Below, piece by piece: positions 1-64,000 of a stretch of DNA of 64,000 nucleotides. Made by a program: the position numbers and the translations under genes. The stretch spans positions 1 to 64,000 of the forward strand of contig JAGGXX010000050.1 of the NCBI GenBank assembly GCA_021162845.1. Direction: 5' to 3'. Origin of the DNA: Thermoprotei archaeon. GTDB taxonomy: Archaea; Thermoproteota; Thermoprotei; QMSL01; B3-G16. Numbering within the stretch: the stretch's first letter is position 1; the number at the start of each line of letters is the position of its first letter. Under the pieces are notes generated by a model. The model had not been told where the DNA came from. It was given only the letters and a program-made list of their open reading frames with translations, and searched no databases.

Positions 1-1
1 A

Positions 2-70
2 AAGGCTGGTGCATCAAGGATAGGTACATCCCATGCCCTAGAGATACTCGAGGGAGGGAGCTCCTCCTAA
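2..70 (+). CDS. deoC: Deoxyribose-phosphate aldolase C-terminus (partial, cut by window edge)
   Basis: The second reading frame is open from the window edge to a TAA at 68-70 and gives the tail KAGASRIGTSHALEILEG, then GSSS. The stretch KAGASRIGTS matches the conserved C-terminal phosphate-binding segment of class I DeoC aldolases, which cleave 2-deoxyribose-5-phosphate into acetaldehyde and glyceraldehyde-3-phosphate. Only 22 residues are visible, so the catalytic lysine cannot be checked. Frame 1 is also open to a TAG at 124-126 but gives no recognisable motif. A nucleoside hydrolase lies at 55.9 kb in the same window, so nucleoside salvage fits the organism. Confidence 0.6.
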   Translation, partial: KAGASRIGTSHALEILEGGSSS

Positions 71-419
71 GAGCCGAAGGGCCGCTCATTAAGGCTCATG
101 AGATCATAAAGGAACAAAAGACATAGCGTTCTCTAGGGAGGGCCTAATAAGGGATCTCGAGGTTAACGACCTGTCTCTATAATAGCTATTGGGAGACCAT
201 GAAAGCATCGGGGATAAGCCCTGAGGAAGCAGTCGACTTTAATAGGTAGAGATAGGTTGCTCCCATGTGATCTTCTCAGCTCCCTTCAAAGCCTTCATTA
301 TGGGAATGTCTCAATTCACGTCTCCGTCAAAATCTCCGGATCTAAATGCGATCCATGCAAATAAGGGATCATTAAATTAATAATATTAAATCCTTAACGA
401 TTAGGTTAAGGATGAAAGT
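71..419. other. Gene-free gap with a promoter-like AT tract
   Basis: I see no convincing gene here. A short open stretch from 151 to 249 on the plus strand ends in ISPEEAVDFNR, but it has no start context or recognisable family and may be a decayed remnant. The last 50 bases are strongly AT-rich (about 370-392, TTAAATTAATAATATTAAAT) and probably form the TATA/BRE region of the aminotransferase gene starting at 420. Confidence 0.4.
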
Positions 420-1646
420 ATGCCATCCTTGGCCATTAGGGGAGGAAGGCCCCTTAGGGATAAAGGGTGGCCATCCTGGCCAATCTACGATGAACGGGAG
501 TTAAAAGCGCTTGAAGAGGTGCTGAAAAGCCGCTTTTGGGGTGGAGGTGTAGGGAAGAGCGGGCCTAAGGAAAGGGAGTTTGAGGAGAAGTTCGCTAATT
601 ACCATGGATGTAGGTACGGCGTATGCGTGAGCAGTGGTACTGTGGCACTACATGTGGCCTTACTAGCCGCGGGTGTGGGTCCTGGTGATGAGGTCATAGT
701 ACCAGCCCTTACATTTTGGGCCACTGGAAGCGCTGTGTTGATGACTGGGGCAATCCCCGTAATCGTTGACGTTGACCCTAATACCTATTGTTTAGCCGTA
801 GAAGGCGTTGAAGACGCTATAACCGACAGGACGAAGGCCATAATATCCGTTTACAATTATGGTAATGCCCCCGATATGGACGAAATCGTCAGATTAGCTA
901 AGGAAAACGACTTAGTGCTAATTGAGGACTGTGCTAGGGCGCATGGCTTCGTCTGGAGGGACAAGCCCGTTGGCTCGATAGGGGATATGGGATGCTTTAG
1001 CTTCCAACAAGGGAAGTTCATGACTGCTGGCGAAGGGGGGATCGTAATTACCAATAATCCCATGTACGCCGAGATATGCCATGCCATAAAGGATTGCGGT
1101 CGAATAAGAGGAGGGGGAGTTTATAGGATAGGGATCCTGAAGTGGCTGAACTGGTACAATTACAGGATGACGCAGTTTCAAGCCGCCATACTCTTAGTCC
1201 AGCTGGAGAGGTTAGAGGAGCAATTAAAGATTAGGCAAGAGAACAGCGAGTATCTTAGTAAGAGACTTGAGGAGGTCGAAGGCATAACGCCCCTTCGCAT
1301 CAACCCTAGGCTAACTAGATACCAACCCTGGCCTTTCGCGTTCAAGTACGATGCCAGCTACTTTAAGGGAGTACCACTGGAGAGATTCATCGAGGCCCTT
1401 AGGGCAGAGGGCATACCGTGCTCAAGAACAGAGCCCCCGCTCCACATAGCCCTAGTTCCCCCAAGGGATCCGAAGGCATATGAGCTATATGTTAGGAGGA
1501 ATAGAGGGTGCCCCATAGCTGAGAAGGCATATTATGAAGAGGCCGTAGAACTGCCTCAATATCTATTCCTAGGCACGAAAGAGGACATGGATGACATCGT
1601 TGAAGCCATAATCAAAATACATAAAAACATAGATGAATTACTTTAA
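420..1646 (+). CDS. DegT/DnrJ/EryC1/StrS-family PLP-dependent sugar aminotransferase
   Basis: 408 residues, a usual length for this fold-type I family, whose members transfer an amino group to keto-sugars (nucleotide-linked or free). The order of motifs is normal: an N-terminal GGxP start, the SSGTVALHVAL helix that binds PLP phosphate (about residues 71-80), the IEDCARAHG segment with the PLP-stacking aspartate (D170), and the Schiff-base lysine K199 within FSFQQGKFMTAGEGG. The start is ATG, preceded by an AT-rich promoter at about 370-392 and only a short leader. It stands alone between a deoC tail and a TnpB-like element. The substrate is unknown. Related enzymes occur in dTDP-amino-sugar, perosamine and scyllo-inosamine pathways. 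The fucosidase and aldolase downstream suggest sugar metabolism, but no nucleotide-sugar synthases are visible. Confidence 0.85.
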   Translation: MPSLAIRGGRPLRDKGWPSWPIYDERELKALEEVLKSRFWGGGVGKSGPKEREFEEKFANYHGCRYGVCVSSGTVALHVALLAAGVGPGDEVIVPALTFWATGSAVLMTGAIPVIVDVDPNTYCLAVEGVEDAITDRTKAIISVYNYGNAPDMDEIVRLAKENDLVLIEDCARAHGFVWRDKPVGSIGDMGCFSFQQGKFMTAGEGGIVITNNPMYAEICHAIKDCGRIRGGGVYRIGILKWLNWYNYRMTQFQAAILLVQLERLEEQLKIRQENSEYLSKRLEEVEGITPLRINPRLTRYQPWPFAFKYDASYFKGVPLERFIEALRAEGIPCSRTEPPLHIALVPPRDPKAYELYVRRNRGCPIAEKAYYEEAVELPQYLFLGTKEDMDDIVEAIIKIHKNIDELL

Positions 1647-1699
1647 TTTTCCTTAGATCAAATTTTTCAATTAAGAACCGATTAAATGTAACAGGTTTT

Positions 1700-1827
1700 A
1701 GACCCATCTTATTACTCATTCGTAAAGTCGCCCAGGGGCCTTAAGCCAGCAGCCCCATGTCATTCGGAATGAGAGCGCATGCATGCCTCACGAAACAGTT
1801 TCATTTTTCGTAGGCATTCATAGATGT
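1700..1827 (-). other. Structured 3' flank of the tnpB-like gene, possible guide-RNA region
   Basis: Immediately downstream of the tnpB-like stop codon (reading the minus strand) there are several small inverted repeats packed into about 110 bases. They are GAAAC-A-GTTTC (1792-1802), TCATTC-G-GAATGA (1760-1772), a GGGGC/GCCCC hairpin near 1735-1757 and a palindromic GCATGC. TnpB elements commonly carry a structured guide RNA (omega RNA) overlapping or following the 3' end of tnpB. The position and folding potential fit, but no sequence match can be claimed. Confidence 0.3.
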
Positions 1828-2835
1828 TCATAGGTTTAGGTACCTAACGGCTAGCAGATAAGCTGATGTTGTATGGATGTCTAAGCCAAGTTTCTTAGCT
1901 AATGGGATGGCATCTATAGATGCATATGCTGGGTTGACAAAGTGTAGCCTTCCACCATGCTTTGGAGCTAATATCTTTAAATGCTCAATATATTCCCTTA
2001 GAGCGAATTTAGCAATCTTCCTATTAGCACTTTTAGAGAGAGTTTTTGTTCTCGGCTTACTAAGCTTCTCAGCTACATAATCAGTTACTCCGTGATGATG
2101 AGCGTAGCTGACTAACCTCGCTAAAGCCTTCATCCTAATGTCCTTCGCTTTTTCTTTTGGAAATCCATGAGAGGTAACTTCTGGAAAATGCTCAGTCTTA
2201 ACATCCAGTAAGTCGCCATCTCTACTAACGATTACCATGCATATCCTATCCGAGTTGAAGTCGAAGCTAGCTACATGACCTCTAGAATTATGGTGTCTAG
2301 ATGTTTTGCTTAGATGTTTAACGTAAAGCCCTAGGGGGACATTAACATGTAATTCTATTCTACCATTCTTAAGGTATATTCCTGCTCCATAGGGAAACTG
2401 AGCGTTTACCAGCTCTTTTACGACCTCTAGGTATCTGCTCCCAAACCTTACCTTAGCTACTATCCATCTATGTCGTCCCGTTGATGAAGGGATTTTTATT
2501 TTAACAGTATCTGCCGATACAAGTCTAATATTCCTGTTTCCCTTCTCGTTTCCCTTACCTACTGAGAATAGCTGTGGCTTTTTGAGCTTGAGGTATGCCT
2601 GACCTTTGTAGAGTCTCGCTCTCATAAGTGCGGAATGCGAGTAATGTGCATTATTAAGTATCCTTGATGTCAGCAATCTAACAATTTGAGCGTCAGAATA
2701 GCCGTTCCTCATTAATGAGTGTGCATACTCTATAGCATCCTTAAAGTTCCTCATAACGTATAGAAGGAGTCCTCTATCGGTTGGAGAGTTCACTATGAGT
2801 CTGCCTTTGACTGTTGGTTTCACTTCCTTTTCCAT
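1828..2835 (-). CDS. tnpB: TnpB-related RuvC-fold nuclease (IS200/IS605-type accessory protein)
   Basis: 335 residues with the RuvC-like triad in the expected order: RuvC-I aspartate in VASFDFNSD (D192), RuvC-II glutamate in DYVAEKLSKPRT (E256) and RuvC-III aspartate in GLDIHTTSAYLLAVRYL (D319). Canonical TnpB proteins carry a CxxC...CxxC zinc ribbon between RuvC-II and RuvC-III. This protein has none and is shorter, like the archaeal TnpB-related subgroup with an 'HTxSAY' RuvC-III. The N-terminal 180 residues are basic and alpha/beta, as in the RNA/DNA-binding wedge region. No tnpA is present. The start overlaps the end of an AbrB-like gene by 16 bases, so the two are translationally coupled. 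It may be a mobile-element nuclease or a domesticated one; all three acidic residues remain, so activity is plausible. Confidence 0.8.
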   Translation of the reverse strand: MEKEVKPTVKGRLIVNSPTDRGLLLYVMRNFKDAIEYAHSLMRNGYSDAQIVRLLTSRILNNAHYSHSALMRARLYKGQAYLKLKKPQLFSVGKGNEKGNRNIRLVSADTVKIKIPSSTGRHRWIVAKVRFGSRYLEVVKELVNAQFPYGAGIYLKNGRIELHVNVPLGLYVKHLSKTSRHHNSRGHVASFDFNSDRICMVIVSRDGDLLDVKTEHFPEVTSHGFPKEKAKDIRMKALARLVSYAHHHGVTDYVAEKLSKPRTKTLSKSANRKIAKFALREYIEHLKILAPKHGGRLHFVNPAYASIDAIPLAKKLGLDIHTTSAYLLAVRYLNL

Positions 2836-2978
2836 TTTTCAACCACCATCCTGTTTTTTGCCTCGTCGTAGTAGACAACTAGCTTATCTCCCTCTTTTAA
2901 CCCCATTCTTTCAGCGACCTCCTTAGGTATGGTCATCCGCATCTTAGGCAGTACCCTATAGACACCTATCAACTCCAT
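2820..2978 (-). CDS. Small AbrB/SpoVT-fold DNA-binding protein upstream of tnpB
   Basis: A 52-residue ORF, too short for standard ORF filters: MELIGVYRVLPKMRMTIPKE, followed by a VAERMGLKEGDKLVVYYDEA-like swapped-hairpin pattern. The arrangement (short strand, R-MTIPKEV, GLKEGDKL, terminal strand) is that of AbrB/MazE-type dimeric DNA-binding domains, found in transition-state regulators and antitoxins. The ATG at 2976-2978 sits about 20 bases downstream of a TATATAAG box, so the mRNA is probably leaderless. The stop lies inside the tnpB-like start region (16-base overlap). It most likely represses its own promoter and thereby tnpB. An antitoxin role would need a toxin partner, and none of the usual toxins (VapC, MazF) is present. 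Confidence 0.75.
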   Translation of the reverse strand: MELIGVYRVLPKMRMTIPKEVAERMGLKEGDKLVVYYDEAKNRMVVEKWKRK

Positions 2979-2992
2979 AGTAACCCTAGAAA

Positions 2993-3018
2993 CACTTATA
3001 TACCTCTAAACTTATAAA
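2993..3018 (-). promoter_or_regulatory. Promoter of the abrB-tnpB operon
   Basis: On the minus strand the sequence reads TTTATAAGTTTAGAGGTATATAAG. The TATATAAG box (complement of 2995-3002) is centred about 20-25 bases from the abrB ATG, the spacing seen in leaderless archaeal transcripts. A second TTATAAG lies 12-15 bases further upstream. Confidence 0.55.
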
Positions 3019-3031
3019 CTTATTGGATAAT

Positions 3032-3193
3032 CGACTCCGATGATGAGGGCGAGGGGGATGAGCCTAGGTGAATCCAAGTTCGATGAGGGGAGTTGGGATT
3101 AAAAATGACCAGCTCCCGCAGTCGGGCTTGGAGGATGAAATGGGTAATGAATGCTTACGTAGGTCTATCATCACCTACGTAGGTAGGAACCCT
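3032..3193 (+). repeat. Structured repeat, copy A (two-copy RNA-like element)
   Basis: This segment aligns end to end with 42581-42739. Shared blocks in order are CGAYTCCGATGA, a GAGG..GATGA block, TCGMTGAGG..AGTT, ATGAC, GGAGATGAA-like, GGTAATGAAT, an inverted repeat, and TAGGAACCC. The inverted repeat here is TTACGTAGGT / ACCTACGTAG around the loop CTATCATC. In copy B the stem sequence differs but pairing is kept, so base changes are compensatory. The element ends sharply after TAGGAACCC, where similarity stops. It may be a non-coding RNA or the 3' scaffold of a TnpB-type guide RNA left by a lost insertion. It lies just upstream of, and opposite to, the abrB-tnpB operon. Confidence 0.65.
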
Positions 3194-3478
3194 TGTTCGA
3201 AGATATCTATCCTTAAACTATATAATCTCTAAGGAATTAGTTAGTGAGCGTTCGAGCTTGAAGAGGCCCATGACGTAAGCCCAGCTAGACACCTGCTAAG
3301 GATCTAAGCTCATAGCGCTTATCGGTAAGCGGAAAAGGAATTATCACATGCTCTGAAAATGACTTCAAGGGACGAGCCCGATAGCCAGGGATCTCCTTGG
3401 GCACAGGTTCCTCACCCGGAGGTTGATGAAAACTTAATTACGTATCCCGAATGATAGAAATGTTTTGGGACTGAAATA
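3194..3478. other. Gene-free spacer ahead of the fucosidase
   Basis: No open frame of substance or RNA gene could be recognised. An AT-rich tract at about 3208-3240 and a second one at about 3430-3445 (AACTTAATTACG) could be promoters. The latter is well placed for the fucosidase gene starting at 3479. Confidence 0.35.
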
Positions 3479-4666
3479 ATGAGTGAAAATAGAATTAAAT
3501 GGTTTAGGGAAGCGCGTTTTGGGATGTTCATCCACTGGGGTCTCTATGCGATTCTTGCAAGGGCGGAGTGGGTCATGTACTTAGAGCGCATACCTAGGGA
3601 TGAGTACGCTAAGCTTGCTGAGAAGTTTAAGCCCGATAAGTTTGATGCAGACGAATGGGTCGAGATGGCCAAAAGGGCCGGTATGAAGTACATGGTTCTA
3701 ACGACAAGGCACCATGATGGCTTTAGCCTTTTTGACAGCAAACACTCGGACTTCACCTCAGCGAAGACTGCTGCTAAACGTGACCTCGTGGCTGAATACG
3801 TAGATGCCTGTCGAAGGGCTGGCATGAGAATAGGCTTTTACTACTCGCTATTAGACTGGCGTTGGGATGCATATTGGAAAGGACCCAAGGGAGATCCGGA
3901 AGGGTGGGCTAGATTCCTAGAATATGTACATGGACAGGTCGAGGAGTTATGTACGAACTACGGCAAGATAGATATCCTGTGGTACGATGGGGCATGGCCT
4001 TACTCCGCGGAGGACTGGAGGTCTGAGGAGCTCAACGCAAAGGTCCGAAAGCTTCAACCCGAAATCTTGATAAATAACCGCTCAGGTGTGCCAGGAGACT
4101 TCGAAACCCCTGAACAACATATTCCATGGTGGAGGCCACCTGCCAGGCCATGGGAAACTTGTATCACCATGAACGACAGCTGGGGTTACTTCGAGGCGGA
4201 CAGGAACTGGAAGACGCCTAAGCAGTTGATAGAGGTCCTAGTGACATGCGTCAGTCTAGGAGGGAACCTCCTACTTAACGTAGGACCTAGGGCGGATGGA
4301 ACCTTCCCGCCCGAGGCAGTGGAGATACTATCCGAGATAGGGAAGTGGATGAGGGCCCATGGTGAATCCATCTACGGCGCTGGCCCCTGTCCCTTTACCA
4401 CGACGGTGGGTAGGGTGACAGCTAAGGCCAACAAGGCTTATGTCCATGCGTTCCGCTGGCCTGGTAAGGAGATATGCGTAGCTGGTGTTGGCAATACGGT
4501 ATGCTCAGCCTATATACTGTCTACAGGAGAGGAAGTACGTGTGGTTCAGGAAGGCGATAGGGTCTTCTTAAAGGGCTTACCTAGGCTGGCGCCAGACCCA
4601 TATGATACAGTGATAGTGATGGAGCTTGATGATGAGCCTAAGGGCGTGCCCTACACCCCTCGCTGA
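3479..4666 (+). CDS. GH29 alpha-L-fucosidase
   Basis: 395 residues, an intracellular-looking enzyme (no signal peptide) that releases terminal alpha-L-fucose by a retaining mechanism. Family GH29 signatures are clear: WFREARFGMFIHWGLYA at the N-terminus, the substrate-binding TTRHHDGF (H78-H79), YYSLLDW, and the nucleophile aspartate D170 in KIDILWYDGAWP. The WGYF and NLLLNVGPRADGTFP blocks close the barrel. A short beta-rich C-terminal domain follows (about residues 300-390). The acid/base is poorly conserved in GH29 and cannot be assigned by eye. The gene precedes an HpcH-type aldolase and a multidomain ADP-ribosylglycohydrolase-fold protein, all on the plus strand with gaps of 67-230 bases, consistent with a fucoside or deoxy-sugar utilisation locus. 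Confidence 0.92.
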   Translation: MSENRIKWFREARFGMFIHWGLYAILARAEWVMYLERIPRDEYAKLAEKFKPDKFDADEWVEMAKRAGMKYMVLTTRHHDGFSLFDSKHSDFTSAKTAAKRDLVAEYVDACRRAGMRIGFYYSLLDWRWDAYWKGPKGDPEGWARFLEYVHGQVEELCTNYGKIDILWYDGAWPYSAEDWRSEELNAKVRKLQPEILINNRSGVPGDFETPEQHIPWWRPPARPWETCITMNDSWGYFEADRNWKTPKQLIEVLVTCVSLGGNLLLNVGPRADGTFPPEAVEILSEIGKWMRAHGESIYGAGPCPFTTTVGRVTAKANKAYVHAFRWPGKEICVAGVGNTVCSAYILSTGEEVRVVQEGDRVFLKGLPRLAPDPYDTVIVMELDDEPKGVPYTPR

Positions 4667-4733
4667 TAGCCTAAGATCCGGAAGATATACCTTATAGGCC
4701 TGAGGCTCGTAGAATAAGATCACGTGAAAAGTC

Positions 4734-5495
4734 ATGAGAAACCCTGTCAAAGCCAAGCTTAAGGCTGGTCAACCATCTATCGGAACGTGGATGACTATAG
4801 GCCATCCGGATGTCGCAGAGTTCCTCGCCACATTAGGCTTTGACTGGTTCGTCTTCGATATGGAGCATAGTCCCCTCAGCTTTGAAACAGTCCAGGTCCT
4901 GATGCAGGCATCGAGCTTTTCCAAGACCGTACCCATGGTGCGAGTAGCCTGGAATGACATGGTCCTGATAAAGCGGGCGTTGGACATAGGCGCCTATGGC
5001 CTCGTCATACCTTGGGTGAATACGAGGGAAGACGCTAAGAACGCCGTGAGGTACTCCCGCTATCCGCCTAGGGGCGTCAGAGGTTGCGGTCCGAGGAGAG
5101 TTGCGGTGAGGGATCCCGAATACTTCGAGACCGTCGAAGATGAGCTCCTGTTGGTCGTTCAGATAGAAACAGAAGAAGCTCTTAAGAACATAGATGACAT
5201 ATTAACCGTCGAAGGCATAGACGCATGTTACATAGGACCTAATGACCTATCCATGAACTTAGGCGTGTTCAGGCAGTGGGATCACCCGAAGTTCAAGAAC
5301 GCCTTGGAGACCGTATTAGACGCGTGTAAGCGATACGGAGTAATACCCGGTATGCACTGTAGTCCTGAGAACATAAATCAGGCCCTCGAGATGGGCTTTA
5401 GATTCTGCGCCATAGGCTCCGATTACAGATTCCTACTCAGAGGGGCATCTGAGGCCATAAAAAGCGTTAAGGGCTGGACGCCAGGACAGCTCTAA
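4734..5495 (+). CDS. HpcH/HpaI-family class II aldolase (2-keto-3-deoxy-sugar-acid aldolase-like)
   Basis: 253 residues, a full-length (beta/alpha)8 aldolase of the HpcH/HpaI/RhmA type. These cleave 2-keto-3-deoxy acids into pyruvate and an aldehyde using a divalent metal. Visible active-site elements are the catalytic histidine in FDMEHSPLSF (H45), the pyruvate-binding arginine in MVRVAWND (R70), and the metal ligands E145 in VVQIETEEAL and D171 in YIGPNDLSMNLG. It starts 67 bases after the fucosidase. L-fucose catabolism by the non-phosphorylated route ends in 2-keto-3-deoxy-L-fuconate or its oxidised product, so an aldolase of this family is a sensible partner. That assignment is inference; related enzymes act on 2-keto-3-deoxy-L-rhamnonate and homoprotocatechuate products. 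Confidence 0.88.
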   Translation: MRNPVKAKLKAGQPSIGTWMTIGHPDVAEFLATLGFDWFVFDMEHSPLSFETVQVLMQASSFSKTVPMVRVAWNDMVLIKRALDIGAYGLVIPWVNTREDAKNAVRYSRYPPRGVRGCGPRRVAVRDPEYFETVEDELLLVVQIETEEALKNIDDILTVEGIDACYIGPNDLSMNLGVFRQWDHPKFKNALETVLDACKRYGVIPGMHCSPENINQALEMGFRFCAIGSDYRFLLRGASEAIKSVKGWTPGQL

Positions 5496-5627
5496 AGGCA
5501 ATTTCATCACGCTAATACGTAATCGTTTTTCTTCAAATTAATTAACTCATAGATGCTTTTCTCTAAGGAAATGATGATTCTTTAGTAGTTCTAACTTATG
5601 ATACTAACTATTAATTTGCTAAAAGCG

Positions 5628-5683
5628 AACTTTATGTGAATTAGATATGTCTTCCAATAATACACAAAACTTCGTGTGAATTA
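5628..5683 (+). promoter_or_regulatory. Near-identical direct repeats in the AT-rich leader
   Basis: Two 16-base repeats, AACTTTATGTGAATTA (5628-5643) and AACTTCGTGTGAATTA (5668-5683), are spaced 40 bases start to start, about four helical turns. They lie 40-100 bases upstream of the gene starting at 5726 in an otherwise low-GC leader. The even helical spacing suggests a regulator-binding site, but no regulator is assigned. Confidence 0.4.
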
Positions 5684-5725
5684 TCATAAGATCTAAAAGC
5701 TATCAGGTAATATCCTTTATCAAGG

Positions 5726-7630
5726 GTGACCGATTTGAATACTCGTGAACTAGATTATAGCGTATATTTTGATAAGGTGTATGGTGGCTGGGTGGGCAAG
5801 TGTATAGGAGGGGCCATCGGGGCTCAGGTGGAGGGGCAAAAGGAGCTTCATGAATTTACAGAGGAGACGGCGTTCCCCGAGAAGTGGCCTCCAAATGATG
5901 ACTTAGATCTACAGGTGCTATGGCTTCATGCCATCGAGGATAGGGGGATCTTCATCACGAGCCGTGATCTGGCCGAGGAGTGGGTTGAGCATTCTTGGTA
6001 CTTCTTTAACGAATACGGGCGGTTCCTTAAGAACTTCGCTCGCGGCATAGAGCCCCCCATCTCCGGTTGGTTTGACAACGAGTACTTCCGCGAATCAATG
6101 GGTTGTCCCATAAGATCCGAGATATGGGGGTTCATATGCCCTGGGAACCCCAGTCTGGCCGCTTCCTATGCTGAAAAGGACGGCACGTTGGATCACTGGA
6201 AGGGATCCGTGTGGGCTGAGCAGTTCTTCTCAGCGATTGAGGCGGCCCTCTTCTTCGAGAGTGATATAAACAAGCTAATAGACGTAGGCCTAAACTATGT
6301 CCCAGAAGGCTCTAAGCTAAGGGGGGTCATAGAGCTCGTCAAGGATTGCAGGAGGAGGGGACTTAGCTGGAGGGAAGCTAGGATGGAGGTCCTGAGGAAA
6401 TTCGGCAACCCGGACTTCACCTCGGTTTACCAGAACATAGGCTTCACCCTCATAGCCCTCCTCTGGGGCGAGTATGACTTCGGGCGAACGATGCTCATAG
6501 CGCTTAACTGCGGCTACGATACTGACTGTACCTGCGCCACGGCTGGTGCCATATTGGGAGGTATACTGGGCGAGAAGAGGATTCCCGCGAAATGGAAGGC
6601 ACCGCTTAGGGATGAGTTCGAGATGGGCTTTAAGGTCCCTAGGGAAAGCTATAAGATAGCTGATCTGGCGCACGAGACTTGTGCTGTGGGGATAGCGATT
6701 TCAAGAGTGCTGAATAAGGGGGTTAGAATAGCGGGCGTCCCAGCCCATGTGATGGAAATGTCCAAGCATATACCAGTTGGGAGGCCCACGCCCGAGGTCG
6801 AGATATTAGTGGACTATTTAGGCCTTCCTGCTATAAGTAAAGGCGAGGAAAAGGTACTTGAGATAAAGATTAAGAATAACCGCGATTCGGGGATTTACGG
6901 TACCTTGAAGCTGGAAGTGCCCGAGGGATGGGGTGCATCAGATCCAGTCAGAGTCATAATACCGCCTCATGAAGTGCGCGCTTATAGGTTTAATGTTAAG
7001 GCACCGGTTCATGGCGTATTATGGGACAAGAACATACTGCGTGCTGTCCTGAGTACGGATCAGGGCGAGGTTTGGCGGAGGGACTTCGGGCTCTGTGGTG
7101 CTAGGCTATGGCGGCTACTAGGTCCGTTCTGGGAGAGCCCTAGCTGGATTGCTGATGTCGCTGACATAGAGAAGAGCTACGTTAATGAGTCCTTGATAAC
7201 CTCCGGTAGGGAACTAGAGCTATTCAAGGACGCGCTTGAATTTAGCTCGCCCGAGAGCAAACTACCGATGGATGACGTGCTTGGTTTTAAGGGAGAATAC
7301 TGCGTATACCTTCTTCATCGTCTGGTGTCACCGGATGAGAGGGACGTCTCACTTGTAATAGGGGCATCTGGGGACGTAAGGGTGTGGCTTAACGGACGGC
7401 TGTTAAGCGAGAGGGAATGGCGGTTTGGCGCTGCTGCCAGTAAGTACATATGGAATCCCGTGATGCATTGGTTTGATGTGCGCCTCAGGAAGGGGGAGAA
7501 CAAAGTGGTGATAAAGTACGTGAAGAAGACTAAAGAAGCGGAGCTAAGCTTTGACGTACATAAGGAGAATAAAGAGAGAATTCCGGGTTACTCCATATGG
7601 CAGGTGGACTTAGGTAGCGCACTAGGCTGA
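5726..7630 (+). CDS. ADP-ribosylglycohydrolase-fold protein fused to NEW3-like and jelly-roll-like domains
   Basis: 634 residues. The N-terminal about 330 residues follow the ADP-ribosylglycohydrolase (ARH/crystallin J1) family: YGGWVGKCIGGAIGAQVEG at the start, NDDLDLQVLWL with the first metal acidic group (D58-D59), and ALNCGYDTDCTCATAGAILGG (D265, D267) with the second. Residues about 355-450 look like an NPCBM-associated/NEW3-type beta domain (EIKIKNNRDSGIYGTLKLEV). Residues about 500-625 look like a jelly-roll carbohydrate-binding module (DVRVWLNGRLLSEREW, RKGENKVVIKYV). Such modules belong to glycoside hydrolases rather than to ADP-ribose enzymes, so the true substrate may be a glycoside. 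The start is GTG at 5726; a TTG at 5735 is an alternative. No signal peptide is seen. Confidence 0.75.
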   Translation: MTDLNTRELDYSVYFDKVYGGWVGKCIGGAIGAQVEGQKELHEFTEETAFPEKWPPNDDLDLQVLWLHAIEDRGIFITSRDLAEEWVEHSWYFFNEYGRFLKNFARGIEPPISGWFDNEYFRESMGCPIRSEIWGFICPGNPSLAASYAEKDGTLDHWKGSVWAEQFFSAIEAALFFESDINKLIDVGLNYVPEGSKLRGVIELVKDCRRRGLSWREARMEVLRKFGNPDFTSVYQNIGFTLIALLWGEYDFGRTMLIALNCGYDTDCTCATAGAILGGILGEKRIPAKWKAPLRDEFEMGFKVPRESYKIADLAHETCAVGIAISRVLNKGVRIAGVPAHVMEMSKHIPVGRPTPEVEILVDYLGLPAISKGEEKVLEIKIKNNRDSGIYGTLKLEVPEGWGASDPVRVIIPPHEVRAYRFNVKAPVHGVLWDKNILRAVLSTDQGEVWRRDFGLCGARLWRLLGPFWESPSWIADVADIEKSYVNESLITSGRELELFKDALEFSSPESKLPMDDVLGFKGEYCVYLLHRLVSPDERDVSLVIGASGDVRVWLNGRLLSEREWRFGAAASKYIWNPVMHWFDVRLRKGENKVVIKYVKKTKEAELSFDVHKENKERIPGYSIWQVDLGSALG

Positions 7631-7760
7631 ACGTTCCTATTGTCATTCCGTTTTTCCTCAAGCCCATCTAACCCATGCCCTTCAGGAATATAGGCCTTTT
7701 AAGCGTTCTATAAGACTTGATATATGTTCTAAGTCCATGATATCTGACTGAGGTGAGTAT

Positions 7761-8756
7761 ATGAGGTTCGAAATGCGTAAATTACTTGTTGAAATGCCCG
7801 ATGAAACCATAGTCAAGGTACCCTATTTTACATGTGGGAGCAGGGAACCCGTTCTCTACATACAGGCGGCACAACACGGCGTAGAGCTCACGGGGATATA
7901 CACTATTAAGCTTCTGATGGAGGAGCTAAGGCGTGAGGAGAAGCTAGATGGAAGGTTAATACTAGTCCCAGTGGCGAATCCTCTTGCCGTTAGATGGAGG
8001 AGGCACTTCTATAAGATGGAGCTCGGTGAGCCCTATTCAAGTGAGCATCCTCATCAAATGAACAGGCTCTGGCCGGGAAAGCCGGATGGAAATGAGACCG
8101 AGCGCCTAGCCTATACCATCTACGAGAATCTAGTTAGCGGGGCTGAATACGTCATAGACCTTCACTGTTGGGAGATGTGGCGATGTAGCGCTGCCCTAGG
8201 CCTTGAGTGGGATAAGGCCTCCACTGAAATGTGCAGGTACTCCCTCCTTGAATTCGTATCCTTATCCCCTAAAAACCGCTTTACGGGCAGGTTCAAGGGC
8301 GTTATAACCTATGTAGTGACCGAAGCTGGAGGACATGCCATGACCATTGAGCATTCAGGTCAGAGATGGGTCTTCAAGGAGGAGGCATCGAGAATATGTA
8401 ATGGCATCTTGAACGTCATGCGTTACTTAGGCATGATCAAGGGTGAGCCTATAATGCCGCAGGAGCAGTTCATCGTGGGTAGATCTCCTCACAAGGACCT
8501 CTATGCGCCTAAGGGCGAATGGCTCATAATCCTGAATAAAGGGCCCGGAGATCGCGTCGATAAAGGGGAGGAGGTGGTTAAGTTGGTCGACCTGAACACC
8601 TTATCGGAGGAGGTAATGGTGAGCCCGATAAGGGGGGTTATATATGAGGTAGGCGCTACTCGGCCTAATGTCGATACCAGGCCTTCCGAAGAGGTCCTAG
8701 TAATCCTTAAGGGAGAAAGATACCGAGTGGCTACGATATACGAATCTAAATCTTAG
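7761..8756 (+). CDS. Succinylglutamate desuccinylase/aspartoacylase-family zinc hydrolase
   Basis: 331 residues of the M14-like AstE/ASPA amidohydrolase family. Zinc ligands are visible as H39 and E42 in IQAAQHGVELTG and H135 in YVIDLHCWEMW. The substrate-binding NPLAVRWRR and MNRLWPG segments follow normally. The C-terminal about 90 residues form the beta-rich lipoyl-like lid (GDRVDKGEEVVKLVDL). Family members hydrolyse N-acyl amino acids or act as deacylases, and the substrate here is unknown. The ATG follows a good GAGGTGA ribosome binding site (7751-7757). The last four bases overlap the end of the convergent radical SAM gene. There is no arginine catabolic context. Confidence 0.85.
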   Translation: MRFEMRKLLVEMPDETIVKVPYFTCGSREPVLYIQAAQHGVELTGIYTIKLLMEELRREEKLDGRLILVPVANPLAVRWRRHFYKMELGEPYSSEHPHQMNRLWPGKPDGNETERLAYTIYENLVSGAEYVIDLHCWEMWRCSAALGLEWDKASTEMCRYSLLEFVSLSPKNRFTGRFKGVITYVVTEAGGHAMTIEHSGQRWVFKEEASRICNGILNVMRYLGMIKGEPIMPQEQFIVGRSPHKDLYAPKGEWLIILNKGPGDRVDKGEEVVKLVDLNTLSEEVMVSPIRGVIYEVGATRPNVDTRPSEEVLVILKGERYRVATIYESKS

Positions 8757-9734
8757 CTCTTCCCTCCCGTCACTCCTGACGCTATGGGGCATAGGGGATC
8801 AGGAGCATCGAATTTGCCGTACACCAGGTAACTTCTAGCCACACACCCTCCTCTACAGAACTCATAGTAAGGGCAGGATGAGCACGGATCAGGCCGTCTG
8901 TTAGCCGCGAGGATCAGATGCTCGTTATGCTTTAAATCCCAGGTTATCTCATCTACGGTCTTCCTCATATCCGATATCTGAATGTCCATCGTATCACATA
9001 GCAATACCCTGCCCATCGGATCCACGTCGAGACCCTTATCAGTACATGGACTTACGTAGATCTCCCCATCCCCTAGCCCTATCGCGAAGGGAGCACACCA
9101 TAAGACTATCGGGATGCTTAGTTCGCTGGCGAGGGATCTAAGCTTTTCCACCGCCTCCCTCATCTGACGCGGGGTTGGCATCAATCCTTTACCCCTCGCT
9201 CTACCTATGGGCACTATCGGTATGAAGCAAGCTGCTGATGCGCCTAACGTCTCGGATAGCTTAGCGGTTTTATCCACGACCTTCCAGTTAAGGCTGTTTA
9301 TCGTGGTAACCGTGGAGAACTTAAGACCGGCCTTTTTGATTATCCTTATCCCTCTCATTAAGGCCCTCCAAGTTCCCTCACCCCTTAACGCTTCATGATA
9401 GATCGGGGAGGGCCCGTCTAGGCTCGTATAGAGGGTCCTAAGCCCCATATCCGCCAGTGCCTTAGCTTTAGTATAATCCATGAGGATTAAGTTAGACTGC
9501 ATGCTCATGCTCTCCGCTCTCTCCGCTATATACGCCATTATGTCCATTATATCGTCCCTGACTAAGGGCTCTCCACCCGATATGCCTATATGCCTGGCTA
9601 GTCTCGTTAGCTTATCTGCTACCATTAGGGCCTCACTCGTGTTCAATTCGCCCTTGAACCTAGCGGTATAACAGTGTTTACATGCCAGAGGACAACGCGA
9701 GGTAATTATCCATATCGCCAGCTCAAAATTTCAT
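8753..9734 (-). CDS. Radical SAM/SPASM protein with a start-proximal frameshift
   Basis: The uninterrupted frame begins only at about 9646 and lacks the radical SAM cluster motif, but the same frame reads upstream as LAIWIITSRCPLACKHCYTARF, giving the CxxxCxxC motif. An ATG at 9732-9734 preceded by AGGGGAT reads M-K-F-stop because of a run of four T (complement of A at 9725-9728). Removing one T joins it as MKFELAIWIITSRC, the typical N-terminus. So this is one gene with a +1 base, through assembly error, mutation or slippage. The rest is normal: GISGGEPL, SLDGP, and a C-terminal SPASM domain with CSSCPYYEFCRGGC. SPASM proteins bind extra Fe-S clusters and modify peptides or cofactors. No precursor peptide is evident nearby. 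Confidence 0.85.
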
Positions 9735-9932
9735 ATCGATCCCCTATCAACGAACACCATGTCCTGAGTTATCTAGCTATCTAATCGATGTCCCCTTTAA
9801 ATCATTTTTCCCGGATGAAACCGACTTTAAGTACCACGAGGGCTCTATCGTTATGTTTGTCCAGGGCTTGCCACTATGTCGAAGGCTGCTTAATGGCCTA
9901 GCAGTGCTCCGTCATCATGACAATCGTTATTT

Positions 9933-10970
9933 ATGGTAACTATGGATAGAGACTTCCTAAGGGGAACGAACATGGCTAAGTTATCCTTAAGGCTACTAAG
10001 GAAATATATTTTCAGTAGGGTTGGTTTAAGGGACAAGGACGTCATAATAGGTCCAGCCTATGGTGAGGATGCTGCCATAATAAGCTTGAATAATAAGGTT
10101 CTCGTAGCCCATGTAGATCCCATAACCGGTGCGGTTGAAAACATAGGCTGGCTAGCGGTACACATAGCCTGTAATGACATAGCCGTAAGGGGGGCTAAGC
10201 CAAGATGGCTTCTCGCCGTCTATTATCTTCCTGAGGACTGCGATGAAGAGCTCATAGATAGGATAACGGGTCAGGTAGATCGAGCCGCCAGAGAGCTCGG
10301 TGCAATGATAGTAGGCGGGCACACCGAGTTTACGCCCGGGATCTCCCGACCGTTGATCTCGATGACAGCTCTCGGCATAGCGGAGAAAGGGCGTTTCGTT
10401 AGTACGGGTAATGTTAGACCAGGTGACGTCATTCTGATGACGAAGACCGCGGGCGTGGAGGGAACTTCAGTGCTTGCCAGCGATTTCCGCGAATTACTAC
10501 TTAAGAAGGGGATCTCGGAGGCTCTTTTGAAGAGGGCTGCTCTCTTTATAAGGCATATCAGTGTTGTAAAGGAGGCGCTCGCTCTCTCTGAGCTAGAAGT
10601 GCATTCGATGCATGATCCAACTGAAGGTGGGATCTTGGGAGGGTTAGCGGAGATGGCATATGCCTCAAACGTGCTCATAGAGGCCTGGGAGAAGAGCATA
10701 CCAATAGCTGAGGAAACGCGCGTACTTTGTGGAGCGCTTAGCCTAGATCCCCTTAAGATTCTCGGTTCTGGAACGCTTTTAGCGGCGATACCTGAAGATG
10801 AGGCCGGAGAGGCTACTAAGCGACTAAGTGAACTGGGCATTAAGAGTAGCATAATCGGTGTTGCAAGGGACGGCAGAGGAGTTAGGGTTCATAGGAAAAA
10901 CGGTAAAGTCGAGGAAGTTGGTGAAGTGGTCAAAGACGAGATCATGGAGCTCTGGAAAAGCAAAGACTAG
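9933..10970 (+). CDS. AIR synthase-related ATP-binding protein (HypE/ThiL/SelD superfamily)
   Basis: 345 residues with the two-domain PurM fold. YGEDAAII near residue 45 and HVDPITGAVENIGWLAVHIACNDIAV resemble the ATP/Mg2+-binding N-terminal region of HypE and ThiL. GGHTEFTPGI and HDPTEGGILGGLAEM are the second and third family motifs. HypE ends in a modified cysteine (PRIC); this protein ends in MELWKSKD without it and so is not HypE. It also lacks a SelD catalytic Cys/Sec. It is an orphan archaeal AIR-synthase homologue that probably uses ATP to activate a substrate. It stands alone, divergent from the radical SAM gene. ATGs at 9942 and 9972 are alternative starts. Confidence 0.8.
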   Translation: MVTMDRDFLRGTNMAKLSLRLLRKYIFSRVGLRDKDVIIGPAYGEDAAIISLNNKVLVAHVDPITGAVENIGWLAVHIACNDIAVRGAKPRWLLAVYYLPEDCDEELIDRITGQVDRAARELGAMIVGGHTEFTPGISRPLISMTALGIAEKGRFVSTGNVRPGDVILMTKTAGVEGTSVLASDFRELLLKKGISEALLKRAALFIRHISVVKEALALSELEVHSMHDPTEGGILGGLAEMAYASNVLIEAWEKSIPIAEETRVLCGALSLDPLKILGSGTLLAAIPEDEAGEATKRLSELGIKSSIIGVARDGRGVRVHRKNGKVEEVGEVVKDEIMELWKSKD

Positions 10971-11099
10971 GAGACATCTTGAGCAGGCTCAGCAAGGCCG
11001 GGTCTCCTCACCGAAACTCGGGAGGTAGCCAAAGGGCATCATTGCCCTAGCGTTATGAATTCTAGAGAGCTAAAATAGCCTTTTCGTGCAGACTTTAAT

Positions 11100-13508
11100 T
11101 TACGTTCCTCCGGGAACCACTACGTACTCGAATCGTACCCTCAGTTTAGGGGCGGATAAAGCCTGCCTTAAAGCTCTTTCGGCTATATCTATCAATCTAG
11201 AAGGAACGCGGAAGGTACCCTCCTTAAACGCGCCCTCATCGACGTATAATCTCACTATCACCGTATTACGGTCGGGGAGATACGTGATGTCGAAGTCGGA
11301 TTCCTTGACATGCAGTAATTGGGATATGAGGTTCTTACACACATCCTCCACGTTCGAGTAGGCGGGATGTATAGAGGCCCTCTCAAAGGCCCTTACGCTA
11401 TAGATCATGGTTACTGATATGGCGAAGATCGCCAGGCCATAGGAGGCTAGTATAGCCTTATTACGTGAATGAAGCAGTAAAGCCAGCCCCATTATGCTTA
11501 ATGTTAATATCGATGCGGCTCTAGGAAAAGCGTAAAGGCCCATTAGGTACCCTAAACTGCCCCAGCTTATGGCTATGAGTAGGCCTCTTCCGAGCATATG
11601 CTTTCTGAACATGTGGAACTTAATGGGTAAGGCTATAGATGATATTAATACTACTAATGGTAGGACCCACTTGAAGGGTTCATATATTATCGCGAAGCTG
11701 AAGTATGCCCTCTTAAAGAAATCGAAGAATAGCGCGAAGCCTAGAGATACGTCCGTTGAGACTATGAGGGCTATGAACGAAGGAGAGAGGAACACTAACA
11801 CTAAGCCTACAACCTTAGCTAACTTCTCCCTTATAACCCTAGAGGTAACGGACTCATATGGCGAGAGGCCTAAAGCCAACCTAGCCCAAACGCTCATCGT
11901 AGCGCCCATCATCCTCATATTGGCTACCAAATAGGCCAGTAAGTCGCTCTTAAATATATCCTTGTTCCTGAGAAGCATGATCTCGTATAGGCTTTTGACG
12001 ACCGGCACGAGGGGATATATCTTTGAGAACGCATAACTCATGGCTTTTATCGCTATTATGTTGACTATCAACAGAGCAGTAGCTCCTAGGGTTATATCAG
12101 CTCTGGACATGGCTATTCCTATACCTATGGTGCTAGAAGGCGGTATGAGCGCTATGGCTACGGTCGCTCCAGCCAATATGCTATACTCCCTCTTTATGAA
12201 CGCTATAGGGCTCACCGCCCCCGCCATAACCGCTGTAGCTACGTCACCTAAGTTAGGGGCGGAGCGGATGAGCACTTGTTGGGTTGGGACCAATGGTATG
12301 ATCTTGGAGATGATGGACGCAGTCACATAGGATATAAACACCGACAGTAATATCATCAGTAGTTCATTCCTTAAGCCTTCTATGAAGATCCTCCTTGATC
12401 GCTCGCTTAACTGTTCCCCCAATTCATCAGGTACGCTGAGGAAGGGTATGCTAGCGCCTGAACATAGGGCTATTATGATAAGGGGGGCTATGAGCATCGA
12501 TCCTATCACCGTTATGATATTATTCGTCAATAGCCCCACCGTGGCTAAAATCGACGATATAATCATGAGCAGATAATCCCCCATTCCTATTCGGAGGCTC
12601 CCTTCCGCAACCCTAATGAGCTCATTAACCTTCCTTATCGCGCTCTCTATTATCTCCTTCTCCCTAATATCTCCCTTACCGCCGCTCGCATAGCTCATCA
12701 GATACCTCATGTTTGTCAGCATCGTATGGAAATCCGACATGAAGATGGGCAGTATCAACAGTAGAAGGGGGAAAGCCCACACGGATGCTGAGAAGAACCT
12801 GGACCAGAACTGAATGGCTATCGATGAGTTAAAGCTCGTCGACGCTTCGAATGTCTTCATTAATCTCTGGGGAAAGGATGCGCTATAGAGGTGCCATGCT
12901 CTCCCCTCTAACATGAGGATTTCTTCAGAGATTAACGAGAACTTCTTAACGTCGTCCATATCATAGACGCTCTTTAAGCTGATGTCCCCAAGCATGATGG
13001 ACGCGTTCGAGAGCCTAGCCTGAAGCTCCATTACGGCCTCATTGTATGAGGGTATCCCTTGCATGCTTTTCAAGAGGAGCTCCGTCTGAGAGAGCTTACT
13101 CCAGAGGTAAGCTAGATTACTCTCTTCAGGCGCTATGCCTACCTCAGTATGTCCCTCTGCAGAACCTAGCTGGGACTGTAATAATATGTGTAACGTGTAA
13201 AGGCCCGGTTGAAAGTTTGAAGTTCCTATGGTTAACAGGAGGAGGCCCTCTCGGCAATACATGGAGGAAGAGTATTCCATTATCGTGTTGTTACGTCCGT
13301 CTGATATCCAAAGCCTAACGTGAATCTGACCGCTGTAATTCCCCCAAGGGGTTAAAACACTAAGGATCACGTCCCTCCCAGTTTCCACGGGGTTATTGGA
13401 CAACGTAATCTTAAGCTGTTGTGCACCTTTTAATGGGCTTAGAGTCGATAAGAGGGCGAGGAATAAAACTAACACGAATACTATCGCGCCTTCCCCAGAA
13501 GCCCTCAA
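11100..13508 (-). CDS. DUF389 multi-pass membrane protein with large exported N-terminal domain
   Basis: 802 residues. An N-terminal signal or anchor (AIVFVLVLFLALLSTLSPLKG) precedes a beta-rich extracellular segment to about residue 230 (KITLSNNPVETGRDVILSVLTPW). A transmembrane helix follows, then a soluble stretch. The DUF389 core begins near residue 305 (GDYLLMIISSILATVGLLTN, GSMLIAPLIIIALCSGASI) with some five to six helices, plus a further C-terminal membrane block and a soluble tail. DUF389 proteins are common in archaea, and the core function is unknown. The attached exported domain is not usual for short DUF389 proteins. The start is TTG at 13508 with GAGGG upstream. It lies 38 bases after the MFS gene and is probably cotranscribed with it. 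Confidence 0.8.
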   Translation of the reverse strand: MRASGEGAIVFVLVLFLALLSTLSPLKGAQQLKITLSNNPVETGRDVILSVLTPWGNYSGQIHVRLWISDGRNNTIMEYSSSMYCREGLLLLTIGTSNFQPGLYTLHILLQSQLGSAEGHTEVGIAPEESNLAYLWSKLSQTELLLKSMQGIPSYNEAVMELQARLSNASIMLGDISLKSVYDMDDVKKFSLISEEILMLEGRAWHLYSASFPQRLMKTFEASTSFNSSIAIQFWSRFFSASVWAFPLLLLILPIFMSDFHTMLTNMRYLMSYASGGKGDIREKEIIESAIRKVNELIRVAEGSLRIGMGDYLLMIISSILATVGLLTNNIITVIGSMLIAPLIIIALCSGASIPFLSVPDELGEQLSERSRRIFIEGLRNELLMILLSVFISYVTASIISKIIPLVPTQQVLIRSAPNLGDVATAVMAGAVSPIAFIKREYSILAGATVAIALIPPSSTIGIGIAMSRADITLGATALLIVNIIAIKAMSYAFSKIYPLVPVVKSLYEIMLLRNKDIFKSDLLAYLVANMRMMGATMSVWARLALGLSPYESVTSRVIREKLAKVVGLVLVFLSPSFIALIVSTDVSLGFALFFDFFKRAYFSFAIIYEPFKWVLPLVVLISSIALPIKFHMFRKHMLGRGLLIAISWGSLGYLMGLYAFPRAASILTLSIMGLALLLHSRNKAILASYGLAIFAISVTMIYSVRAFERASIHPAYSNVEDVCKNLISQLLHVKESDFDITYLPDRNTVIVRLYVDEGAFKEGTFRVPSRLIDIAERALRQALSAPKLRVRFEYVVVPGGT

Positions 13509-13546
13509 GGATCGATCCCTCTTCTGCCTTACGTGAAATCCCCCTC

Positions 13547-14713
13547 TTAAGTATTCTCCTTTCCCGAGTAGATGCGCCCCCTCAATATAAATACCACAAG
13601 CATGTACATCATGAAGATCAGGATCATCACCGCATATCCGGTTTTAAACCCATAATTACTCACTACGTAGCCCATAATAGCAGGGCCTAGCATCCTACCG
13701 GCGTCCATAGCTATTCCCACTATACTAAAGGCGATGTTATATTGCTTTTTATCGACCAGCTCAGATATTAAGGCATTCCTAGGGGGAGCGGCCATCAGCG
13801 CTCGATAGGCTAAATAAGCAATAGATATGCAGGGCAGATCACTCCTCAGTATTAAAACTAATAAGGCTAGGGACCTGAGGATGCCTACCCCAAGCAACAC
13901 ATTCACGTGACGAATCTTATCCGAGAGCATCCCAGTGTATATCCTAGAGGGGAGAGTTAACATTGCGCCTATCGACATCAGCAGACCCAGTGAAGTATAG
14001 CTGTAATTAAGCACTCTGACCATCCAGTAGGAGAAGATGGGCCTAAACGAGGACGCAATTAGAAAGAGAAGGAACGTGAACGATAGTAGGAGTAAGAAGT
14101 TGCCTCGGATGAGGTCATGATAATTCCTCTGGATACCCCTTGAAGCACATTTATCCTCGAATCCTACATCTAGGGATAATGACAACATCAAGCTTATCGC
14201 CGAAAGGAGAAGCCCAGCTAGGAAGACATATAGTACGCCCATGCAATCCGCTATGTAGCCCGTTAACAAAGGGGCCATTATAGTGGGTCCCATTCTAATC
14301 GAAAGGGCTATTCCAAAGGTCGTAGCTGCATACCTCATGTCCTCTATAGCGTAGGCGGTGCTTGATAGAAAGGCGGGCCCCTCAAGCCCCTCTGCTATCG
14401 CGATTAACATCATGCCTAGGGCTACAAGCCATAAGCCGTGAGCATTAAGGAAGGCTGCATAGGCCATGATCCTGAAGCCTATGCTTAATGCTATGATCTT
14501 CTTTCCCCCTAGGATATCGGAGCCCATTCCACTGACTATCCTAGCTAGAGGCCTTAGGATGGACTGTGCGGAATATAAGATGCCCATGATCACAATACTT
14601 CCCCCCAGATCCATTATGAACACGGGGAGCACTACGTCTAGGCTCAAAAGACCGCTTAAGGAGAGCACTAGGGGGAGATAGCCTATTCGGCTCATCAAGC
14701 TCCGTCTACTCAT
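13547..14713 (-). CDS. Major facilitator superfamily transporter
   Basis: 388 residues with about twelve hydrophobic segments. Loop 2-3 contains the MFS signature-like ARIVSGMGSDILGGKKII, and the second half has a matching PSRIYTGMLSDKIRH in the equivalent loop. The size and topology fit a drug or metabolite exporter of the MFS_1 type; the substrate cannot be told from sequence. It is divergent from a small winged-helix gene starting at 14786, with only 72 bases between the starts, so that regulator probably controls this carrier. DUF389 lies directly downstream on the same strand. Confidence 0.85.
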   Translation of the reverse strand: MSRRSLMSRIGYLPLVLSLSGLLSLDVVLPVFIMDLGGSIVIMGILYSAQSILRPLARIVSGMGSDILGGKKIIALSIGFRIMAYAAFLNAHGLWLVALGMMLIAIAEGLEGPAFLSSTAYAIEDMRYAATTFGIALSIRMGPTIMAPLLTGYIADCMGVLYVFLAGLLLSAISLMLSLSLDVGFEDKCASRGIQRNYHDLIRGNFLLLLSFTFLLFLIASSFRPIFSYWMVRVLNYSYTSLGLLMSIGAMLTLPSRIYTGMLSDKIRHVNVLLGVGILRSLALLVLILRSDLPCISIAYLAYRALMAAPPRNALISELVDKKQYNIAFSIVGIAMDAGRMLGPAIMGYVVSNYGFKTGYAVMILIFMMYMLVVFILRGRIYSGKENT

Positions 14714-14785
14714 ACCCTGAATGTATCATCCCCTCGTTGCGGCGATGCCTTAATATGCCAAGCTAATGCTGATTATCGTCCGGGG

Positions 14786-15058
14786 ATGAATATTAAGGTT
14801 GGGGATCTGATAAACGGAAATAAGAAAGTGTTACTAGCCCTTCTGGATCAAGGCGAACTGACGATAAGCGAGCTTAAAGAGAGATGCGGGCTCAGCCTTA
14901 CGGGGATGTACAGTGCCCTGAATAAACTCATTAAGGCGGGGCTCTTGGAAGAGGTACGCGAAAGCAATTTCCCCTTCAGGAGGCTCGTACGCCTGACAAA
15001 GAAGGGGCGTGAGGCGGCCCTATTATTGAGAAGACTTGACGAGATACTAAAGATGTGA
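14786..15058 (+). CDS. Small winged-helix transcriptional regulator
   Basis: 90 residues forming one wHTH: MNIKVGDLINGNKKVLLALL, then LTISELKERCGLSLTGMYSALNKLIKAG as the helix-turn-helix and PFRRLVRLTKKGREAALLL as the wing and last helix. It resembles ArsR/MarR/PadR-like single-domain archaeal regulators. The gene is divergent from the MFS transporter. A TTAATATG box at about 14750-14758 lies about 30 bases from the ATG, suggesting a leaderless or very short leader transcript. It probably represses itself and the carrier. No cysteine or metal-site motif is present. Confidence 0.8.
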   Translation: MNIKVGDLINGNKKVLLALLDQGELTISELKERCGLSLTGMYSALNKLIKAGLLEEVRESNFPFRRLVRLTKKGREAALLLRRLDEILKM

Positions 15059-15079
15059 CCACATAGCTAAGGAAGCATA

Positions 15080-15436
15080 TTAAAGTGCCCTTTGAAGATT
15101 TATGCCATCCTCAATTCCCAGTATCCTGTGTATTAGTTTTAAGATCCTTGACTTAGATTCACTCCTTATCCTCCTCAGAAGCGCCCTTCCCCGCTCTGTT
15201 ATCATGTAGCGCTTCGTCTCTCCTTTCAAGCTCTTTATGAGGCCCTCCTTCTCTAAATTGGAGAGTATAGTGTATATAGTGCTTAAACTCGGCTTCTCCC
15301 CTATTAAACTCTCCACGTGCTTTACCACCTGATAACCCTGCATTATGGAATCCTCGAGAAGAGCTAATATGAGCAGACGTAACGCACCCCTGAGGAGCAT
15401 CCACTCCATATAACTGGGCGGGTGCATGCTCATCAC
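15080..15436 (-). CDS. PadR-family transcriptional regulator
   Basis: 118 residues. The PadR wHTH is clear: LRGALRLLILALLEDSIMQGYQVVKHVE, then PSLSTIYTILSNLEKEGLIKS and the wing with YMITERGRALLRR. A short helical dimerisation tail follows. PadR proteins repress efflux or stress genes and usually bind dyads near their own promoters; one is present at 15451-15469. ATGs at 15436, 15433 and 15427 are all possible starts. The gene converges on the winged-helix gene ending at 15058. Confidence 0.85.
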   Translation of the reverse strand: MMSMHPPSYMEWMLLRGALRLLILALLEDSIMQGYQVVKHVESLIGEKPSLSTIYTILSNLEKEGLIKSLKGETKRYMITERGRALLRRIRSESKSRILKLIHRILGIEDGINLQRAL

Positions 15437-15450
15437 TATAGTCCGCGATC

Positions 15451-15469
15451 TCCCATTATGTTAATGGGA
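15451..15469. promoter_or_regulatory. Palindromic operator at the padR promoter
   Basis: A perfect dyad, TCCCATTA-TGT-TAATGGGA, lies 15-33 bases upstream of the padR start. It sits directly downstream of a TATA-like CTATAAT (complement of about 15469-15475), where a bound dimer would block the polymerase. The size and position match typical autoregulatory operators of PadR-like repressors. The thymidylate kinase promoter (TTTTTATC at about 15541-15548) is on the other side, so it could also be affected. Confidence 0.55.
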
Positions 15470-15579
15470 TTATAGGGAATTAAGGTTAATGCTGAAGGAT
15501 ATCCCCTGTAGTATCAGTAAGCTAAATAATACGTCGATAATTTTTATCTAACCGAAGAACCTGCTCGCTCGGGATATCG

Positions 15580-16248
15580 ATGAAAAGAGGATTCTTAGCC
15601 ACGGTGGAAGGGATAGAGGGTGTCGGTAAGACCGTGATCGCCAAGGAATTGACTAGAAGGTTACATGAAGCAGGGCTAAAAGCCGTTTACACATATGAGC
15701 CTAGCGATGGGCCCTACGGGAAGAGGGTGAGGGAATTAATTAAGCGAGGTGGGCATATCTGGAGATGGGAGATAGGGCTATTGCTTGCTCTTGACCGGGC
15801 GTGGCATGTGAAAACGATCATACTTCCCAAGTTGAAAGAGGGGTTAATTGTGATATGTGATCGCTATATACATTCTCAGCTAGCGTATCAGACTGCCGAG
15901 GGATTGGATCCCTACGTGTTGGAGATACTTAACATGGAGTTCCCAAAGCCGGATTTAGTGATATTCCTAGACTCGGATCCCGCTGTAGCGATGATGCGCC
16001 TTAAACTTTATTCTGAACGGCATCCCGATGTCGACAAGAAGAGCATATTCAACGACGAAGATTTCCTGCGTAAGGTTAGGTCATCCTACTCTAGGTATAT
16101 TAGGGACCCACGCTTCACGAGGGAGTTAGCACTGATAAACATCGATTCAGAGATTGGTACAGAGGGCCTCCTCCCTGAGGATGAGTACGCCAGAAAGGTG
16201 AGGGATATAGCACTACGCTTAGCTGAGCTAATTATACGCAGGCTTTAG
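15580..16248 (+). CDS. tmk: Thymidylate kinase
   Basis: 222 residues. It phosphorylates dTMP to dTDP with ATP in the cytoplasm, an essential step in dTTP synthesis. The P-loop GIEGVGKTVIAKEL is at residues 9-22. The YEPSDGPYG and VICDRYIHSQLAYQ motifs (the DR(Y/F) segment that places the phosphoryl acceptor) follow, and then the LID region with VAMMRLKLYSERHPD. The length is normal. It stands alone with its own promoter, and the ATG is close to a TATA-like AATTTTTATC. Confidence 0.92.
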   Translation: MKRGFLATVEGIEGVGKTVIAKELTRRLHEAGLKAVYTYEPSDGPYGKRVRELIKRGGHIWRWEIGLLLALDRAWHVKTIILPKLKEGLIVICDRYIHSQLAYQTAEGLDPYVLEILNMEFPKPDLVIFLDSDPAVAMMRLKLYSERHPDVDKKSIFNDEDFLRKVRSSYSRYIRDPRFTRELALINIDSEIGTEGLLPEDEYARKVRDIALRLAELIIRRL

Positions 16249-16330
16249 GCAACCAGGCGGGCACTTAGTACCTATGACGATAGGTTGCAACTCTAGGCCG
16301 GTCTTCAGAATAGAAGGAGACAAGGGTATC

Positions 16331-18067
16331 TCAGTTGTGGAGGTATATGAACTTAAGCACCTCTCCCTCGTTTCTTTCAAGCCTGGCAAAGGCGTATCTC
16401 TCTAATTGAACGATCTCCCCTTCCCTTATATTCTGTGCATGGAACTCGATTATACCTCTGACTACGTTGCCGTCAGGCTTCATTACTTCAGCGTGAAGAT
16501 AGGGCTCCGATACCCAATGTACCTTAGGTATCCCCTGCTTTACCTCACCGCCTATGTACGTGCATTTAATCATCATCTCGTTGACCTCCTTCACCCTTAC
16601 ATTAAATAGCTCTATCAAACGTACCTCATGTCCTTCCTTGAAGAACTCTAGATCCCTTCTAGAGATATAGACCTCAACCGGCGGCCTTAAGAAGCGATAT
16701 TCGCGGAATCCCCTCTCTAGATGCTGAGGATGAAGCCTTATCTTGACATCTATGGGTAAGGGTGCTCCCTCTATTACAACCTTCACAGGATCCTCTACGA
16801 AGTAATATCTGTTCGCGATTGGATCCACGATCTTCCGGTTAAGGGCATACAGGGTCTCCATGCTTAGCTTTATGTCATGTGGCGTAAGGCTCAGTTCCAT
16901 CGCTAGTCTCCTTATCGCTTCCGCTTGTATCCCCCTCCTAAGCAAGGCGCGTATGGTGGGTAGTCTCACATCATCCCATCCGCTTAACTCGCCTTTTCTA
17001 AGTCCTTCCCTTATGTGGCGCTTATGCACTTTGTAGCCCTCAAGATACACCATCCCGTATTGAATAGCGATGGGCATCTCCCAGCCCAAGGCCTTGCATA
17101 TCTCGGATTGTACCGCAGCGTTATGCTCGTGCTCCTTCGCCCTTATTATATGGGTTACCTTTGAGTCGTGATCCTCAATGGCACAGGCGAAATTGTAAAG
17201 GGGATATACCCTGTACTTGAAGCCCTTTAGGGGATGTGGAGTACTCTCTATTATCCTCAGGAGGGGGGGATCCCTGAGGACAGGATTTGGATGGCTCATA
17301 TCGACCTTTAGCCTTACCACAGCCTCACCTTCCGAGTACCCACCCTCGAGCATGTCATTCCATCGCCTTAGATGCTCCTCGACGGATAGGTTCCTATCCG
17401 GGCATTCCGCACAGGCTTCCTTATATTTCCTGAACTTATCCGCTGTACATGTACAAACATAGGCTAATCCACCCTCTATCAATTTCTCGGCGATCTCATA
17501 ATGCCTTTCGAACCTATCGGAGACTATGATCAGCTGATCCCATTTTATGCCTAGCTTCCTAAGGTCGTCGAGGATCCATTGATAATACGCCTTTTTAATG
17601 ACCCGTGGATCGGTATCCTCTATCCTCAACACCATCCTACCATCGTACCTTTCAGCATAGAGGTACGATAACATAGCGGCTCGGACCACCTGACCTATAT
17701 GCAATGCTCCGGTGGGAGCGGGAGCGAACCTAGTCGTTATGGTGCCGTACTTACGCCTCGCCTCCTCAACGCCTGGAAGTGGGGGAAGCCCCTCCCTAGT
17801 CCCTCTGGGTTTCCTACTGACCTCTAAGATCTCCCGACCATAGGTTCTTTCCAAGACCTCCCTTTGCTCTTCAATGCTCATGCTGTTCACTGTCTTAACT
17901 ACCTCTGAGACGATGCGCCGGACTTCGTGAATGGTTTTCCTCAGGTGCGGTGCCTCGGCTATTACCTTACCTAGGACCGCTTTTTCAGAGGCTTTTCCGT
18001 TATGTCGAAGAGCATTAAGAAGGGCATGTTTTAGTACGATATCCCTTACATCCTCCACGATACGCAC
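16331..18067 (-). CDS. gltX: Glutamyl-tRNA synthetase, archaeal type
   Basis: 578 residues, the length of the archaeal/eukaryotic-type enzyme that charges tRNA-Glu and, in organisms with GatDE, also makes Glu-tRNA-Gln. The N-terminal 90 residues are the archaeal helical extension. RFAPAPTGALHIGQVVRAA carries the class I HIGH motif as HIGQ, with LRIEDTDPR after it. The second signature (KMSKS site) is divergent, VHKRHIREG, followed by GWDDVRLPTIRAL. The C-terminal half is the beta-barrel anticodon-binding domain, not the bacterial helical one. It is the last gene of a minus-strand group with a small membrane protein and an enolase-family epimerase (gaps 33 and 13 bases). Confidence 0.93.
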   Translation of the reverse strand: MRIVEDVRDIVLKHALLNALRHNGKASEKAVLGKVIAEAPHLRKTIHEVRRIVSEVVKTVNSMSIEEQREVLERTYGREILEVSRKPRGTREGLPPLPGVEEARRKYGTITTRFAPAPTGALHIGQVVRAAMLSYLYAERYDGRMVLRIEDTDPRVIKKAYYQWILDDLRKLGIKWDQLIIVSDRFERHYEIAEKLIEGGLAYVCTCTADKFRKYKEACAECPDRNLSVEEHLRRWNDMLEGGYSEGEAVVRLKVDMSHPNPVLRDPPLLRIIESTPHPLKGFKYRVYPLYNFACAIEDHDSKVTHIIRAKEHEHNAAVQSEICKALGWEMPIAIQYGMVYLEGYKVHKRHIREGLRKGELSGWDDVRLPTIRALLRRGIQAEAIRRLAMELSLTPHDIKLSMETLYALNRKIVDPIANRYYFVEDPVKVVIEGAPLPIDVKIRLHPQHLERGFREYRFLRPPVEVYISRRDLEFFKEGHEVRLIELFNVRVKEVNEMMIKCTYIGGEVKQGIPKVHWVSEPYLHAEVMKPDGNVVRGIIEFHAQNIREGEIVQLERYAFARLERNEGEVLKFIYLHN

Positions 18068-18100
18068 CCTACATATAATGGAGTCATGTCCTCAATACAT

Positions 18101-18583
18101 TCACGAGGAGTCCTCATTTATACCCTGCTCGTTTCTCCTGCTTACAATAGCCTCTACTATCATTATGAGACCTATACCCATTAACGAGCTAATCCCAGCA
18201 AAGGGGAAGATCCTTAAGGCATACAGGGCTACTCTGGAGGGGGGTTCATGACTGTAGATTAACGTCGGATGTAGGCCTTCATATACCATTCCTAACGCGA
18301 TATAAATCATCAGGCTTGTTGATATGGCTATTATGGTCCATAAGGGCAATAGCTCTCGTCGTCTCCACCTCCCCGGTAATTTATCCCATAGGGAGAGGAG
18401 TATTATGAGGCCTGGAAGAGTATATAAGAGGCCAGCCATGACCCCTCCTATGACTACCTCCAGCCATGAGGATGAGAATATGAGTGTGCCCACGAAGAAA
18501 TCCCCGATCTTAAGGAAATAAGCCATGGAAAAACCTATTACGCTACCTATGATCACCTTGGCTGTAAGGTCATTATAGCCCAT
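18101..18583 (-). CDS. Small integral membrane protein, unknown
   Basis: 160 residues with about four hydrophobic helices: VIIGSVIGFSMAYFL, VVIGGVMAGLLYTLPGLIILL, LWTIIAISTSLMIYIALGMV and IFPFAGISSLMGIGLIMIVEA. The tail is charged and cytoplasmic-like (SRRNEQGINEDSS). No family was recognised. It sits 13 bases downstream of the epimerase-like gene and 33 bases upstream of gltX, so it is cotranscribed with them. Confidence 0.7.
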   Translation of the reverse strand: MGYNDLTAKVIIGSVIGFSMAYFLKIGDFFVGTLIFSSSWLEVVIGGVMAGLLYTLPGLIILLSLWDKLPGRWRRRELLPLWTIIAISTSLMIYIALGMVYEGLHPTLIYSHEPPSRVALYALRIFPFAGISSLMGIGLIMIVEAIVSRRNEQGINEDSS

Positions 18584-18596
18584 CTCTCTCGCGATC

Positions 18597-19694
18597 TTAC
18601 TTCACCTCTAAAACCTTCTCAAGGATATCATAGTTAACTTGATCCTCATTAAAGCCCAGCCCGGGTTCAGAGGGCGGAACTCTATATGGTACATCTAGGG
18701 TATTAGCACTAACCACGTGTTCCGTCATCATCAGATCAGCGTCCAGATCCGCGAATACTACATTACTTAATCCGCATGCGAAGTGTATTCCAGCGATTAT
18801 GCCTACCTCAGCTTCACTCATACATCCCACCATACATGGAATGTCCGCCGCCTCAGCTACGTGCGCTATCCTCACGGCCTCCCATAAGCCACCTGACTTC
18901 ATGAGCTTTATGTTTATCACATCAGCTGCGTCCATCCTTATAGCGTATATCGCATCCTCGGCCGTGTGGACGGATTCGTCGAGCATTATGGGTATTGGCG
19001 AGAGCCTTTTAAGTTTAGCTAGCCCCTTTAAGTCGTAATGCTTAAGGGGTTGCTCAACTAATTCGATATCGTATTTCGCTATTTCCCTTATGATTTCCCT
19101 AGCGGTTTCAAAGTCCCATCCCTGATTAGCATCTACCCTTATCCGGACTTTGGGGCCAACGGCTTCTCTTACGCTTCTAACGCGCTGTATATCCGCCTCC
19201 TTTCCCTCACCTAGCTTAACCTTTATTATTCTAAAGCCCTTACGGGCGAGCTCAGCGGCCTCCTTCGAGGCCTCCTCTGGCGATTTTATGCCTATCGTGT
19301 AATCGGTCTCAATCTTGGTCTTAGCATCACCTAGTAACTTGTAGAGTGGTACACCATAATGCTTAGCTATTAGATCAGAGAGTGCGATATCTAGTGCAGC
19401 TCTAGCAGAGGAAGAGAGATCCTTTCCCCTCAGCAAATCCCTCCATCTCTCATAACCGGTGGGGTCGATGCCTATTAAACGCTTGGCCAAGAGCTTTAAC
19501 GTTTCAAGGGCCGAGGTCAGGTCATCTCCCAGTATGGCCTTGGATGGCGAGGCCTCTCCGTAGCCTACAAGCCCATCCTTAGTCTCAATACGAACGATAT
19601 AGTCCTCGACTACTGTATGCTCGCCTAGGGCAATCCGAAACGGCCTTCTGAGCTTAATCCTAGCCTTGAAGACCTCAACTTTAGATACGTACAT
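18597..19694 (-). CDS. Enolase-superfamily enzyme, dipeptide epimerase-like
   Basis: 365 residues of the muconate-lactonizing-enzyme subgroup. The catalytic pair KVK (K158, K160) follows FRII. The three metal ligands are D188 in RVDANQGW, E214 in VEQPLK and D239 in MLDESV, and the opposite-face lysine is K263 in NIKLMKSGG. A late DLDAD motif matches the DxD motif that, in L-Ala-D/L-Glu epimerases, binds the dipeptide amino group. That favours a dipeptide epimerase over a cycloisomerase. Archaea lack murein, so the substrate could be dietary peptides. The start is ATG with GGAGCGTG upstream and a TATAAAA box near 19720-19727. It is divergent from an exported protease gene. Confidence 0.82.
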   Translation of the reverse strand: MYVSKVEVFKARIKLRRPFRIALGEHTVVEDYIVRIETKDGLVGYGEASPSKAILGDDLTSALETLKLLAKRLIGIDPTGYERWRDLLRGKDLSSSARAALDIALSDLIAKHYGVPLYKLLGDAKTKIETDYTIGIKSPEEASKEAAELARKGFRIIKVKLGEGKEADIQRVRSVREAVGPKVRIRVDANQGWDFETAREIIREIAKYDIELVEQPLKHYDLKGLAKLKRLSPIPIMLDESVHTAEDAIYAIRMDAADVINIKLMKSGGLWEAVRIAHVAEAADIPCMVGCMSEAEVGIIAGIHFACGLSNVVFADLDADLMMTEHVVSANTLDVPYRVPPSEPGLGFNEDQVNYDILEKVLEVK

Positions 19695-19825
19695 ATATGT
19701 TCACGCTCCTATCTACAGGATGCGTAATTTTATATCATTTTAGCGAGCGGTTACATCAGGGAAATGTTAAAATTTCTCCTTCACGTAACCACCTCAGGAT
19801 CATTGCCTGTCATGAGGTATTCCTG

Positions 19826-21457
19826 ATGCCCCAGCTCAAGGTTAAGATCATAATCCTACAAATATGCTTAATTTCCCTGACGCTAATTAATGCGACGCCA
19901 ACAGCCCATGGAGTGGGTTCCCCTGAGGAGGCGTCAGGTCTGTACTATTACGAGATCGAGGTCTTTGATAACGGGACATCTTTAATTAAGATATCCTTTG
20001 AAGCTAGAGGCTTAAGACCCCGGGAGTACTTCTCCTGGCTCTTCGTACCAGTCAACCTAACGGGAACGCTCATATATCCTCTTTCTGGGAGCCTCGTAAA
20101 CGCTTCACTTACATCATCAGAGTATTATTTCTATTCAAGGTATGAGTTCATATTCCTGCCTAATGAAAGCGGGATGTTCGCCCTCCTCATAAAGTATCGG
20201 ATGAACTATAGTGCTCTTATCATAGAGCCTAAGGGGGTTTTCGTCTCCCCTCTGATCTACTTTTCCCCTAGATCTAACGGTAAGGCCACAGTTACATTAC
20301 CTGGCTTTGTGGATCCTACATATTACGAGCCCACTCCGGATTCTATCGAAAGGCTGAAAGATTTGGTCATCATCCGGTATACGCTTACGCCCTCGATACC
20401 CCGCATCTACATAACATTTAACGTGGACATTAAGCCCAATATGATTAACCTATCCTTCCCGCCGTTCATGATAATAACTCCCTCCCGATATAAAGCAGAG
20501 GCGACCTCATTAGCTAGGATCTATAGTAAGGTGTACCCTATCCTTAGGAATATAACGGGCCTTGAGCTTAAGGACGTGGTGGTCAGATTCTTCGTACCAA
20601 GTGAAATGTCGGATTTTTCAATCCTAGGCTTCGTCCCCTTCAATCCCAAGACAAATAAAGTTGGCGAAATACACCTCAACATATTCTACTTGCGCGCTAT
20701 ACGGGGGATACTCGAGTATGGGGCCGTACATGAGCTGATGCACCATGTCCTATGGAAGCTTAACGTAATGCCAGAGCTACTCTGGGTTCATGAGGGCTTA
20801 GCGGAATACATGGGGCTCACCTTAGTGCATATCATAGATGAGAGGGGCGTGTATAAGCATGGCCTGGAGTGGAGGGAGAAGCTCTTAAGCGACTACGTTA
20901 GAAGGGCCAGAGGGGACTTCAGCTTCTTGCAGAAATGGCGACCAGGCATCGCCCCCATCGGCGATATCCTCCTATGTTATGCTTCAGCGTATGGCATCTT
21001 CAAGAGCTTAGGGGATAAATATGGCCTTGGGCTCTACAAGCGCCTCTTCAAGAGGATACGCGATCTAAACTTCCCGATATCCTCTTCGGCCCTCTTCATA
21101 TATCTGCTGAGCGAGGCGGCGGGAGAGGATCTCCTCCCTCAATTCAGGAGATTGGGCTTTGACGTAATCTCAGTCTCAGCTGTGATAAGGGCACTGGAGG
21201 GGGGCGAAGCACTCGTAAACGATAAGCTAAACCCACTGAGCTTCATAGCCTTACCCCTATATCATGAAGCCTTAGCCTTAGTCGAAAAGGGGCTCTATGA
21301 GCGGGCTTACACGAAGTTAAGCCTTGCCCTAGCAGTGGCATTACTTGGTAGAGCAGTAATATTGCTAGCGCCTACGTATATATTGACATCCCTTGTGGCC
21401 TTAACCATAGCGCGAAATAAGCTTACCAAACAAACCCCTAAGGGGCTTAAAGCATAG
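19826..21457 (+). CDS. Exported membrane-anchored gluzincin-type metalloprotease
   Basis: 544 residues from the ATG at 19826, chosen because GAGGT lies seven bases upstream and a signal peptide begins immediately (LKVKIIILQICLISLTLINA). The longer frame from 19697 has no such context. Residues 30-210 form a beta-rich extracellular domain. The zinc motif is HELMHH (H302, E303, H306), with a second glutamate E323 in WVHEGLAEYMG 17 residues on, the spacing of M1-like gluzincins. A C-terminal hydrophobic helix (ILLAPTYILTSLVALTIA) followed by basic residues anchors it in the membrane. It probably degrades external peptides, which fits the neighbouring dipeptide epimerase-like gene. The exact MEROPS family is not assigned. 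Confidence 0.75.
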   Translation: MPQLKVKIIILQICLISLTLINATPTAHGVGSPEEASGLYYYEIEVFDNGTSLIKISFEARGLRPREYFSWLFVPVNLTGTLIYPLSGSLVNASLTSSEYYFYSRYEFIFLPNESGMFALLIKYRMNYSALIIEPKGVFVSPLIYFSPRSNGKATVTLPGFVDPTYYEPTPDSIERLKDLVIIRYTLTPSIPRIYITFNVDIKPNMINLSFPPFMIITPSRYKAEATSLARIYSKVYPILRNITGLELKDVVVRFFVPSEMSDFSILGFVPFNPKTNKVGEIHLNIFYLRAIRGILEYGAVHELMHHVLWKLNVMPELLWVHEGLAEYMGLTLVHIIDERGVYKHGLEWREKLLSDYVRRARGDFSFLQKWRPGIAPIGDILLCYASAYGIFKSLGDKYGLGLYKRLFKRIRDLNFPISSSALFIYLLSEAAGEDLLPQFRRLGFDVISVSAVIRALEGGEALVNDKLNPLSFIALPLYHEALALVEKGLYERAYTKLSLALAVALLGRAVILLAPTYILTSLVALTIARNKLTKQTPKGLKA

Positions 21458-21541
21458 CTTGAATTAAATACGTAATAGCTCCCAATGGTGAGTGAGAGCA
21501 TTCATATTTATACGGATCACAGGTTATGTGTGGGTGTTTGA

Positions 21542-22369
21542 GTGAGCATCGAGGACCTGAGACTGGAGGGCGAGGTAGACTTAACGGAGGAAGACATGGT
21601 CATAGATATTGGGGATCCTGTGCTAACTGATGCCCTCTTTATCGAAAGGGGAATACTGACGCTCATATTCGGGCACGCCTTCACTGGTAAGACTACGCTT
21701 GCACTTGCCGCTTCCATAAGCGAGGCCGCAAACGCGGGGCGGGTCTTTTACATAGATACGGAAAACGGCGTCTCTCCTGCGAGAGTTAGGAAGCTACTGA
21801 GCGCACGAGGTATAACGCTTGATGCGATTAAAGGGAAACTTAAGTTAATACGCGCATTCGAGCTACGCGAGGTCCTCGGCTATGCGGGGTATGCGATGAA
21901 GATGAGATATTCGCTCGTAGTCATAGATAGCATAAGTAGGGTCTACCTTGCGGAATCCAGGAAGCGCGATAGGGAGGAAGTCACACACGACATATACGTA
22001 GCACTTAATGATTTACAGAGAAGAGCGGCGGAAGAGAGGGCTACCATAATCCTCACAAGCGAGACGTGTAAAAAGCAGCCAAGCGTTGTGGATTTAGAGG
22101 GGCTCAATCCTCATCAGCTATTGGCGCTTAATGAGAGTCCGTGGCCTATGGAAGCCCTAGGCTCTTTAGCTAAAATAGCCATAGGCTTGCTGATAGTCAA
22201 TGGGAGGCGTTATGCCTACGTGGAGAGGCATAGGAGCAAGCCATCCATATACGAGGATTTAAGATACTATGAGTTCAAGATAGTCGAGAGCGGTCTGAAG
22301 TACGTAGGCTCAGTTGAGTTCATGGGCTCAAAGGTAGCATATAGAGTTCCCGTCTCCTCTCCTCCTTAG
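21542..22369 (+). CDS. RecA/RadB/KaiC-like ATPase
   Basis: 275 residues. The Walker A GHAFTGKTTLALAAS is near residue 44, YIDTENGVSPARV is the RadB-like conserved strand, and Walker B is SLVVIDSISRVY. It is a single-domain RecA core without the N-terminal helix-hairpin-helix domain of RadA, so a RadB paralogue or KaiC-like ATPase is likely, with a role in recombination regulation or signalling. The start is GTG at 21542, behind a CATATTTATACGG promoter about 30 bases upstream. Its 3' end overlaps the convergent zinc-ribbon membrane gene by 50 bases. Confidence 0.75.
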   Translation: MSIEDLRLEGEVDLTEEDMVIDIGDPVLTDALFIERGILTLIFGHAFTGKTTLALAASISEAANAGRVFYIDTENGVSPARVRKLLSARGITLDAIKGKLKLIRAFELREVLGYAGYAMKMRYSLVVIDSISRVYLAESRKRDREEVTHDIYVALNDLQRRAAEERATIILTSETCKKQPSVVDLEGLNPHQLLALNESPWPMEALGSLAKIAIGLLIVNGRRYAYVERHRSKPSIYEDLRYYEFKIVESGLKYVGSVEFMGSKVAYRVPVSSPP

Positions 22370-23198
22370 GCTCTCCTGCTTCTGTAAGCTTAGCACCGCA
22401 ATGGGGACAGTACCTAGCGATGAGAGGTACCTCCCCTTTGCAGTTCGCACAAAGGCGGCTCTCGGTGGGGGGCGGTGGGACCTTCCTATAATCTTCTAAG
22501 CTCCTCATAGCCTCTCTTAACTCGTTATCGTAGTCTTCGATTTCCTTAATGAACTCGTGATCCGCCTTAATGGCCTCATTAACTCTTCTTAACAGATCAA
22601 AATGAATAAGGGATATGATCAGAGACTCCGAGAACACGAGGAGTATAAATGCTAATGGTGTCTCAACCTGCAACTTAATGTATTGCATTTCGAATGGTAT
22701 GGCCGTAAGCCACGTCAACTGTATTAAGGACATGGAGGGCATAATATAAGGCCAGTATCCCGCGAAGCTTAGAATGCCGCGAGCGACTCCTCCTATCATG
22801 AAGATTATGAGTAACATAATGGATGTAGGGAGCCTCATCTCTTTCTTCAGGTAGGCCTTTAGGTCTCTTCTAAGTCCTCTAAGGGCAAGTATCCTAGTCA
22901 CATCGAGTAGTGCCATTATGAGAGCTTGAGTGAGCGCGGTTTTAGGCTTTAGAGCCCTCAACTCCTCCAGTCTCTTTAGGATCTTGTCCTCATAGGGGGA
23001 AGATAGACTTACATCCAACTCCTCCCGTAAACTCTTAATCAAACTCAGGTGCTCGATTAGGCATGCCATTTCCTCCCTCAGGAGGCCATAGAATTCACTT
23101 AGCATGACGTAATATACCGCGAAGGGCCCTCCAATCGGGGCCAACGATAAGAGAGCCCAGATGCCGTATATGCCCTTTCTCCTCATATCCTCATCCAT
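22320..23198 (-). CDS. Membrane protein with C-terminal zinc ribbon
   Basis: 292 residues. Hydrophobic segments lie near residues 8-28, 130-165 and 180-205, with charged helical linkers between them. A zinc ribbon is close to the C-terminus (CANCKGEVPLIARYCPHCGAKL), followed by a basic tail. The N-terminal pattern (GIYGIWALLSLAPIGGPFAVYYVML, then an amphipathic helix) resembles the start of the divergent neighbour at 23267, suggesting paralogy. The function is unknown; zinc ribbons fused to membrane domains are common in archaea. A shared palindrome lies between the two starts. Confidence 0.7.
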   Translation of the reverse strand: MDEDMRRKGIYGIWALLSLAPIGGPFAVYYVMLSEFYGLLREEMACLIEHLSLIKSLREELDVSLSSPYEDKILKRLEELRALKPKTALTQALIMALLDVTRILALRGLRRDLKAYLKKEMRLPTSIMLLIIFMIGGVARGILSFAGYWPYIMPSMSLIQLTWLTAIPFEMQYIKLQVETPLAFILLVFSESLIISLIHFDLLRRVNEAIKADHEFIKEIEDYDNELREAMRSLEDYRKVPPPPTESRLCANCKGEVPLIARYCPHCGAKLTEAGEPKEERRRELYMLPLSP

Positions 23199-23211
23199 TA
23201 AGACGGTGATC

Positions 23212-23252
23212 AGCGCTTATATTTATCCGAATTTAATTAATTAATAAGCGCT
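23212..23252. promoter_or_regulatory. Long inverted repeat in a divergent promoter
   Basis: AGCGCTTAT (23212-23220) and ATAAGCGCT (23244-23252) are perfect 9-base arms around a 23-base AT-rich centre (ATTTATCCGAATTTAATTAATTA). It spans the only region from which both flanking membrane-protein genes can be transcribed (starts 23198 minus, 23267 plus). The TATA elements for both directions lie inside it. A single symmetric regulator probably controls both. Confidence 0.5.
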
Positions 23253-23266
23253 TCGGAGGACGCGAA

Positions 23267-23983
23267 ATGCATGAACTGACGAAAGCCTCGGACCTATTCT
23301 CAAAACCTTATAAATGGGTGCTCATAGCCGCTTTAACCTTCGGCGCGGGCTTCATAGTCATGGCGTATAACCTCCTTAAAGAAAGGAATGCACATTTTAA
23401 GAAGCAATATGAGATCAGCACCTCGGTCATTCGTGGCCTCGGAGTATGGCTAGGAAGAGATCTCTTGAGGTTCGCTAGGAGGTTATCACGCTCAACGATA
23501 ATACGTGATGAGAGGTTGTGGCTATGGTGCCTCGTCATAAGCTTCATAGGCGCGTATCCCCTAGCGTTGCTCCTTCTCGGTTTCCTTCAATATCTGCTGA
23601 TAACGGATCTAGACGCGCATGTAGATCAAGAGCTCATGTTAGCCCGAATACTATGGATGTTCCTAAGCCCTTCCTTTGTGGAGAAGATGGAAGGAATCAA
23701 AGGTATATCGAGAAGGCATAAAAGGTTCTACGTTACTTACATGGCCGCATGTTCTTCGTTCCTAGGCCTCCTCATCTCATACATATACTTAGGTATCTCT
23801 TCCATTACAAGCGGTGCTTCCTTTACGTTCCCCCTTATAGCCCTCGCATTATGCGCTACATCGTTAGCCGTGTCCCTTATGGTTGACGTGTTCTGGTGGT
23901 TGGACATAATAAGGGCCTATGAAGAGCACCTCTACCTAAGCGAGGAAGCCCTGAAGACTGTCAAGCGCAAAATGTTCATATAA
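23267..23983 (+). CDS. Multi-pass membrane protein, unknown
   Basis: 238 residues with hydrophobic segments at about 18-36, 85-110, 160-180 and 185-208. No recognised domain. The N-terminus (KWVLIAALTFGAGFIVMAYNLLKE followed by a charged helix) mirrors that of the divergent zinc-ribbon protein, but there is no zinc ribbon here. A GGAGGACG ribosome binding site precedes the ATG. It is probably a membrane partner or paralogue of the neighbour. Confidence 0.65.
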   Translation: MHELTKASDLFSKPYKWVLIAALTFGAGFIVMAYNLLKERNAHFKKQYEISTSVIRGLGVWLGRDLLRFARRLSRSTIIRDERLWLWCLVISFIGAYPLALLLLGFLQYLLITDLDAHVDQELMLARILWMFLSPSFVEKMEGIKGISRRHKRFYVTYMAACSSFLGLLISYIYLGISSITSGASFTFPLIALALCATSLAVSLMVDVFWWLDIIRAYEEHLYLSEEALKTVKRKMFI

Positions 23984-24028
23984 TGTCATAGACTACCTTA
24001 TTATGTACCTGCTTACGCTGGTGACTAC

Positions 24029-24973
24029 ATGTACAAGTACGTGTTTGGCCCAGTGCCTTCTAGGAGGCTCGGACGGTCCTTAGGTGTGAATAACATTCCC
24101 TATAAGCATTGCACCTACTCCTGCGTCTACTGTCAAGTGGGAAGGACATCAAACCTAACCATTAGGAGGCGATCCTTTTACGCTCCTAAGGACATAGTAG
24201 CAGAGGTCAAGGCACGAATCAGGGAAGTCGGGGAAGACAATATTGATTACATAAGCATAGTCCCCGATGGTGAGCCCACATTAGATTTCAACCTAGGTAC
24301 GCTCATAAGGATCCTTAAAAGGGAAGTTCATGCGCCTATAGCGGTCTTCACGAACGCCTCATTACTGCATCTCGAAGTGGTTAGGGCGGATCTATCAGAG
24401 GCGGATCTCGTATCGGTGAAGGTAGATGCGGTTGACGTGAATACGTGGAGAGCCGTTAACAGACCCTGTTTAGGTCTAAGACTCAACGATGTATTAAACG
24501 GCATAAGGGACTTCTCTAGGGAGTTCAAAGGGACCCTCATAACGGAGACCATGCTCGTCAGGGGCGTTAATGATTCTAGAAGCGCTTTGGAGCGCATAGC
24601 TAGCTTCTTAAGTGAAGTAAATGCTCTAACTAACTACATAATGATCCCGACAAGGCCACCAGCGGAAACGTGGGCAACGCCCCCTTCATTAGGTAAAATC
24701 CTGATGGCATACGACATCTTTAAGGCTAAACTAGGCGAGGGAAAGGTAAAATACATAAATTACCTAGAGGGAGCCGACTTCATCTTCCGTAAAAACGTTA
24801 AGGAGGAGATTCTCGCAGTGCTAAGAGTTCACTCAATAGCCGTAGAGCTAGCCCAGGAGTTCCTAAGGAGGCTGAACTTAGATCCCGAAGAGGTCATCGG
24901 GGAATTACTCAGAAGCGGCGCTGTAGAGCTGAGGACTTACATGGGCAGGGACTACCTGGTTAGGAGGAGGTAA
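24029..24973 (+). CDS. COG0731-type radical SAM Fe-S oxidoreductase
   Basis: 314 residues. The N-terminus FGPVPSRRLGRSLGVN is the signature of this archaeal/bacterial radical SAM group, followed by the cluster motif CTYSCVYCQVG (CxxxCxxC). VPDGEPTLD and VSVKVDA are later barrel motifs. A C-terminal helical, winged-helix-like segment (about 255-310) ends the protein. Relatives are annotated only as Fe-S oxidoreductases, related to wyosine-type enzymes; the substrate is unknown. GGTGACTAC before the ATG provides the ribosome binding site. It appears monocistronic. Confidence 0.85.
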   Translation: MYKYVFGPVPSRRLGRSLGVNNIPYKHCTYSCVYCQVGRTSNLTIRRRSFYAPKDIVAEVKARIREVGEDNIDYISIVPDGEPTLDFNLGTLIRILKREVHAPIAVFTNASLLHLEVVRADLSEADLVSVKVDAVDVNTWRAVNRPCLGLRLNDVLNGIRDFSREFKGTLITETMLVRGVNDSRSALERIASFLSEVNALTNYIMIPTRPPAETWATPPSLGKILMAYDIFKAKLGEGKVKYINYLEGADFIFRKNVKEEILAVLRVHSIAVELAQEFLRRLNLDPEEVIGELLRSGAVELRTYMGRDYLVRRR

Positions 24974-25048
24974 TTTCACCTTAAGTGCTATGTCCCTGGT
25001 TTATGATAAAGACCAGCATCGATATTAGGAGGCACTATGAAGGTCGCT

Positions 25049-26011
25049 TCACCACCATACCCTTTCTAAGGGTTTCTTTATTATTAGTGGCTTCAAGTAG
25101 GCAATGGCCTTCTCAACGCCATCCTCTGGTGACATTATGGGATCCTCATGCTCGAATGAGAGCACGTAATCATAGCCCACCTCCACTAATGCTGTGATGA
25201 CACGCCTCCAGTTAACATCACCCCATCCCGGTACTCTGAACCTCATCCCACGTCCTCGTCGTCTCCAAGGTCCTGTAGAGAGCACTCCATCTATCGCTAC
25301 AGCCTCTTTTACTACTTCTACGTCTTTGGCATGCACATGGTATATCCTGTCACCAAATGTGTGGATAAAGACTACCGGATCAATGCCCTGCCATACTAAG
25401 TGGCTCGGATCGAAGTTAAAGCCGAATTCCTTCTTCCCTATGATCTCTATGGCCTTCTTGGCGGTGTAGATGTTATAGGCCATTTCCTGAGGGTGGACTT
25501 CATGGGCGAATTTAATGCCGTGCTCGGCAAAGTAATCTATTATCTCGCCCCATCTGACACGGAATAGTTCCCAGTACTTATCCCACATTTTCTCATACGC
25601 TGGGGGGAATATGTACCATGCCCCCCAGTTCGGATGCCCGGTAAAGCCACAGACAACCGGCACATCTAATGTAGCGGCCGCCTCAGCTGTCCTCTTCATG
25701 CGCATCATCCCGTACTTGACCTTTTCCTCGGGAGTGCCCTTGTACCATTCATCCGTGGATTCATCATGAGGGCCTAGAACCAGCTGGCCCTCTAGATGGT
25801 TGCTTATAGCGGATATCGTCATGCCATATTTTTCCATAAGCGAACGTACCTCGCCCGCTCCACCCGAGAGGACTTTATCTATATCTAAGTGATTACTACC
25901 CCGCCATGCGGCTAGTTCCACCGCCTCATATCCCAGCTCCGATATGTGCTTAAGCACCTTCTCCAGTGGCCAATCATTAAAGGGAACGGTAAGAAAGCCT
26001 ATCTTCATCAT
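25049..26011 (-). CDS. Sugar phosphate isomerase/epimerase (AP endonuclease 2-type TIM barrel)
   Basis: About 320 residues of the xylose-isomerase-like TIM-barrel family. KIGFLTVPFNDWPLEKVLKHI is the first strand and helix. HEVHPQE, FNFDPSHLVWQG and HVHAKDVEV carry the metal-binding histidines, aspartates and glutamates, and FEHEDP is the last metal-ligand segment. The enzyme probably isomerises or epimerises a sugar or inositol derivative. It is divergent from a Gfo/Idh/MocA oxidoreductase with paired palindromes between them; inositol-like and keto-sugar pathways often pair these families. I prefer the ATG at 26011; a GTG at 26023 extends the frame by four residues. Confidence 0.85.
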   Translation of the reverse strand: MMKIGFLTVPFNDWPLEKVLKHISELGYEAVELAAWRGSNHLDIDKVLSGGAGEVRSLMEKYGMTISAISNHLEGQLVLGPHDESTDEWYKGTPEEKVKYGMMRMKRTAEAAATLDVPVVCGFTGHPNWGAWYIFPPAYEKMWDKYWELFRVRWGEIIDYFAEHGIKFAHEVHPQEMAYNIYTAKKAIEIIGKKEFGFNFDPSHLVWQGIDPVVFIHTFGDRIYHVHAKDVEVVKEAVAIDGVLSTGPWRRRGRGMRFRVPGWGDVNWRRVITALVEVGYDYVLSFEHEDPIMSPEDGVEKAIAYLKPLIIKKPLERVWW

Positions 26012-26055
26012 TACATCCTTCACCTCAGAACTACATATGCTTCAGGTACGGTATA

Positions 26056-26092
26056 TTAACGTTAAAGTCATATCACTCATTTAACCGTTAAA
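26056..26092. promoter_or_regulatory. Two palindromes between divergent sugar genes
   Basis: TTAACGTTAA (26056-26065) is a perfect palindrome and TTTAAC-C-GTTAAA (26080-26092) a perfect dyad with the same half-site. Their centres are about 25 bases apart. They occupy the 116-base gap between an isomerase (minus) and an oxidoreductase (plus), overlapping the likely TATA elements of both. They probably bind one dimeric repressor in two copies. Confidence 0.5.
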
Positions 26093-26127
26093 AATAGTTT
26101 AAGGCATAAGGTTATGATGGTGAACTT

Positions 26128-27282
26128 ATGGGGGTTAAAGTTAGGGAAATGGGCATCGGCATGTTAGGCTACGCCTTCATGGGCAAGGCGCATAGCCACG
26201 CTTGGAGGGATATCCCGTTATTCTTCTGGCCACCGCCTGCGATGCCCCGCCTCATAGTCATCTATGGACGCCATGAGGATCGCGTGAGAGAAGCCATGCT
26301 CAGATACGGATACAAAAGGTATACAACAGACTGGAGGAACGTCGTTAAGGACCCTGAAGTAGATATTGTTGACAATTGCTTACCTAATCACCTGCATAAA
26401 GAGCCTACGATAGAGGCCTTAGAGGCGGGTAAACACGTCGTATGCGAGAAACCGCTGGCTAGGAATGCTGAGGAGGCTAGGGAAATGTATGAAGCAGCCA
26501 AAAAAGCCGATGTAAAGACCATGTGCGCCTTTAACTATAGATTCGTGCCAGCCATCAGGTTAGCTAAGAAGCTCATAGACGAGGGATTCCTCGGGAGGAT
26601 ATATCACTTCCGGGCACGTTATCTACAGGACTGGATAATAGATCCTAACTTCCCCTTGGTGTGGAGGCTTAGAGGAGATCTAGCAGGTAGTGGTCCCTTA
26701 GGGGATTTGGGGAGCCATATAATAGACTTAGCAAGGTTTCTAGTCGGGGAAATAAAGGCCGTTACAGGCGCGATGAGGACCTTCATAGGGGAAAGGCCCT
26801 TACCTGAAGATCCGTCTAAAAAGGGAAAGGTAACTGTCGAGGATGCTTTTGTAGCGACAGTGGAATTCGAAAACGGTGCCATAGGTACGCTTGAGGCCAG
26901 CCGATTTGCCACTGGGCGCAAGAACTACAATAACTTTGAGGTAAACGGTGAAAAGGGCTCAATAGAGTTCAACTTAGAGCGATTAAACGAGCTACGGGTA
27001 TACTGGAGGGAGGTACCAGCTAAGGACATAGAGGGATGGCATGAGGTGCTGGTGACTGAGGTAAGGCATCCCTTCATAGAGGTCTATTGGCCCCCCGGTC
27101 ACATAATAGGCTGGGAACATACGTTCATAAACGAGCTATACCACTTCCTGGACTGCATAGTTAATGATAAGGACGTCGCTCCTTACGGCGCTACATTTGA
27201 AGATGGCTACAAATGCACTGTTGTATGCGATGCCATAATCAAGGCGGCAAAAGATGGAAAAAGAGTAGAGGTTACATATTAG
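26128..27282 (+). CDS. Gfo/Idh/MocA-family NAD(P)-dependent oxidoreductase
   Basis: 384 residues. The Rossmann start is GIGMLGYAFMGKAHSHAW. The catalytic EKPLARNAEEA motif (lysine of EKP) is at about residue 111. The second domain has LGDLGSHIIDLARFL, supplying the usual Asp/His pair. Family members oxidise or reduce sugars, inositols or their derivatives. It is divergent from one sugar isomerase and followed convergently, 11 bases later, by another, giving an isomerase-dehydrogenase-isomerase cluster. The substrate is unknown. Confidence 0.88.
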   Translation: MGVKVREMGIGMLGYAFMGKAHSHAWRDIPLFFWPPPAMPRLIVIYGRHEDRVREAMLRYGYKRYTTDWRNVVKDPEVDIVDNCLPNHLHKEPTIEALEAGKHVVCEKPLARNAEEAREMYEAAKKADVKTMCAFNYRFVPAIRLAKKLIDEGFLGRIYHFRARYLQDWIIDPNFPLVWRLRGDLAGSGPLGDLGSHIIDLARFLVGEIKAVTGAMRTFIGERPLPEDPSKKGKVTVEDAFVATVEFENGAIGTLEASRFATGRKNYNNFEVNGEKGSIEFNLERLNELRVYWREVPAKDIEGWHEVLVTEVRHPFIEVYWPPGHIIGWEHTFINELYHFLDCIVNDKDVAPYGATFEDGYKCTVVCDAIIKAAKDGKRVEVTY

Positions 27283-27292
27283 CCGCTTTTTC

Positions 27293-28207
27293 TCAGCCCA
27301 CGTACTCCTTCCAGTACCTCACGCTTTCCTTGAGATCCCTTAATACCTCATCCTCCCTAGCTTCAAATGGGTGGATTATCTCTAACGCTAGAAGTATTTC
27401 TTGCGCCCCTGAATCATCTATAGCCTTAATGACTTCCTCTGGTTTGATTATGCCCCTAGCATTATACTCCTTAGTGAAGGGCCAGTGCCTATCAGCCCTT
27501 CCATCAGTCTGTTGCACGTGAATGACAGGTGATTGCGAAGCGAGCTCCCTTAACCATGCATAGGGATCCCTATCCCTCGATCCCTCCTTTAAATCCCATG
27601 CACATGCATGCCCTAAATCGATACATAGCTTAATCGGCACCTTAGCCCTCTTATTGGCCTTATCTAAGAGTTCCCTTGCCTCCTCTATCGTATGGGGGGG
27701 TTCTCTTGCGATGGGCATAGGTTCCCAGAGGATGACCTTAAGTCCATACAACTTGGCAAGGGATGATAGAGCTTCAATCTCGTCTATTAATTGCCTAATC
27801 ATCTCATCACGCCTATCCTTATCTAGGTAATCCCTCCAGCTGAGCGCTGCTATATGCCCTCCGGTCCCCTTAGCATTTAATTTAGCAGCAACTTCGATCG
27901 CATTAGCGTACCAATCCAACGCATCAGCACGCATCAAAGGGTTCGGATGCATCAGCATGTTAAAGCTATAAGCGGCTAGACCAGTGAACGTGCTGTCTAT
28001 CTCTAAACCATAGCCCCTACACGCATCTAGGATATCGGCTATTAGCGCCGAACGCGCTGGTTCCTTAGCCCTTGGATCCAAGAGGTCGTAAGAGAACTGT
28101 ACAACCTTAAGTCCTAGCTCCACGGCAACGATCTCTGCCCAGGCCTGTGGCTCAGGCCACCTCTTTACGGCAAAACAATTATTTATGCCAAGCCTTACTC
28201 TAGCCAT
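27293..28207 (-). CDS. Sugar phosphate isomerase/epimerase (TIM barrel)
   Basis: 304 residues from the ATG at 28207, chosen because GAGGG lies seven bases upstream and the protein then begins MARVRLGINNCFAVKRW, a normal first strand; the longer frame starts at 28228. ILWEPMPIAREPPHT, LCIDLGHACAW and HVQQTDGRADRHWPF supply the metal-ligand Glu, Asp-His and His positions of the xylose-isomerase-like superfamily. LALEIIHPFEA is the final ligand strand. It differs clearly from the isomerase at 25049, so the two probably act on different intermediates. It converges on the Gfo/Idh gene. Confidence 0.82.
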   Translation of the reverse strand: MARVRLGINNCFAVKRWPEPQAWAEIVAVELGLKVVQFSYDLLDPRAKEPARSALIADILDACRGYGLEIDSTFTGLAAYSFNMLMHPNPLMRADALDWYANAIEVAAKLNAKGTGGHIAALSWRDYLDKDRRDEMIRQLIDEIEALSSLAKLYGLKVILWEPMPIAREPPHTIEEARELLDKANKRAKVPIKLCIDLGHACAWDLKEGSRDRDPYAWLRELASQSPVIHVQQTDGRADRHWPFTKEYNARGIIKPEEVIKAIDDSGAQEILLALEIIHPFEAREDEVLRDLKESVRYWKEYVG

Positions 28208-28286
28208 AAGGAATCCCTCGATGGGCACTATTTACTTGATCCAAAGTCTTTATAGGCGTTATATCCCACTATGAGCGGGGGATGCC

Positions 28287-29093
28287 TTGAAGCTGAAGGA
28301 CGAATTCGCGGGATACCGAGCATTCCTAATAGACATGGATGGTGTGGTATGGCGGGGAAGTGAGGTCATCTATGAGGCCATCGAGACGGTTAACGTGCTT
28401 CTTGACATAGGTAAGTACGTAGCCTTCATCACCAATAACTCGACGAGGAGTAGGGCCGATTACGTTAAGAGGCTAAACCTCATAGGCGTAAATGTCAGAC
28501 CTGAGCAGGTGATCACAAGCGGTTATGCGACCGCCCTCTTCGTGAGCCATAACCTGAGCCTAAAGGAGGTCTATGTGATAGGGGAAGAAGGGCTCATTAA
28601 GGAGCTGGAGGATGCGGGCATACACGTAGTTGGGGATGCAGAAGTCCTGCTCTCCCATGTTGAGGCCGTAGTGGTAGGTCTCGATAGGCAGCTAACATAT
28701 GCGAAACTTGCTACTGCGCTTAAAGCACTGCATCATGGCGCCATCTTCATAGCCACAAATGAGGATTCCACATTGCCTACCGAAAGAGGCTTAATGCCGG
28801 GAGCGGGAGCTATAGTAGCCGCGTTAGCCTGTGCTTCAGGCAAGCGACCTGACTATGTCATAGGTAAGCCTAACAGGTGGATATTTGATGTCGCGCTCGA
28901 GCGCCTAGGGGTTAAGCGACATGAGGTGTTGGTTATAGGTGATAGGCTGGATACTGATGTGATGGGAGCTTACAACGCGGGAATGGACTCAGCCCTCGTT
29001 CTCACAGGCGTAGCCAAGCCCCCTGATATAAGATCCGCACGCCTGAAGCCGCGTTACGTGTTATCTACTTTAGGTGAGCTATTAGACAGATAA
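28287..29093 (+). CDS. HAD-superfamily phosphatase, NagD/PGP type
   Basis: 268 residues. Motif I LIDMDGVVW (aspartate nucleophile near residue 12), motif II FITNNSTRSR, then a C2-type cap, and motifs III/IV with GKPNRWIFDVALE and VLVIGDRLDTDVMGAYNAG. This is the subfamily of archaeal p-nitrophenyl phosphatases and phosphoglycolate phosphatase-like enzymes, which dephosphorylate small sugar phosphates or nucleotides. The start is TTG with GGGGGATG upstream. The last 40 bases overlap the convergent ogt gene. Confidence 0.88.
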   Translation: MKLKDEFAGYRAFLIDMDGVVWRGSEVIYEAIETVNVLLDIGKYVAFITNNSTRSRADYVKRLNLIGVNVRPEQVITSGYATALFVSHNLSLKEVYVIGEEGLIKELEDAGIHVVGDAEVLLSHVEAVVVGLDRQLTYAKLATALKALHHGAIFIATNEDSTLPTERGLMPGAGAIVAALACASGKRPDYVIGKPNRWIFDVALERLGVKRHEVLVIGDRLDTDVMGAYNAGMDSALVLTGVAKPPDIRSARLKPRYVLSTLGELLDR

Positions 29094-29680
29094 CCCTTAA
29101 GCTCCTCTTCCTTAAGTGCATAGAAGTACCTCTTCAGTGAAGCGACTCGCCTCCCTACAATATCTACACCCTCCCTGCTCAATATGCCTGCCTTCACGTA
29201 CCACAGATCCCTCGATCCCATGTATCCACCTATGATACCATCACTTCGTACTACCCTATGGCATGGAAATATTAATGGGAAGGGATTACGGCTTAAGATC
29301 CTAGCTACAAGGCGTGGACTCCTTAAGCCTAGGGCTCTGGCAAGGGAGGAATACGTCGTTACTTTACCACGAGGTATGGTCCTGATGGCTCTTAACACGT
29401 TAATTTCGGTTATGCTTAGGTTAGTGAACCTCAGGTCAACTTTTACGTCCGCGTGTTCTCCCTCATAAAGCCTTACCAGCGCATTAACGAGGTCACTATA
29501 CTCTTCCTCACATTCAAGCAGAGGTATGCCACTCAGGTCTATCGGCGTACATCTCAATAAGAACTCCCAAGCTCTCTCCTTATCGGGATGGGGCACACCA
29601 TTAGCCACTAATTCTCCTTTCTCGTTTACCAAAAAGTATATGAAGTAGCCTAAGACCTTAGCTCGATATATGCGGCTCAT
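29054..29680 (-). CDS. ogt: Methylated-DNA-protein-cysteine methyltransferase
   Basis: 208 residues from the ATG at 29680, which lies one base after the stop of the upstream HAD gene (TGACATG). The frame could begin 13 codons earlier, but that would overlap the neighbour. The suicide cysteine is C140 in LIFPCHRVVRSDG. The DNA-binding helix-turn-helix GKVTTYSSLARALG and the minor-groove arginine region SPRLVARILSRNPFP precede it, and GGYMGS follows. The protein transfers alkyl groups from O6-alkylguanine to itself, protecting DNA. The N-terminal domain is divergent, as in other archaeal Ogt proteins. It forms a two-gene operon with the HAD gene. Confidence 0.9.
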   Translation of the reverse strand: MSRIYRAKVLGYFIYFLVNEKGELVANGVPHPDKERAWEFLLRCTPIDLSGIPLLECEEEYSDLVNALVRLYEGEHADVKVDLRFTNLSITEINVLRAIRTIPRGKVTTYSSLARALGLRSPRLVARILSRNPFPLIFPCHRVVRSDGIIGGYMGSRDLWYVKAGILSREGVDIVGRRVASLKRYFYALKEEELKGYLSNSSPKVDNT

Positions 29681-29681
29681 G

Positions 29682-30200
29682 TCATGAGGACCCTCTGTAA
29701 AGCATATAACTATCATCATAATGCAGGTATAACCTTATTCTAGGCCTTAAGAGGGCTATTGCGTCTAGAACCTTCGCGGAGTCATCATGAACCTCCACCA
29801 GGTCTGGAATTGCACCTAATAGCTCGACCTTAACCTCATAATCTTTCCTGAAATCACCGCGCCTCCTGAAGAGCATGCGTACTTTAGATACCGGTACGCC
29901 ATACGAGATAAGTTCCATGTACGTGGACTTCCTCATGGTTTCAGGCCTGCCCGTAACTATGAATACGGATCCCCTGCTAAGCCTTTCGAGGAGCAAATTT
30001 ATCCCTGTAGCTCTCGGTTTATCGTAACACAGAAATCGATCGGAGAGGAAGAGCTCCCAGAAACGCCTCCTAATGGATCCCTTTAACCTCGAGGGGGCTA
30101 CGTCAGGGCTTAAGTTCAAATAAGATAGTACACGCCTTATCCTCCCACGAGGGTCCACCAGTACGCCGTCTACATCGAACGCATAGGATGGCATGATCAT
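29682..30200 (-). CDS. HAD-superfamily hydrolase-like protein
   Basis: 172 residues. AFDVDGVLVDPRGRI is HAD motif I (two aspartates), VFIVTGRPETMRKSTY motif II, and VEVHDDSAKVLDAI the acidic motif IV. The cap is small. It is probably a small-molecule phosphatase. The third-codon ATG (30194) is an equally good start. It is directly followed by ogt. Confidence 0.75.
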   Translation of the reverse strand: MIMPSYAFDVDGVLVDPRGRIRRVLSYLNLSPDVAPSRLKGSIRRRFWELFLSDRFLCYDKPRATGINLLLERLSRGSVFIVTGRPETMRKSTYMELISYGVPVSKVRMLFRRRGDFRKDYEVKVELLGAIPDLVEVHDDSAKVLDAIALLRPRIRLYLHYDDSYMLYRGSS

Positions 30201-30312
30201 TCGAGGTATATCCTGAGAGGACTTACTTAGGGGTTACGACCTTGGTGAACCCATGCACGATTTACACCGCCTCATTCAGGCTCAGGGGACCATGGACGAA
30301 CAAGGTCGCGTG

Positions 30313-32163
30313 TTAACGCCCTTCGATGATGGTCCTTACAATCCTAGGTACATCCCTTAAGCTAGTGACCAGGGCGTAACGTCCATGTCCTCTGATAGCT
30401 ATCGCACGCGCGAATCCTCGCCATTTGCTTGGAACCGCTATGACATTCAACTGCTCATAAAGGGGAGCCACCTTTAGTGGATTATCCCCTGCGGTCCATT
30501 CGCCATCAGTTATGAGCACTGCCACGCACTCACTTACGCCTTTTCGAAGCTCCATATATGCCTCCTTAAGGGCGGAAGCTATGTCCGTATACCCATAGGC
30601 TTCAAGGCCCAATATCCTATTAACGATAGTCTCCGCATCCATGTGCTCGCGTAATCTCTTTAAGAATGTGACTTCCGTGTTAAAGGCCAACACACAGTAA
30701 TCATCTAAGTCCCGAGTAGCATATGCTAGTGTAGCCCCTGTTAACGCTGCGAGGATGATCTTATATCCCGACATGGATATGCTCCTATCTATAATTAACG
30801 CATAGCATCGCCGTCGCCTCTCCCTTTTATATACCATCAGTCCTTCAGAGTCCAGGTTATAATGATATCCCTCCAGCATCTTCTCTATGGTCCTATCTAT
30901 GTCTATGTCATCCGAGTCCCAGTTGAACGCTTCCGCGCAGAGGGGCCCTCGTCTAGCCTTACCTACGGCATGCGAGGCTATCCTCAATATTATCCTTAGG
31001 GCATACTTCTTCGCTAGCTCACGTAATCCTCGTTCTAGGAAATCATAGGTTCGGGCGAAGAGCTCCAGCCCCTCAAGGCTTCCTCTCCCTATGTCCAACT
31101 TTAACGCCGTGAGGAGCAAGTCAGGCCTTAAATTTAACCTCAGGGAAACAGCACGAGGCGCTATGCTTGCATGTTTAACTAAGTGCCTTACCTCGCCCAT
31201 TAAGCCATCTGGGTCCCTCGGATCATCACCATCCATGGAGCTTAGATCTCTTCGTGCTCTCTCCTTCTTTTCTCTTATTAGGTCCTCCTCTCTACCCCTA
31301 ATAACTTCAAAGAAGACTTGCCTAATTACCTCCTCTGGTTGTACTTCGGGATCCTCAACCCATATCTTACTCGACATGGCTAGTATCGCGGCATCCAGAA
31401 GCTCGTCAAGCGTTAACTCGCTTCCCTTAAGCGCGCGCATCCCATGGGCTATCAGCACCATGTCTATCGCTCCTCTCACGGAAGCGCCCATCTTAAGCGC
31501 GGGGTGTTCTCGTGTTCTCCTGGCTATATCTACGGCTAACTCTACGAGGTAGCTGTCCTCTATTCCCGTTTTAGCTTTAACAATCTCTATCTCCTCTTCC
31601 CGTGATTGATAGTCAAGCCTCAACCTACAGAATCTATCCATGAGAGCCCTACTGAGCCTGGTGGTACCTACGTCGTCGTAGGGGTTCATGGCGCATATTA
31701 CCCTAAATGAAGGTTTCGCCTTCACCGTACCATACCTCGGTATGGCTATCTCCCTTTCTTCCGTGGCTCTGATGAGTACGTTAGCTGTCTCTTCAGGCAT
31801 GCGATTAAACTCCTCTATGTAGAGTATACCGCCCTCCTGCATAGCCTTGACGAGCGGGCCTGGTTCGAAATTCTCAGGCTTGAACCCCTCATGAATGACC
31901 TTCGATGGGTTGAATATCCCGACTAGTTTCTGAGGTGTGAGGTCCGCTGACCCTTCAACTATGTAAAATGGAACGCCTGATTCCTCCGCTATAATCCTTA
32001 ATATCGTTGATTTAGTGGTTCCAGGCGGCCCCTCCAGTAAGATGTTCCTTCCAGCCATAAGCGCGGCTAATATAGCCTTTATCTCCCTTCTCCTACCGAT
32101 TATCCTCCCGGTTATCCTCTCCAACAGGGTTCTTTTTCCATAAGGATTATCGCTCATAGCCAC
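30313..32163 (-). CDS. MoxR AAA+ ATPase fused to a VWA domain
   Basis: 616 residues combining two proteins that are usually separate. Residues about 10-300 are a MoxR-type AAA+ ATPase: Walker A GPPGTTKS (45-52), Walker B-like GGILYIEEFNRM (112-122) and sensor region CAMNPYDDVGTTRLSRALMDRF. A charged helical linker follows. Residues about 452-610 are a von Willebrand A domain with the MIDAS DRSISMSG (D459, S461, S463) and LITDGEWTAGDN. MoxR-VWA pairs act as chaperones that insert metals or activate enzyme complexes. Here the fusion makes the pair stoichiometric. It appears monocistronic. No classical client is adjacent; the formate dehydrogenase-like operon lies 3.5 kb away. Confidence 0.85.
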   Translation of the reverse strand: MAMSDNPYGKRTLLERITGRIIGRRREIKAILAALMAGRNILLEGPPGTTKSTILRIIAEESGVPFYIVEGSADLTPQKLVGIFNPSKVIHEGFKPENFEPGPLVKAMQEGGILYIEEFNRMPEETANVLIRATEEREIAIPRYGTVKAKPSFRVICAMNPYDDVGTTRLSRALMDRFCRLRLDYQSREEEIEIVKAKTGIEDSYLVELAVDIARRTREHPALKMGASVRGAIDMVLIAHGMRALKGSELTLDELLDAAILAMSSKIWVEDPEVQPEEVIRQVFFEVIRGREEDLIREKKERARRDLSSMDGDDPRDPDGLMGEVRHLVKHASIAPRAVSLRLNLRPDLLLTALKLDIGRGSLEGLELFARTYDFLERGLRELAKKYALRIILRIASHAVGKARRGPLCAEAFNWDSDDIDIDRTIEKMLEGYHYNLDSEGLMVYKRERRRRCYALIIDRSISMSGYKIILAALTGATLAYATRDLDDYCVLAFNTEVTFLKRLREHMDAETIVNRILGLEAYGYTDIASALKEAYMELRKGVSECVAVLITDGEWTAGDNPLKVAPLYEQLNVIAVPSKWRGFARAIAIRGHGRYALVTSLRDVPRIVRTIIEGR

Positions 32164-32354
32164 TTAGGTAAGTTGCTACGATGGGTTAAAAGCATAAGGC
32201 TCTGTGGCTCCAAGGCCGAGAGGCGTTAAGGGGCTGGCTGGGAGCACTATCGTTAGGATCTGGGAAGCATAAGTTTGGGCTGAGGATCTAAGGTCTCGGC
32301 GCTGACTAGCTTTTTAATCTTTAAGTTTCGCTTAATTATGGCTGGTGAGGACGC

Positions 32355-33344
32355 TTGAAACCTAAGGATCGCATAGAGCTTAGTATAAGGGGCGAGCCGA
32401 GCTCCACGCCTGCGGTCCTGCCGCTTATTGGCGCTCATTCCGCAGTGATCTTCAATGCCAATGTCCATAAAGCATTCACAGATGGTAAATTGATGGCTGA
32501 TCTACAAACGAAGGTGGCCGAGCTCTACAAGCCGGATGGTATATTCCACTATATGGATCTAACAGTGGAAGCCGAGGCCCTCGGGGCCAAGATACAGTTT
32601 AGAGGCCACTTCCCGGCCGTGGTAGAGCATCATATACCCGAGGAACCTGAGTTCGATGAGAGTAAGGGGAGGATACGTCATTTCATAAGGGCAGTTAGGC
32701 TGTTGAACGAGCGAGTAGGTAACGAGTTATTTATAGGTGCATATGTCACAGGTCCTCTTACGCTGGCCTTCGAACTCCTAGGCTCAAGGGATGTGGTTAG
32801 ATGGCTCGCTGGCAAAGGAGGTGTTGTCGGTGACTTACTCCCTAGGCTTACTAAATTTATATCCGAATATGCTAAGGCCCTGATAGATAACGGTGCTGAA
32901 GGCGTCATGGTCTTGGAGCCTTGTTGTGCATTGGCGTCACCTAAGATGTTCAGAAGCGTTATATCATTCATTAATGAAACTTGCACGACGATACGCGCTC
33001 GAAAGGCCATTCCCTTCCTCCATACATGCGGTGACGTCACCCATCTCCTGCCTCTATTACATGAGGTGGAGGCTTTAGTCTATCAAATAGACTCGATGGT
33101 GGATCTCAGAAGGGCCAGGGAAGTAATACCTGATAAATGCCTGATGGGTAACATAGATACCTCCCTTCTTTTAAGGGGCGGGATACGGGAGATAGTCGAG
33201 GCCGTCAGGAAGTGCATAAGTTACATGGATGCGAGGCAGTACATCCTAAGCGCAGGATGTGAGATTCCACCACGTACGCCTCCTGAACACCTAAAGGCGA
33301 TGATAAGCGAGGCTAGGAGGAAATCGAAAAATGGACGGGGATAG
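32355..33344 (+). CDS. Uroporphyrinogen decarboxylase/MtaA-CmuA-family protein
   Basis: 329 residues of the UroD-fold family that includes corrinoid methyltransferases. PFLHTCGDVTHLLPLL carries the His and Cys, and LSAGCEIPPRTPPEHL the later Cys, of the zinc site used in MtaA-type methylcobamide:thiol methyltransferases. The UroD arginine motif is absent. It is therefore probably a methyltransferase rather than a haem enzyme. No corrinoid protein or MtaB partner is nearby. The start is TTG at 32355 with GGTGAGG upstream. Confidence 0.8.
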   Translation: MKPKDRIELSIRGEPSSTPAVLPLIGAHSAVIFNANVHKAFTDGKLMADLQTKVAELYKPDGIFHYMDLTVEAEALGAKIQFRGHFPAVVEHHIPEEPEFDESKGRIRHFIRAVRLLNERVGNELFIGAYVTGPLTLAFELLGSRDVVRWLAGKGGVVGDLLPRLTKFISEYAKALIDNGAEGVMVLEPCCALASPKMFRSVISFINETCTTIRARKAIPFLHTCGDVTHLLPLLHEVEALVYQIDSMVDLRRAREVIPDKCLMGNIDTSLLLRGGIREIVEAVRKCISYMDARQYILSAGCEIPPRTPPEHLKAMISEARRKSKNGRG

Positions 33345-33366
33345 TTAAAGGTCGCTCCTCTTTTGA

Positions 33367-34605
33367 CTAGATTTTCAAATTCCCGCTTAACTCTAGCTCC
33401 ATGAGATATTCCCTTAACTTGTGGAGTTCAGCGCTTATACGGACTATCCTGACCTCATAGTTATCCAGGACGTACTTTGGATCCTTAAGTCCATTACCCG
33501 TCGCTATGCAGACCATTAATTCATCCCCATCCAGAAGACCTAAGTCCCTCAGCTTAATTACCCCCGCTATCGAAGCTGCGCTCGCTGGCTCTATGAATAT
33601 GCCCTCATGAGAGGCTAAGGCCCATTGAGCCCTAAGGATTTCCTCATCCGAAACGCTTTCAAAGAGCCCCTTAGATTCCTTGACAGCTCTCAGGGCCTTC
33701 TTCCAGTTCACCGGATGACCTATTCGTATAGCCGATGCTTTAGTTTTCGGGTCGACTACGGGCTCAACTCTCTTCCATCCCTTCTTGAACGCCTTAACTA
33801 AGGGAGCCGCTCCCTCAGCTTGAATGCCTACCATTTTAGGTAGCTCGTCTATCATCCCAAGGTTGTACAGTTCTTTGAACCCCTTCCATATGGCGCTTAT
33901 GTTTCCTGCATTACCCACGGGTACCACTACGTAATCTGGAACGGCCTTCAGCTGGTCTACAAGTTCAAATGCTATGGTCTTCTGTCCCTCGAGCCTATGG
34001 GGGTTAATCGAGTTCAGTAGGTAAACTGATGGATGGACCGCACATATGTCTTTAACTAACCTCATCGTATCATCAAATCCGCCCTTAATGGCCACTATCC
34101 TAGCCCCGTAGGCTATCGCTTGTGCTATCTTCCCCAACGCTATTTTACCCTCAGGGATGAGAACTACGCATTTGAGTCCAGCCTTAGCGGAATATGCCGC
34201 TAGTGAGGCGGAGGTGTTACCAGTTGAAGCGCATATCGTATACTTCATACCGAGCTCAATCGCCTTACTTACGCCCACCGTCATGCCTCTATCCTTGAAG
34301 GAACCGGTTGGATTGTCTCCTTCGTTCTTAACGAAAAGACGCTTAAGTCCGATAGCCGAGCCCAGTCTATCGCAGTGATATAATCTTGTGCCGCCTTCGC
34401 CTAATGATATCACGGTTCGAGGATCACGTACTGGGAGGAGCTCACTATACCTCCAAACACCGAGGGGGCGCTTCTTCCAGCTCAGCGATATATCAGCAGA
34501 TAACATCTCCAGATCGAAGACCACTTCAAGAAGGCCATTACATCTATCGCACCAATATCGAGAAGGCCCATCTAGATATTTTGCTCCGCACTCTATACAT
34601 ATCAA
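33367..34605 (-). CDS. thrC: Threonine synthase
   Basis: 412 residues, a PLP fold-type II enzyme that converts O-phosphohomoserine to threonine. An N-terminal zinc-ribbon-like segment is present (CIECGAKY and CDRCNG). The PLP lysine is K104 in NPTGSFKDRGMT; STGNTSASLAAYSAKAG binds the cofactor phosphate and VPVGNAGNISAIWKG is typical of archaeal ThrC. The start is TTG at 34605 and overlaps the stop codon of an 11-codon upstream ORF (TTGA overlap). A TTATATAAAC promoter at about 34670-34679 leaves a 40-50-base leader. Confidence 0.92.
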   Translation of the reverse strand: MICIECGAKYLDGPSRYWCDRCNGLLEVVFDLEMLSADISLSWKKRPLGVWRYSELLPVRDPRTVISLGEGGTRLYHCDRLGSAIGLKRLFVKNEGDNPTGSFKDRGMTVGVSKAIELGMKYTICASTGNTSASLAAYSAKAGLKCVVLIPEGKIALGKIAQAIAYGARIVAIKGGFDDTMRLVKDICAVHPSVYLLNSINPHRLEGQKTIAFELVDQLKAVPDYVVVPVGNAGNISAIWKGFKELYNLGMIDELPKMVGIQAEGAAPLVKAFKKGWKRVEPVVDPKTKASAIRIGHPVNWKKALRAVKESKGLFESVSDEEILRAQWALASHEGIFIEPASAASIAGVIKLRDLGLLDGDELMVCIATGNGLKDPKYVLDNYEVRIVRISAELHKLREYLMELELSGNLKI

Positions 34606-34637
34606 CTGCCAGTGAGAGTTGTTTGGTGCATACTCAT
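34602..34637 (-). CDS. 11-codon upstream ORF in the thrC leader
   Basis: The minus strand reads ATG AGT ATG CAC CAA ACA ACT CTC ACT GGC AGT TGA, peptide MSMHQTTLTGS, preceded by GGGG. Three of its eleven residues are threonine, and its stop overlaps the thrC TTG start. It could couple or modulate thrC translation in response to threonyl-tRNA supply. This is inference, and leader-peptide control is not established in archaea. A chance ORF is possible at this length. Confidence 0.3.
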   Translation of the reverse strand: MSMHQTTLTGS

Positions 34638-34713
34638 CCCCAAACCGCCCTTTAACTTAGAATGGACGGTTTATATAAGCCTTATGACATATTGTGATGA
34701 CATTCTTCGTATT

Positions 34714-35448
34714 CTACCGTGTATCCTTTACGTTTTTAGCCATTAGTCCTTTGCCCTTTGAAAGGAGATGATAAAGCATACTAACATCGCTGAGGGGATT
34801 TCGCGAGGCTTTGTCTATTCTATTGAGTATCTTCTCGGCTTCTTCCAGGTCCTCTCTGGTATTTATGTTAAAGAATGTTAGCAGACATGGATCGTACCTT
34901 CTTATTTGATCTTCATGTACGTAATTTACCTTAACAAACTTCAGGATTTCACTGACCTTATACATGCCCTCTTTAATCAGCTCACCTATTATCGGCAATA
35001 TACTCCTGGAGTATACTGCGTGTAGTGGCTCCGGGTAACCTCTATATATCGGGACTACCACATCGCCATTCTGCTTGAGCAGGAACTCTACGACCCTTGG
35101 ATTTATGAAGATCATATCGGATCCACAGATGAATGCCCTATGGCCGGTCATGTGCCTTAGCCCAGTATACACCCCGGCTATCGGTCCTATACCCTTGATT
35201 TCGTCCTCTACCACCTTCACTCCATACTTACATACCACGCGCCTGAGTTCATCAACCTTATCAGTTACTACGAGCACTTCGGGCACGATTTGCCTTAGCT
35301 TCATTATGACCATCTCAACTAAGCTTACGCCGTTAATGGTCGTAAAGGGCTTGAAGGCTCCAAGCCTCCTCCCCCTGCCTCCGGCTAATACCACTACGCT
35401 CGAGCCTTCCCCTCTTGACATGGGTCGCACCGATTGGGCTCGTGACAT
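34714..35448 (-). CDS. mobA: MobA-like molybdopterin nucleotidyltransferase
   Basis: 244 residues from the ATG at 35448, picked because GGTGAG precedes it; the frame continues upstream to 35535 without family similarity. The NTP-transferase signature VVVLAGGRGRRLGAFKPFTTING is at the N-terminus, followed by CGSDMIFINP with the metal aspartate and YPEPLHAVYSRS. MobA attaches GMP to molybdopterin, giving the bis-MGD cofactor. It is divergent from, and 180 bases away from, an operon for a bis-MGD-type formate dehydrogenase, which strongly supports this role. A C-terminal helical tail of about 50 residues is extra. Confidence 0.82.
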   Translation of the reverse strand: MSRAQSVRPMSRGEGSSVVVLAGGRGRRLGAFKPFTTINGVSLVEMVIMKLRQIVPEVLVVTDKVDELRRVVCKYGVKVVEDEIKGIGPIAGVYTGLRHMTGHRAFICGSDMIFINPRVVEFLLKQNGDVVVPIYRGYPEPLHAVYSRSILPIIGELIKEGMYKVSEILKFVKVNYVHEDQIRRYDPCLLTFFNINTREDLEEAEKILNRIDKASRNPLSDVSMLYHLLSKGKGLMAKNVKDTR

Positions 35449-35628
35449 ACTCTCACCTATTAGTGATGATGTATTATGGGATTTCATTATCTGCTGAGCA
35501 TCCTTTATTAGGGTCTGGATATTAGTCGAGAGCAAGCACTTCCTTAGCTAGGAGATAGCCCTATTATTCATTCTTACGGAATCCTTAGCGTTTTTAAAGC
35601 TCATCCCTAGTTATTATAGGTCTCCCCG

Positions 35629-38412
35629 GTGTCCGAGGTGAATAAGCGATACATGGAGGCCATGACGGATTCCAGTAGAGACATGGTAACTATAATCATC
35701 GATGGAAGGATGATTAAGGCTAGGAGGGGGGAGAACCTTTTAGCCGTTGCTAGGAGAAACGGCATAGACATCCCCGGGTTATGTTATCATGAAAGGCTCA
35801 CGCCCATAGGCTCATGTAGGCTCTGCATAGTTAAGGTTAAAGGCAAAGGTATCGTAACGGCATGCACCACATTCGTTGAGGATGGTATGGAGGTCGTAGC
35901 ATTCGATGATGAGCTTGAGGAGATGAGAAGGGACTTACTGGACCTGCTTCTCTCGGAGCATAATTGTGATTGCATGACATGCGATAAGAACGGCGAGTGC
36001 GAGCTCCAGGACCTAGCCTACCGATATGGCTTAACCTCGGAGGTAAGAACATATCCCTCCATATGGGGGAAGATAAAGCCCCCCAAGGACGACTCATCCC
36101 CGGTTCTAGTATACGACGCAAGTAAATGCATTAAATGCCAGAGATGCATTAGGGCGTGCTCCGAGATACAGGGCAAGGGCATATTGTCCTTAGTTAACAG
36201 AGGGATCATGACTTACGTTACGGCCGGACTAGGCATTTGGGGAGAGTCGGAATGCGATGGATGCGGAGAGTGCATTCAGGTATGTCCTACTGGTGCGTTG
36301 ATGGAGAAGCCAGTATTTACTAGGGTTCGGATCTTCGATGTGGATAAAAGGGTCATCTCGACATGTGCTTACTGTGGAGTAGGATGTCAGCTTGAGTTCT
36401 GGGTTAAGGGCGGTAAGATAGTTAAGGTCAGAGGCCATAACGGTCCGCCGAATTATGGCTCGACATGCGTTAAAGGGAGGTTCGGCTGGGATTGGGTTCA
36501 CAGCCCTGAGAGGTTAAGAAGACCCCTCATCAGGAAGGGCGGGAACCTCGTTGAGGTTGACTGGGAAGAAGCCATAAATTACGTAGTTAAGAGGCTTAAG
36601 GAGATAAAGGAGAAATACGGCCCGGATTCCATCGCTGGCTTAGCCTCCTCTAAATGCACTAATGAGGAGAACTACCTATTCCAGAAGTTCATGAGGGCCG
36701 TGATAGGCACTAATAACATAGATAATTGTGCAAGGTTATGCCATGCGCCATCAGTCATCGGGTTAAAGATGGCCTTCGGGACAGGAGCGCAGAGCAATAC
36801 TTTCGAAGAACTACAATACTCCGACGTGATTATGGTCATAGGTTCGAATACGACGGAGAACCATCCCATCGTAGCATCGTATATTAAGAGAGCCGTCCTT
36901 CTCAATGGCGCGAAGCTGATCGTTATCGATCCCAGGAGGACCGATCTAGCTAAGATGGCTACCGTTCACTTGATGTTAAAGCCTGGAACTGATGTAGCCT
37001 TACTCAACGGCATGGCCCATGTAATAGTAAGCGAAGGACTATATGATGAAGAGTTCATAAGGACTAGAACTGAGGGGTTCGATGAGTTCTTAAGGGTCAT
37101 AGATAACTACACGCCTGAGCTTGTCGAGGGGATAACGGGTGTACCTAAGAGGGATATAGTCAAGGCTGCTAGGCTTTGGGGCAAAGCCAAGAGGGGTGCC
37201 ATAGTTTACGCTATGGGGGTAACCCAGCATATCTTCGGCATAAATAATGTTCTAGCCATAGCTAACCTCCTGCTCCTCACTGGGAATATAGGGAGAGGGT
37301 CAACGGGCATATATCCGCTTCGCGGTCAGAATAACGTTCAAGGGGCGTGTGACATGGGCACATTACCAGACTACTTGCCAGGCTACAAGGAAGTCAGCGA
37401 TCCTAAGGCAAGGGAATTCTTCGAAAAGGCTTGGGGGGTTGAGTTACCCGATAGGCCCGGCCTAACTATTCCAGAGGTCATTAGCGCGATACTTGAGGGT
37501 AAGGTCAAGGCGCTTTACGCTATAGGCGTTAACATAGCCCTATCCTGTGCAGATCGTAAAAGGGTAATTGAAGCCCTTAAGAAACTGGAGCTCTTGATAT
37601 GTCAGGACATATTCCTCACGGAGACATGTAAGTATGCGCATGTTATCCTACCAGCTGCCTCCTTACTCGAGAAGGAGGGGACTGTAACTAATGGGGAGAG
37701 GAGGGTCCTTCTAGTTAATAAAGTGATCGATCCACCAGGGGACGCTAAACCCGATTGGGAGATAATTCAAATGATAGCTAAGGGAATGGGTTATGAGATG
37801 AGTTACGAAGATGTATGGGATATTCTTAGGGAGATAAACAAGCTCGTTCCCAGCTATGCCGGAATAACCCCCGAGAGAATTCTAAGGGGGGAGGGAGTTC
37901 AGTGGCCATGCCCCACGCCTGAGCATCCCGGCACAAGGATATTGTATGAGGACGCGTTTTTAACGCGAAATGGTTTAGGTAGATTCCATCCTGTTGACTA
38001 TATCCCACCTCCTGAATTACCTGACGAAGAGTATCCGTTCGTTCTGATAACCGGTAGGATATTATACCACTATCATACAGGAACCATGAGCAGGAGATCC
38101 AAGGCACTGAATGAGTTTAGTAGGGAACCCATGATGTTAATGAATCCCAGTGATATGGTCAAGTTAGGCATAAGCGAGGGAGAGTTGGTTAAGGTATCAT
38201 CAAGGAGGGGCTCCATCATCGTGAAGGCGATTTCCAGTATAAAGGTGGCTGAAGGGTGTGTGTTCATTCCTTTCCACTATAGTGAGGCCCCAGTCAACGA
38301 ATTAACGCTCTACATGTATGACCCTAAGGCCAAGGTACCCGGATTTAAAATAGCCGCGGTTAGGGTTGAGAAAGCACCCTCTGCCATGGGAGGTGAGGCA
38401 CATGCTGAGTGA
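35629..38412 (+). CDS. fdhA: NAD-linked formate dehydrogenase-like alpha subunit (NuoG-FdhF fusion)
   Basis: 927 residues. The N-terminus is the NuoG/HydA-type electron relay: a [2Fe-2S] domain (C52, C63, C66, C79), the HNCDCMTC...C cluster (H111-C124), and two [4Fe-4S] clusters (C167-C177; C209-C219). The molybdopterin domain follows with its own cluster (C246, C249, C253, C280) and the catalytic position ARLCHAPS, where C371 replaces selenocysteine. The C-terminal MopB domain has YHTGTMSRRSKALNE. This is the layout of cytoplasmic NAD-dependent formate dehydrogenases (FdsA type). The metal may be Mo or W. The start is GTG. Small NuoE and NuoF subunits follow with overlapping starts. Confidence 0.9.
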   Translation: MSEVNKRYMEAMTDSSRDMVTIIIDGRMIKARRGENLLAVARRNGIDIPGLCYHERLTPIGSCRLCIVKVKGKGIVTACTTFVEDGMEVVAFDDELEEMRRDLLDLLLSEHNCDCMTCDKNGECELQDLAYRYGLTSEVRTYPSIWGKIKPPKDDSSPVLVYDASKCIKCQRCIRACSEIQGKGILSLVNRGIMTYVTAGLGIWGESECDGCGECIQVCPTGALMEKPVFTRVRIFDVDKRVISTCAYCGVGCQLEFWVKGGKIVKVRGHNGPPNYGSTCVKGRFGWDWVHSPERLRRPLIRKGGNLVEVDWEEAINYVVKRLKEIKEKYGPDSIAGLASSKCTNEENYLFQKFMRAVIGTNNIDNCARLCHAPSVIGLKMAFGTGAQSNTFEELQYSDVIMVIGSNTTENHPIVASYIKRAVLLNGAKLIVIDPRRTDLAKMATVHLMLKPGTDVALLNGMAHVIVSEGLYDEEFIRTRTEGFDEFLRVIDNYTPELVEGITGVPKRDIVKAARLWGKAKRGAIVYAMGVTQHIFGINNVLAIANLLLLTGNIGRGSTGIYPLRGQNNVQGACDMGTLPDYLPGYKEVSDPKAREFFEKAWGVELPDRPGLTIPEVISAILEGKVKALYAIGVNIALSCADRKRVIEALKKLELLICQDIFLTETCKYAHVILPAASLLEKEGTVTNGERRVLLVNKVIDPPGDAKPDWEIIQMIAKGMGYEMSYEDVWDILREINKLVPSYAGITPERILRGEGVQWPCPTPEHPGTRILYEDAFLTRNGLGRFHPVDYIPPPELPDEEYPFVLITGRILYHYHTGTMSRRSKALNEFSREPMMLMNPSDMVKLGISEGELVKVSSRRGSIIVKAISSIKVAEGCVFIPFHYSEAPVNELTLYMYDPKAKVPGFKIAAVRVEKAPSAMGGEAHAE

Positions 38413-38860
38413 GGATGAGGTAAAGGAGATAATTGCTAGCTTCGGGGGTGACAGACGTTACGTGATGCGGATACTACAAGAGATCCAGAGGAGGGTGGGT
38501 TATCTACCGAAGGAGAACCTAAAGATGGTGGCTGAACTACTTGATGTCCCCTTAGCTAAGGTCTACGGTGTCGCCACGTTCTTCCATCAATTTAGGTTAA
38601 GGCCTCATGGTAGGCATATAGTTCAATTCTGCTTCGGAACAGCATGTTACGTCAAGGGCAATGATAAGCTGTGGGAGTGGTTGAGGAGGAAATTAGGCCT
38701 TAAGCCAGGTGAGGATACGACTGCTGACTTAAGGTTTACGTTGCAAAAGGTTAGGTGCTTCGGCTGTTGTTCCATGGCTCCAGTGATAAAGGTGGACGGG
38801 GACATCTATGGGAATATGACCAAGGAGAAGCTAGAGGAGGTGCTGAGGAGATATGCTTAG
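38402..38860 (+). CDS. NuoE-like [2Fe-2S] subunit of the formate dehydrogenase complex
   Basis: 152 residues from the ATG at 38402, favoured by GGAGGTGA just upstream; the frame extends to 38366 inside the previous gene. A helical N-terminus is followed by a thioredoxin-like domain with the [2Fe-2S] ligands in FCFGTACYVKG and VRCFGCCSMAPVIKV. It passes electrons between the NuoF flavin subunit and the alpha subunit, or serves a bifurcation side path. It overlaps the alpha-subunit stop by 11 bases and the next start by 8 bases, so all three are translated as one operon. Confidence 0.88.
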   Translation: MLSEDEVKEIIASFGGDRRYVMRILQEIQRRVGYLPKENLKMVAELLDVPLAKVYGVATFFHQFRLRPHGRHIVQFCFGTACYVKGNDKLWEWLRRKLGLKPGEDTTADLRFTLQKVRCFGCCSMAPVIKVDGDIYGNMTKEKLEEVLRRYA

Positions 38861-40577
38861 ATCCCCTACCACAAGCGAGTATGAAGTGATAGAGCGTTTT
38901 TATAGGGCTAAAGATGTCATGTTCGGCGGACATGATTACAGGATTACAGTAGGCGTTAGTACGTGTAGCATGGCTAAGGGAGCGCATCTAGTCCTGAAGA
39001 AGGTCGAGGAAGAGGTAGCGCGAAGGGGCATTAACGCTAGGGTAGTTAGGGTGGGATGCAATGGCATGTGCTTCTCTGAGAACATGGTCGAAATAATAGA
39101 TCACGAGGGCTCCTGGGCCGTATACGCCTATGTGACCCCCGAGAGGGTTTCTAGGATGCTCGATGGCTATTTCTCCGGTAGTAGCAGAGGGGTCTTTGCC
39201 TTCAGGGTTAAGGGCGGCTCATTAATGGACGAGGAGAGGGTCCCATATATCTACGAGATACCCTTCTATGGCAAACAGGTTAGGAGGGTCCTAAGATTCA
39301 TGGGAATCGTGAATCCATTGAGCATAGAAGAGTATGAGGCCCTAGGCGGATATAGTGGATTGAAGAGGGCTTTGAGATTGACACCAGATGAGGTCATAGA
39401 TATCGTTATCAGGAGTAAGTTAAGAGGCAGAGGGGGTGCCGGCTTCCCAACGGGTCTGAAGTGGAAGCTCGTCAGGGAGGCTAAGGGCGATGTGAAGTAT
39501 CTCATATGTAATGCTGATGAAGGGGATCCGGGGGCTTTCATGAATAGGCTAACCGCTGAGGGAAATCCACACATAATCATTGAGGGCATGATCATAGCCG
39601 CCTATGCTGTCGGTGCTAGTAAAGGGTTTGTCTTTGTTAGAGCTGAGAAGCCCCTCATGGCCGATATGTTAGCTAGGGCGATAGAGCAGGCTAGGGATAA
39701 AGGATACCTAGGTAGGGAGATCCTCAGAAGGGATTTCGACTTTGATATAGAGGTGATACTCAGTGCCGGAGCCTTCGTGTGTGGTGAGGAGACGGCGATG
39801 ATCGCAGCAATAGAAGGGGCGGCTACAGCTAGAGGAGGTAGGTGTTCGCCCACTCCTAGGCCACCTTACCCAGCCGAGAAGGGGTTATTCTATAAACCAA
39901 CGCTAGTTAATAATGTCGAGACGTATGCACAGGTAGCCTATCTATTCCAAGCAGGATTAGAGGACTTCATCAGCGTAGGCACAGAGAACAGCAAGGGGAC
40001 CAAGGTTTTCTGTCTGGCAGGCAGTATTCGCTATACGGGAGCTGTAGAGGTCCCGATTGGAATCACGTTAAGGGAGCTCATATTTGAGATAGGAGGCGGT
40101 GTTCCGAAAGGTAGACGTTTTAAGGCAGTCCAGATAGGAGGCCCCTCAGGTGGGTGCTTGCCCAAAGCTTACATCGATTACCCACTGGACTACGAACAAT
40201 TGAAATCGCTAGGCGCCATAATGGGCTCCGGCGGCATCATAGTCATAGATGATAAATCGTGCATAGTTGACGTAGCGAGATACTTCTTAAAGTTTACGGT
40301 AACTGAATCATGTGGTCAGTGTACGCCATGTAGAATCGGGCTGAGGCACATGCTCGAGATAATGAATAGGATAACGGAGGGAAAGGGTACCGAGGAGGAC
40401 CTGATTAGGCTAGAGCGATTAGGCAACGTAATAGCGAAGACATCCCTATGCGGCTTGGGTAAGACGGCCCCAAACCCAGTATTGACAACTCTAAGATATT
40501 TCAGGGAGGAGTACGAAGAGCACGTGAAGCAGAGGAAATGCAGGGCTGGCAAGTGCATGAAGCTAAGGGCGAGGTAG
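38853..40577 (+). CDS. NuoF-like NAD- and FMN-binding subunit
   Basis: 574 residues. An N-terminal thioredoxin-like [2Fe-2S] domain (VSTCSMAKG, VGCNGMC; about 30-110) is followed by the NuoF core: NADH-binding LRGRGGAGFPTGLKW, FMN-binding CNADEGDPGAFMNR, VCGEETAMIAAIEG, and the C-terminal [4Fe-4S] SCGQCTPCRIG...C. HydB-type homologues continue after a CPAGVCKAL-like linker with a two-cluster ferredoxin domain. Here the linker is present (KCRAGKCMKL) but the protein stops four residues later, and no ferredoxin frame follows. The subunit reduces NAD+ or NADP+ with electrons from formate, or the reverse. Confidence 0.9.
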   Translation: MLRSPTTSEYEVIERFYRAKDVMFGGHDYRITVGVSTCSMAKGAHLVLKKVEEEVARRGINARVVRVGCNGMCFSENMVEIIDHEGSWAVYAYVTPERVSRMLDGYFSGSSRGVFAFRVKGGSLMDEERVPYIYEIPFYGKQVRRVLRFMGIVNPLSIEEYEALGGYSGLKRALRLTPDEVIDIVIRSKLRGRGGAGFPTGLKWKLVREAKGDVKYLICNADEGDPGAFMNRLTAEGNPHIIIEGMIIAAYAVGASKGFVFVRAEKPLMADMLARAIEQARDKGYLGREILRRDFDFDIEVILSAGAFVCGEETAMIAAIEGAATARGGRCSPTPRPPYPAEKGLFYKPTLVNNVETYAQVAYLFQAGLEDFISVGTENSKGTKVFCLAGSIRYTGAVEVPIGITLRELIFEIGGGVPKGRRFKAVQIGGPSGGCLPKAYIDYPLDYEQLKSLGAIMGSGGIIVIDDKSCIVDVARYFLKFTVTESCGQCTPCRIGLRHMLEIMNRITEGKGTEEDLIRLERLGNVIAKTSLCGLGKTAPNPVLTTLRYFREEYEEHVKQRKCRAGKCMKLRAR

Positions 40578-40647
40578 CGCTCCTTAAATAAGCTAGCGAC
40601 CTTTTCACGCCGAGTCATTAACGCCTGTCGGAGAATCCTAAACAGCC

Positions 40648-40710
40648 ATGAACGATCAGAAACGGGACGCTTCATCATCCTTCAGCTTCTCTACCTGTCA
40701 TCATCCTCCT
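40648..40710 (-). ncRNA. C/D box guide sRNA (2'-O-methylation guide)
   Basis: On the minus strand, starting 13 bases after the B3/4 gene stop: C box ATGATGA (complement of 40698-40704), 12-base guide CAGGTAGAGAAG, D' box CTGA, spacer AGG, C' box ATGATGA, 12-base guide AGCGTCCCGTTT, D box CTGA (complement of 40656-40659). All four boxes match consensus and both guides have the exact archaeal length. By the fifth-base rule the D' guide would methylate the U in the middle of CUUCUCUACCUG, and the D guide the G in AAACGGGACGCU. The target RNAs are not identified. It may be processed from the B3/4 mRNA. Confidence 0.9.
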
Positions 40711-40716
40711 AGAGCC

Positions 40717-41406
40717 TTAACGCTCTGTAGGCGATGATAACATGATTTCCTCTTCCCTACCACCAGCGAAGGCCTCTATGTAATCCGTGGCCTTCTTTAG
40801 CGCCCTTATGAGGCTTTCGCGGGTAATTCCTGGAGCCCCGTATGCCACTAATAACACGTCCTTAGTTCCCTCATTCACCTTGCTCCTCTCTACATCGCCA
40901 TGTACGTATACGCAGAGGATGCCATTGACATCTGCGAGCACTAATTCCCTTCCGCTAAGAGTCCTCTTCCTCCTCCCTATTAACTCTACCACCTCCCCCT
41001 TCCGTGAGAACCTAACTTCAAGAGGTGGTTGAATTATGGCTAGGTCATATGCGCTTAACGTGATAAGCGTCTCAGCGGATGCGAGATTATAGGCATCAAC
41101 CACGTTGGATATATGAGGCAGCCTCTTGCCCTGTAAGATCCTCCTCAACAAGGCCTCGGAGGCAGGTCGTTTCTTAGTTGGATCCACACCCATCCTCCAG
41201 AAGAAGTTCCTATAAAGCCTGATTAGAGGTATATCCTTTAGCCCCTCTAAGGTGTACTTGCTCGCTAATTCCTCTTCCTTCTTCTTCAGGAAGAGGTCCA
41301 TCTCATCTGTTCGGGGACCTACACTAACCCCTCTTATCACGCGGCATGCTATCATGAGGTTTGGGTATTTCTCCGCAACTACCTCATTCCATGATATCGA
41401 GATCAT
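40717..41406 (-). CDS. B3/B4-domain protein (phenylalanyl-tRNA synthetase beta-like editing fold)
   Basis: 229 residues matching free-standing B3/4 proteins (COG3382). The characteristic stretch is MGVDPTKKRPASEALLRRIL, then SNVVDAYNLASAETLITLSAYDL, which in PheRS-beta surrounds the editing pocket. Free-standing versions may check mischarged tRNA or bind amino acids; no function is proven. It is 22 bases downstream of the AF1577-family radical SAM gene and likely cotranscribed with it. A C/D box sRNA follows its stop. Confidence 0.82.
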   Translation of the reverse strand: MISISWNEVVAEKYPNLMIACRVIRGVSVGPRTDEMDLFLKKKEEELASKYTLEGLKDIPLIRLYRNFFWRMGVDPTKKRPASEALLRRILQGKRLPHISNVVDAYNLASAETLITLSAYDLAIIQPPLEVRFSRKGEVVELIGRRKRTLSGRELVLADVNGILCVYVHGDVERSKVNEGTKDVLLVAYGAPGITRESLIRALKKATDYIEAFAGGREEEIMLSSPTER

Positions 41407-41428
41407 AAGGTCACCCCCACTGATCTTC

Positions 41429-42472
41429 TCATGGAATTATTTCTAAACTATTGTTAAATGAGGGATAGGAAAAGACCTCAGAAGGAGCGCACTTATCTAT
41501 ACACTCAAGCACTTCCCTTATAGTATGCTTAGTCACCTGGCATACGGCCCTAAATCCTTCTTCCCCCCAGTAACGCTCCTTATAGGCATAAAGACATCGT
41601 CCTCCACAATACCTGAACACCTCACATGATGTACATGGCTCCCCTATACCTACCTTTCCCTTGAGCTCCCCTGGGCTATGGGTGCTTATATGGCCTAGGA
41701 GAGCCCATGGCACATCGACCGCTATAGGGCATGCTATAATCCTCCCATCCGTTAGTATAGCGAAGGCATTCTGGCCTGCTCCGCATGGGGGTGCAGGCCC
41801 TCCATATTTAGCCCTACGAGCGATGCCTAGGAAGGGAGCTATACCGAGTACCCTCCCCGCTTCTAAACTTTCTTTCCATAGGTGAATAAGCCTTGATATG
41901 CCCGGCATATAGGATCTCCGTGCCCAAGAACGGAAATCCCAAGGCGGACTCCATACGACGTCCAGTTGCCAGTGCACATGATCGAAGATGTCCAGGGATA
42001 ATAAGTGAAGTACATCTCGAAATACATCGCTCCGACTGGATATAGTCATACGGGCTATCAAGTCTCCCTTAAAGCCTATCTTACGAAGGAAATGGGCAGC
42101 TTCAAGGACCTTTCTATAGACCCCTCTTCCTCTATAATAATCCGTAATCGCTTCTCTCCCGTCTATGGAGAGGAGGACCGTATCCATCTTCCTCCAGTAC
42201 TCTGCCTTTAGACGTTTGAAGAGCAGGCCGTTCGTCTGAATGACGAACCGCTTAGCTGGGACATGATCCATGACTTGGGCTATGTACTGGGCATTCAGGA
42301 GTGGCTCCCCTCCATAAAAGGCTATGGTAGCATCATCATCCTCAGCTATGAAGTCGATCAAATCCCTTAGTGGATATAGGATTCTCCACGGTACTAAGTC
42401 CTGTGGAAAACTCCCTCCGCAATATCTGCACTTCAGGTTACACTGGCCCGTCGTGAATACGAAATATAACAT
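41429..42472 (-). CDS. AF1577-family radical SAM/SPASM protein (putative peptide modifier)
   Basis: 347 residues from the ATG at 42472, giving MLYFVFTTGQCNLKCRYCGG, the usual start of this archaeal family; the TTG at 42499 adds nine hydrophobic residues without a ribosome binding site. The radical SAM cluster is CNLKCRYC, followed by FYGGEPLLN and LLSIDGREAITDYYRG. The SPASM-like C-terminus has CGAGQNAF...CPIAVDVP and CTSCEVFRYCGGRC for auxiliary Fe-S clusters. Family models describe it as a putative peptide-modifying enzyme; no substrate is known. A TTTAT element about 30 bases upstream suggests a leaderless transcript. Confidence 0.85.
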   Translation of the reverse strand: MLYFVFTTGQCNLKCRYCGGSFPQDLVPWRILYPLRDLIDFIAEDDDATIAFYGGEPLLNAQYIAQVMDHVPAKRFVIQTNGLLFKRLKAEYWRKMDTVLLSIDGREAITDYYRGRGVYRKVLEAAHFLRKIGFKGDLIARMTISSRSDVFRDVLHLLSLDIFDHVHWQLDVVWSPPWDFRSWARRSYMPGISRLIHLWKESLEAGRVLGIAPFLGIARRAKYGGPAPPCGAGQNAFAILTDGRIIACPIAVDVPWALLGHISTHSPGELKGKVGIGEPCTSCEVFRYCGGRCLYAYKERYWGEEGFRAVCQVTKHTIREVLECIDKCAPSEVFSYPSFNNSLEIIP

Positions 42473-42580
42473 CAGAAAGAGGATTAGAAGGAATGACAAC
42501 GATAAAGATTTCGCGAGTCACCATGGGGGCAGAAACGTTAGACTATAGCTTTTCATGACCATGGATGCAGTTAGAGGATT

Positions 42581-42739
42581 CGATTCCGATGAGGGTTGAG
42601 GAGATGAATCTTGGATGTGTCTCCATGTCGCTGAGGCTAGTTAGGAAATGGATGACTGGCTGGCGTAGGAGGCATGGAGATGAAACTCGGGTAATGAATA
42701 TCTACGTAAGACTATGAACGCTTACGTAGATAGGAACCC
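42581..42739 (+). repeat. Structured repeat, copy B (two-copy RNA-like element)
   Basis: Second copy of the element at 3032-3193, same strand and nearly the same length. The terminal hairpin is ATCTACGTAAG / CTTACGTAGAT around ACTATGAACG, an 11-base perfect stem whose sequence differs from copy A while keeping the TACGTA core and pairing. It is followed by the same TAGGAACCC, after which the copies diverge. This copy also keeps a 50-codon open frame (RVEEMNLGCVSMSLRL... ending VMNIYVRL at about 42711) that copy A interrupts. That is compatible with the 3' tail of a lost tnpB whose guide RNA overlaps its coding end. Confidence 0.65.
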
Positions 42740-43056
42740 TAGATAGCATCCCATTTCATATAGCCTAGCTTATAGATAAACGGGCCTTGGATCACAGAGC
42801 TAAATAGTTCCTCGGTAACTTCCTCTCCTAAAACTAATCTGGCTATCCTTAGCACGTTTTCTAAGGTCGGATCCCTCCTAACCCTCCTCACGACCGACTT
42901 TAGCTCTGGGTGTTCATAGACGAGCATTCTAGCTAGCTCCGCGAAAACCTTTCTCCCCTCAGAATTCAGTATATCGTTATAGAAGTACTCTCTATAACCC
43001 AAGATCAGTTTTTTGAGGAGAGACTTCACGTCGGGGCCGAAGGTAAGGCGGGTCAT
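42739..43056 (-). CDS. Conserved-looking helical protein, unknown
   Basis: 105 residues, predicted mostly helical and charged (SLLKKLILGYREYFYNDILN, VRRDPTLENVLRIARLVLGE), with no cysteines, membrane segment or known motif. Codon use is like its neighbours, which supports a real gene. The stop sits at the end of repeat copy B. It precedes the AF1577-like radical SAM gene by about 270 bases and follows the Cren7-like gene. Its size would allow a substrate or partner role for the radical SAM protein, but nothing shows that. Confidence 0.55.
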   Translation of the reverse strand: MTRLTFGPDVKSLLKKLILGYREYFYNDILNSEGRKVFAELARMLVYEHPELKSVVRRVRRDPTLENVLRIARLVLGEEVTEELFSSVIQGPFIYKLGYMKWDAI

Positions 43057-43218
43057 ATCTCATCCGCTTTCATAAGCTCTATGTCTCAATGGCCTATTAG
43101 CTTTAAGGGATATCGGATATTGTTCGGGGCTTCCCCTTGCTCCTACAATATCTCCTTAATTTATTATGGCCTTGGGATTCGATCTTTGGTAAAGAAAAGA
43201 GAAGTGTTATTAAAAATG

Positions 43219-43365
43219 CTACTCTTTAATGCCCTTTCGGAAGAAGGCTCCACATTGCTGACATTTGAAGAGACCGACCTTAACCGGTTTCCTACCCCTT
43301 GGCGCTAACTCCCATGACTTCACAAGTTCTACATTCTCAGATCCACACTTGGGACACTTGACCAC
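43219..43365 (-). CDS. Zinc-ribbon Cren7-like small chromatin protein
   Basis: 48 residues from a GTG that directly follows an in-frame TAA; GGTGGT four bases upstream is the ribosome binding site. The protein is VVKCPKCGSENVELVKSW, then ELAPRGRKPVKVGLFK, then CQQCGAFFRKGIKE. The central segment WELAPRGRKPVKVGLFK closely matches the DNA-binding sheet of Cren7 as I recall it (WALAPKGRKGVKIGLFK), followed in both by a G-x-x-FR turn. Unlike crenarchaeal Cren7, it has C4/C7 and C35/C38, a zinc-ribbon arrangement. It probably coats DNA as an abundant monomeric chromatin protein. The strong promoter fits high expression. Confidence 0.8.
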   Translation of the reverse strand: MVKCPKCGSENVELVKSWELAPRGRKPVKVGLFKCQQCGAFFRKGIKE

Positions 43366-43410
43366 TTATACCACCAATAATCTCGCATAACGAACTCATT
43401 TATATTGCTT
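43366..43410 (-). promoter_or_regulatory. Promoter and ribosome binding site of the Cren7-like gene
   Basis: The minus strand carries AAGCAATATAAATG (BRE plus TATA, complement of 43397-43410). A start site is expected about 25 bases downstream near 43375, and GGTGGT (complement of 43370-43375) lies just before the GTG start. The gene body is followed by T-rich stretches (complement of about 43185-43217) suitable for termination. Confidence 0.55.
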
Positions 43411-43620
43411 TCGTTCGTGAATGACATTTGTACATACCCCAGAAAGGGGAGAACGCACACCACCGATGATATACCTTAATCCTCATGCATCGACTTATTA
43501 CGTTGAGCTATACCGCGTTTTGCTCGATACCTCATGAAGGAAGATGGGGGTTCAGGGGGCCCTCGTTAGTTCAATGTGTTTAAAAGCTCATTATCGTGAA
43601 GTAGTATAAGGGATTAGGCT

Positions 43621-44670
43621 ATGGACAAAGCCAGGATAGGCATAATAGGCTTCGGGTCCATAGGAAAGGTCCATATAGAGAACTTCATGAAGATAAAGGA
43701 AGCCGAGGTCGTGGCTGTATGTGACATAGATGAAAGGGAGCTAGAATACGCTAAGAGTAAGTACGGGATCGATCGACTATACAAGGACTACCATGATCTC
43801 CTATCTAGGGAAGACATAGATGCCGTCCTAGTATGTCTGCCGAATAGGCTACACTCCGTGGTTACCATAGAGGCGCTGAAGTCTGGTAAGCACGTCCTAT
43901 GTGAGAAGCCCCCGGCTATAACGGCTAGGGAAGTTAAGGAGATGTTCGATACGAGCAAGAGGTGTGACAAAAAGCTACTGATAGGCTTAACGATGAGGTT
44001 TAGGAACCAGACTCAAGTCCTGAAGAGCTATCTGAGCTCCGGTGCCCTGGGGGACATCTATTACGCCAAGTGTGGATATTTGAGGAGGAGCGGAATCCCT
44101 GGGATGGGGAGCTGGTTCACCACTAAATCAGAAGCCGGAGCTGGCCCTCTTTATGACATAGGGGTGCACGTACTAGACCTAACGCTATGGCTAATGGGTG
44201 ACTTCAGGGCGGATACGGTAATGGCATCCACCTATGCTAAGTTCGGCCCTCGTGGCAAGGGGATGGGAGGATGGGGTAAGCCCGTCCCTGGAGGTCCTTT
44301 TGACGTAGAAGACCTGGGCGTAGCCCTCATAAAGATGCGTAGTGGCGCCACAGTATTCCTTGAGGCTAGCTGGGCGGCTCATGTAGGGGAATCGGGCATT
44401 TACTCCCTGATCCTAGGCGATAAAGGCGGGGTCGACTACACCTCCATGACCATACATACTGAGGAGAACGGGGTACTAGTCGATAAAAGACTTCATTACA
44501 CAAAGAATAACCCCTACTTAACCGAGGCACAGCACTTCGTAGAATGCATACTTAAGGATAAGGAACCCATCACGAAGCCTGGGGAAATGATCTGGCTTCA
44601 GGCGATCCTAGAGGCTACATTAAAGTCGGCCGAGAAGGGACATGAGGTTAAAGTCGAGCAATTGATCTGA
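43621..44670 (+). CDS. Gfo/Idh/MocA-family NAD(P)-dependent oxidoreductase
   Basis: 349 residues. Rossmann start IGIIGFGSIGKVHIENF, catalytic CEKPPAITAREV (EKP lysine at about residue 98), then the substrate domain with YDIGVHVLDLTLWLMG. It is a second, distinct member of the family seen at 26128. It heads an operon with a HAD phosphatase, Maf and a CinA-like protein (gap 36 bases, then overlaps). The substrate is probably a sugar or cyclitol; the exact reaction is unknown. Confidence 0.87.
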   Translation: MDKARIGIIGFGSIGKVHIENFMKIKEAEVVAVCDIDERELEYAKSKYGIDRLYKDYHDLLSREDIDAVLVCLPNRLHSVVTIEALKSGKHVLCEKPPAITAREVKEMFDTSKRCDKKLLIGLTMRFRNQTQVLKSYLSSGALGDIYYAKCGYLRRSGIPGMGSWFTTKSEAGAGPLYDIGVHVLDLTLWLMGDFRADTVMASTYAKFGPRGKGMGGWGKPVPGGPFDVEDLGVALIKMRSGATVFLEASWAAHVGESGIYSLILGDKGGVDYTSMTIHTEENGVLVDKRLHYTKNNPYLTEAQHFVECILKDKEPITKPGEMIWLQAILEATLKSAEKGHEVKVEQLI

Positions 44671-44706
44671 ACCTCTTCCGATTTATGGTAAGTCCGCGGT
44701 GGTTTT

Positions 44707-45444
44707 TTGACTTCCCCGATAAGCGTTGGGAATAGGATACGCTCGCTTAAAGGCGTGGTGTTCGACCTAGATGGCACACTTACCTTAGTTAAGTTTAAAT
44801 ATAATTCACCCTTGCATTCTACATATGTAAACCGGTTAAAGGAAGGTCTTGTAAGACTATATGGCATACCACGGGATATAATACGGGAATCGCGCTTCCT
44901 AAGCGAGATACGGGAAAAAGCGGTATGTTATCTCGAGGCATTAGGTGCTCCGGAGGCTCATCTGAGGAGGATGTTATCGTTTGTGGATTCCCTGATAGAT
45001 GAGTACAGCTCGAGGGAGCTCTCCTCGGTGAGGCTGGATCCGGAGGCAATCCACGTCCTCAATGCGCTAAGATCCATGGCCTTAAAGATAGGCCTATGTA
45101 CTTTTAGTAGCAGACAGGTGGCCCTCAGGTTCTTAAGGAGATTCAACATAATAGATTTCTTCGACGCTATAGTCACGCGCACGGATGTACTTCACGCGAA
45201 GCCTAATCCACTTCAGCTCTTGACGACGATAGAGTCATTAGGCCTCAAGCCATCTAACGTCATGCTGGTATCCGATTCCCTCATGGATGTGGCCATTGGG
45301 AAATCGCTAGGGTTAGCGTGTTCCGTCCTGATAACACGTGAATCCACGATACCTTATCCTGTAATGTGCAAACCGGACATCGTGATAGATAGGTTAGGGA
45401 TCCTAGTAGACCTGATTAGAGGGGCTAGGGATGGGACGCCTTAG
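44707..45444 (+). CDS. HAD-superfamily phosphatase (phosphoglycolate phosphatase-like)
   Basis: 245 residues. Motif I VVFDLDGTLTLVKF, motif II IGLCTFSSRQVALRFL, lysine motif AKPNPLQLL, and motif IV VMLVSDSLMDVAIGKSLG. A helical C1 cap lies between motifs I and II. It dephosphorylates a small metabolite, possibly a product of the preceding oxidoreductase. The start is TTG at 44707. The 3' end overlaps maf by 14 bases. Confidence 0.85.
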   Translation: MTSPISVGNRIRSLKGVVFDLDGTLTLVKFKYNSPLHSTYVNRLKEGLVRLYGIPRDIIRESRFLSEIREKAVCYLEALGAPEAHLRRMLSFVDSLIDEYSSRELSSVRLDPEAIHVLNALRSMALKIGLCTFSSRQVALRFLRRFNIIDFFDAIVTRTDVLHAKPNPLQLLTTIESLGLKPSNVMLVSDSLMDVAIGKSLGLACSVLITRESTIPYPVMCKPDIVIDRLGILVDLIRGARDGTP

Positions 45445-46060
45445 GGTAATCTTGGCTTCCTCCTCTAAAAGACGCCTTGAGCTCCTCGAGTCCATAGGCC
45501 TTAAGCCGATAGTCATACCTCCCAAGTATAGGGAAGTGAGGAGCGAAACTCCCTGGGAGTTATGCATGCTCAATGCCTTTGGGAAGGCCATGGAGGTAGC
45601 TGGTATGGCTCCTTATGACGCCTTAGTCATAGGTGCTGATACCCTGCTATACCATAGGGAACGCGTCATAGGTAAGCCCAGGGACATGAGAGAAGCTGAG
45701 CATATCTTGAGCATGTTAAGTGGAAATGAGCATTATGTATACACAGGCTTGTGCGTCGTACGAACGGATACATGGGAGATAGCGCAAGGCTATGAGGTGA
45801 CGAAGGTATTCTTTAAGGAGCTTTCACCCATGGAGGTTAAGAAGTACTTAGCCATAGAGGATCCCCTTGATAAAGCCGGTGGATACGCCGCCCAGGGTTT
45901 AGCTTCCCTCTTAATCACCAGGATAGAGGGGGACTTCTTTAACGTTGTCGGATTACCTTTACACTTGCTCTATCTGCTCCTTAAGGTCATCGGGATCGAT
46001 GTTTTTGATATGATTAAGTCGAAGAACAAGCGAAGCTTGGATGGCAGTCAAGATATATAG
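45431..46060 (+). CDS. maf: Maf-like nucleoside triphosphate pyrophosphatase
   Basis: 209 residues. LASSSKRRLELLESIGL is the Maf signature start. VIGADTLLYHRERVIGKPRD carries the metal-binding acidic residues, and DKAGGYAAQGLASLLITRIEGDFFNVVGLPL is the conserved C-terminal block. Maf proteins hydrolyse dTTP/UTP or modified NTPs to the monophosphate as house-cleaning enzymes. Translationally coupled to the upstream HAD gene. Confidence 0.9.
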   Translation: MGRLRVILASSSKRRLELLESIGLKPIVIPPKYREVRSETPWELCMLNAFGKAMEVAGMAPYDALVIGADTLLYHRERVIGKPRDMREAEHILSMLSGNEHYVYTGLCVVRTDTWEIAQGYEVTKVFFKELSPMEVKKYLAIEDPLDKAGGYAAQGLASLLITRIEGDFFNVVGLPLHLLYLLLKVIGIDVFDMIKSKNKRSLDGSQDI

Positions 46061-46095
46061 TCTTGTACGCGTCTACTTACCGCTGGGAGAGGGTA

Positions 46096-46917
46096 ATGGG
46101 GTTAGCCACCGGATTTAGGGCATGGCTTATAACCGTGGGTAACGAGATCTTGATAGGGAGGGTCGTTAATACAAACCTTGCCTGGTTGGGCAGAAAGTTG
46201 ACCTTATTAGGTTATGACGTGCATAGAGGGCTTATAGTGCCAGACGAAATAGACGATATAGCCTGGGCGTTTAAGACAGCGTTGAGCTCGGATGCTAAGG
46301 TCATAATATCGACAGGAGGCCTAGGCCCCACCTTTGATGATAAGACGCTAGAGGGGCTGGCATGTGCGTTAGGCGTGAATCTTGAGCTGAACGAAGAGGC
46401 CTTAGAGATGATCAGGGAGAAGTATGAGGGTAGAGGGCTTAAGCTTACGGAGCATAGAGTGAAAATGGCTAAGCTACCTCGGGGAGCTAGGCCCATACCA
46501 AATCCAGCTGGAACAGCACCTGGTGTGCATATAGAGCTACGAGGGAAACACGTATTCGTCCTTCCAGGAGTGCCTAAGGAGATGAAAGCCATCTTCGAAA
46601 CTCATTTAGAGCCGCTCCTGAAGCGAATAGGTCCCGCCGTCTACTTCGCTGAGAGATTCCTAATTTCAAAGGGCATCCCGGAATCAAGCGCCGCTCCTCT
46701 GATAGAGGAGGCCATGAAATTAGGGAGGGCCGTCTACATAAAGAGCCATCCGAAGTTCTCAGAGCTTGAAGGGCCTGTCCTCGAATTTCACGTAACAGCT
46801 TCAGCTCGAAGTAGGGAAGAGGCCGAAAGGGATGTGGAAAGGGTGACCTCCAAGCTAAGGGAATTACTAAGCAGGCATGGAGGTAGAGTCTATGAGGTCG
46901 GAAGTGATGAATTCTAG
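46096..46917 (+). CDS. CinA-like molybdopterin-binding-fold protein
   Basis: 273 residues from the ATG at 46096, chosen for GAGAGGG directly upstream; a TTG at 46063 would extend it by 11 residues. The MoCF/CinA N-terminal domain is clear: AWLITVGNEILIGRVVNTNLAWLGRKL, STGGLGPTFDDKTLE, NPAGTAPGV and VLPGVPKEMKAIFE. The C-terminal deamidase (PncC) domain of bacterial CinA is absent. Archaeal short CinA proteins may act as ADP-ribose or FAD pyrophosphatases. It is the last gene of the oxidoreductase-HAD-Maf operon. Confidence 0.85.
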   Translation: MGLATGFRAWLITVGNEILIGRVVNTNLAWLGRKLTLLGYDVHRGLIVPDEIDDIAWAFKTALSSDAKVIISTGGLGPTFDDKTLEGLACALGVNLELNEEALEMIREKYEGRGLKLTEHRVKMAKLPRGARPIPNPAGTAPGVHIELRGKHVFVLPGVPKEMKAIFETHLEPLLKRIGPAVYFAERFLISKGIPESSAAPLIEEAMKLGRAVYIKSHPKFSELEGPVLEFHVTASARSREEAERDVERVTSKLRELLSRHGGRVYEVGSDEF

Positions 46918-47007
46918 GACCCTACTTCCTTTAGGAGAGCATTAGGCTTGGATACGTCACTAATGGGTTAAGGGAAATAGTAAAATCCATCTTAGTGGCT
47001 TTCTCTT

Positions 47008-49683
47008 ATGATGAGGGCCATCGCTCTAACGCTATTAACGTTGCTCCTGCCCTCCGCTATAGCCGGGGCTTTTTACGTACCTCCTGGTACAGGGGGGTCT
47101 ACACATAGACATTTAGGCGTTCATTTGACCTATTCTTATCTCCTAGGGGTCGTACACCTGGGGATATGGGAAGGTTATCTTGACGTTGTAGCGAAGGCGA
47201 GATTGAGCATCCTATACGATGGAGGCGAGGTAACAGTATTTGAGAATGTTAAGACATCCGGTCTGGCTTCAGGAGAAGAGGCCTGGGATCACGTGTTCCC
47301 GAACGTCGGTGGAAGTACCTTCAGGTTAAGAGGCCTTAGCCAATGCTTGATGAGCTATGGTGACTTGCCCATAGCAAATGCAACCGCGAAGGGCGTCTTT
47401 AATGAATCCGCATATCTTCGCGCGGAGGCACATATGTACGTGCTCGAGGAGGAGGCATACCTGCTATACGGGTACGCCGAGGCTAGCGCTGACGACACGA
47501 CGATCTGGGCATTACCCCCTTCATGGGAACTAAGGGAACTGGCAACGGATTTGAGGAGAAGTTTAAGCTCGGAGGTCAAGGGAATCGCCGTATCCAACAT
47601 GAGTATAGAGCTGATATACGCCTATAGCAATATATCGCTAGTAGACCTCATTTATGAATACACAAGGATCCTCCAAGTCGAGATAGTAGATGGGGAAGGC
47701 AATCTACTGCCAGCTCGAATCACGCTCTATAATGCGTCGGATTTAGATGGGGATCTTCACCCCGAGTCAAATGTGATCCTCAATAACGAAGAACCTTATG
47801 CCGAGTACGTATGGCCTATTGGCGCTAGAAGGCTTCCTAGAGCCCCACAGGGCATAGGCGAATACGTCGTTGAAGCAGAGAGCGAGATAACCATATCGGA
47901 TAAGACGTACGTGTTCGATCATTGGGAGTGCCAAGGTGGAGTTCAAGTAGCAAACTCCAGTTCACCTAGGACGAACGCGACGGTAAGTGATGACGGTATA
48001 TTGAGAGCTGTATACAGATACGTAGTCCCACCCCCGAGACCTGGGGAGCTCCTAGTCATAGTATACGACTTAGTGACCAGCAAGCTATGGACCGCTGAGA
48101 TAATGATAAATGGTTCAAGTTACGTAATCCACGGAAACACTACGGTATCGTGTAGCATAGGTAAGGGCTTCCCCGTGGAATTCGTAAGTGCGCCCAACAG
48201 GACGTTCGCTGCTTGGTCCTCCAATGATCTAGTTCTCCTTACTAATCCCCTAGCCTCTACGACATCGGCAGTCCTCTTATCGAGCGCCCGTAACGGGGTA
48301 TTGATACTGACATTACGGAACATGATGTATGAGCTCCTCGTGGACTCACGTCCTCCTTCAAATGTGGGTATAGAGGTGGAGGAAGACAGCGGAAGCGAGG
48401 TGTACTACACTCCCTTTAGGATTAGAAGGAAGAGCCCATTTGAGGTGACTTTGAAGATACCAACTAAGGTTAAACGAGATAAGCGTACCCTAAAGCTCAA
48501 ATATTGTCTCCTAAGCGACGATAGGGGACGCATTTTAGCTAACTGGAGCGCTGATGAACTGCCCAGGAAGAAAAATAAGGTGATAGTCGAGCTCACCATC
48601 GATGGTAGCTATAACCTGACGGCTTTCTATGGCCTGAAAGGTAAGAAGGGCCTCCTCATCGAGATAGAGGATGTGAGCCTAGTCCCTTGCTACTGTGATA
48701 ACTCCTCCTCCGTGATCCTTGATAACACATACTTGGCTCCCATGGAGTACATGTGCTTTAAAGTCCTGGTCGCCTCACAGCTCAAGAGGACTACCGAACC
48801 CGGTATACGTCCGGCCAACCTGACTGTTGAGGTGCTTACGCCCACCTTTGCCCGGATAGTCTCAGGCTATACTGGAACGCTGACTAAGGAGGTGGGACGG
48901 GAGGGCAATGGCATAGTACTAGGCACGATAGGCCTTTGGGCCATAAATGGTGATGCCCTCGGAGGAGATGTCTACGTGGGTAAGGTCACATATAGTTATT
49001 CCTGGGATGAAGGAGGGGGCAGTGGTTCTACGTACGTGACCATATCCTCGATGAAGCCGAACCTCCTATGGCTTCCCATATCGCCCGACTCCTATGCATT
49101 AGCGGTATATTATACATGGGCGGACGACACACCTGTCATCGGGAGGCCTTATATTTCAGGCTGGCTCACGACCCCCTATGGGGACATAACGCTTAAGGGG
49201 GACCTAATAGCTGGCCTTCGTGCCTTCACCAACGTAACCCTTCCCCCAGATTTCCGATACCCCTGGAATACCTCTGTAGCCTTCAGTGTAATAAGCCATA
49301 GGGACCTAGCAGGTGTAGCTTTAAGCGATTTTATACCTTTCCATACAGGGTTCCCCTGGATCAGTAGCTTGAGCTTCGAGAAGCACATGTTAGGCGTTAT
49401 AATAGAGGAGAGAAATGATAGCCTCTTTAATTTGAGCCTTGTGGATCTCTCAGAGCTCAAGAGGGTGAAAGGTATCATAGCTCTAATAATCAAGGATCTC
49501 GATGAGGGTACGGAGACCTATAGGTTACTTCCGACTAACGACGAGGGTTGGCTCGTTATAGAGCGGAGTGAACTTCAGCTACCTCGGAGATACGAGGTAT
49601 GGGCTATAGGCCTTGCAACGGGATATAATGTAATCTACGAAAGCGGCGAGTACGCTAAGATACTCATCGAGCGGAGCGGTTAG
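47008..49683 (+). CDS. Large exported beta-rich protein, unknown
   Basis: 891 residues with a signal peptide (AIALTLLTLLLPSAIAGAFY). The rest is extracellular, beta-rich and rich in NxS/T sequons. Two sections resemble secreted beta-repeats: about 290-340 with TYVFDHWECQGGVQ...ILRAVYRY ('Bacterial repeat'-like) and about 350-420 with FVSAPNRTFAAWSS. Near 555 comes DVSLVPCYCDNSSS. There is no C-terminal transmembrane helix, so it is released or held by other surface proteins. It may be a surface or glycan-binding protein. ATG 47011 is an equally good start. Confidence 0.65.
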   Translation: MMRAIALTLLTLLLPSAIAGAFYVPPGTGGSTHRHLGVHLTYSYLLGVVHLGIWEGYLDVVAKARLSILYDGGEVTVFENVKTSGLASGEEAWDHVFPNVGGSTFRLRGLSQCLMSYGDLPIANATAKGVFNESAYLRAEAHMYVLEEEAYLLYGYAEASADDTTIWALPPSWELRELATDLRRSLSSEVKGIAVSNMSIELIYAYSNISLVDLIYEYTRILQVEIVDGEGNLLPARITLYNASDLDGDLHPESNVILNNEEPYAEYVWPIGARRLPRAPQGIGEYVVEAESEITISDKTYVFDHWECQGGVQVANSSSPRTNATVSDDGILRAVYRYVVPPPRPGELLVIVYDLVTSKLWTAEIMINGSSYVIHGNTTVSCSIGKGFPVEFVSAPNRTFAAWSSNDLVLLTNPLASTTSAVLLSSARNGVLILTLRNMMYELLVDSRPPSNVGIEVEEDSGSEVYYTPFRIRRKSPFEVTLKIPTKVKRDKRTLKLKYCLLSDDRGRILANWSADELPRKKNKVIVELTIDGSYNLTAFYGLKGKKGLLIEIEDVSLVPCYCDNSSSVILDNTYLAPMEYMCFKVLVASQLKRTTEPGIRPANLTVEVLTPTFARIVSGYTGTLTKEVGREGNGIVLGTIGLWAINGDALGGDVYVGKVTYSYSWDEGGGSGSTYVTISSMKPNLLWLPISPDSYALAVYYTWADDTPVIGRPYISGWLTTPYGDITLKGDLIAGLRAFTNVTLPPDFRYPWNTSVAFSVISHRDLAGVALSDFIPFHTGFPWISSLSFEKHMLGVIIEERNDSLFNLSLVDLSELKRVKGIIALIIKDLDEGTETYRLLPTNDEGWLVIERSELQLPRRYEVWAIGLATGYNVIYESGEYAKILIERSG

Positions 49684-49747
49684 CAACCGCAACGAGCCTA
49701 GGTGAATGATTTAATTAACTAATCCCCGATCGCTTGGAGTGGTTCAA

Positions 49748-49843
49748 GTGACGACGCGTCACATGAATTTAACATAAGACATTTATCACCATACGGAGTA
49801 GAACGTTGATGAATGGAAAGTCTTATTACGACTAATGGTCGTA
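49748..49843. promoter_or_regulatory. Two dyads upstream of the V4R gene
   Basis: GTGACG-ACG-CGTCAC (49748-49762) and TACGAC-TAATG-GTCGTA (49827-49843) are perfect inverted repeats in the 187-base gap before the V4R gene. The second is 37 bases from the start. They may be operators; the half-sites differ, so two regulators or coincidence are possible. Confidence 0.35.
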
Positions 49844-49879
49844 GACATAAGCTGACCTCCTCTCAAGGGGGTGCCTGCC

Positions 49880-50692
49880 ATGGAACCGCGCATGTTTTGC
49901 CCATTACACATAGGTAATATGCTTAGGACTAATGGACATAAGATATATGGGTTCTCGATCCTGGTATCGGAGGAGGAAGCCGAGACGTTATATGAGGTCG
50001 TAAGGGTGTTCAAGAAGTATGGCGTGAAGCTCATCCAGATCATGGGTTCTACGCCTCTCTTAGTCAAAAAGGGCTATTTGACCTACGTCGTCGGGGACTT
50101 CACGGACTCTGAAATAGAGCCACAGACCTTAGCTGAAGAGATAAGGAGACTTAGTTCCATCGAGGATGTATGTATTATAGCTCCTATAGACGATCTCCTA
50201 GTCAATACGATTCATTTTCCCCTATTCGTGGGGGACAGTAGGGCTATGATAGTTAATGAGCCGTTTATGAGGGCCATTATAAGGAGGCCTAGAGAGCGCT
50301 TTGGCTCAGGGGTTGAGGCATATCAGTACTATGAAGGAAAGTTCATAGGCGAATCGGTTTACGATGCCCTAAGCCTCTTCATCAAGGGACGGGAGAAACT
50401 CATCGAAGGATTAAGAGCCTACTTGATATCCATAGGCTTAGCGGTCATAGAACTAATCGAGTTAAACCCGGATAAACCGCTAATCATCATCAGGGCTTAC
50501 GATAGCTTTGAGTGTGAGCTAGGCAAGGGATCGGATAGGCCGTATAGTCATATACTTAGAGGCATCTTAGCTGGCTTCCTAGGGAGGGTGCTAAATGAGA
50601 ACTTAATAGCGCGCGAGGTCAGGTGTATAGCTAAGGGTGATGAGTACTGCGAATATGAGATAACACGTGAGGAAGAAGAGGAAGAAGACTAG
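49880..50692 (+). CDS. V4R-domain protein with N-terminal ACT-like domain
   Basis: 270 residues from the ATG at 49880 (GGGGTG six bases upstream); a GTG at 49871 is the alternative. Residues about 15-105 look like an ACT-type ligand-binding beta-alpha fold (YGFSILVSEEEAETLYEVV). Residues about 130-260 are a V4R (4-vinyl-reductase) domain with FIGESVYDALSLF and the closing EVRCIAKGDEYCEYEI. V4R domains bind small hydrophobic ligands in regulators and bacteriochlorophyll enzymes. There is no DNA-binding domain, so it would act as a sensor partner. The tail is strongly acidic. It lies 45 bases before the GH31 gene. Confidence 0.78.
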   Translation: MEPRMFCPLHIGNMLRTNGHKIYGFSILVSEEEAETLYEVVRVFKKYGVKLIQIMGSTPLLVKKGYLTYVVGDFTDSEIEPQTLAEEIRRLSSIEDVCIIAPIDDLLVNTIHFPLFVGDSRAMIVNEPFMRAIIRRPRERFGSGVEAYQYYEGKFIGESVYDALSLFIKGREKLIEGLRAYLISIGLAVIELIELNPDKPLIIIRAYDSFECELGKGSDRPYSHILRGILAGFLGRVLNENLIAREVRCIAKGDEYCEYEITREEEEEED

Positions 50693-50736
50693 GTTTCTCG
50701 TAAACGTATAAAGGCTGAGCGAGATAATTCCCTTAG

Positions 50737-53133
50737 GTGTTCATCTTGGCTTATGAGTTACTAGGGACGGTGATGGAAGTCGAGCGAGAGGGAAACGTCA
50801 TTAACATTACATGCGAGAACGCCCCATTGCGCCTTTATATCCTGGGCTCACGCTTAGTGAGAGTCAGGTTAGCGCCATTTGGGTTCTCCGTAGATCATTC
50901 ATGGGCTGTCGTGAAGGAGGATTGGCCTGAGACAAATTTCTCCATAGAGGAGGACGAGGAGACGCTTGAGATACATACTCGTGAACTCAAAGTTATGGTT
51001 CGAAAAAAGCCGTGCAGGATAGCCTTCTATGATAGGAATGGCAGGCTGATAAACAGCGATTACGAGCCCTTGGGCATGGGGTGGAATGTGAACTGCGTCA
51101 AGTGCTGGAAGCGGATGCCACGTGACGAACATTACTACGGCTTTGGCGAGAAAGCACTTCCACTTGATAGGAGACGGCGTCGGATGGAGATGTGGAACAC
51201 CGATGCTTACGGTTATAGGACGGGTACCGATCCCCTATACGTGAGTGTGCCCTTCTTCATAGCCATCAGAAAGGGGATCGCTTATGGCATCTTCTTCGAT
51301 AACACCTATAGATCCATATTTGACATGGGCTCCTCCTCTGAGGATTACTATAGCTTCGAAGCTGAGGGAGGTGAGCTTAATTACTACTTCATATACGGGC
51401 CAAGCATTAAGGACGTGATCGATAAGTATACGGAACTGACCGGTCGTCCCTTTCTCCCTCCCCTCTGGGCCTTAGGTCATCAGCAATGCAGATATAGTTA
51501 TTACCCAGCTGAAAACGTCTTAAAGCTTGCTAAGCGATATAGGGAAAGAGACATCCCTTGTGACGTCATATACCTAGACATAGATTATATGGACTCCTAC
51601 AAAATCTTCACATGGAGCAACGTAAGGTTTCCGGATCCCAGAAAACTCACTGATGAGTTAGGGAGGATGGGTTTTAAGTTAGTGACGATAATAGACCCAG
51701 GAGTGAAAGCTGAGAGCGGCTATAAGCCATTTATCGAGGGAGTTAAAGGGGGCTACTTCTGCAGGAGACCTAATGGGGAGATCTTCTTCGGTAGGCTATG
51801 GCCTGGTACATGCGCGTTTCCTGATTTCGCAAGGGAGGATGTTCGGGATTGGTGGGCCTCCCTTCATGAGATACTCTTCAGGGAGGGGGTCAGTGGTATA
51901 TGGAATGATATGAATGAACCAGCGTTGCTTGGGGAGCAGAGGACCATTGAGCGAGACGTCATACATATTGAGGATGGGAAAGAGGTAGCACATGCCAAGA
52001 TACACAACGTCTATGCCCTCTTAGAGGCGATGGGTACCTTCAAGGCATTCCGAAAGTTCAGGAAGAACATGAGGCACTTCATACTCTCCAGGTCCGGGTA
52101 TGCGGGGATACAGCGGTATGCAGCCGTATGGACGGGGGATAACACGTCTAATTGGGAGCACCTCTGGCTACAGATACCCATGTTGTTAGGCATGGGCCTC
52201 TCGGGCATGCCCTTCATCGGGGCTGATGTAGGCGGCTTCATAGGCTCTCCGACTCCTGAGCTATTGGTCAGATGGTACCAACTAGCGGCCTTCATACCCC
52301 TCTGCAGGAATCATACCTCAAGGGGTACTTTTGATCAAGAGCCTTGGGTTTATGGCGAATACTACGAGAGCATCATCAGGAGATACTTGAAGCTCCGTTA
52401 TAGGCTCCTGCCTTACCTCTATGTCCTCTTCAAGGAGGCATCGGAGAAGGGATATCCCATCATGAGGCCGCTTCTCTTTGAGTACCAGGACGATCCTAAC
52501 ACGTATACTATCGATGACGAGTTTCTAATCGGAGAGAACCTATTGATAGCGCCCGTTCTTAAAGAGGGATGTGATAAGCGACTGGTCTATTTACCTAAGG
52601 GTACTTGGGTGGATTACTGGACGCATAAGGTATACGAGGGACCTACGTACGTCAGCATAGAGGCGCCATTAGATAAGATGCCTATCTTCGTGAAAAACGG
52701 TTCGATAATACCCATGCAGCCCGAGATGAACTACGTAGGGGAAAGGGATCCGGATCCGCTGACCTTAGACATCTACTTGCTGAGCGGTGAGGCCTCGTTT
52801 ACGCTCTATGAGGATGATGGCGTAACCCTCGATTACGTTAAAGGCATATACTACGAAAGAGAGTTCCGTTGTAGGAGGACAGAGGATGTCATAGAGTTAG
52901 AGGCCAGCGAAGCAAGGGGTAAGTACGTTCCCTCACGCAAGAGTTTAGTGTTCAAGGTGAACCTAGTAAGCTCTAAGCCTAAGAGCGTCCTGTTGAATAA
53001 TAAGATACTGAAGGCAGTATCTTCCTTAGGAGATCTCAAGGAAGGTTGGCATTACGATCCTAATAGGAACATCCTTCACGTGGCTGTCCCGGAGAAGAAG
53101 AGGGGCTTCCTAGTTAGGATAAAGCTTCATTAA
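50737..53133 (+). CDS. GH31 alpha-glucosidase/alpha-xylosidase-type glycosidase
   Basis: 798 residues, no signal peptide. An N-terminal beta-sandwich is followed by the barrel with PPLWALGHQQCRYSYYPAENV and DVIYLDIDYMD. The catalytic nucleophile aspartate is in GIWNDMNEPALL, and the acid/base aspartate in AAVWTGDNTSNWEHL. RPLLFEYQDDPNTY and the C-terminal beta domains (ASFTLYEDDGVTLDYVKG) are typical. It hydrolyses terminal alpha-linked glucose or xylose from oligosaccharides. The start is GTG at 50737 with a GTATAAAG box about 30 bases upstream; TTG at 50746 with AGGTG before it is an alternative. Confidence 0.92.
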   Translation: MFILAYELLGTVMEVEREGNVINITCENAPLRLYILGSRLVRVRLAPFGFSVDHSWAVVKEDWPETNFSIEEDEETLEIHTRELKVMVRKKPCRIAFYDRNGRLINSDYEPLGMGWNVNCVKCWKRMPRDEHYYGFGEKALPLDRRRRRMEMWNTDAYGYRTGTDPLYVSVPFFIAIRKGIAYGIFFDNTYRSIFDMGSSSEDYYSFEAEGGELNYYFIYGPSIKDVIDKYTELTGRPFLPPLWALGHQQCRYSYYPAENVLKLAKRYRERDIPCDVIYLDIDYMDSYKIFTWSNVRFPDPRKLTDELGRMGFKLVTIIDPGVKAESGYKPFIEGVKGGYFCRRPNGEIFFGRLWPGTCAFPDFAREDVRDWWASLHEILFREGVSGIWNDMNEPALLGEQRTIERDVIHIEDGKEVAHAKIHNVYALLEAMGTFKAFRKFRKNMRHFILSRSGYAGIQRYAAVWTGDNTSNWEHLWLQIPMLLGMGLSGMPFIGADVGGFIGSPTPELLVRWYQLAAFIPLCRNHTSRGTFDQEPWVYGEYYESIIRRYLKLRYRLLPYLYVLFKEASEKGYPIMRPLLFEYQDDPNTYTIDDEFLIGENLLIAPVLKEGCDKRLVYLPKGTWVDYWTHKVYEGPTYVSIEAPLDKMPIFVKNGSIIPMQPEMNYVGERDPDPLTLDIYLLSGEASFTLYEDDGVTLDYVKGIYYEREFRCRRTEDVIELEASEARGKYVPSRKSLVFKVNLVSSKPKSVLLNNKILKAVSSLGDLKEGWHYDPNRNILHVAVPEKKRGFLVRIKLH

Positions 53134-53363
53134 AACCCCCTTAAGGGTCCGGAGGACATATAAGGTAAAGTATCGGCTTTACGTATAAGTAGGATATACA
53201 TTGCCTACTACAAGGCGTTTGGGTCATGATCTAACGCGAAGTGCTTCTGTTGTCATCCTCTTGTCTGTCCGGACTGAGACTTGTCATTCCCCTGAAGTAG
53301 ATCAAAGCCTCCCGCTACATTTATAAAGGTACTCTTTCATTATTGCGTAGGCGGTGTATCACG

Positions 53364-54584
53364 TTGGCCGGGAAGCCGACCTTAGATTTAAATCCTGTGG
53401 TTTATGACATCACGGGGGAGTCGGCCTTCACTTATTTAGCTAGAGCTAAGGCCCTAGCTGAACAGGGGATGGACATCGTAAGTTTTGGCATAGGGCAGCC
53501 CGATCTTCCTACACCTAAGCACATAAGGGAGGCCGCTAAAAGAGCTTTAGACGAGGGGTTCACTGGATACACTGAGGCCGCGGGGATAAGGCCCCTTAGA
53601 GAGGCCATAGCTGATTATCTTAACACGAGATATGAAACCGACGTAAAAGTAGACGAAATCGTAGTAGCGACAGGTGCTAAGACCGCTATATTCATGGGTA
53701 TGGCGGCGTTCATCAGGCCAGGAGATGAAGTCATAATCCCAGAGCCAAGCTATCCACTATACGCCCAGGTGACCAAGCTCTTCGGTGGTAGGCCTGTTTA
53801 CGTGCCGTTAAGCTGGCATGGAGGACAAGAAGGTTTCATGCTTGACCTAGAACTGATCGAGGCTAACATAACCGAGAAGACCAGAATGATAGTACTAAAT
53901 AACCCCCATAATCCGACAGGGGCCGTCTTCACGTCAGGTGAAGTAGAGGAATTGCTCTCCTTGGCTAGGAACAAGGGATTGGTCATATTAGCCGATGAGG
54001 TATACGATAATTTCGTATATGACGGTATTAGCTTCCACAGCGTCCTAAGCGCCTCTGATTGGCGCGATTATGTCGTCTATATTAATGGCTTTTCGAAGAC
54101 CTTCGCCATGACTGGATGGAGGCTAGGCTACATAGTGGTTAGAAGCGAGATAATAGATCGCATACTGGACCTCGCGACTAACATTTATAGTTGTGCCACC
54201 AGCTTCGCCCAAAAGGCTGCCATAGAGGGACTCAGGGGGCCATGGGAGCCGGTAAAGGAGATGGTCAGCCTTTTCGAGAAGAGACGGGATCTATTATATG
54301 AGCTACTTAGTGAAGTCCCCGGCTTCGATGTGTGGCGTAGTCCGGGCGCGTTCTATATGTTCCCAAATGTAGAGGAGGCCATAGAAGCCACCAAGATGAA
54401 GAACTCGAAGGAGCTAGCGGATACTTTACTTGAGCGATATGGGGTCGTGGTACTCCCTGGAACTGCTTTCCCCGATAAGGCTGGGGAGGGCTTTTTAAGG
54501 TTCAGTTTCTCCGTGGACTTCGCCGATATAAGAAAGGGAGTGGCTCGCATTAAGAAGGCGATCGAGGAGCTCTCGAGGGCATAG
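53364..54584 (+). CDS. Class I/II PLP-dependent aminotransferase (aspartate aminotransferase family)
   Basis: 406 residues from the TTG at 53364. A TATA box (TTTATAAAGG, 53320-53329) predicts transcription from about 53350, downstream of the longer-frame TTG at 53343, and GGTG precedes 53364. FGIGQPDLPTP and GFTGYTEAAGIRPLREAIADYL are the N-terminal signature. VLNNPHNPTGAVF, ADEVYDNFVYDG and the PLP lysine in NGFSKTFAMTGWRLGY follow, with the carboxylate-binding arginine in FLRFSFS. It transfers amino groups between amino acids and 2-oxo acids; the substrate preference is not determinable. Confidence 0.9.
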   Translation: MAGKPTLDLNPVVYDITGESAFTYLARAKALAEQGMDIVSFGIGQPDLPTPKHIREAAKRALDEGFTGYTEAAGIRPLREAIADYLNTRYETDVKVDEIVVATGAKTAIFMGMAAFIRPGDEVIIPEPSYPLYAQVTKLFGGRPVYVPLSWHGGQEGFMLDLELIEANITEKTRMIVLNNPHNPTGAVFTSGEVEELLSLARNKGLVILADEVYDNFVYDGISFHSVLSASDWRDYVVYINGFSKTFAMTGWRLGYIVVRSEIIDRILDLATNIYSCATSFAQKAAIEGLRGPWEPVKEMVSLFEKRRDLLYELLSEVPGFDVWRSPGAFYMFPNVEEAIEATKMKNSKELADTLLERYGVVVLPGTAFPDKAGEGFLRFSFSVDFADIRKGVARIKKAIEELSRA

Positions 54585-54640
54585 CCCAACTGATGATATA
54601 ACTTAATTATGAATTTTTTAAATCTTAAATAGGGATCTTA

Positions 54641-55648
54641 TTGAGGGCACGATTTATTACCTTTAGGAAACCCCATGAGATCGATATAGAGGAGGTGGAA
54701 CTACCCGAACCAAATCCCAATCAAATACTCGTCAAGACTAACGTAACGCTCATAAGCGCAGGAACTGAGCTTACTGCCTTAACGGGCGCATTTCCATCTG
54801 GCTCTGCATGGTCGAGGTACGTTAAGTACCCATTTCGTCCGGGCTATTCGAACGTAGGCGTCGTGGTCAAAACGGGCAGTTCGGTAAGGGGCTTCAAGGA
54901 AGGAGATAGAGTAGCTACGATGGCCCCCCATTCCGACTACGCGATCGTTGATGCTGAAAACGCGATGAAAATACCTGAAGGCATTTCAGATGAGGAAGCG
55001 ACGTTCCACACCTTAGCCTCGGGCGTCATGAACAGCGTTAGACTCGCTCGGGTCTCCTTAGGCGAGAGTGTGGTCGTAATAGGAGTCGGGCTACTCGGGC
55101 AGCTAGCAGTTCAGTTCTGCAGGCTCTCCGGCGCTTATCCCGTGATAGCAGTAGATCTCTCGGCTAAGAGACTTGGATTAGCCGAGATTTCGGGTGCTAC
55201 GACGACGATACAGCCCCAGGAGGAGGATGTATTTAAGAAGGTATCATCTCTAACAAAGGGGCGCATGGCGGACGTTGTCTTCGAGGTCACGGGGAATCCG
55301 GACGTGATACCATGGGCGATACGCCTTCTACGTAGGCAGGGAAGGCTCATAATCCTAAGCTCCCCCAGGGGCCCTACTAAGCTGGACTTCCATGACGAGG
55401 TAAACGCCCCTAGTAGGATGATAATAGGGACGCACTTCAGTAGCCAGCCAGTTTATGAGACCCCTCACTATCCTTGGACGCGACTCAGAAATACTGAGCT
55501 ATTCTTCGATCTATTAAGCGCTGGTCTCTTAAAGGTCAGACACCTCATAACGCACATAATCCCCTGGCATAAAGCAAGGGAGGCATATGAGCTCCTCATG
55601 AGGAGCAAGGATGAGGCCTTAGGAGTCCTCCTCGATTTTAGACATTAA
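54641..55648 (+). CDS. Medium-chain dehydrogenase/reductase (zinc-type alcohol dehydrogenase-like)
   Basis: 335 residues. A GroES-like N-terminal domain (FRPGYSNVGVVVKTGSSVRGFKEGDRV) is followed by the nucleotide-binding motif VVVIGVGLLGQLAVQFCRLSG. The expected catalytic-zinc cysteine region reads LISAGTELTAL, without the cysteine. The structural-zinc cysteines are also missing, so this is a zinc-independent or atypical member such as those acting on sugar or polyketide substrates. Similar proteins sit beside Gfo/Idh enzymes in other genomes. The start is TTG with AT-rich promoter sequence at about 54605-54625. Confidence 0.8.
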   Translation: MRARFITFRKPHEIDIEEVELPEPNPNQILVKTNVTLISAGTELTALTGAFPSGSAWSRYVKYPFRPGYSNVGVVVKTGSSVRGFKEGDRVATMAPHSDYAIVDAENAMKIPEGISDEEATFHTLASGVMNSVRLARVSLGESVVVIGVGLLGQLAVQFCRLSGAYPVIAVDLSAKRLGLAEISGATTTIQPQEEDVFKKVSSLTKGRMADVVFEVTGNPDVIPWAIRLLRRQGRLIILSSPRGPTKLDFHDEVNAPSRMIIGTHFSSQPVYETPHYPWTRLRNTELFFDLLSAGLLKVRHLITHIIPWHKAREAYELLMRSKDEALGVLLDFRH

Positions 55649-55871
55649 GACTCCTCGAAAGCCCTTGACCGGATGCAAATCCAAGAAGGGATGAGGGAGA
55701 AGCCCGTGCTCAAAAATAACCTCAGGTAGTCAGGAAGGACATTCGAATTAAAGCACGGACAATCACTAAATGCTTCATTAGGAGGGTTATGGCCAGATGG
55801 ACTATGAACTGAACGCTAAGTGACGCATATGCGTCGCTTAAATGCCCGATGATATTAATGAGGGAACAGTG

Positions 55872-56705
55872 CTAGACACGTTCCCCTAATAGCCTCATAA
55901 ACCTCTCGACATTAATGTCTAAGCATACATCTACGTTACCATGGGCATCCCTCCTTAGAACGGTCCTCCCTATTTCCCTTCCCTTAGTGACCACCTCCAC
56001 GTAGCCCACCTTATGATCCCCCACTATCTCCCTATCAAGGGCTATGGCTACGGCTAAAGGATCATGCAGATGACACATACCACCCATTCTCTCAAGTCCC
56101 TTCTTAACATGATAACGCACGTACTCATCATATGGCCTGTTACCGTCAAAGAATTTATCCAGATCCTCTAAGGTAAGAGTGGTCTTCCTGGTAACGTCAA
56201 GCGGAATCAGGATTATCCTCCTTCCTAGGCTAAAGAGGATCTTAGCCGCTAATGGATCCTTATATACGTTGAACTCAGCATAGGGGGTTACATTGCCCTT
56301 AACCGTTATAGCACCTCCCATGACGAAGACTGAATCCCATCGCTTCGCGATCTCAGGCTTCCTCCTTAAGGCCATGGCTATATTAGTCAGAGGGCCAAGA
56401 GCTATTATCGTTAGATCGGATAACTCCTCGCTAGTGTTTATTATGAAATCCACGGCATCGTTGGTCTCCTTAGAGCGATCCATCGGCCCTTCACTACCCC
56501 TCAAGACGTTTACTTTCTTACCGAGGATTAGGGCAAGCCTTTTAACATTATTAAACGCATCATCGACGTTTACGTTACCATGACATGTAGTAATACCCAC
56601 TATGTCCATCTCAGTCGAATTCAAAGCGAGAATTATCGCTATCCCATCATCGAATACTGCGCCTGGAGTCCCAAGTCCCACGTCGGTATCCAGTATGACC
56701 CGCAT
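55872..56705 (-). CDS. Inosine/uridine-preferring nucleoside hydrolase family protein
   Basis: 277 residues. The calcium-binding DTDVGLGTPGAVFDDGIAI is a longer variant of the family DTDxGxDDAxAL motif. TIIALGPLTNIAMALRR, VFVMGGAI, PYAEFNVYKDPLAAKILF and the late HDPLAVAIALD complete the active site. The enzyme splits nucleosides into base and ribose. GGAGGTCGT precedes the ATG and a CATATATGAGG promoter lies about 45 bases upstream. The deoC tail at the window start could act in the same salvage route. Confidence 0.88.
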   Translation of the reverse strand: MRVILDTDVGLGTPGAVFDDGIAIILALNSTEMDIVGITTCHGNVNVDDAFNNVKRLALILGKKVNVLRGSEGPMDRSKETNDAVDFIINTSEELSDLTIIALGPLTNIAMALRRKPEIAKRWDSVFVMGGAITVKGNVTPYAEFNVYKDPLAAKILFSLGRRIILIPLDVTRKTTLTLEDLDKFFDGNRPYDEYVRYHVKKGLERMGGMCHLHDPLAVAIALDREIVGDHKVGYVEVVTKGREIGRTVLRRDAHGNVDVCLDINVERFMRLLGERV

Positions 56706-57131
56706 ACGACCTCCGGATTATGCCTTAGTTCGATCCTCATATATGCTAATGTTTATCTTAATTCGGTTTACGAAAAACAGAATAAATTTCGTATTACAAA
56801 TAACAGAAAGCAATTCCCCATCCTCCATGAGATGTAGGTTCGCGATCCTTGAAATCCAAGGTTTTACTCGGAGATGTGATGTCAAATTTAGTTCATTACC
56901 CTAGATAATGCTTTGCGTGAAATTTCCCTTTCACGCAATCAACCTTCAATAGAGGCATGGACGTAGAGGGTATTGCTGTTTTACAGGACTACGATTAAGT
57001 ATACTATGTTCTGCCATACTGACGAACATCCTCGCTTTCCGTTAATCGCTAAGCGAAAAATAATCTCCAGATAATGAGATAAGCTGCGTGCTTCGCTTTC
57101 CGCTAAGAATAGAGCAGAAAATGGAGATGCT
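56706..57131. other. Gene-free AT-rich gap with hairpins and a short direct repeat
   Basis: No gene is supported in these 426 bases. A perfect inverted repeat TTGCGTGAAA-TTTCCC-TTTCACGCAA lies at 56913-56938. The 14-base sequence TCGCTTTCCGYTAA occurs at 57032-57045 and 57093-57106, and TCGCT-A-AGCGA at 57046-57056. Near 57061-57127 the P-type ATPase transcript has ATCTCCA/TGGAGAT arms followed by a T run on the minus strand, a possible terminator. The promoter of the nucleoside hydrolase gene is at the left end. Confidence 0.45.
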
Positions 57132-59825
57132 TTAGTTCCTTCGTTTCTCCCTCCTCATGAATACCTCCGGTAAGACGAACCAGCCTCCACTAGCTAGGAT
57201 AGCGCATAGTATCCAATCATATAGCGTGAGCGTTGTGGTCTCGAAGATCATCTGTAAGGGAGGTAAGTATACTAAGGCTACAGTAAGTAGAAGGCCTATG
57301 AGATCAGCTAGCAATAACACCTTATTAGTCAGGAACCCCACCTTAAATATGGAATGCCTCTCGGACCTGCAATTGAAGACTATGAAGAGCTCAAAGAACA
57401 CGGCCTGGACGAAAGCCAAAGTTCTCGCCTCCGTCACACTGTCCTTGAGTAAGCTTAAGCCCAGGAGGAACGCAGCCATAGTTCCTATATACTGGAATAG
57501 GGCTGCAACAGCCACGAAGAGCTCCATGCCATGTAGTATGCCTTCCTCTGGCCGCCTAGGTGGTCTCTCCATGATGTCAGGATCCGGCGGATCGACGCTG
57601 AGGGCTAAGGCTGGAGCTCCGTCTGTTATCAGGTTAATCCATAATATCTGAAGGGGAAGCAACGGCAGCTCCATCCCTGTGAAGACGCTGGTAGCTATCA
57701 CTGCTATCTCGTCGAAGTTACACGAGAGGAGGAACCTCAGGAACTTCCTTATGTTATCATATATCTCCCTCCCGGCCTTAACTGCAGCTACGATGGTGGC
57801 GAAGTTGTCATCAGCGAGTATCATGTCGGCGGCCTCTTTAGCGACATCAGTGCCCTTAATGCCCATGGCGACTCCTATATCAGCCATTTTTAAGGCTGGG
57901 GCATCGTTCACCCCATCTCCCGTCATAGCAACTACGTGACCTTTCTTCTTCAAGGCCTTAACTATCCTGACTTTATGTTGAGGCGATACCCTAGCGAATA
58001 TGACCACGTCCTCTATTATCCTCTCTAATTCCTCATCGCTCATCCTGTCGAGCTCAACGCCCGTTATTACCAGTGGATCTTCACTGTCAATAAGGCCTAT
58101 CTCACGGGCAACGGCTATGGCTGTTAGCTTATGGTCTCCAGTTATCATGATGACCTTTATGCCCGCCTTCCTGCATAGATCTATCGCTTCCTTAACTTCC
58201 TCACGAGGTGGATCTATCATGCCTACGAGGCCCATAAAGGTTAAATCATTCTCGACTTCCTCGGGATCCCATTCTTCCTGTGCTCTCGGCAGTTCCCTAT
58301 AGGCTAGGGCTAATACACGCAGAGCGTTAAGCGCCATATCTTGGACGGTGTTCAGTATGTGCTTTACTTCCTTTTCGTCTATCTTCCGTACGTGCCCATT
58401 TTCACGGATATATCTGCACCTCGATAATATGACCTCAGGTGCGCCTTTTACGAAGGCCAATATCCTTCCATCGGGCCCCTTATGGATCGTAGACATGCGT
58501 TTCCTGCCTGACTCGAACGGTATTTCAGAGATAATCGGGTATCTCTTGAGCTCCTCCTCTCTCCTGAGGCCAGCCTTCATGGCTAACACGAGGAGGGCTC
58601 CTTCCGTTGGATCTCCCGTTATCTCCCATTTGTCATCAACTTGTATGAGCTCCGCATGATTACAGAGCAGTCCTATCCTGAGGAGGAGGAGTAGATCCTC
58701 GTTCCCACGCACTTCTACCCTATCTCCATTGAGGAGGAAATCGCCTTTAGGTTCGTAGCCACTACCCGTAACGTCTATTATCTTTCCATTCAGGTACACC
58801 TTACGAACAGTCATCTCGTTCTTAGTCATCGTCCCCGTTTTATCGGAGCAGATCACCGTGGTACATCCCAACGTCTCAACAGATGAGAGTCGTCTCACTA
58901 TGGAATTCCTGCGCGCCATATCCCTCACACCAAGCGCTAATGTCACGGTCACTATCGCTGGTAGTCCTTCGGGCACGGCTGAGACGGCTAAGCTAACGGC
59001 AGTCATGAACATGATAATAGGGGAAAGCCCCCTTACTAAGCCCAATATGAAGGTAAGGAGGCAAAGGAAGACTATCACGAGTCCTATCTGCTTCCCGAAC
59101 CTATCTAACCTGCGCATAAGCGGCGTCTTCTCCTCTTCTATGGTTTGAATCATCTCAGCTATTTGGCCCATCTCAGTATTCATGCCCGTAGCTACAACTA
59201 TAGCCTCACCTAAGCCACGCGTGACTAGGGTTCCCATATAGACCATGTTCTTTCTCTCAGATATGGGGGTATCCTCGGCGACTACAACATGGGCATCTTT
59301 GGCAACCGGAAGGGACTCCCCCGTAAGCATGGACTCGTTGACCTCCAAGCTGTGAGCTTTGAGAAGACGGGCATCAGCCGGCACCCTATCGCCTGCCTCA
59401 AGGATTATCACGTCCCCTGGTACCACCTCTCTAGCCGGTATTATCATTTCCCTTCCATCCCTCCTCACCCTAGCCTTGGGCATTGTTAGCTTCTTAAGCG
59501 CCTCCAGGGCACGTTCAGCTCTGTACTCCTGGACGAAGCCCAGAATAGAGTTCATCACGATTATGAACAGTATCGCTAGAGAGTCCACGAGCTCGCCTAT
59601 GACTAAGGAGATGAGCGCAGCCACTATCAGGAGGCCCACTAGGAAGCTCTTGAACTGATTGATGAATATCTTCAGTGGCGTAATGCGTTCACGTGCGACT
59701 AACTCGTTAGGCCCTACCTCCGCTAAACGTCGCTTAGCCTCCTCTGTGCTGAGACCCGCTCCACTAGTTTTAAGGGTCGAAAGTACTTCTTCCAAGGTAA
59801 GAGAATGCCATGCATGCCTCTTCAT
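57132..59825 (-). CDS. P2A-type Ca2+-transporting ATPase
   Basis: 897 residues, full length. The phosphorylation site is CSDKTGTMTKNEMTV; TGES precedes it (ESMLTGESLPVAK) and TGDGVNDAPALKMADIGVAM follows. Ion-site residues fit SERCA-type pumps: PEGLP in M4 (SAVPEGLPAIVTV), N and E in M5 (NFDEIAVI) and N-x-x-T-D in M6 (NLITDGAPALALSVDP). An N-terminal cation-ATPase domain (HAWHSLTLEEVLSTLKT) and C-terminal helices are present. It exports Ca2+ (possibly Mn2+) with ATP. The promoter is probably the TTATTTATC-containing region at about 59873-59885 or just inside it. Confidence 0.92.
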   Translation of the reverse strand: MKRHAWHSLTLEEVLSTLKTSGAGLSTEEAKRRLAEVGPNELVARERITPLKIFINQFKSFLVGLLIVAALISLVIGELVDSLAILFIIVMNSILGFVQEYRAERALEALKKLTMPKARVRRDGREMIIPAREVVPGDVIILEAGDRVPADARLLKAHSLEVNESMLTGESLPVAKDAHVVVAEDTPISERKNMVYMGTLVTRGLGEAIVVATGMNTEMGQIAEMIQTIEEEKTPLMRRLDRFGKQIGLVIVFLCLLTFILGLVRGLSPIIMFMTAVSLAVSAVPEGLPAIVTVTLALGVRDMARRNSIVRRLSSVETLGCTTVICSDKTGTMTKNEMTVRKVYLNGKIIDVTGSGYEPKGDFLLNGDRVEVRGNEDLLLLLRIGLLCNHAELIQVDDKWEITGDPTEGALLVLAMKAGLRREEELKRYPIISEIPFESGRKRMSTIHKGPDGRILAFVKGAPEVILSRCRYIRENGHVRKIDEKEVKHILNTVQDMALNALRVLALAYRELPRAQEEWDPEEVENDLTFMGLVGMIDPPREEVKEAIDLCRKAGIKVIMITGDHKLTAIAVAREIGLIDSEDPLVITGVELDRMSDEELERIIEDVVIFARVSPQHKVRIVKALKKKGHVVAMTGDGVNDAPALKMADIGVAMGIKGTDVAKEAADMILADDNFATIVAAVKAGREIYDNIRKFLRFLLSCNFDEIAVIATSVFTGMELPLLPLQILWINLITDGAPALALSVDPPDPDIMERPPRRPEEGILHGMELFVAVAALFQYIGTMAAFLLGLSLLKDSVTEARTLAFVQAVFFELFIVFNCRSERHSIFKVGFLTNKVLLLADLIGLLLTVALVYLPPLQMIFETTTLTLYDWILCAILASGGWFVLPEVFMRREKRRN

Positions 59826-60000
59826 GCCTCTACCACCATGGAACTCGATTCATTAGCTAATCCTGAGATGAGACCCTTATTTATCTTCCCATAATCCCTT
59901 TGATCGGTCTATCAAGTATAAGGGATGTCATAAAGTTTACTTTTTACCTTACATTTAATCAAATGATTACAGGATAGTGCTAGATGTCACGCCTTAGTGA

Positions 60001-60912
60001 CTAAAGTAGTTCCGCCTTCTTCAAAGCCTCCCTTACCCTTTCCTTTTCCTCATCACTTATCGGTAACAAAGGCGGCCTCACATATGCTTTCTCTATGACT
60101 CCTAGCATTACCAATGCCTCCTTTATCCTTGCCCTGTAATTCCTTACAGGAGGTGCAAATATCACATCAGCTAACGGCTGAAGTCTATCGGCGATTTCCT
60201 TAGCCTCCTCATATTCCTTTTTCTGAACTAATTCATACATCTCAACGAGGAGATCAGTGCCAAGCGTACCGAAGCCTATTAAGGCCCCATCCGCTCCTAA
60301 GACAAGTGATTCATAGATGAAATTATCATTACCGCTTAGCACAGCTACCCTCTCGGAGAGGTCTTTAACTAATTTAAGTGTTTCCACGAACTTTCTGGCA
60401 TCGAATGATGCCTCCTTTATCGCGACCACCTCCTTTAGACCCAGCAATTTGAGTAGCGTAGCTCGATCGTACTCTATGCCCCCTAGGTCAGGTTGAAGCT
60501 GGAAGAGGATCATAGGTATGCGAGCCCTCGTGCCTATCGCTTCGTGATACCTGTATACCACTTCGGCAGCCTTAGGGCCCCTAAAGGCTGGTATCGGGAA
60601 GACCAAGGTGGCATCCGCACCAGCCTCCCTTATCTCCCTTGCATGTCTTACGGCCTCCTCAGTGAAACGCGTGGGAAGGCCTGCTATGATCGGGACTTTG
60701 TCCCCCACGACCTCCCTTGCAATCTTGAGTACCCTTATCCTCTCCTCAGGGTAGAGGTGGGGACCCTCACCTGTGTCGACATTTACCGCTATGCCACCTA
60801 TCCGAAAACGAAGGATCCATCTTAGATAGCCTTTCAATTCATCTTCATCTATTTCAAATTTTTCGTTCATGGGCAAGATCGTGGCCGGTATTATGCCCCT
60901 TAACGTGAGCAT
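60001..60912 (-). CDS. Dihydrodipicolinate synthase-family aldolase
   Basis: 303 residues from the ATG at 60912, which follows GGTGA; a GTG at 60921 is in frame. It has the DapA/NAL TIM barrel: RGIIPATILPMNEKFEIDE, GIAVNVDTGEGPHLYPEER, and the Schiff-base lysine in VVAIKEASFD. The conserved catalytic tyrosine of DapA and NAL (YNxP) is replaced: MILFQLQPDLGG has Phe at the expected place. LysA/DapB partners are absent, so it is more likely a sugar-acid aldolase/dehydratase or other family member than lysine biosynthetic DapA. Confidence 0.8.
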   Translation of the reverse strand: MLTLRGIIPATILPMNEKFEIDEDELKGYLRWILRFRIGGIAVNVDTGEGPHLYPEERIRVLKIAREVVGDKVPIIAGLPTRFTEEAVRHAREIREAGADATLVFPIPAFRGPKAAEVVYRYHEAIGTRARIPMILFQLQPDLGGIEYDRATLLKLLGLKEVVAIKEASFDARKFVETLKLVKDLSERVAVLSGNDNFIYESLVLGADGALIGFGTLGTDLLVEMYELVQKKEYEEAKEIADRLQPLADVIFAPPVRNYRARIKEALVMLGVIEKAYVRPPLLPISDEEKERVREALKKAELL

Positions 60913-60989
60913 AATTATCACCGATTAGTCATCCTTTCATTTATTATTTTGTTTATGACAGGCCTTATAACAGGTTGCTCGCATGGAGG

Positions 60990-63863
60990 CTATCTCCTGA
61001 GGTCTTCATCCGAGGTCCAATACTCACGCGTTTCCATATACTCACGCATCGCCTCCATCAGATCCCTAAAGAGTTCCTCCTCGTCTTCATGGCGTTTAGC
61101 TAACAACTTATATGCAGTTAACGGTCCTACCCCTCTCACTGACATGGCCATGATCGCCTTTTTCCCATGGATGGCTACTAATTCCGCGCTCATCTCGGCG
61201 TTGACGAAGAGGTATTCTTCCTCTTCATTTAACTTCTCCCCCTTCTTACGCTTAGCGAGCACCTTGAGCGTCTCCGGAATTCTCCACTTTAGGAGCGAGA
61301 CCATGTTAGATCCGCACAATGGACAGCTTACCCGTTCGGGTAGCGCCCTTATGACTTCCCTTCTAACGTTAAGGCAGTCCATGCAGACGAGAGTTACCTC
61401 CTTGTTTAGGATTATCTCCTTAAGTGAGAAGGGCGTCGTCACCAGAACGTCCAGCATGTCTGTAGGGGATAACATTAAACGCGTTAAGGGGGATGGCTCA
61501 TGTATGGATATCACCTCTACCTTCACGGAACCCCTTCTTATTAACCGTATCGCCTCTTTGAGGTTGTCGATATCGTAGTGTTGTATGAGTTGCGTCCTGA
61601 AGGCCTCTCGCTCTATGGGTGTGCCCTTAAGGCGTTGTGGAAGTGAAAGGAGGTAACTTGCGGACTTGTAGTAGAGGTTCTTCGGTATTGCACCGAACTT
61701 TATCGCTATGTGACGCATGACATAAGCATCTACCCTTTCTCTTAACTTATTGAGGACTACATTAATGTTCAGCTTCTTAATGTATGTAGCTACGTCATTG
61801 GCCTCAAGCTCGCCTTTGAGCATAAGTAGTATGCGGTAGGCATCATGTCGAGTTATACACTCCACTCCATGACTGCGCGCGCACTCGCTCAAGACCACCG
61901 CCAGTGCGCGATTTACGCCGTGTCCGAAACACGCATGAACTACTATGAAGTCCGCGAAGCGCTCAACTAGGATTAGCTTATCAGAAGGCATGGGGTAACC
62001 CTGTTTCACATGTTCCTCTAGGGGGCGTAATGCTTTGATGACAGCCGATTTACGCACGTGATACCTCGATGTGAACTCTTCAGCTATGTCCTCCACGCTC
62101 CTTCCACGCCTTAATTGGAGCTCTATCCATCTACGTAACCTCCCGACCTCCCTTGCGACATTCCATGAAGTGGGTAACACCTCTCCTTCCCATCCCGGTA
62201 CAGCGGCGAGGTAATCCTCGATTGGTTTAACGAAGACTTTGAAGCCCTCTACTGAGGTTATGATCCAAGGACGCCCTTTGAGGATTAGCTTGACACCAGG
62301 CTTTCCGTATTCCGAAAAGAAATCTTCACCTAGATGAGCTATCATCTCGCCCGTTATGATATCGTATACCGGAAATACCAACTCCTCTGGGATCATAGAT
62401 GCGTGCACGAAGTAATGCCTTCTAGTCCTCCTCGTCGCCCATATATGAGCATCCCTGAACCTTATCAGGCCAAGCCTCCCCATGTACCTTATCAGCTCCT
62501 CAAGCTCCTTTCTACTCAAATGCCGGAATGGGAACGTCCTCTTTACGAGCTCGTATAGATCCTCAAGATGGATCTTTCCCCCATTATCCAACACTATGCC
62601 TAGTATTTGGTGCGCGAGTACATCAAGCGCTCCTTCATGGACCTTTATCCTCTCGAGTTTGCCGAGCCTAGCTAACCGGACAATGGCCAAGCTCTCCCAG
62701 AAATCGTCTGGATCCCTAGTTATTATCACGCCTTTGGACCTGAGTCCGATCCTATGCCCGCTCCTACCAACCCTCTGAAGCAGTGAGGTCACACGCCTGG
62801 GCGATGAATACTGAATGATCAAATCTACTTTCCCCACATCGATGCCCAGCTCCAGAGAAGAAGTACATACTATGCACTTCAGGTTGCCCTTTTTGAGTCC
62901 CTCTTCTACACTTCGCCTAGCATCAGCGGAAAGGGAGGAATGATGGACGCCTGAGGAAACCCCGAGCATCCCCAGCTTAGCGCCTATTATCTCCGCGTGT
63001 TCCCTACAGTTCGCGAATATCAGACACGCCCTTCCGCCCTGAACATGGTTCAACATAGTGTTTAGTCTAGATGCGAAATTGGGCCTGATGGCAAGCTTAG
63101 TTGCTAATTCGTAGTCCTCCTCAGTGGGAACGGGATATTCTATAAGGTAGGTGTACTCCTTAAATGTCTTAGCTTCCACCACCTCGTAAGCATCGTCAGG
63201 ATCAGAGAAGAGACGGATGATGAGAGCTGGGTCGGATACCGTAGCGGAGAGCATCACCAGCTGATGTCTACCTGCCAAGGACCTCAACCTAGCAAGGCCT
63301 AGGGAGAGCTGTATCCCTCTCTTGGATTCGGCTAGGTCATGGACTTCATCTACGATGACGTACCTGACCGCCTCTAAGTGTCTCCTGAGCCTGGGACCAC
63401 CTAACATTATCTGGAGTGTCTCAGGTGTCGTCACGAGGAGCTCAGGAGGGGATGTAGATTGCATCCTCCTCACGGATCTCGGCGTGTCACCATGCCTTAT
63501 GCCATACCTTATCTCAAAGCGCGAGCACCAATTACTTATCCGCGTCAGGATATCTCTGTTCAAGGCCCTAAGAGGGGTTATATATAGTATCCCTATCCCT
63601 CTAGTACTCCTTATTCCCCTCTCCTTGACGTACCTGAATAAGATCGGAAGAAGAGCGGCTTCCGTCTTACCAGTACCAGGAGGGGACATGATGAGGACGT
63701 TGATGCCCTTTAACACTAGGGGTATTGCCTTCCTCTGGATTGGAGTAGGTTCCCCCAAGGTATTCCTTATGAACCCTAGGACCTCTTCAGCTCTAACCTT
63801 ATCCTCATCACATGGACCCTTAACTATTGCTAAGTCCTGTGGATCCCTACTAGAGCTCGGCAT
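60990..63863 (-). CDS. lhr: Lhr-type DEAD/DEAH superfamily 2 helicase
   Basis: 957 residues from the ATG at 63863 (AAGGAG seven bases upstream); the frame is open to a TTG at 63893. Motifs: Q-motif-like PTPIQRKAIPLVL, Walker A SPPGTGKTEAALLP, DEVH in VIVDEVHDLAESKRG, SAT in VMLSATVSDP, helicase C motif SSLELGIDVGKVDLIIQYSSPRRVTSLLQRVGRSGHR. The Lhr winged-helix and core domains follow (VFPVYDIITGEMIAHLGEDFF), then a zinc ribbon (CMDCLNVRREVIRA...CPLCG). Lhr helicases unwind DNA:RNA in archaeal repair. The start overlaps the end of an unidentified upstream gene by 14 bases. Confidence 0.92.
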   Translation of the reverse strand: MPSSSRDPQDLAIVKGPCDEDKVRAEEVLGFIRNTLGEPTPIQRKAIPLVLKGINVLIMSPPGTGKTEAALLPILFRYVKERGIRSTRGIGILYITPLRALNRDILTRISNWCSRFEIRYGIRHGDTPRSVRRMQSTSPPELLVTTPETLQIMLGGPRLRRHLEAVRYVIVDEVHDLAESKRGIQLSLGLARLRSLAGRHQLVMLSATVSDPALIIRLFSDPDDAYEVVEAKTFKEYTYLIEYPVPTEEDYELATKLAIRPNFASRLNTMLNHVQGGRACLIFANCREHAEIIGAKLGMLGVSSGVHHSSLSADARRSVEEGLKKGNLKCIVCTSSLELGIDVGKVDLIIQYSSPRRVTSLLQRVGRSGHRIGLRSKGVIITRDPDDFWESLAIVRLARLGKLERIKVHEGALDVLAHQILGIVLDNGGKIHLEDLYELVKRTFPFRHLSRKELEELIRYMGRLGLIRFRDAHIWATRRTRRHYFVHASMIPEELVFPVYDIITGEMIAHLGEDFFSEYGKPGVKLILKGRPWIITSVEGFKVFVKPIEDYLAAVPGWEGEVLPTSWNVAREVGRLRRWIELQLRRGRSVEDIAEEFTSRYHVRKSAVIKALRPLEEHVKQGYPMPSDKLILVERFADFIVVHACFGHGVNRALAVVLSECARSHGVECITRHDAYRILLMLKGELEANDVATYIKKLNINVVLNKLRERVDAYVMRHIAIKFGAIPKNLYYKSASYLLSLPQRLKGTPIEREAFRTQLIQHYDIDNLKEAIRLIRRGSVKVEVISIHEPSPLTRLMLSPTDMLDVLVTTPFSLKEIILNKEVTLVCMDCLNVRREVIRALPERVSCPLCGSNMVSLLKWRIPETLKVLAKRKKGEKLNEEEEYLFVNAEMSAELVAIHGKKAIMAMSVRGVGPLTAYKLLAKRHEDEEELFRDLMEAMREYMETREYWTSDEDLRR

Positions 63864-64000
63864 CCCTGGTCTCCTTGGCCAGCTTATACTCAAGGCTATG
63901 TCTCTCTAGCTCCTTAAGTATTGCGGGGTTTGACCTCACAAGCTTATCGACTAAACTCAGATAGCGAGCTACCCTTACCGCCTCAGGCGATATCCTCACT
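63850..64000 (-). CDS. C-terminal tail of an unidentified gene (cut by window edge)
   Basis: The minus-strand frame is open from the window end to a TAG at 63850-63852 and reads VRISPEAVRVARYLSLVDKL, then a charged helix ending ETRDAEL. It overlaps the lhr start by 14 bases, indicating an operon. The tail is helical without cysteines; no family is recognised. Archaeal lhr genes are often preceded by phosphoesterase or ligase genes, but this fragment does not show which. Confidence 0.5.
   Translation of the reverse strand, partial: VRISPEAVRVARYLSLVDKLVRSNPAILKELERHSLEYKLAKETRDAEL

Follow-up and report, generated by a model that had tools for sequence, protein, structure and literature searches.

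A structured archaeal RNA divergent to a compact TnpB-like gene, probably a guide RNA, in a mobile element with inverted tnpB

An ordinary TnpB element carries its RNA on the tnpB strand, either as the 3′ end of the tnpB transcript or immediately downstream of the gene. Several described systems resemble the locus that we report here. The IS607 elements ISXfa1 and ISFba1 (PMC10711439, PMC11061315), with their TnpB and reRNA, share with it a RuvC effector, an RNA whose 3′ end is at the right end of the element, the architecture of the 3′ module and, in one group, GG-type ends together with a GGG motif. TnpB of ISXfa1 recognizes GGG, crossover of the element takes place at GG, and the RNA scaffold includes the flanking base (PMC10711439). 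The IS607 RNA lies downstream of tnpB, whereas here tnpB is inverted and the RNA appears to have its own promoter; the unit also includes a small DNA-binding gene and lacks tnpA, and the protein has no zinc ribbon. SisTnpB1 of Sulfolobus, of the IS200/IS605 type, is also an archaeal TnpB element with a conserved right-end RNA and a variable guide-like flank, but its omegaRNA gene is at the 3′ end of tnpB, its motif is of the TTTAA type, and its transposase is Y1 rather than serine (PMC10640517). Stand-alone, promoter-driven RNAs occur in S. solfataricus, where the RNA-257 family goes back to the 3′-terminal part of a tnpB of IS607 type (ISC1904); unlike the RNA described here, its members are what is left, in sense orientation, of a canonical element, and an antisense role has been proposed for them (PMC3674436).

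We analyzed a 64,000-nt window (positions 1 to 64,000 of contig JAGGXX010000050.1 from a Thermoprotei archaeon), in which a preliminary description had picked out two similar structured segments, here called A and B (Table 1). As stated there, the segments align over their full length, with a common stop after TAGGAACCC(T); the B unit proved one base longer, extending to 42740. When the organism's own genome was searched by blastn, only A and B rose above background; in related genomes, copies were detected in 7 of 61 (own genome counted). A covariance model built from 13 copies (R1, whose E-values are rough) gave 69 matches in 14 of the 61 genomes, with a maximum of 19 in one genome and four in the window's own (two on C30, one each on C4 and C62). 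Since relatives of the two segments recur in both searches, their likeness is not due to chance. None of 200 dinucleotide shuffles equaled the fold energy of either copy.

Table 1. Features of elements A and B in the window
Feature	Positions	Strand	Basis
Left end of element A (GCCTCACGAAACAGTTTCATTTTTCG...), adjoining tnpB stop	1785..1827	+	Alignment with left ends of related units; putative boundary taken from the alignment
TnpB-like protein, 335 aa, RuvC D192/E256/D319, without zinc ribbon	1828..2835	-	TIGR01766 E 3e-9; invariant triad; model pLDDT 88 matching Cas12f/TnpB structures
AbrB/MazE-like DNA-binding ORF, 52 aa, overlapping tnpB start	2820..2978	-	ORF; PF04014 E 9.8e-10
TATA-like boxes of putative RNA promoter (TTATAT at 2996, TTATAA at 3012)	2996..3017	+	TTATAW at most 55 nt upstream in 25/31 units
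RNA gene copy A	3032..3193	+	R1 149.7 bits, E 2.4e-39 (A is a member of the R1 model); fold z -4.8
3′ module of A, the right end (closing helix GGGT/ACCC, AUGA loop, free hairpin)	3142..3193	+	Architecture as in canonical IS607 tnpB 3′ end in G035
Putative guide of A (flanking DNA)	3194..3213	+	Sequence varies from copy to copy; exact match in own genome is itself only
Left-end-like sequence of element B (GGGGGCAGAAACGTTAGACTATAG...)	42525..42560	+	Position; similar to left ends found in other units and in IS607 elements
RNA gene copy B, RNA-only derivative without tnpB or TATA-like box	42581..42740	+	R1 131.1 bits (B is a member of the R1 model); fold z -6.0
Putative guide of B (flanking DNA)	42741..42760	+	Position only

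The 5′ part of the RNA is a small helix followed by a long two-part stem (UCCAAGUUCGA...GGGAGU / GCUCCC...UCGGGCUUGGA in A). The 3′ module comprises a closing helix, a 6-nt loop that contains AUGA, a hairpin whose sequence is free, and a short side of 3 nt. The preliminary description held that the 3′ hairpin pairs in both copies despite its different sequence; it does, and the closing helix covaries as well, being GGGU/ACCC in the window copies and CCG/CGG in others. Among 56 model-aligned copies, two-sided compensatory changes were found at 32 of 34 pairs. Compensatory cells numbered 446, versus a mean of 130 after shuffling and at most 97 when the partner was slid, and 93.6% of pairing cells were paired, versus 66% and at most 50%, respectively; this alignment was fitted to R1 and is therefore biased towards the model. 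An earlier, plain MAFFT alignment gave two-sided changes in 18 of the 34 pairs. A and B are homologous, highly structured RNAs, and the earlier suggestion of a non-coding RNA family, for which a covariance search of related genomes had been proposed, holds. Beyond the closing helix the sequence is different at each copy, so that, as in omegaRNA/reRNA, the RNA 3′ end falls at the transposon right end and is followed by variable sequence. A search of the own genome with the putative guide of A returned the site itself and two matches with three mismatches, equal to the control.

To place the RNA in context, GTDB genomes were scanned by pattern and by tblastn for relatives of the neighboring 335-aa protein, giving 80 loci, many of them from metagenome-assembled genomes. 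At most of these, R1 located the RNA on the minus strand, directly upstream of a plus-strand tnpB; L153, with an additional copy on the plus strand, and L144, with two weak additional matches, were the exceptions to this layout. The RNA was detected at 49 of the 66 loci with at least 450 nt of upstream sequence. The canonical TnpB arrangement, in which the guide RNA gene follows tnpB on its own strand, was not what we observed: of 42 loci that were fetched independently and encode a protein with a complete N terminus, 38 have the RNA 5′ and divergent. The gap between RNA and tnpB is 125–288 nt (median 202). Loci with both RNA and tnpB range over Thermoproteota, Baldrarchaeota, Odinarchaeota, and Bathyarchaeota, and an Archaeoglobales locus (L130) has a 16-bit R1 match at the expected position. 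When the 61 genomes were searched independently with the 335-aa protein, its closest relatives proved to adjoin RNA copies. One earlier reading had made A and B the guide-RNA 3′ ends of vanished TnpB elements and advised looking for tnpB directly 5′ of other copies. The guide part of that reading has gained strong indirect support, and the gene does lie 5′, but divergently, on the other strand; for A it has not vanished, being 196 nt away behind the AbrB-like ORF. Because it is on the opposite strand, it would escape a search confined to the region directly 5′ on the RNA's own strand. We consider it highly probable that the locus is a TnpB/omegaRNA system with an inverted tnpB and an RNA transcribed from its own promoter, moved by IS607-type transposases.

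The 335-aa protein is predicted to have a TnpB/Cas12f fold with intact active-site residues. Its RuvC D-E-D residues are invariant in 35 sequences. The AlphaFold2 model matches Cas12f, Cas12k, and TnpB structures, the closest solved fold being Cas12f 8j12 (E 1.9e-9, identity about 10%). Among NCBIfam models, TIGR01766 scored above and NF040570 below its cut-off; the Pfam TNB domain gave a weak match in 1 of 16 members. No CxxC pairs of a zinc ribbon were found between RuvC-II and RuvC-III in the protein alignment. Cas12f of type V-F CRISPR systems is likewise a small RuvC effector with a structured guide RNA (a role that is putative here), but differs in its zinc ribbon and in most of its sequence. 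A deeper branch of ~375-aa proteins (L047, L048, L073, L186, L187, and L194), with ~28% identity to the window protein, has a divergent RNA in some members; none was detected in L047.

The units are mobile. In the complete genome G035, two are 98% identical over 1.4 kb in unrelated flanks, and a third, 78% identical, interrupts a conserved gene whose uninterrupted form in six relatives provides six empty sites. The empty site reads AAGTCTGGGGGTGAGGTTTTTCAG and the filled site AAGTCTGGGG-CTGTATTC...GGGCGAGCGG-TGAGGTTTTTCAG. One end of this unit is near the tnpB stop and the other is the RNA 3′ end; the insertion is clean, with no long target duplication. The filled left flank has four Gs versus five in the empty sites, so the exact crossover is ambiguous. 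Immediately before the guide-like sequence, the empty site has a run of Gs and the filled right end has CGG; given the ISXfa1 parallel, this would fit a nuclease that cleaves the site when empty but not when filled. For L082, no orthologous empty site was found in nine relatives. In the window-type group, the left boundary is the one that the alignment of related units suggests. The last of the earlier readings, an insertion-sequence end, was also apt, and the three amount to one thing: an RNA gene that ends at the right end of a mobile element.

No tnpA (serine transposase) was found inside the units. Resolvase-type genes were present in all seven genomes checked, several with an IS607-type N-terminal HTH, while Y1 transposases were not detected in four draft genomes with many copies (G003, G040, G056, and G046), so that IS607-type mobilization is preferred to that of the IS200/IS605 (Y1) type. 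The left-end motif GGG(N)AGAAA occurs at most 110 nt upstream of IS607-type tnpA in 5 of 7 cases (0.09 expected) and at 10 of 40 units (0.7 expected). This motif, the clean insertion, and the right end of unit L143, which is 77% identical over 69 nt to that of a canonical IS607 element in the window's own genome (G000:C22; E 1.3e-5), are IS607-like. That canonical element (L247 1784-3725) has tnpA and a zinc-ribbon tnpB. On canonical IS607 loci, R1 gave only chance-level scores, though the 3′ module of the RNA has the same architecture as the canonical IS607 tnpB 3′ end in G035. Most likely, then, movement is catalyzed in trans by IS607-type serine transposases.

A small ORF lies between RNA and tnpB in all 32 units examined; it is typically 43–60 aa long and is degenerate in L171. 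An AbrB/MazE-like type (Pfam E 1e-9 and 2e-11) is present in the window and its near relatives; other clades have what looks like a ribbon-helix-helix or a different AbrB type, for which Pfam support is not significant. Among units L120–L171, one small DNA-binding type (AbrB-like) is swapped for another (ribbon-helix-helix-like) at the same place. This replacement of one DNA-binding type by another suggests that the small ORF controls the divergent promoter. Upstream of the RNA, the TTATAW box occurs in 25 units where shuffles predict 4.2, mostly at 32–40 nt; A has such a box, and no TATA match or recognizable promoter was found upstream of B. The small DNA-binding partner and the RNA's own promoter would also suit a domesticated RNA-guided regulator, in which the TnpB-like protein and its RNA would regulate host genes by binding alone, without cleavage, in the manner of TldR, and nuclease-dead TnpB relatives such as TldR do exist (PMC13418256). 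We nevertheless regard such a regulator as improbable: the catalytic triad is invariant, and mobile units with variable guides are a poor fit with a fixed host target.

Some copies consist of the RNA without its neighbors. In G040, which has 19 RNA matches versus 3 protein matches, RNA-only copies join the left end (full unit in C80, positions 2225 to ~2290) to the RNA (3461-3650), with regulator and tnpB missing. Copy B is a deletion derivative of the same layout, left end plus RNA. The stop codon of a 105-aa ORF without family matches (42739-43056, minus strand) precisely coincides with the right edge of element B, and the insertion may thus have changed the end of this ORF. In the protein tree, end types are mixed, the window, L120, and L123 sharing GGG-CCC ends with a separate clade, L126–L131. 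The end type common to these two TnpB clades has GCCT on the left and ACCCT on the right. From this mixing, transposon ends appear to have been exchanged independently of the nuclease, with the RNA helices kept. Exchange of ends between TnpB clades, and the coincidence of the 3′ hairpin with the right end of the element, would be compatible with a structure that serves solely as a DNA transposon end, its hairpins bound by transposase, with no RNA function. We give this little credence, since structure and covariation extend over ~160 nt, well past the terminal hairpin, the RNA-only copies keep the whole RNA and not the terminal hairpin alone, a promoter-like box stands at a fixed distance, and a relative, Sso133, is catalogued as an sRNA.

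The preliminary description knew of no named RNA with this pattern, but Sso133 (Rfam RF02814) turned out to be a distant relative. Its 73-nt model covers only part of the RNA, being homologous to its middle, and scored 27.1 bits (A) and 19.1 bits (B), both below the gathering threshold of 44 bits. No known Rfam riboswitch or ribozyme reached threshold, and C/D-box sRNAs gave sub-threshold matches only. A search of the phylum with RF02814 found strong members (several >90 bits) in other families, probably including Sulfolobaceae. Sso133 was described without a link to TnpB, and we found no literature making one; here, however, the RNA is divergent to a TnpB-like gene, and Sso133 relatives that pass the RF02814 threshold in other genomes share this context, lying divergent to the same protein family in L231, L232, L233, L235, and L243. 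By this shared position and by sequence homology, Sso133 belongs to the same superfamily, and this catalogued archaeal sRNA is part of the divergent TnpB system. A C/D-box-like or antisense regulatory RNA functionally unrelated to the TnpB-like gene is scarcely credible, for although GAUGA motifs resemble C boxes (weak matches) and RNA-257 is a transposon-derived RNA able to act antisense (PMC3674436), no C/D-box family reaches threshold and the divergent linkage to one protein family is fixed across several phyla.

We therefore return to the TnpB/omegaRNA system with inverted architecture. In it, a hypercompact TnpB-like nuclease would use the RNA as its guide (omegaRNA/reRNA). The RNA would be expressed from its own promoter in one direction, and tnpB, together with the gene for the small DNA-binding protein of AbrB-like or ribbon-helix-helix-like type, in the other. 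The unit would be bounded by a left end beside the tnpB stop and a right end that is the RNA's own 3′ hairpin, and transcription through the right end would copy flanking DNA as guide. Together, RNA and nuclease would cleave chromosomes in which the element is absent from that site (GGG motif plus guide, in the CGG-ended group), helping the element to persist, while IS607-type serine transposases would move it in trans. RNA-only derivatives such as B may use the nuclease in trans, or they may be relics. In this scheme the guide function, RNA–protein binding, cleavage, the role of the regulator, and the transposase are what we infer. Counting against it are the lack of the zinc ribbon that solved TnpBs have, the ambiguous crossover at the filled left flank, and the lack of a recognizable promoter at B. 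A broader proposal, to which we give slightly less than an even chance, is that these loci represent an RNA-guided nuclease class of their own, widespread in archaea, whose guide RNA and nuclease are encoded by separate divergent genes under one small regulator, and that a single zinc-ribbon-less mini-TnpB can thereby serve many dispersed RNA-only elements in trans as a scattered guide set. TnpB with an AbrB or ribbon-helix-helix partner or a divergent RNA was not described in the literature that we searched, a search to which the main TnpB census papers (PNAS 2023, Science 2021) were external; the protein branch may be known already, even if the layout is not.

On this reading, the orphan archaeal small RNA family Sso133 gains a putative function, and the usual order of tnpB followed by omegaRNA can be broken, with the two parts expressed separately. 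The family also offers RuvC effectors of ~335 aa without a zinc ribbon, from hyperthermophile lineages. Its RNA-only derivatives provide a test case for one nuclease working with many dispersed guides in trans, an arrangement that would be intermediate between transposon RNAs and CRISPR arrays.

Follow-up and report, generated by a model that had tools for sequence, protein, structure and literature searches.

A non-canonical ADP-ribosylglycohydrolase-fold protein from a Thermoprotei archaeon as a candidate sugar-cleaving enzyme

Proteins resembling the product of the open reading frame at 5726–7630 (forward strand, GTG start) are routinely annotated as ADP-ribosylglycohydrolases (ARHs), a name that implies the de-ADP-ribosylation of proteins. 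The frame lies in a 64 kb window, the whole stretch of DNA analysed here, from a heat-loving Thermoprotei archaeon with a genome of 68 contigs and 2.18 Mb, and encodes a 634-residue ARH-fold protein with additional C-terminal domains. The question raised by this locus is whether the protein acts on ADP-ribosyl proteins or, as the first-pass annotation proposed, on a glycoside. Should many members of its branch prove to be glycosidases, the sugar-cleaving enzymes would come to include a metal-dependent fold that is not known to break down carbohydrates, a function would be assigned to a block of archaeal and bacterial sugar-operon genes, and a heat-stable deoxyhexoside enzyme could follow. No report of an ARH-fold glycosidase, or of an activity for the sugar-linked branch, was found in the literature searched, outside which most subscription papers fall.

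The catalytic domain and its place in the ARH superfamily

The reading frame represents a real gene whose architecture and frame are under selection, since full-length orthologues with 56–69% identity occur in related genomes. A single-protein scan of the genome contigs returned only three close orthologues, and no relatives were found among viral contigs. The profile PF03747 (ADP_ribosyl_GH) matches residues 20–288 (5783–6589, forward strand; E = 1.6e-39) with 136.8 bits against a cut-off of 26.2, covering positions 1–286 of 287, and a genome-wide search placed the domain at the same coordinates. This match places the protein in the ARH superfamily, in agreement with the ARH-like catalytic domain claimed at first pass. 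Pfam glycoside hydrolase families gave no match in the 634 residues. In a model of the whole protein (pLDDT 51), too weak in the catalytic domain to be used, residues 1–330 are all-helical and mostly below a pLDDT of 50; its Foldseek matches were to generic β-sandwiches and were set aside.

As shown for ARH1 and ARH3, the coordination motif E…[T/S]DDT…D[T/S]D[T/S] carries two metals that hold the distal ribose via its 2'' and 3'' hydroxyls, the mutation of one coordinating residue abolishes activity, and only α-linked ADP-ribose is cleaved (PMC6309922). In our alignment, E36 (5831–5833) falls on the absolutely conserved catalytic Glu of ARH1 and ARH3 (PMC6309922), N57-D58-D59 (5894–5902) stands in place of the canonical [T/S]DD, D265-T266-D267-C268 (6518–6529) stands in place of D-x-D-[T/S], and H157 (6194–6196), aligned to the pyrophosphate-contacting His of ARH1 and ARH3, is kept, all on the forward strand. 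E36, NDD and DTD are invariant or nearly so among relatives, all of the acidic residues are strongly conserved across 30–35% identity, and the branch retains the catalytic Glu, four Asp and the His. The metal motif of the window clade thus reads E36…N57-D58-D59-L60…D265-T266-D267-C268, and the description of the NDD and DTD motifs as intact holds for the carboxylates but not for their surroundings, where [T/S]DDT has become NDDL and D-x-D-[T/S] has become DTDC.

A second change concerns residues M125–F136 (6098–6133, forward strand; MGCPIRSEIWGF), a clade motif that replaces the canonical GS[YF]GNGAAMR. The ARH3-type segment GS[YF]GNGxAMR, which human ARH3 and the archaeal ARH3-like proteins possess, is replaced by MGCPIRSEIWG in the window protein (MG[CS]PIRSEIWG in the clade). 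In LchARH3 the adenosine is contacted by Phe129, Ser134 and Tyr135 (PMC6309922). In ARH3-like proteins, contacts of this kind are made from the GS[YF]GNGAAMR segment. Since E36 and H157 are retained and GS[YF]GNGAAMR has given way to MG[CS]PIRSEIWG, the alignment suggests a site that is conserved towards the sugar but not towards the adenosine.

Fifty ARH domains were aligned and a tree was built on 48 of them, in which 40 rows including the window protein are split from an eight-row canonical group with a support of 100/99. The canonical yardsticks were E. coli YegU and archaeal ARH3-like proteins, one of which was checked and matches human ARH3 (E = 3e-45); the solved ARH structures themselves are absent from the tree. 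The window protein does not group with these yardsticks and belongs to a well supported non-canonical ARH branch, rather than being an isolated oddity. It fails as a canonical ADP-ribosylhydrolase in its motifs, its loop and its position in the tree. With ARH1, ARH3 and DraG it shares the PF03747 fold family, the catalytic Glu, the DD and DxD pairs, the conserved His and, probably, a binuclear metal site, whereas NDDL/DTDC in place of [T/S]DDT/DTD[T/S], the exchanged adenosine-side segment, the separate branch and the extra NEW3 and jelly-roll domains set it apart.

Other ARH-family proteins resemble it in part. E. coli YegU is likewise encoded in an operon (yegTUV) that also specifies a transporter and a sugar kinase, but it is canonical (TDDT, NGAAMR, DTDT) and lacks accessory domains; the operon is repressed by GgaR, the functions of its genes are stated to be unknown and a link to ADP-glucose has been proposed (PMC10819704). 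The large bacterial ARH proteins of Rhizobiaceae, Deinococcus and Enterobacter (about 700 residues) belong to the non-canonical branch and lie in LacI/CUT1/ribokinase import operons, but they carry the motifs DDDx and IGxQIFID and have C-terminal regions that are unmatched by the archaeal C-terminal profile. A plasmid-encoded homologue from Persicobacter psychrovividus shares the architecture along its full length, with 28.6% identity across 98% of the query, and matches the C-terminal profile, of which it is itself a part, with E = 2e-68; it differs in being bacterial, in its DSDC motif and in its position beside SusC/SusD-like proteins and a nucleoside hydrolase. Two rhizobial plasmids carry tandem ARH-family genes in LacI/CUT1 operons (L096:4783–8103 and L098:4777–8097), of which the short one (401 residues) groups with the canonical branch and the long one (699 residues) with the sugar-linked branch.

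The accessory domains

The catalytic domain is followed by a NEW3 (NPCBM_assoc)-like Ig domain (residues about 358–455; 6797–7090, forward strand) and a jelly-roll-like β-sandwich (residues about 460–612; 7103–7561, forward strand). The C-terminus of the window protein itself has no Pfam match, PF10633 included. The NEW3-like domain claimed at first pass is nevertheless confirmed through two orthologues, L023 (32.2 bits) and L012 (26.0 bits), which exceed the cut-off of 24.4 for PF10633 (NEW3 domain of α-galactosidase), align to the window protein at 53–57% identity and carry this domain adjoining the catalytic domain, the architecture of NEW3-bearing glycosidases; PF10633 was matched at some level in eight of 18 related C-termini. 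A model of residues 346–634 that drew on three sequences predicted two successive β-sandwiches (mean pLDDT 74, pTM 0.65). The matches of this C-terminal model are to generic Ig and jelly-roll folds; besides GH115, a CBM-bearing sialidase and rhamnosidases, they take in integrins and transglutaminases, and they were therefore not taken as evidence of sugar binding.

The second module had been described as a jelly roll resembling sugar-binding modules. The predicted β-sandwich stands, but the similarity to glycosidase modules is weak, the only non-ARH glycosidase-like sequence matches being the PA14 region of BoGH31A (E = 0.044) and two GH2 glucuronidases (E = 0.17 and 0.36). The accessory domains from which a glycoside substrate was argued are thus present, yet the argument is weak on its own, as NEW3 and Ig-like domains also occur outside glycosidases. 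On a plasmid of Cnuibacter physcomitrellae (L094:5878–8508), an ARH domain is naturally fused to CBM4_9, CBM6 and CBM35, all three matches being above the cut-off, and the gene lies downstream of LacI/CUT1 sugar-import genes; this member forms a long branch in the tree and its placement is unsure.

The jelly-roll module is also shared (E about 1e-15) by proteins of 1089–1092 residues in the window genome and in one related genome, G003 (L063:4922–8191 and L064:7395–10673); the N-terminus of these proteins is hydrophobic, and neither Pfam nor the PDB gave a match for them. The 1089-residue protein of the window genome follows an open reading frame that reads by eye as GH3.

Gene neighbourhoods and co-occurrence

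In the window, a GH29 α-L-fucosidase (395 residues; 3479–4666; PF01120, E = 1e-98), a 2-keto-3-deoxy acid aldolase of the HpaI/GarL/RhmA type (4734–5495; PF03328, E = 8.7e-43) and the ARH gene follow one another on the forward strand with gaps of 67 and 230 bp, which bears out the position after GH29 and a keto-acid aldolase noted at first pass. The aldolase scores 204 bits with TIGR02311 and 194 bits with TIGR03239, both below the equivalog cut-offs. An AstE/AspA-type deacylase (7761–8756, forward strand; PF24827, E = 1.2e-21) lies downstream. Neither the ARH nor the GH29 protein starts with a signal peptide-like sequence, which was counted in favour of a cytoplasmic glycosidase, and the ARH protein is predicted to be cytoplasmic. 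The GH29–aldolase linkage was not seen around the orthologues in four genomes (G003, G022, G024 and G034).

Elsewhere in the window, a second sugar-related stretch (43621–55648) holds a Gfo/Idh oxidoreductase, a protein of 891 residues that begins with a signal-like segment and matches no Pfam family, a GH31 protein and a zinc alcohol dehydrogenase. A 335-residue open reading frame (1828–2835, reverse strand) matches no Pfam family and resembles by eye a diverged TnpB/IS605 OrfB-type protein.

Among relatives, four clade B members (L014–L017) lie near a rhamnulokinase, which scores 472 bits with TIGR02627 and 132 with the fuculokinase model, as well as near a xylose/rhamnose-isomerase-like protein and an Opp-type (oligopeptide) ABC importer; in L016, the ARH and the kinase are separated by a class II aldolase and an AFOR. 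GH38 mannosidases adjoin two relatives (L052 and L055), an XylB-type (xylulokinase-type) FGGY kinase adjoins another (L048), and a further one (L047) lies beside a FucI-like isomerase and a Gfo/Idh oxidoreductase. Among bacterial members of the branch, two (L095 and L098) lie inside LacI/CUT1/ribokinase clusters, that from Deinococcus adjoins GH2 and a trehalase-family glycosidase, and that from Flammeovirga adjoins RbsK and a GRP sugar transporter. Members from Mycolicibacterium and Agrobacterium occur with ribokinase. Against a control set that is itself rich in sugar genes, no near-neighbour enrichment was significant (URO-D, p = 0.08; GH38 and FGGY, p = 0.26). The URO-D/MtaA-like proteins recur beside archaeal ARH genes (L047, L052, L055 and L057), making up eight of 93 near neighbours against one of 72 in the controls.

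Co-occurrence was followed across 61 related, and hence not independent, genomes, with presence score thresholds set by hand from the match lists and with the window-type gene defined as clades A and B, partial copies counted; 13 genomes carry it. GH78 is present in 11 of these 13 and in two of the 48 gene-negative genomes (p = 1.3e-8), or by genus in six of eight against one of 20 (p = 5e-4). GH29 (11/13 versus 4/48) and GH2 (12/13 versus 4/48) track in the same way, whereas GH31 hardly tracks (11/13 versus 20/48, p = 0.011; by genus, p = 0.21). Five of the 13 and none of the 48 have rhamnulokinase-grade kinases, although by genus the figures are only 2/8 versus 0/20 (p = 0.07). The co-occurrence with GH78, GH29 and GH2 could owe much to a generally saccharolytic way of life.

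Probable function and alternatives

Action on a sugar rather than on ADP-ribosyl proteins is supported by the phylogenetic separation together with the loss of the adenosine/pyrophosphate loop, and by the sugar-catabolic neighbourhoods, the ARH–CBM fusion and the co-occurrence with GH78, GH29 and GH2. This part of the first-pass proposal thus gains from evidence that it did not itself hold, while the uncharacterised glycoside hydrolase type that it suggested is hypothetical. Taken together, these lines of evidence make it somewhat more probable than not that the protein works inside the cell as a divalent-metal-dependent glycosidase, within the non-canonical, sugar-linked ARH branch. More tentatively, and with less than even confidence, it may be the founding member of a mis-annotated ARH-fold glycoside hydrolase family spread over Thermoproteota and several bacterial phyla, a binuclear-metal α-L-rhamnosidase or an enzyme for another cis-diol deoxyhexoside or hexoside. 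The substrate sugar would most likely bear a cis-2,3-diol, and L-rhamnose is the best single guess for it, although far from established, because the closest operon-embedded relatives lie with rhamnulokinase. The idea that the ARH protein replaces a missing rhamnosidase was rejected, since GH78 is present in 11 of the 13 gene-carrying genomes; this presence also speaks against a rhamnosidase in that the role would be partly redundant.

In the mechanism that we infer, oligosaccharides or glycosides of plant or algal glycans would be imported into the cell, where E36, D58, D59, D265 and D267 would bind a pair of metal ions. By chelating vicinal cis-hydroxyls of the sugar at the non-reducing end, these ions would assist the hydrolysis of an α-glycosidic bond. 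In ARH1 and ARH3 the distal ribose is chelated in this way, through its 2''-OH and 3''-OH. The NEW3 and jelly-roll domains may brace the catalytic domain or help to hold the aglycone, and the released sugar would enter the deoxyhexose or pentose catabolism of the cell.

The main rival to such a glycosidase is a riboside or pentose-salvage hydrolase, which would free ribose or a derivative from α-ribosides, ADP-ribose-like or nucleotide-derived compounds for pentose catabolism. Canonical ARHs do cleave α-ribofuranosyl bonds (PMC6309922), and the bacterial relatives with ribokinase or nucleoside hydrolase, namely those of Flammeovirga, Mycolicibacterium, Agrobacterium and Persicobacter, point to ribose and thus against the favoured reading; the other ARH of the genome, located among RuBisCO, DUF6785, R15P-isomerase-like and PRPP-synthase-like genes, points to pentoses. 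That pentose-linked archaeal paralogue, however, falls into a separate clade with the motifs DDDID and IGAQIRAD, while the clade of the window protein and clades B–D lie with hexose and deoxyhexose genes, so that we regard a riboside substrate as possible but unlikely. A paper on ribose scavenging (Rus) in Bacteroides is said to hold an ARH-like gene, which serves as a lead only.

The altered metal site, with N57 and C268, would also suit a sugar-related protein without hydrolytic activity, with a binding or regulatory role or acting on a glycosyl-phosphate or glycosyl-amine intermediate; the activity of such a site is putative, and the branch has no known chromogenic activity. The strong conservation of the acidic residues at 30–35% identity suggests catalysis instead and makes this explanation improbable. 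De-ADP-ribosylation in the manner of ARH1, ARH3 and DraG, with the extra domains recruiting protein targets of a regulatory hydrolase of ADP-ribosyl proteins or nucleic acids, is the least supported and, in our estimate, a very improbable reading: the PF03747 fold, the Glu, the four Asp and the His are all kept, but the protein lies outside the canonical branch (100/99), the GS[YF]GNG adenosine/pyrophosphate segment is missing, the gene contexts are sugar-linked, and [T/S]DDT and DTD[T/S] are changed in a site where single metal-ligand mutations abolish the activity of ARH1 and ARH3 (PMC6309922).

The only other ARH gene of the window genome encodes 438–444 residues on contig C51 (L018:4975–13509), among genes for a RuBisCO large-chain protein, a DUF6785/6784 membrane protein, a PRPP-synthase-like protein and two IF-2B (R15P-isomerase-like) proteins. 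It is a possible unrecognised enzyme of archaeal pentose or nucleotide catabolism, and a relative of it at another locus (L065) also adjoins a RuBisCO gene.
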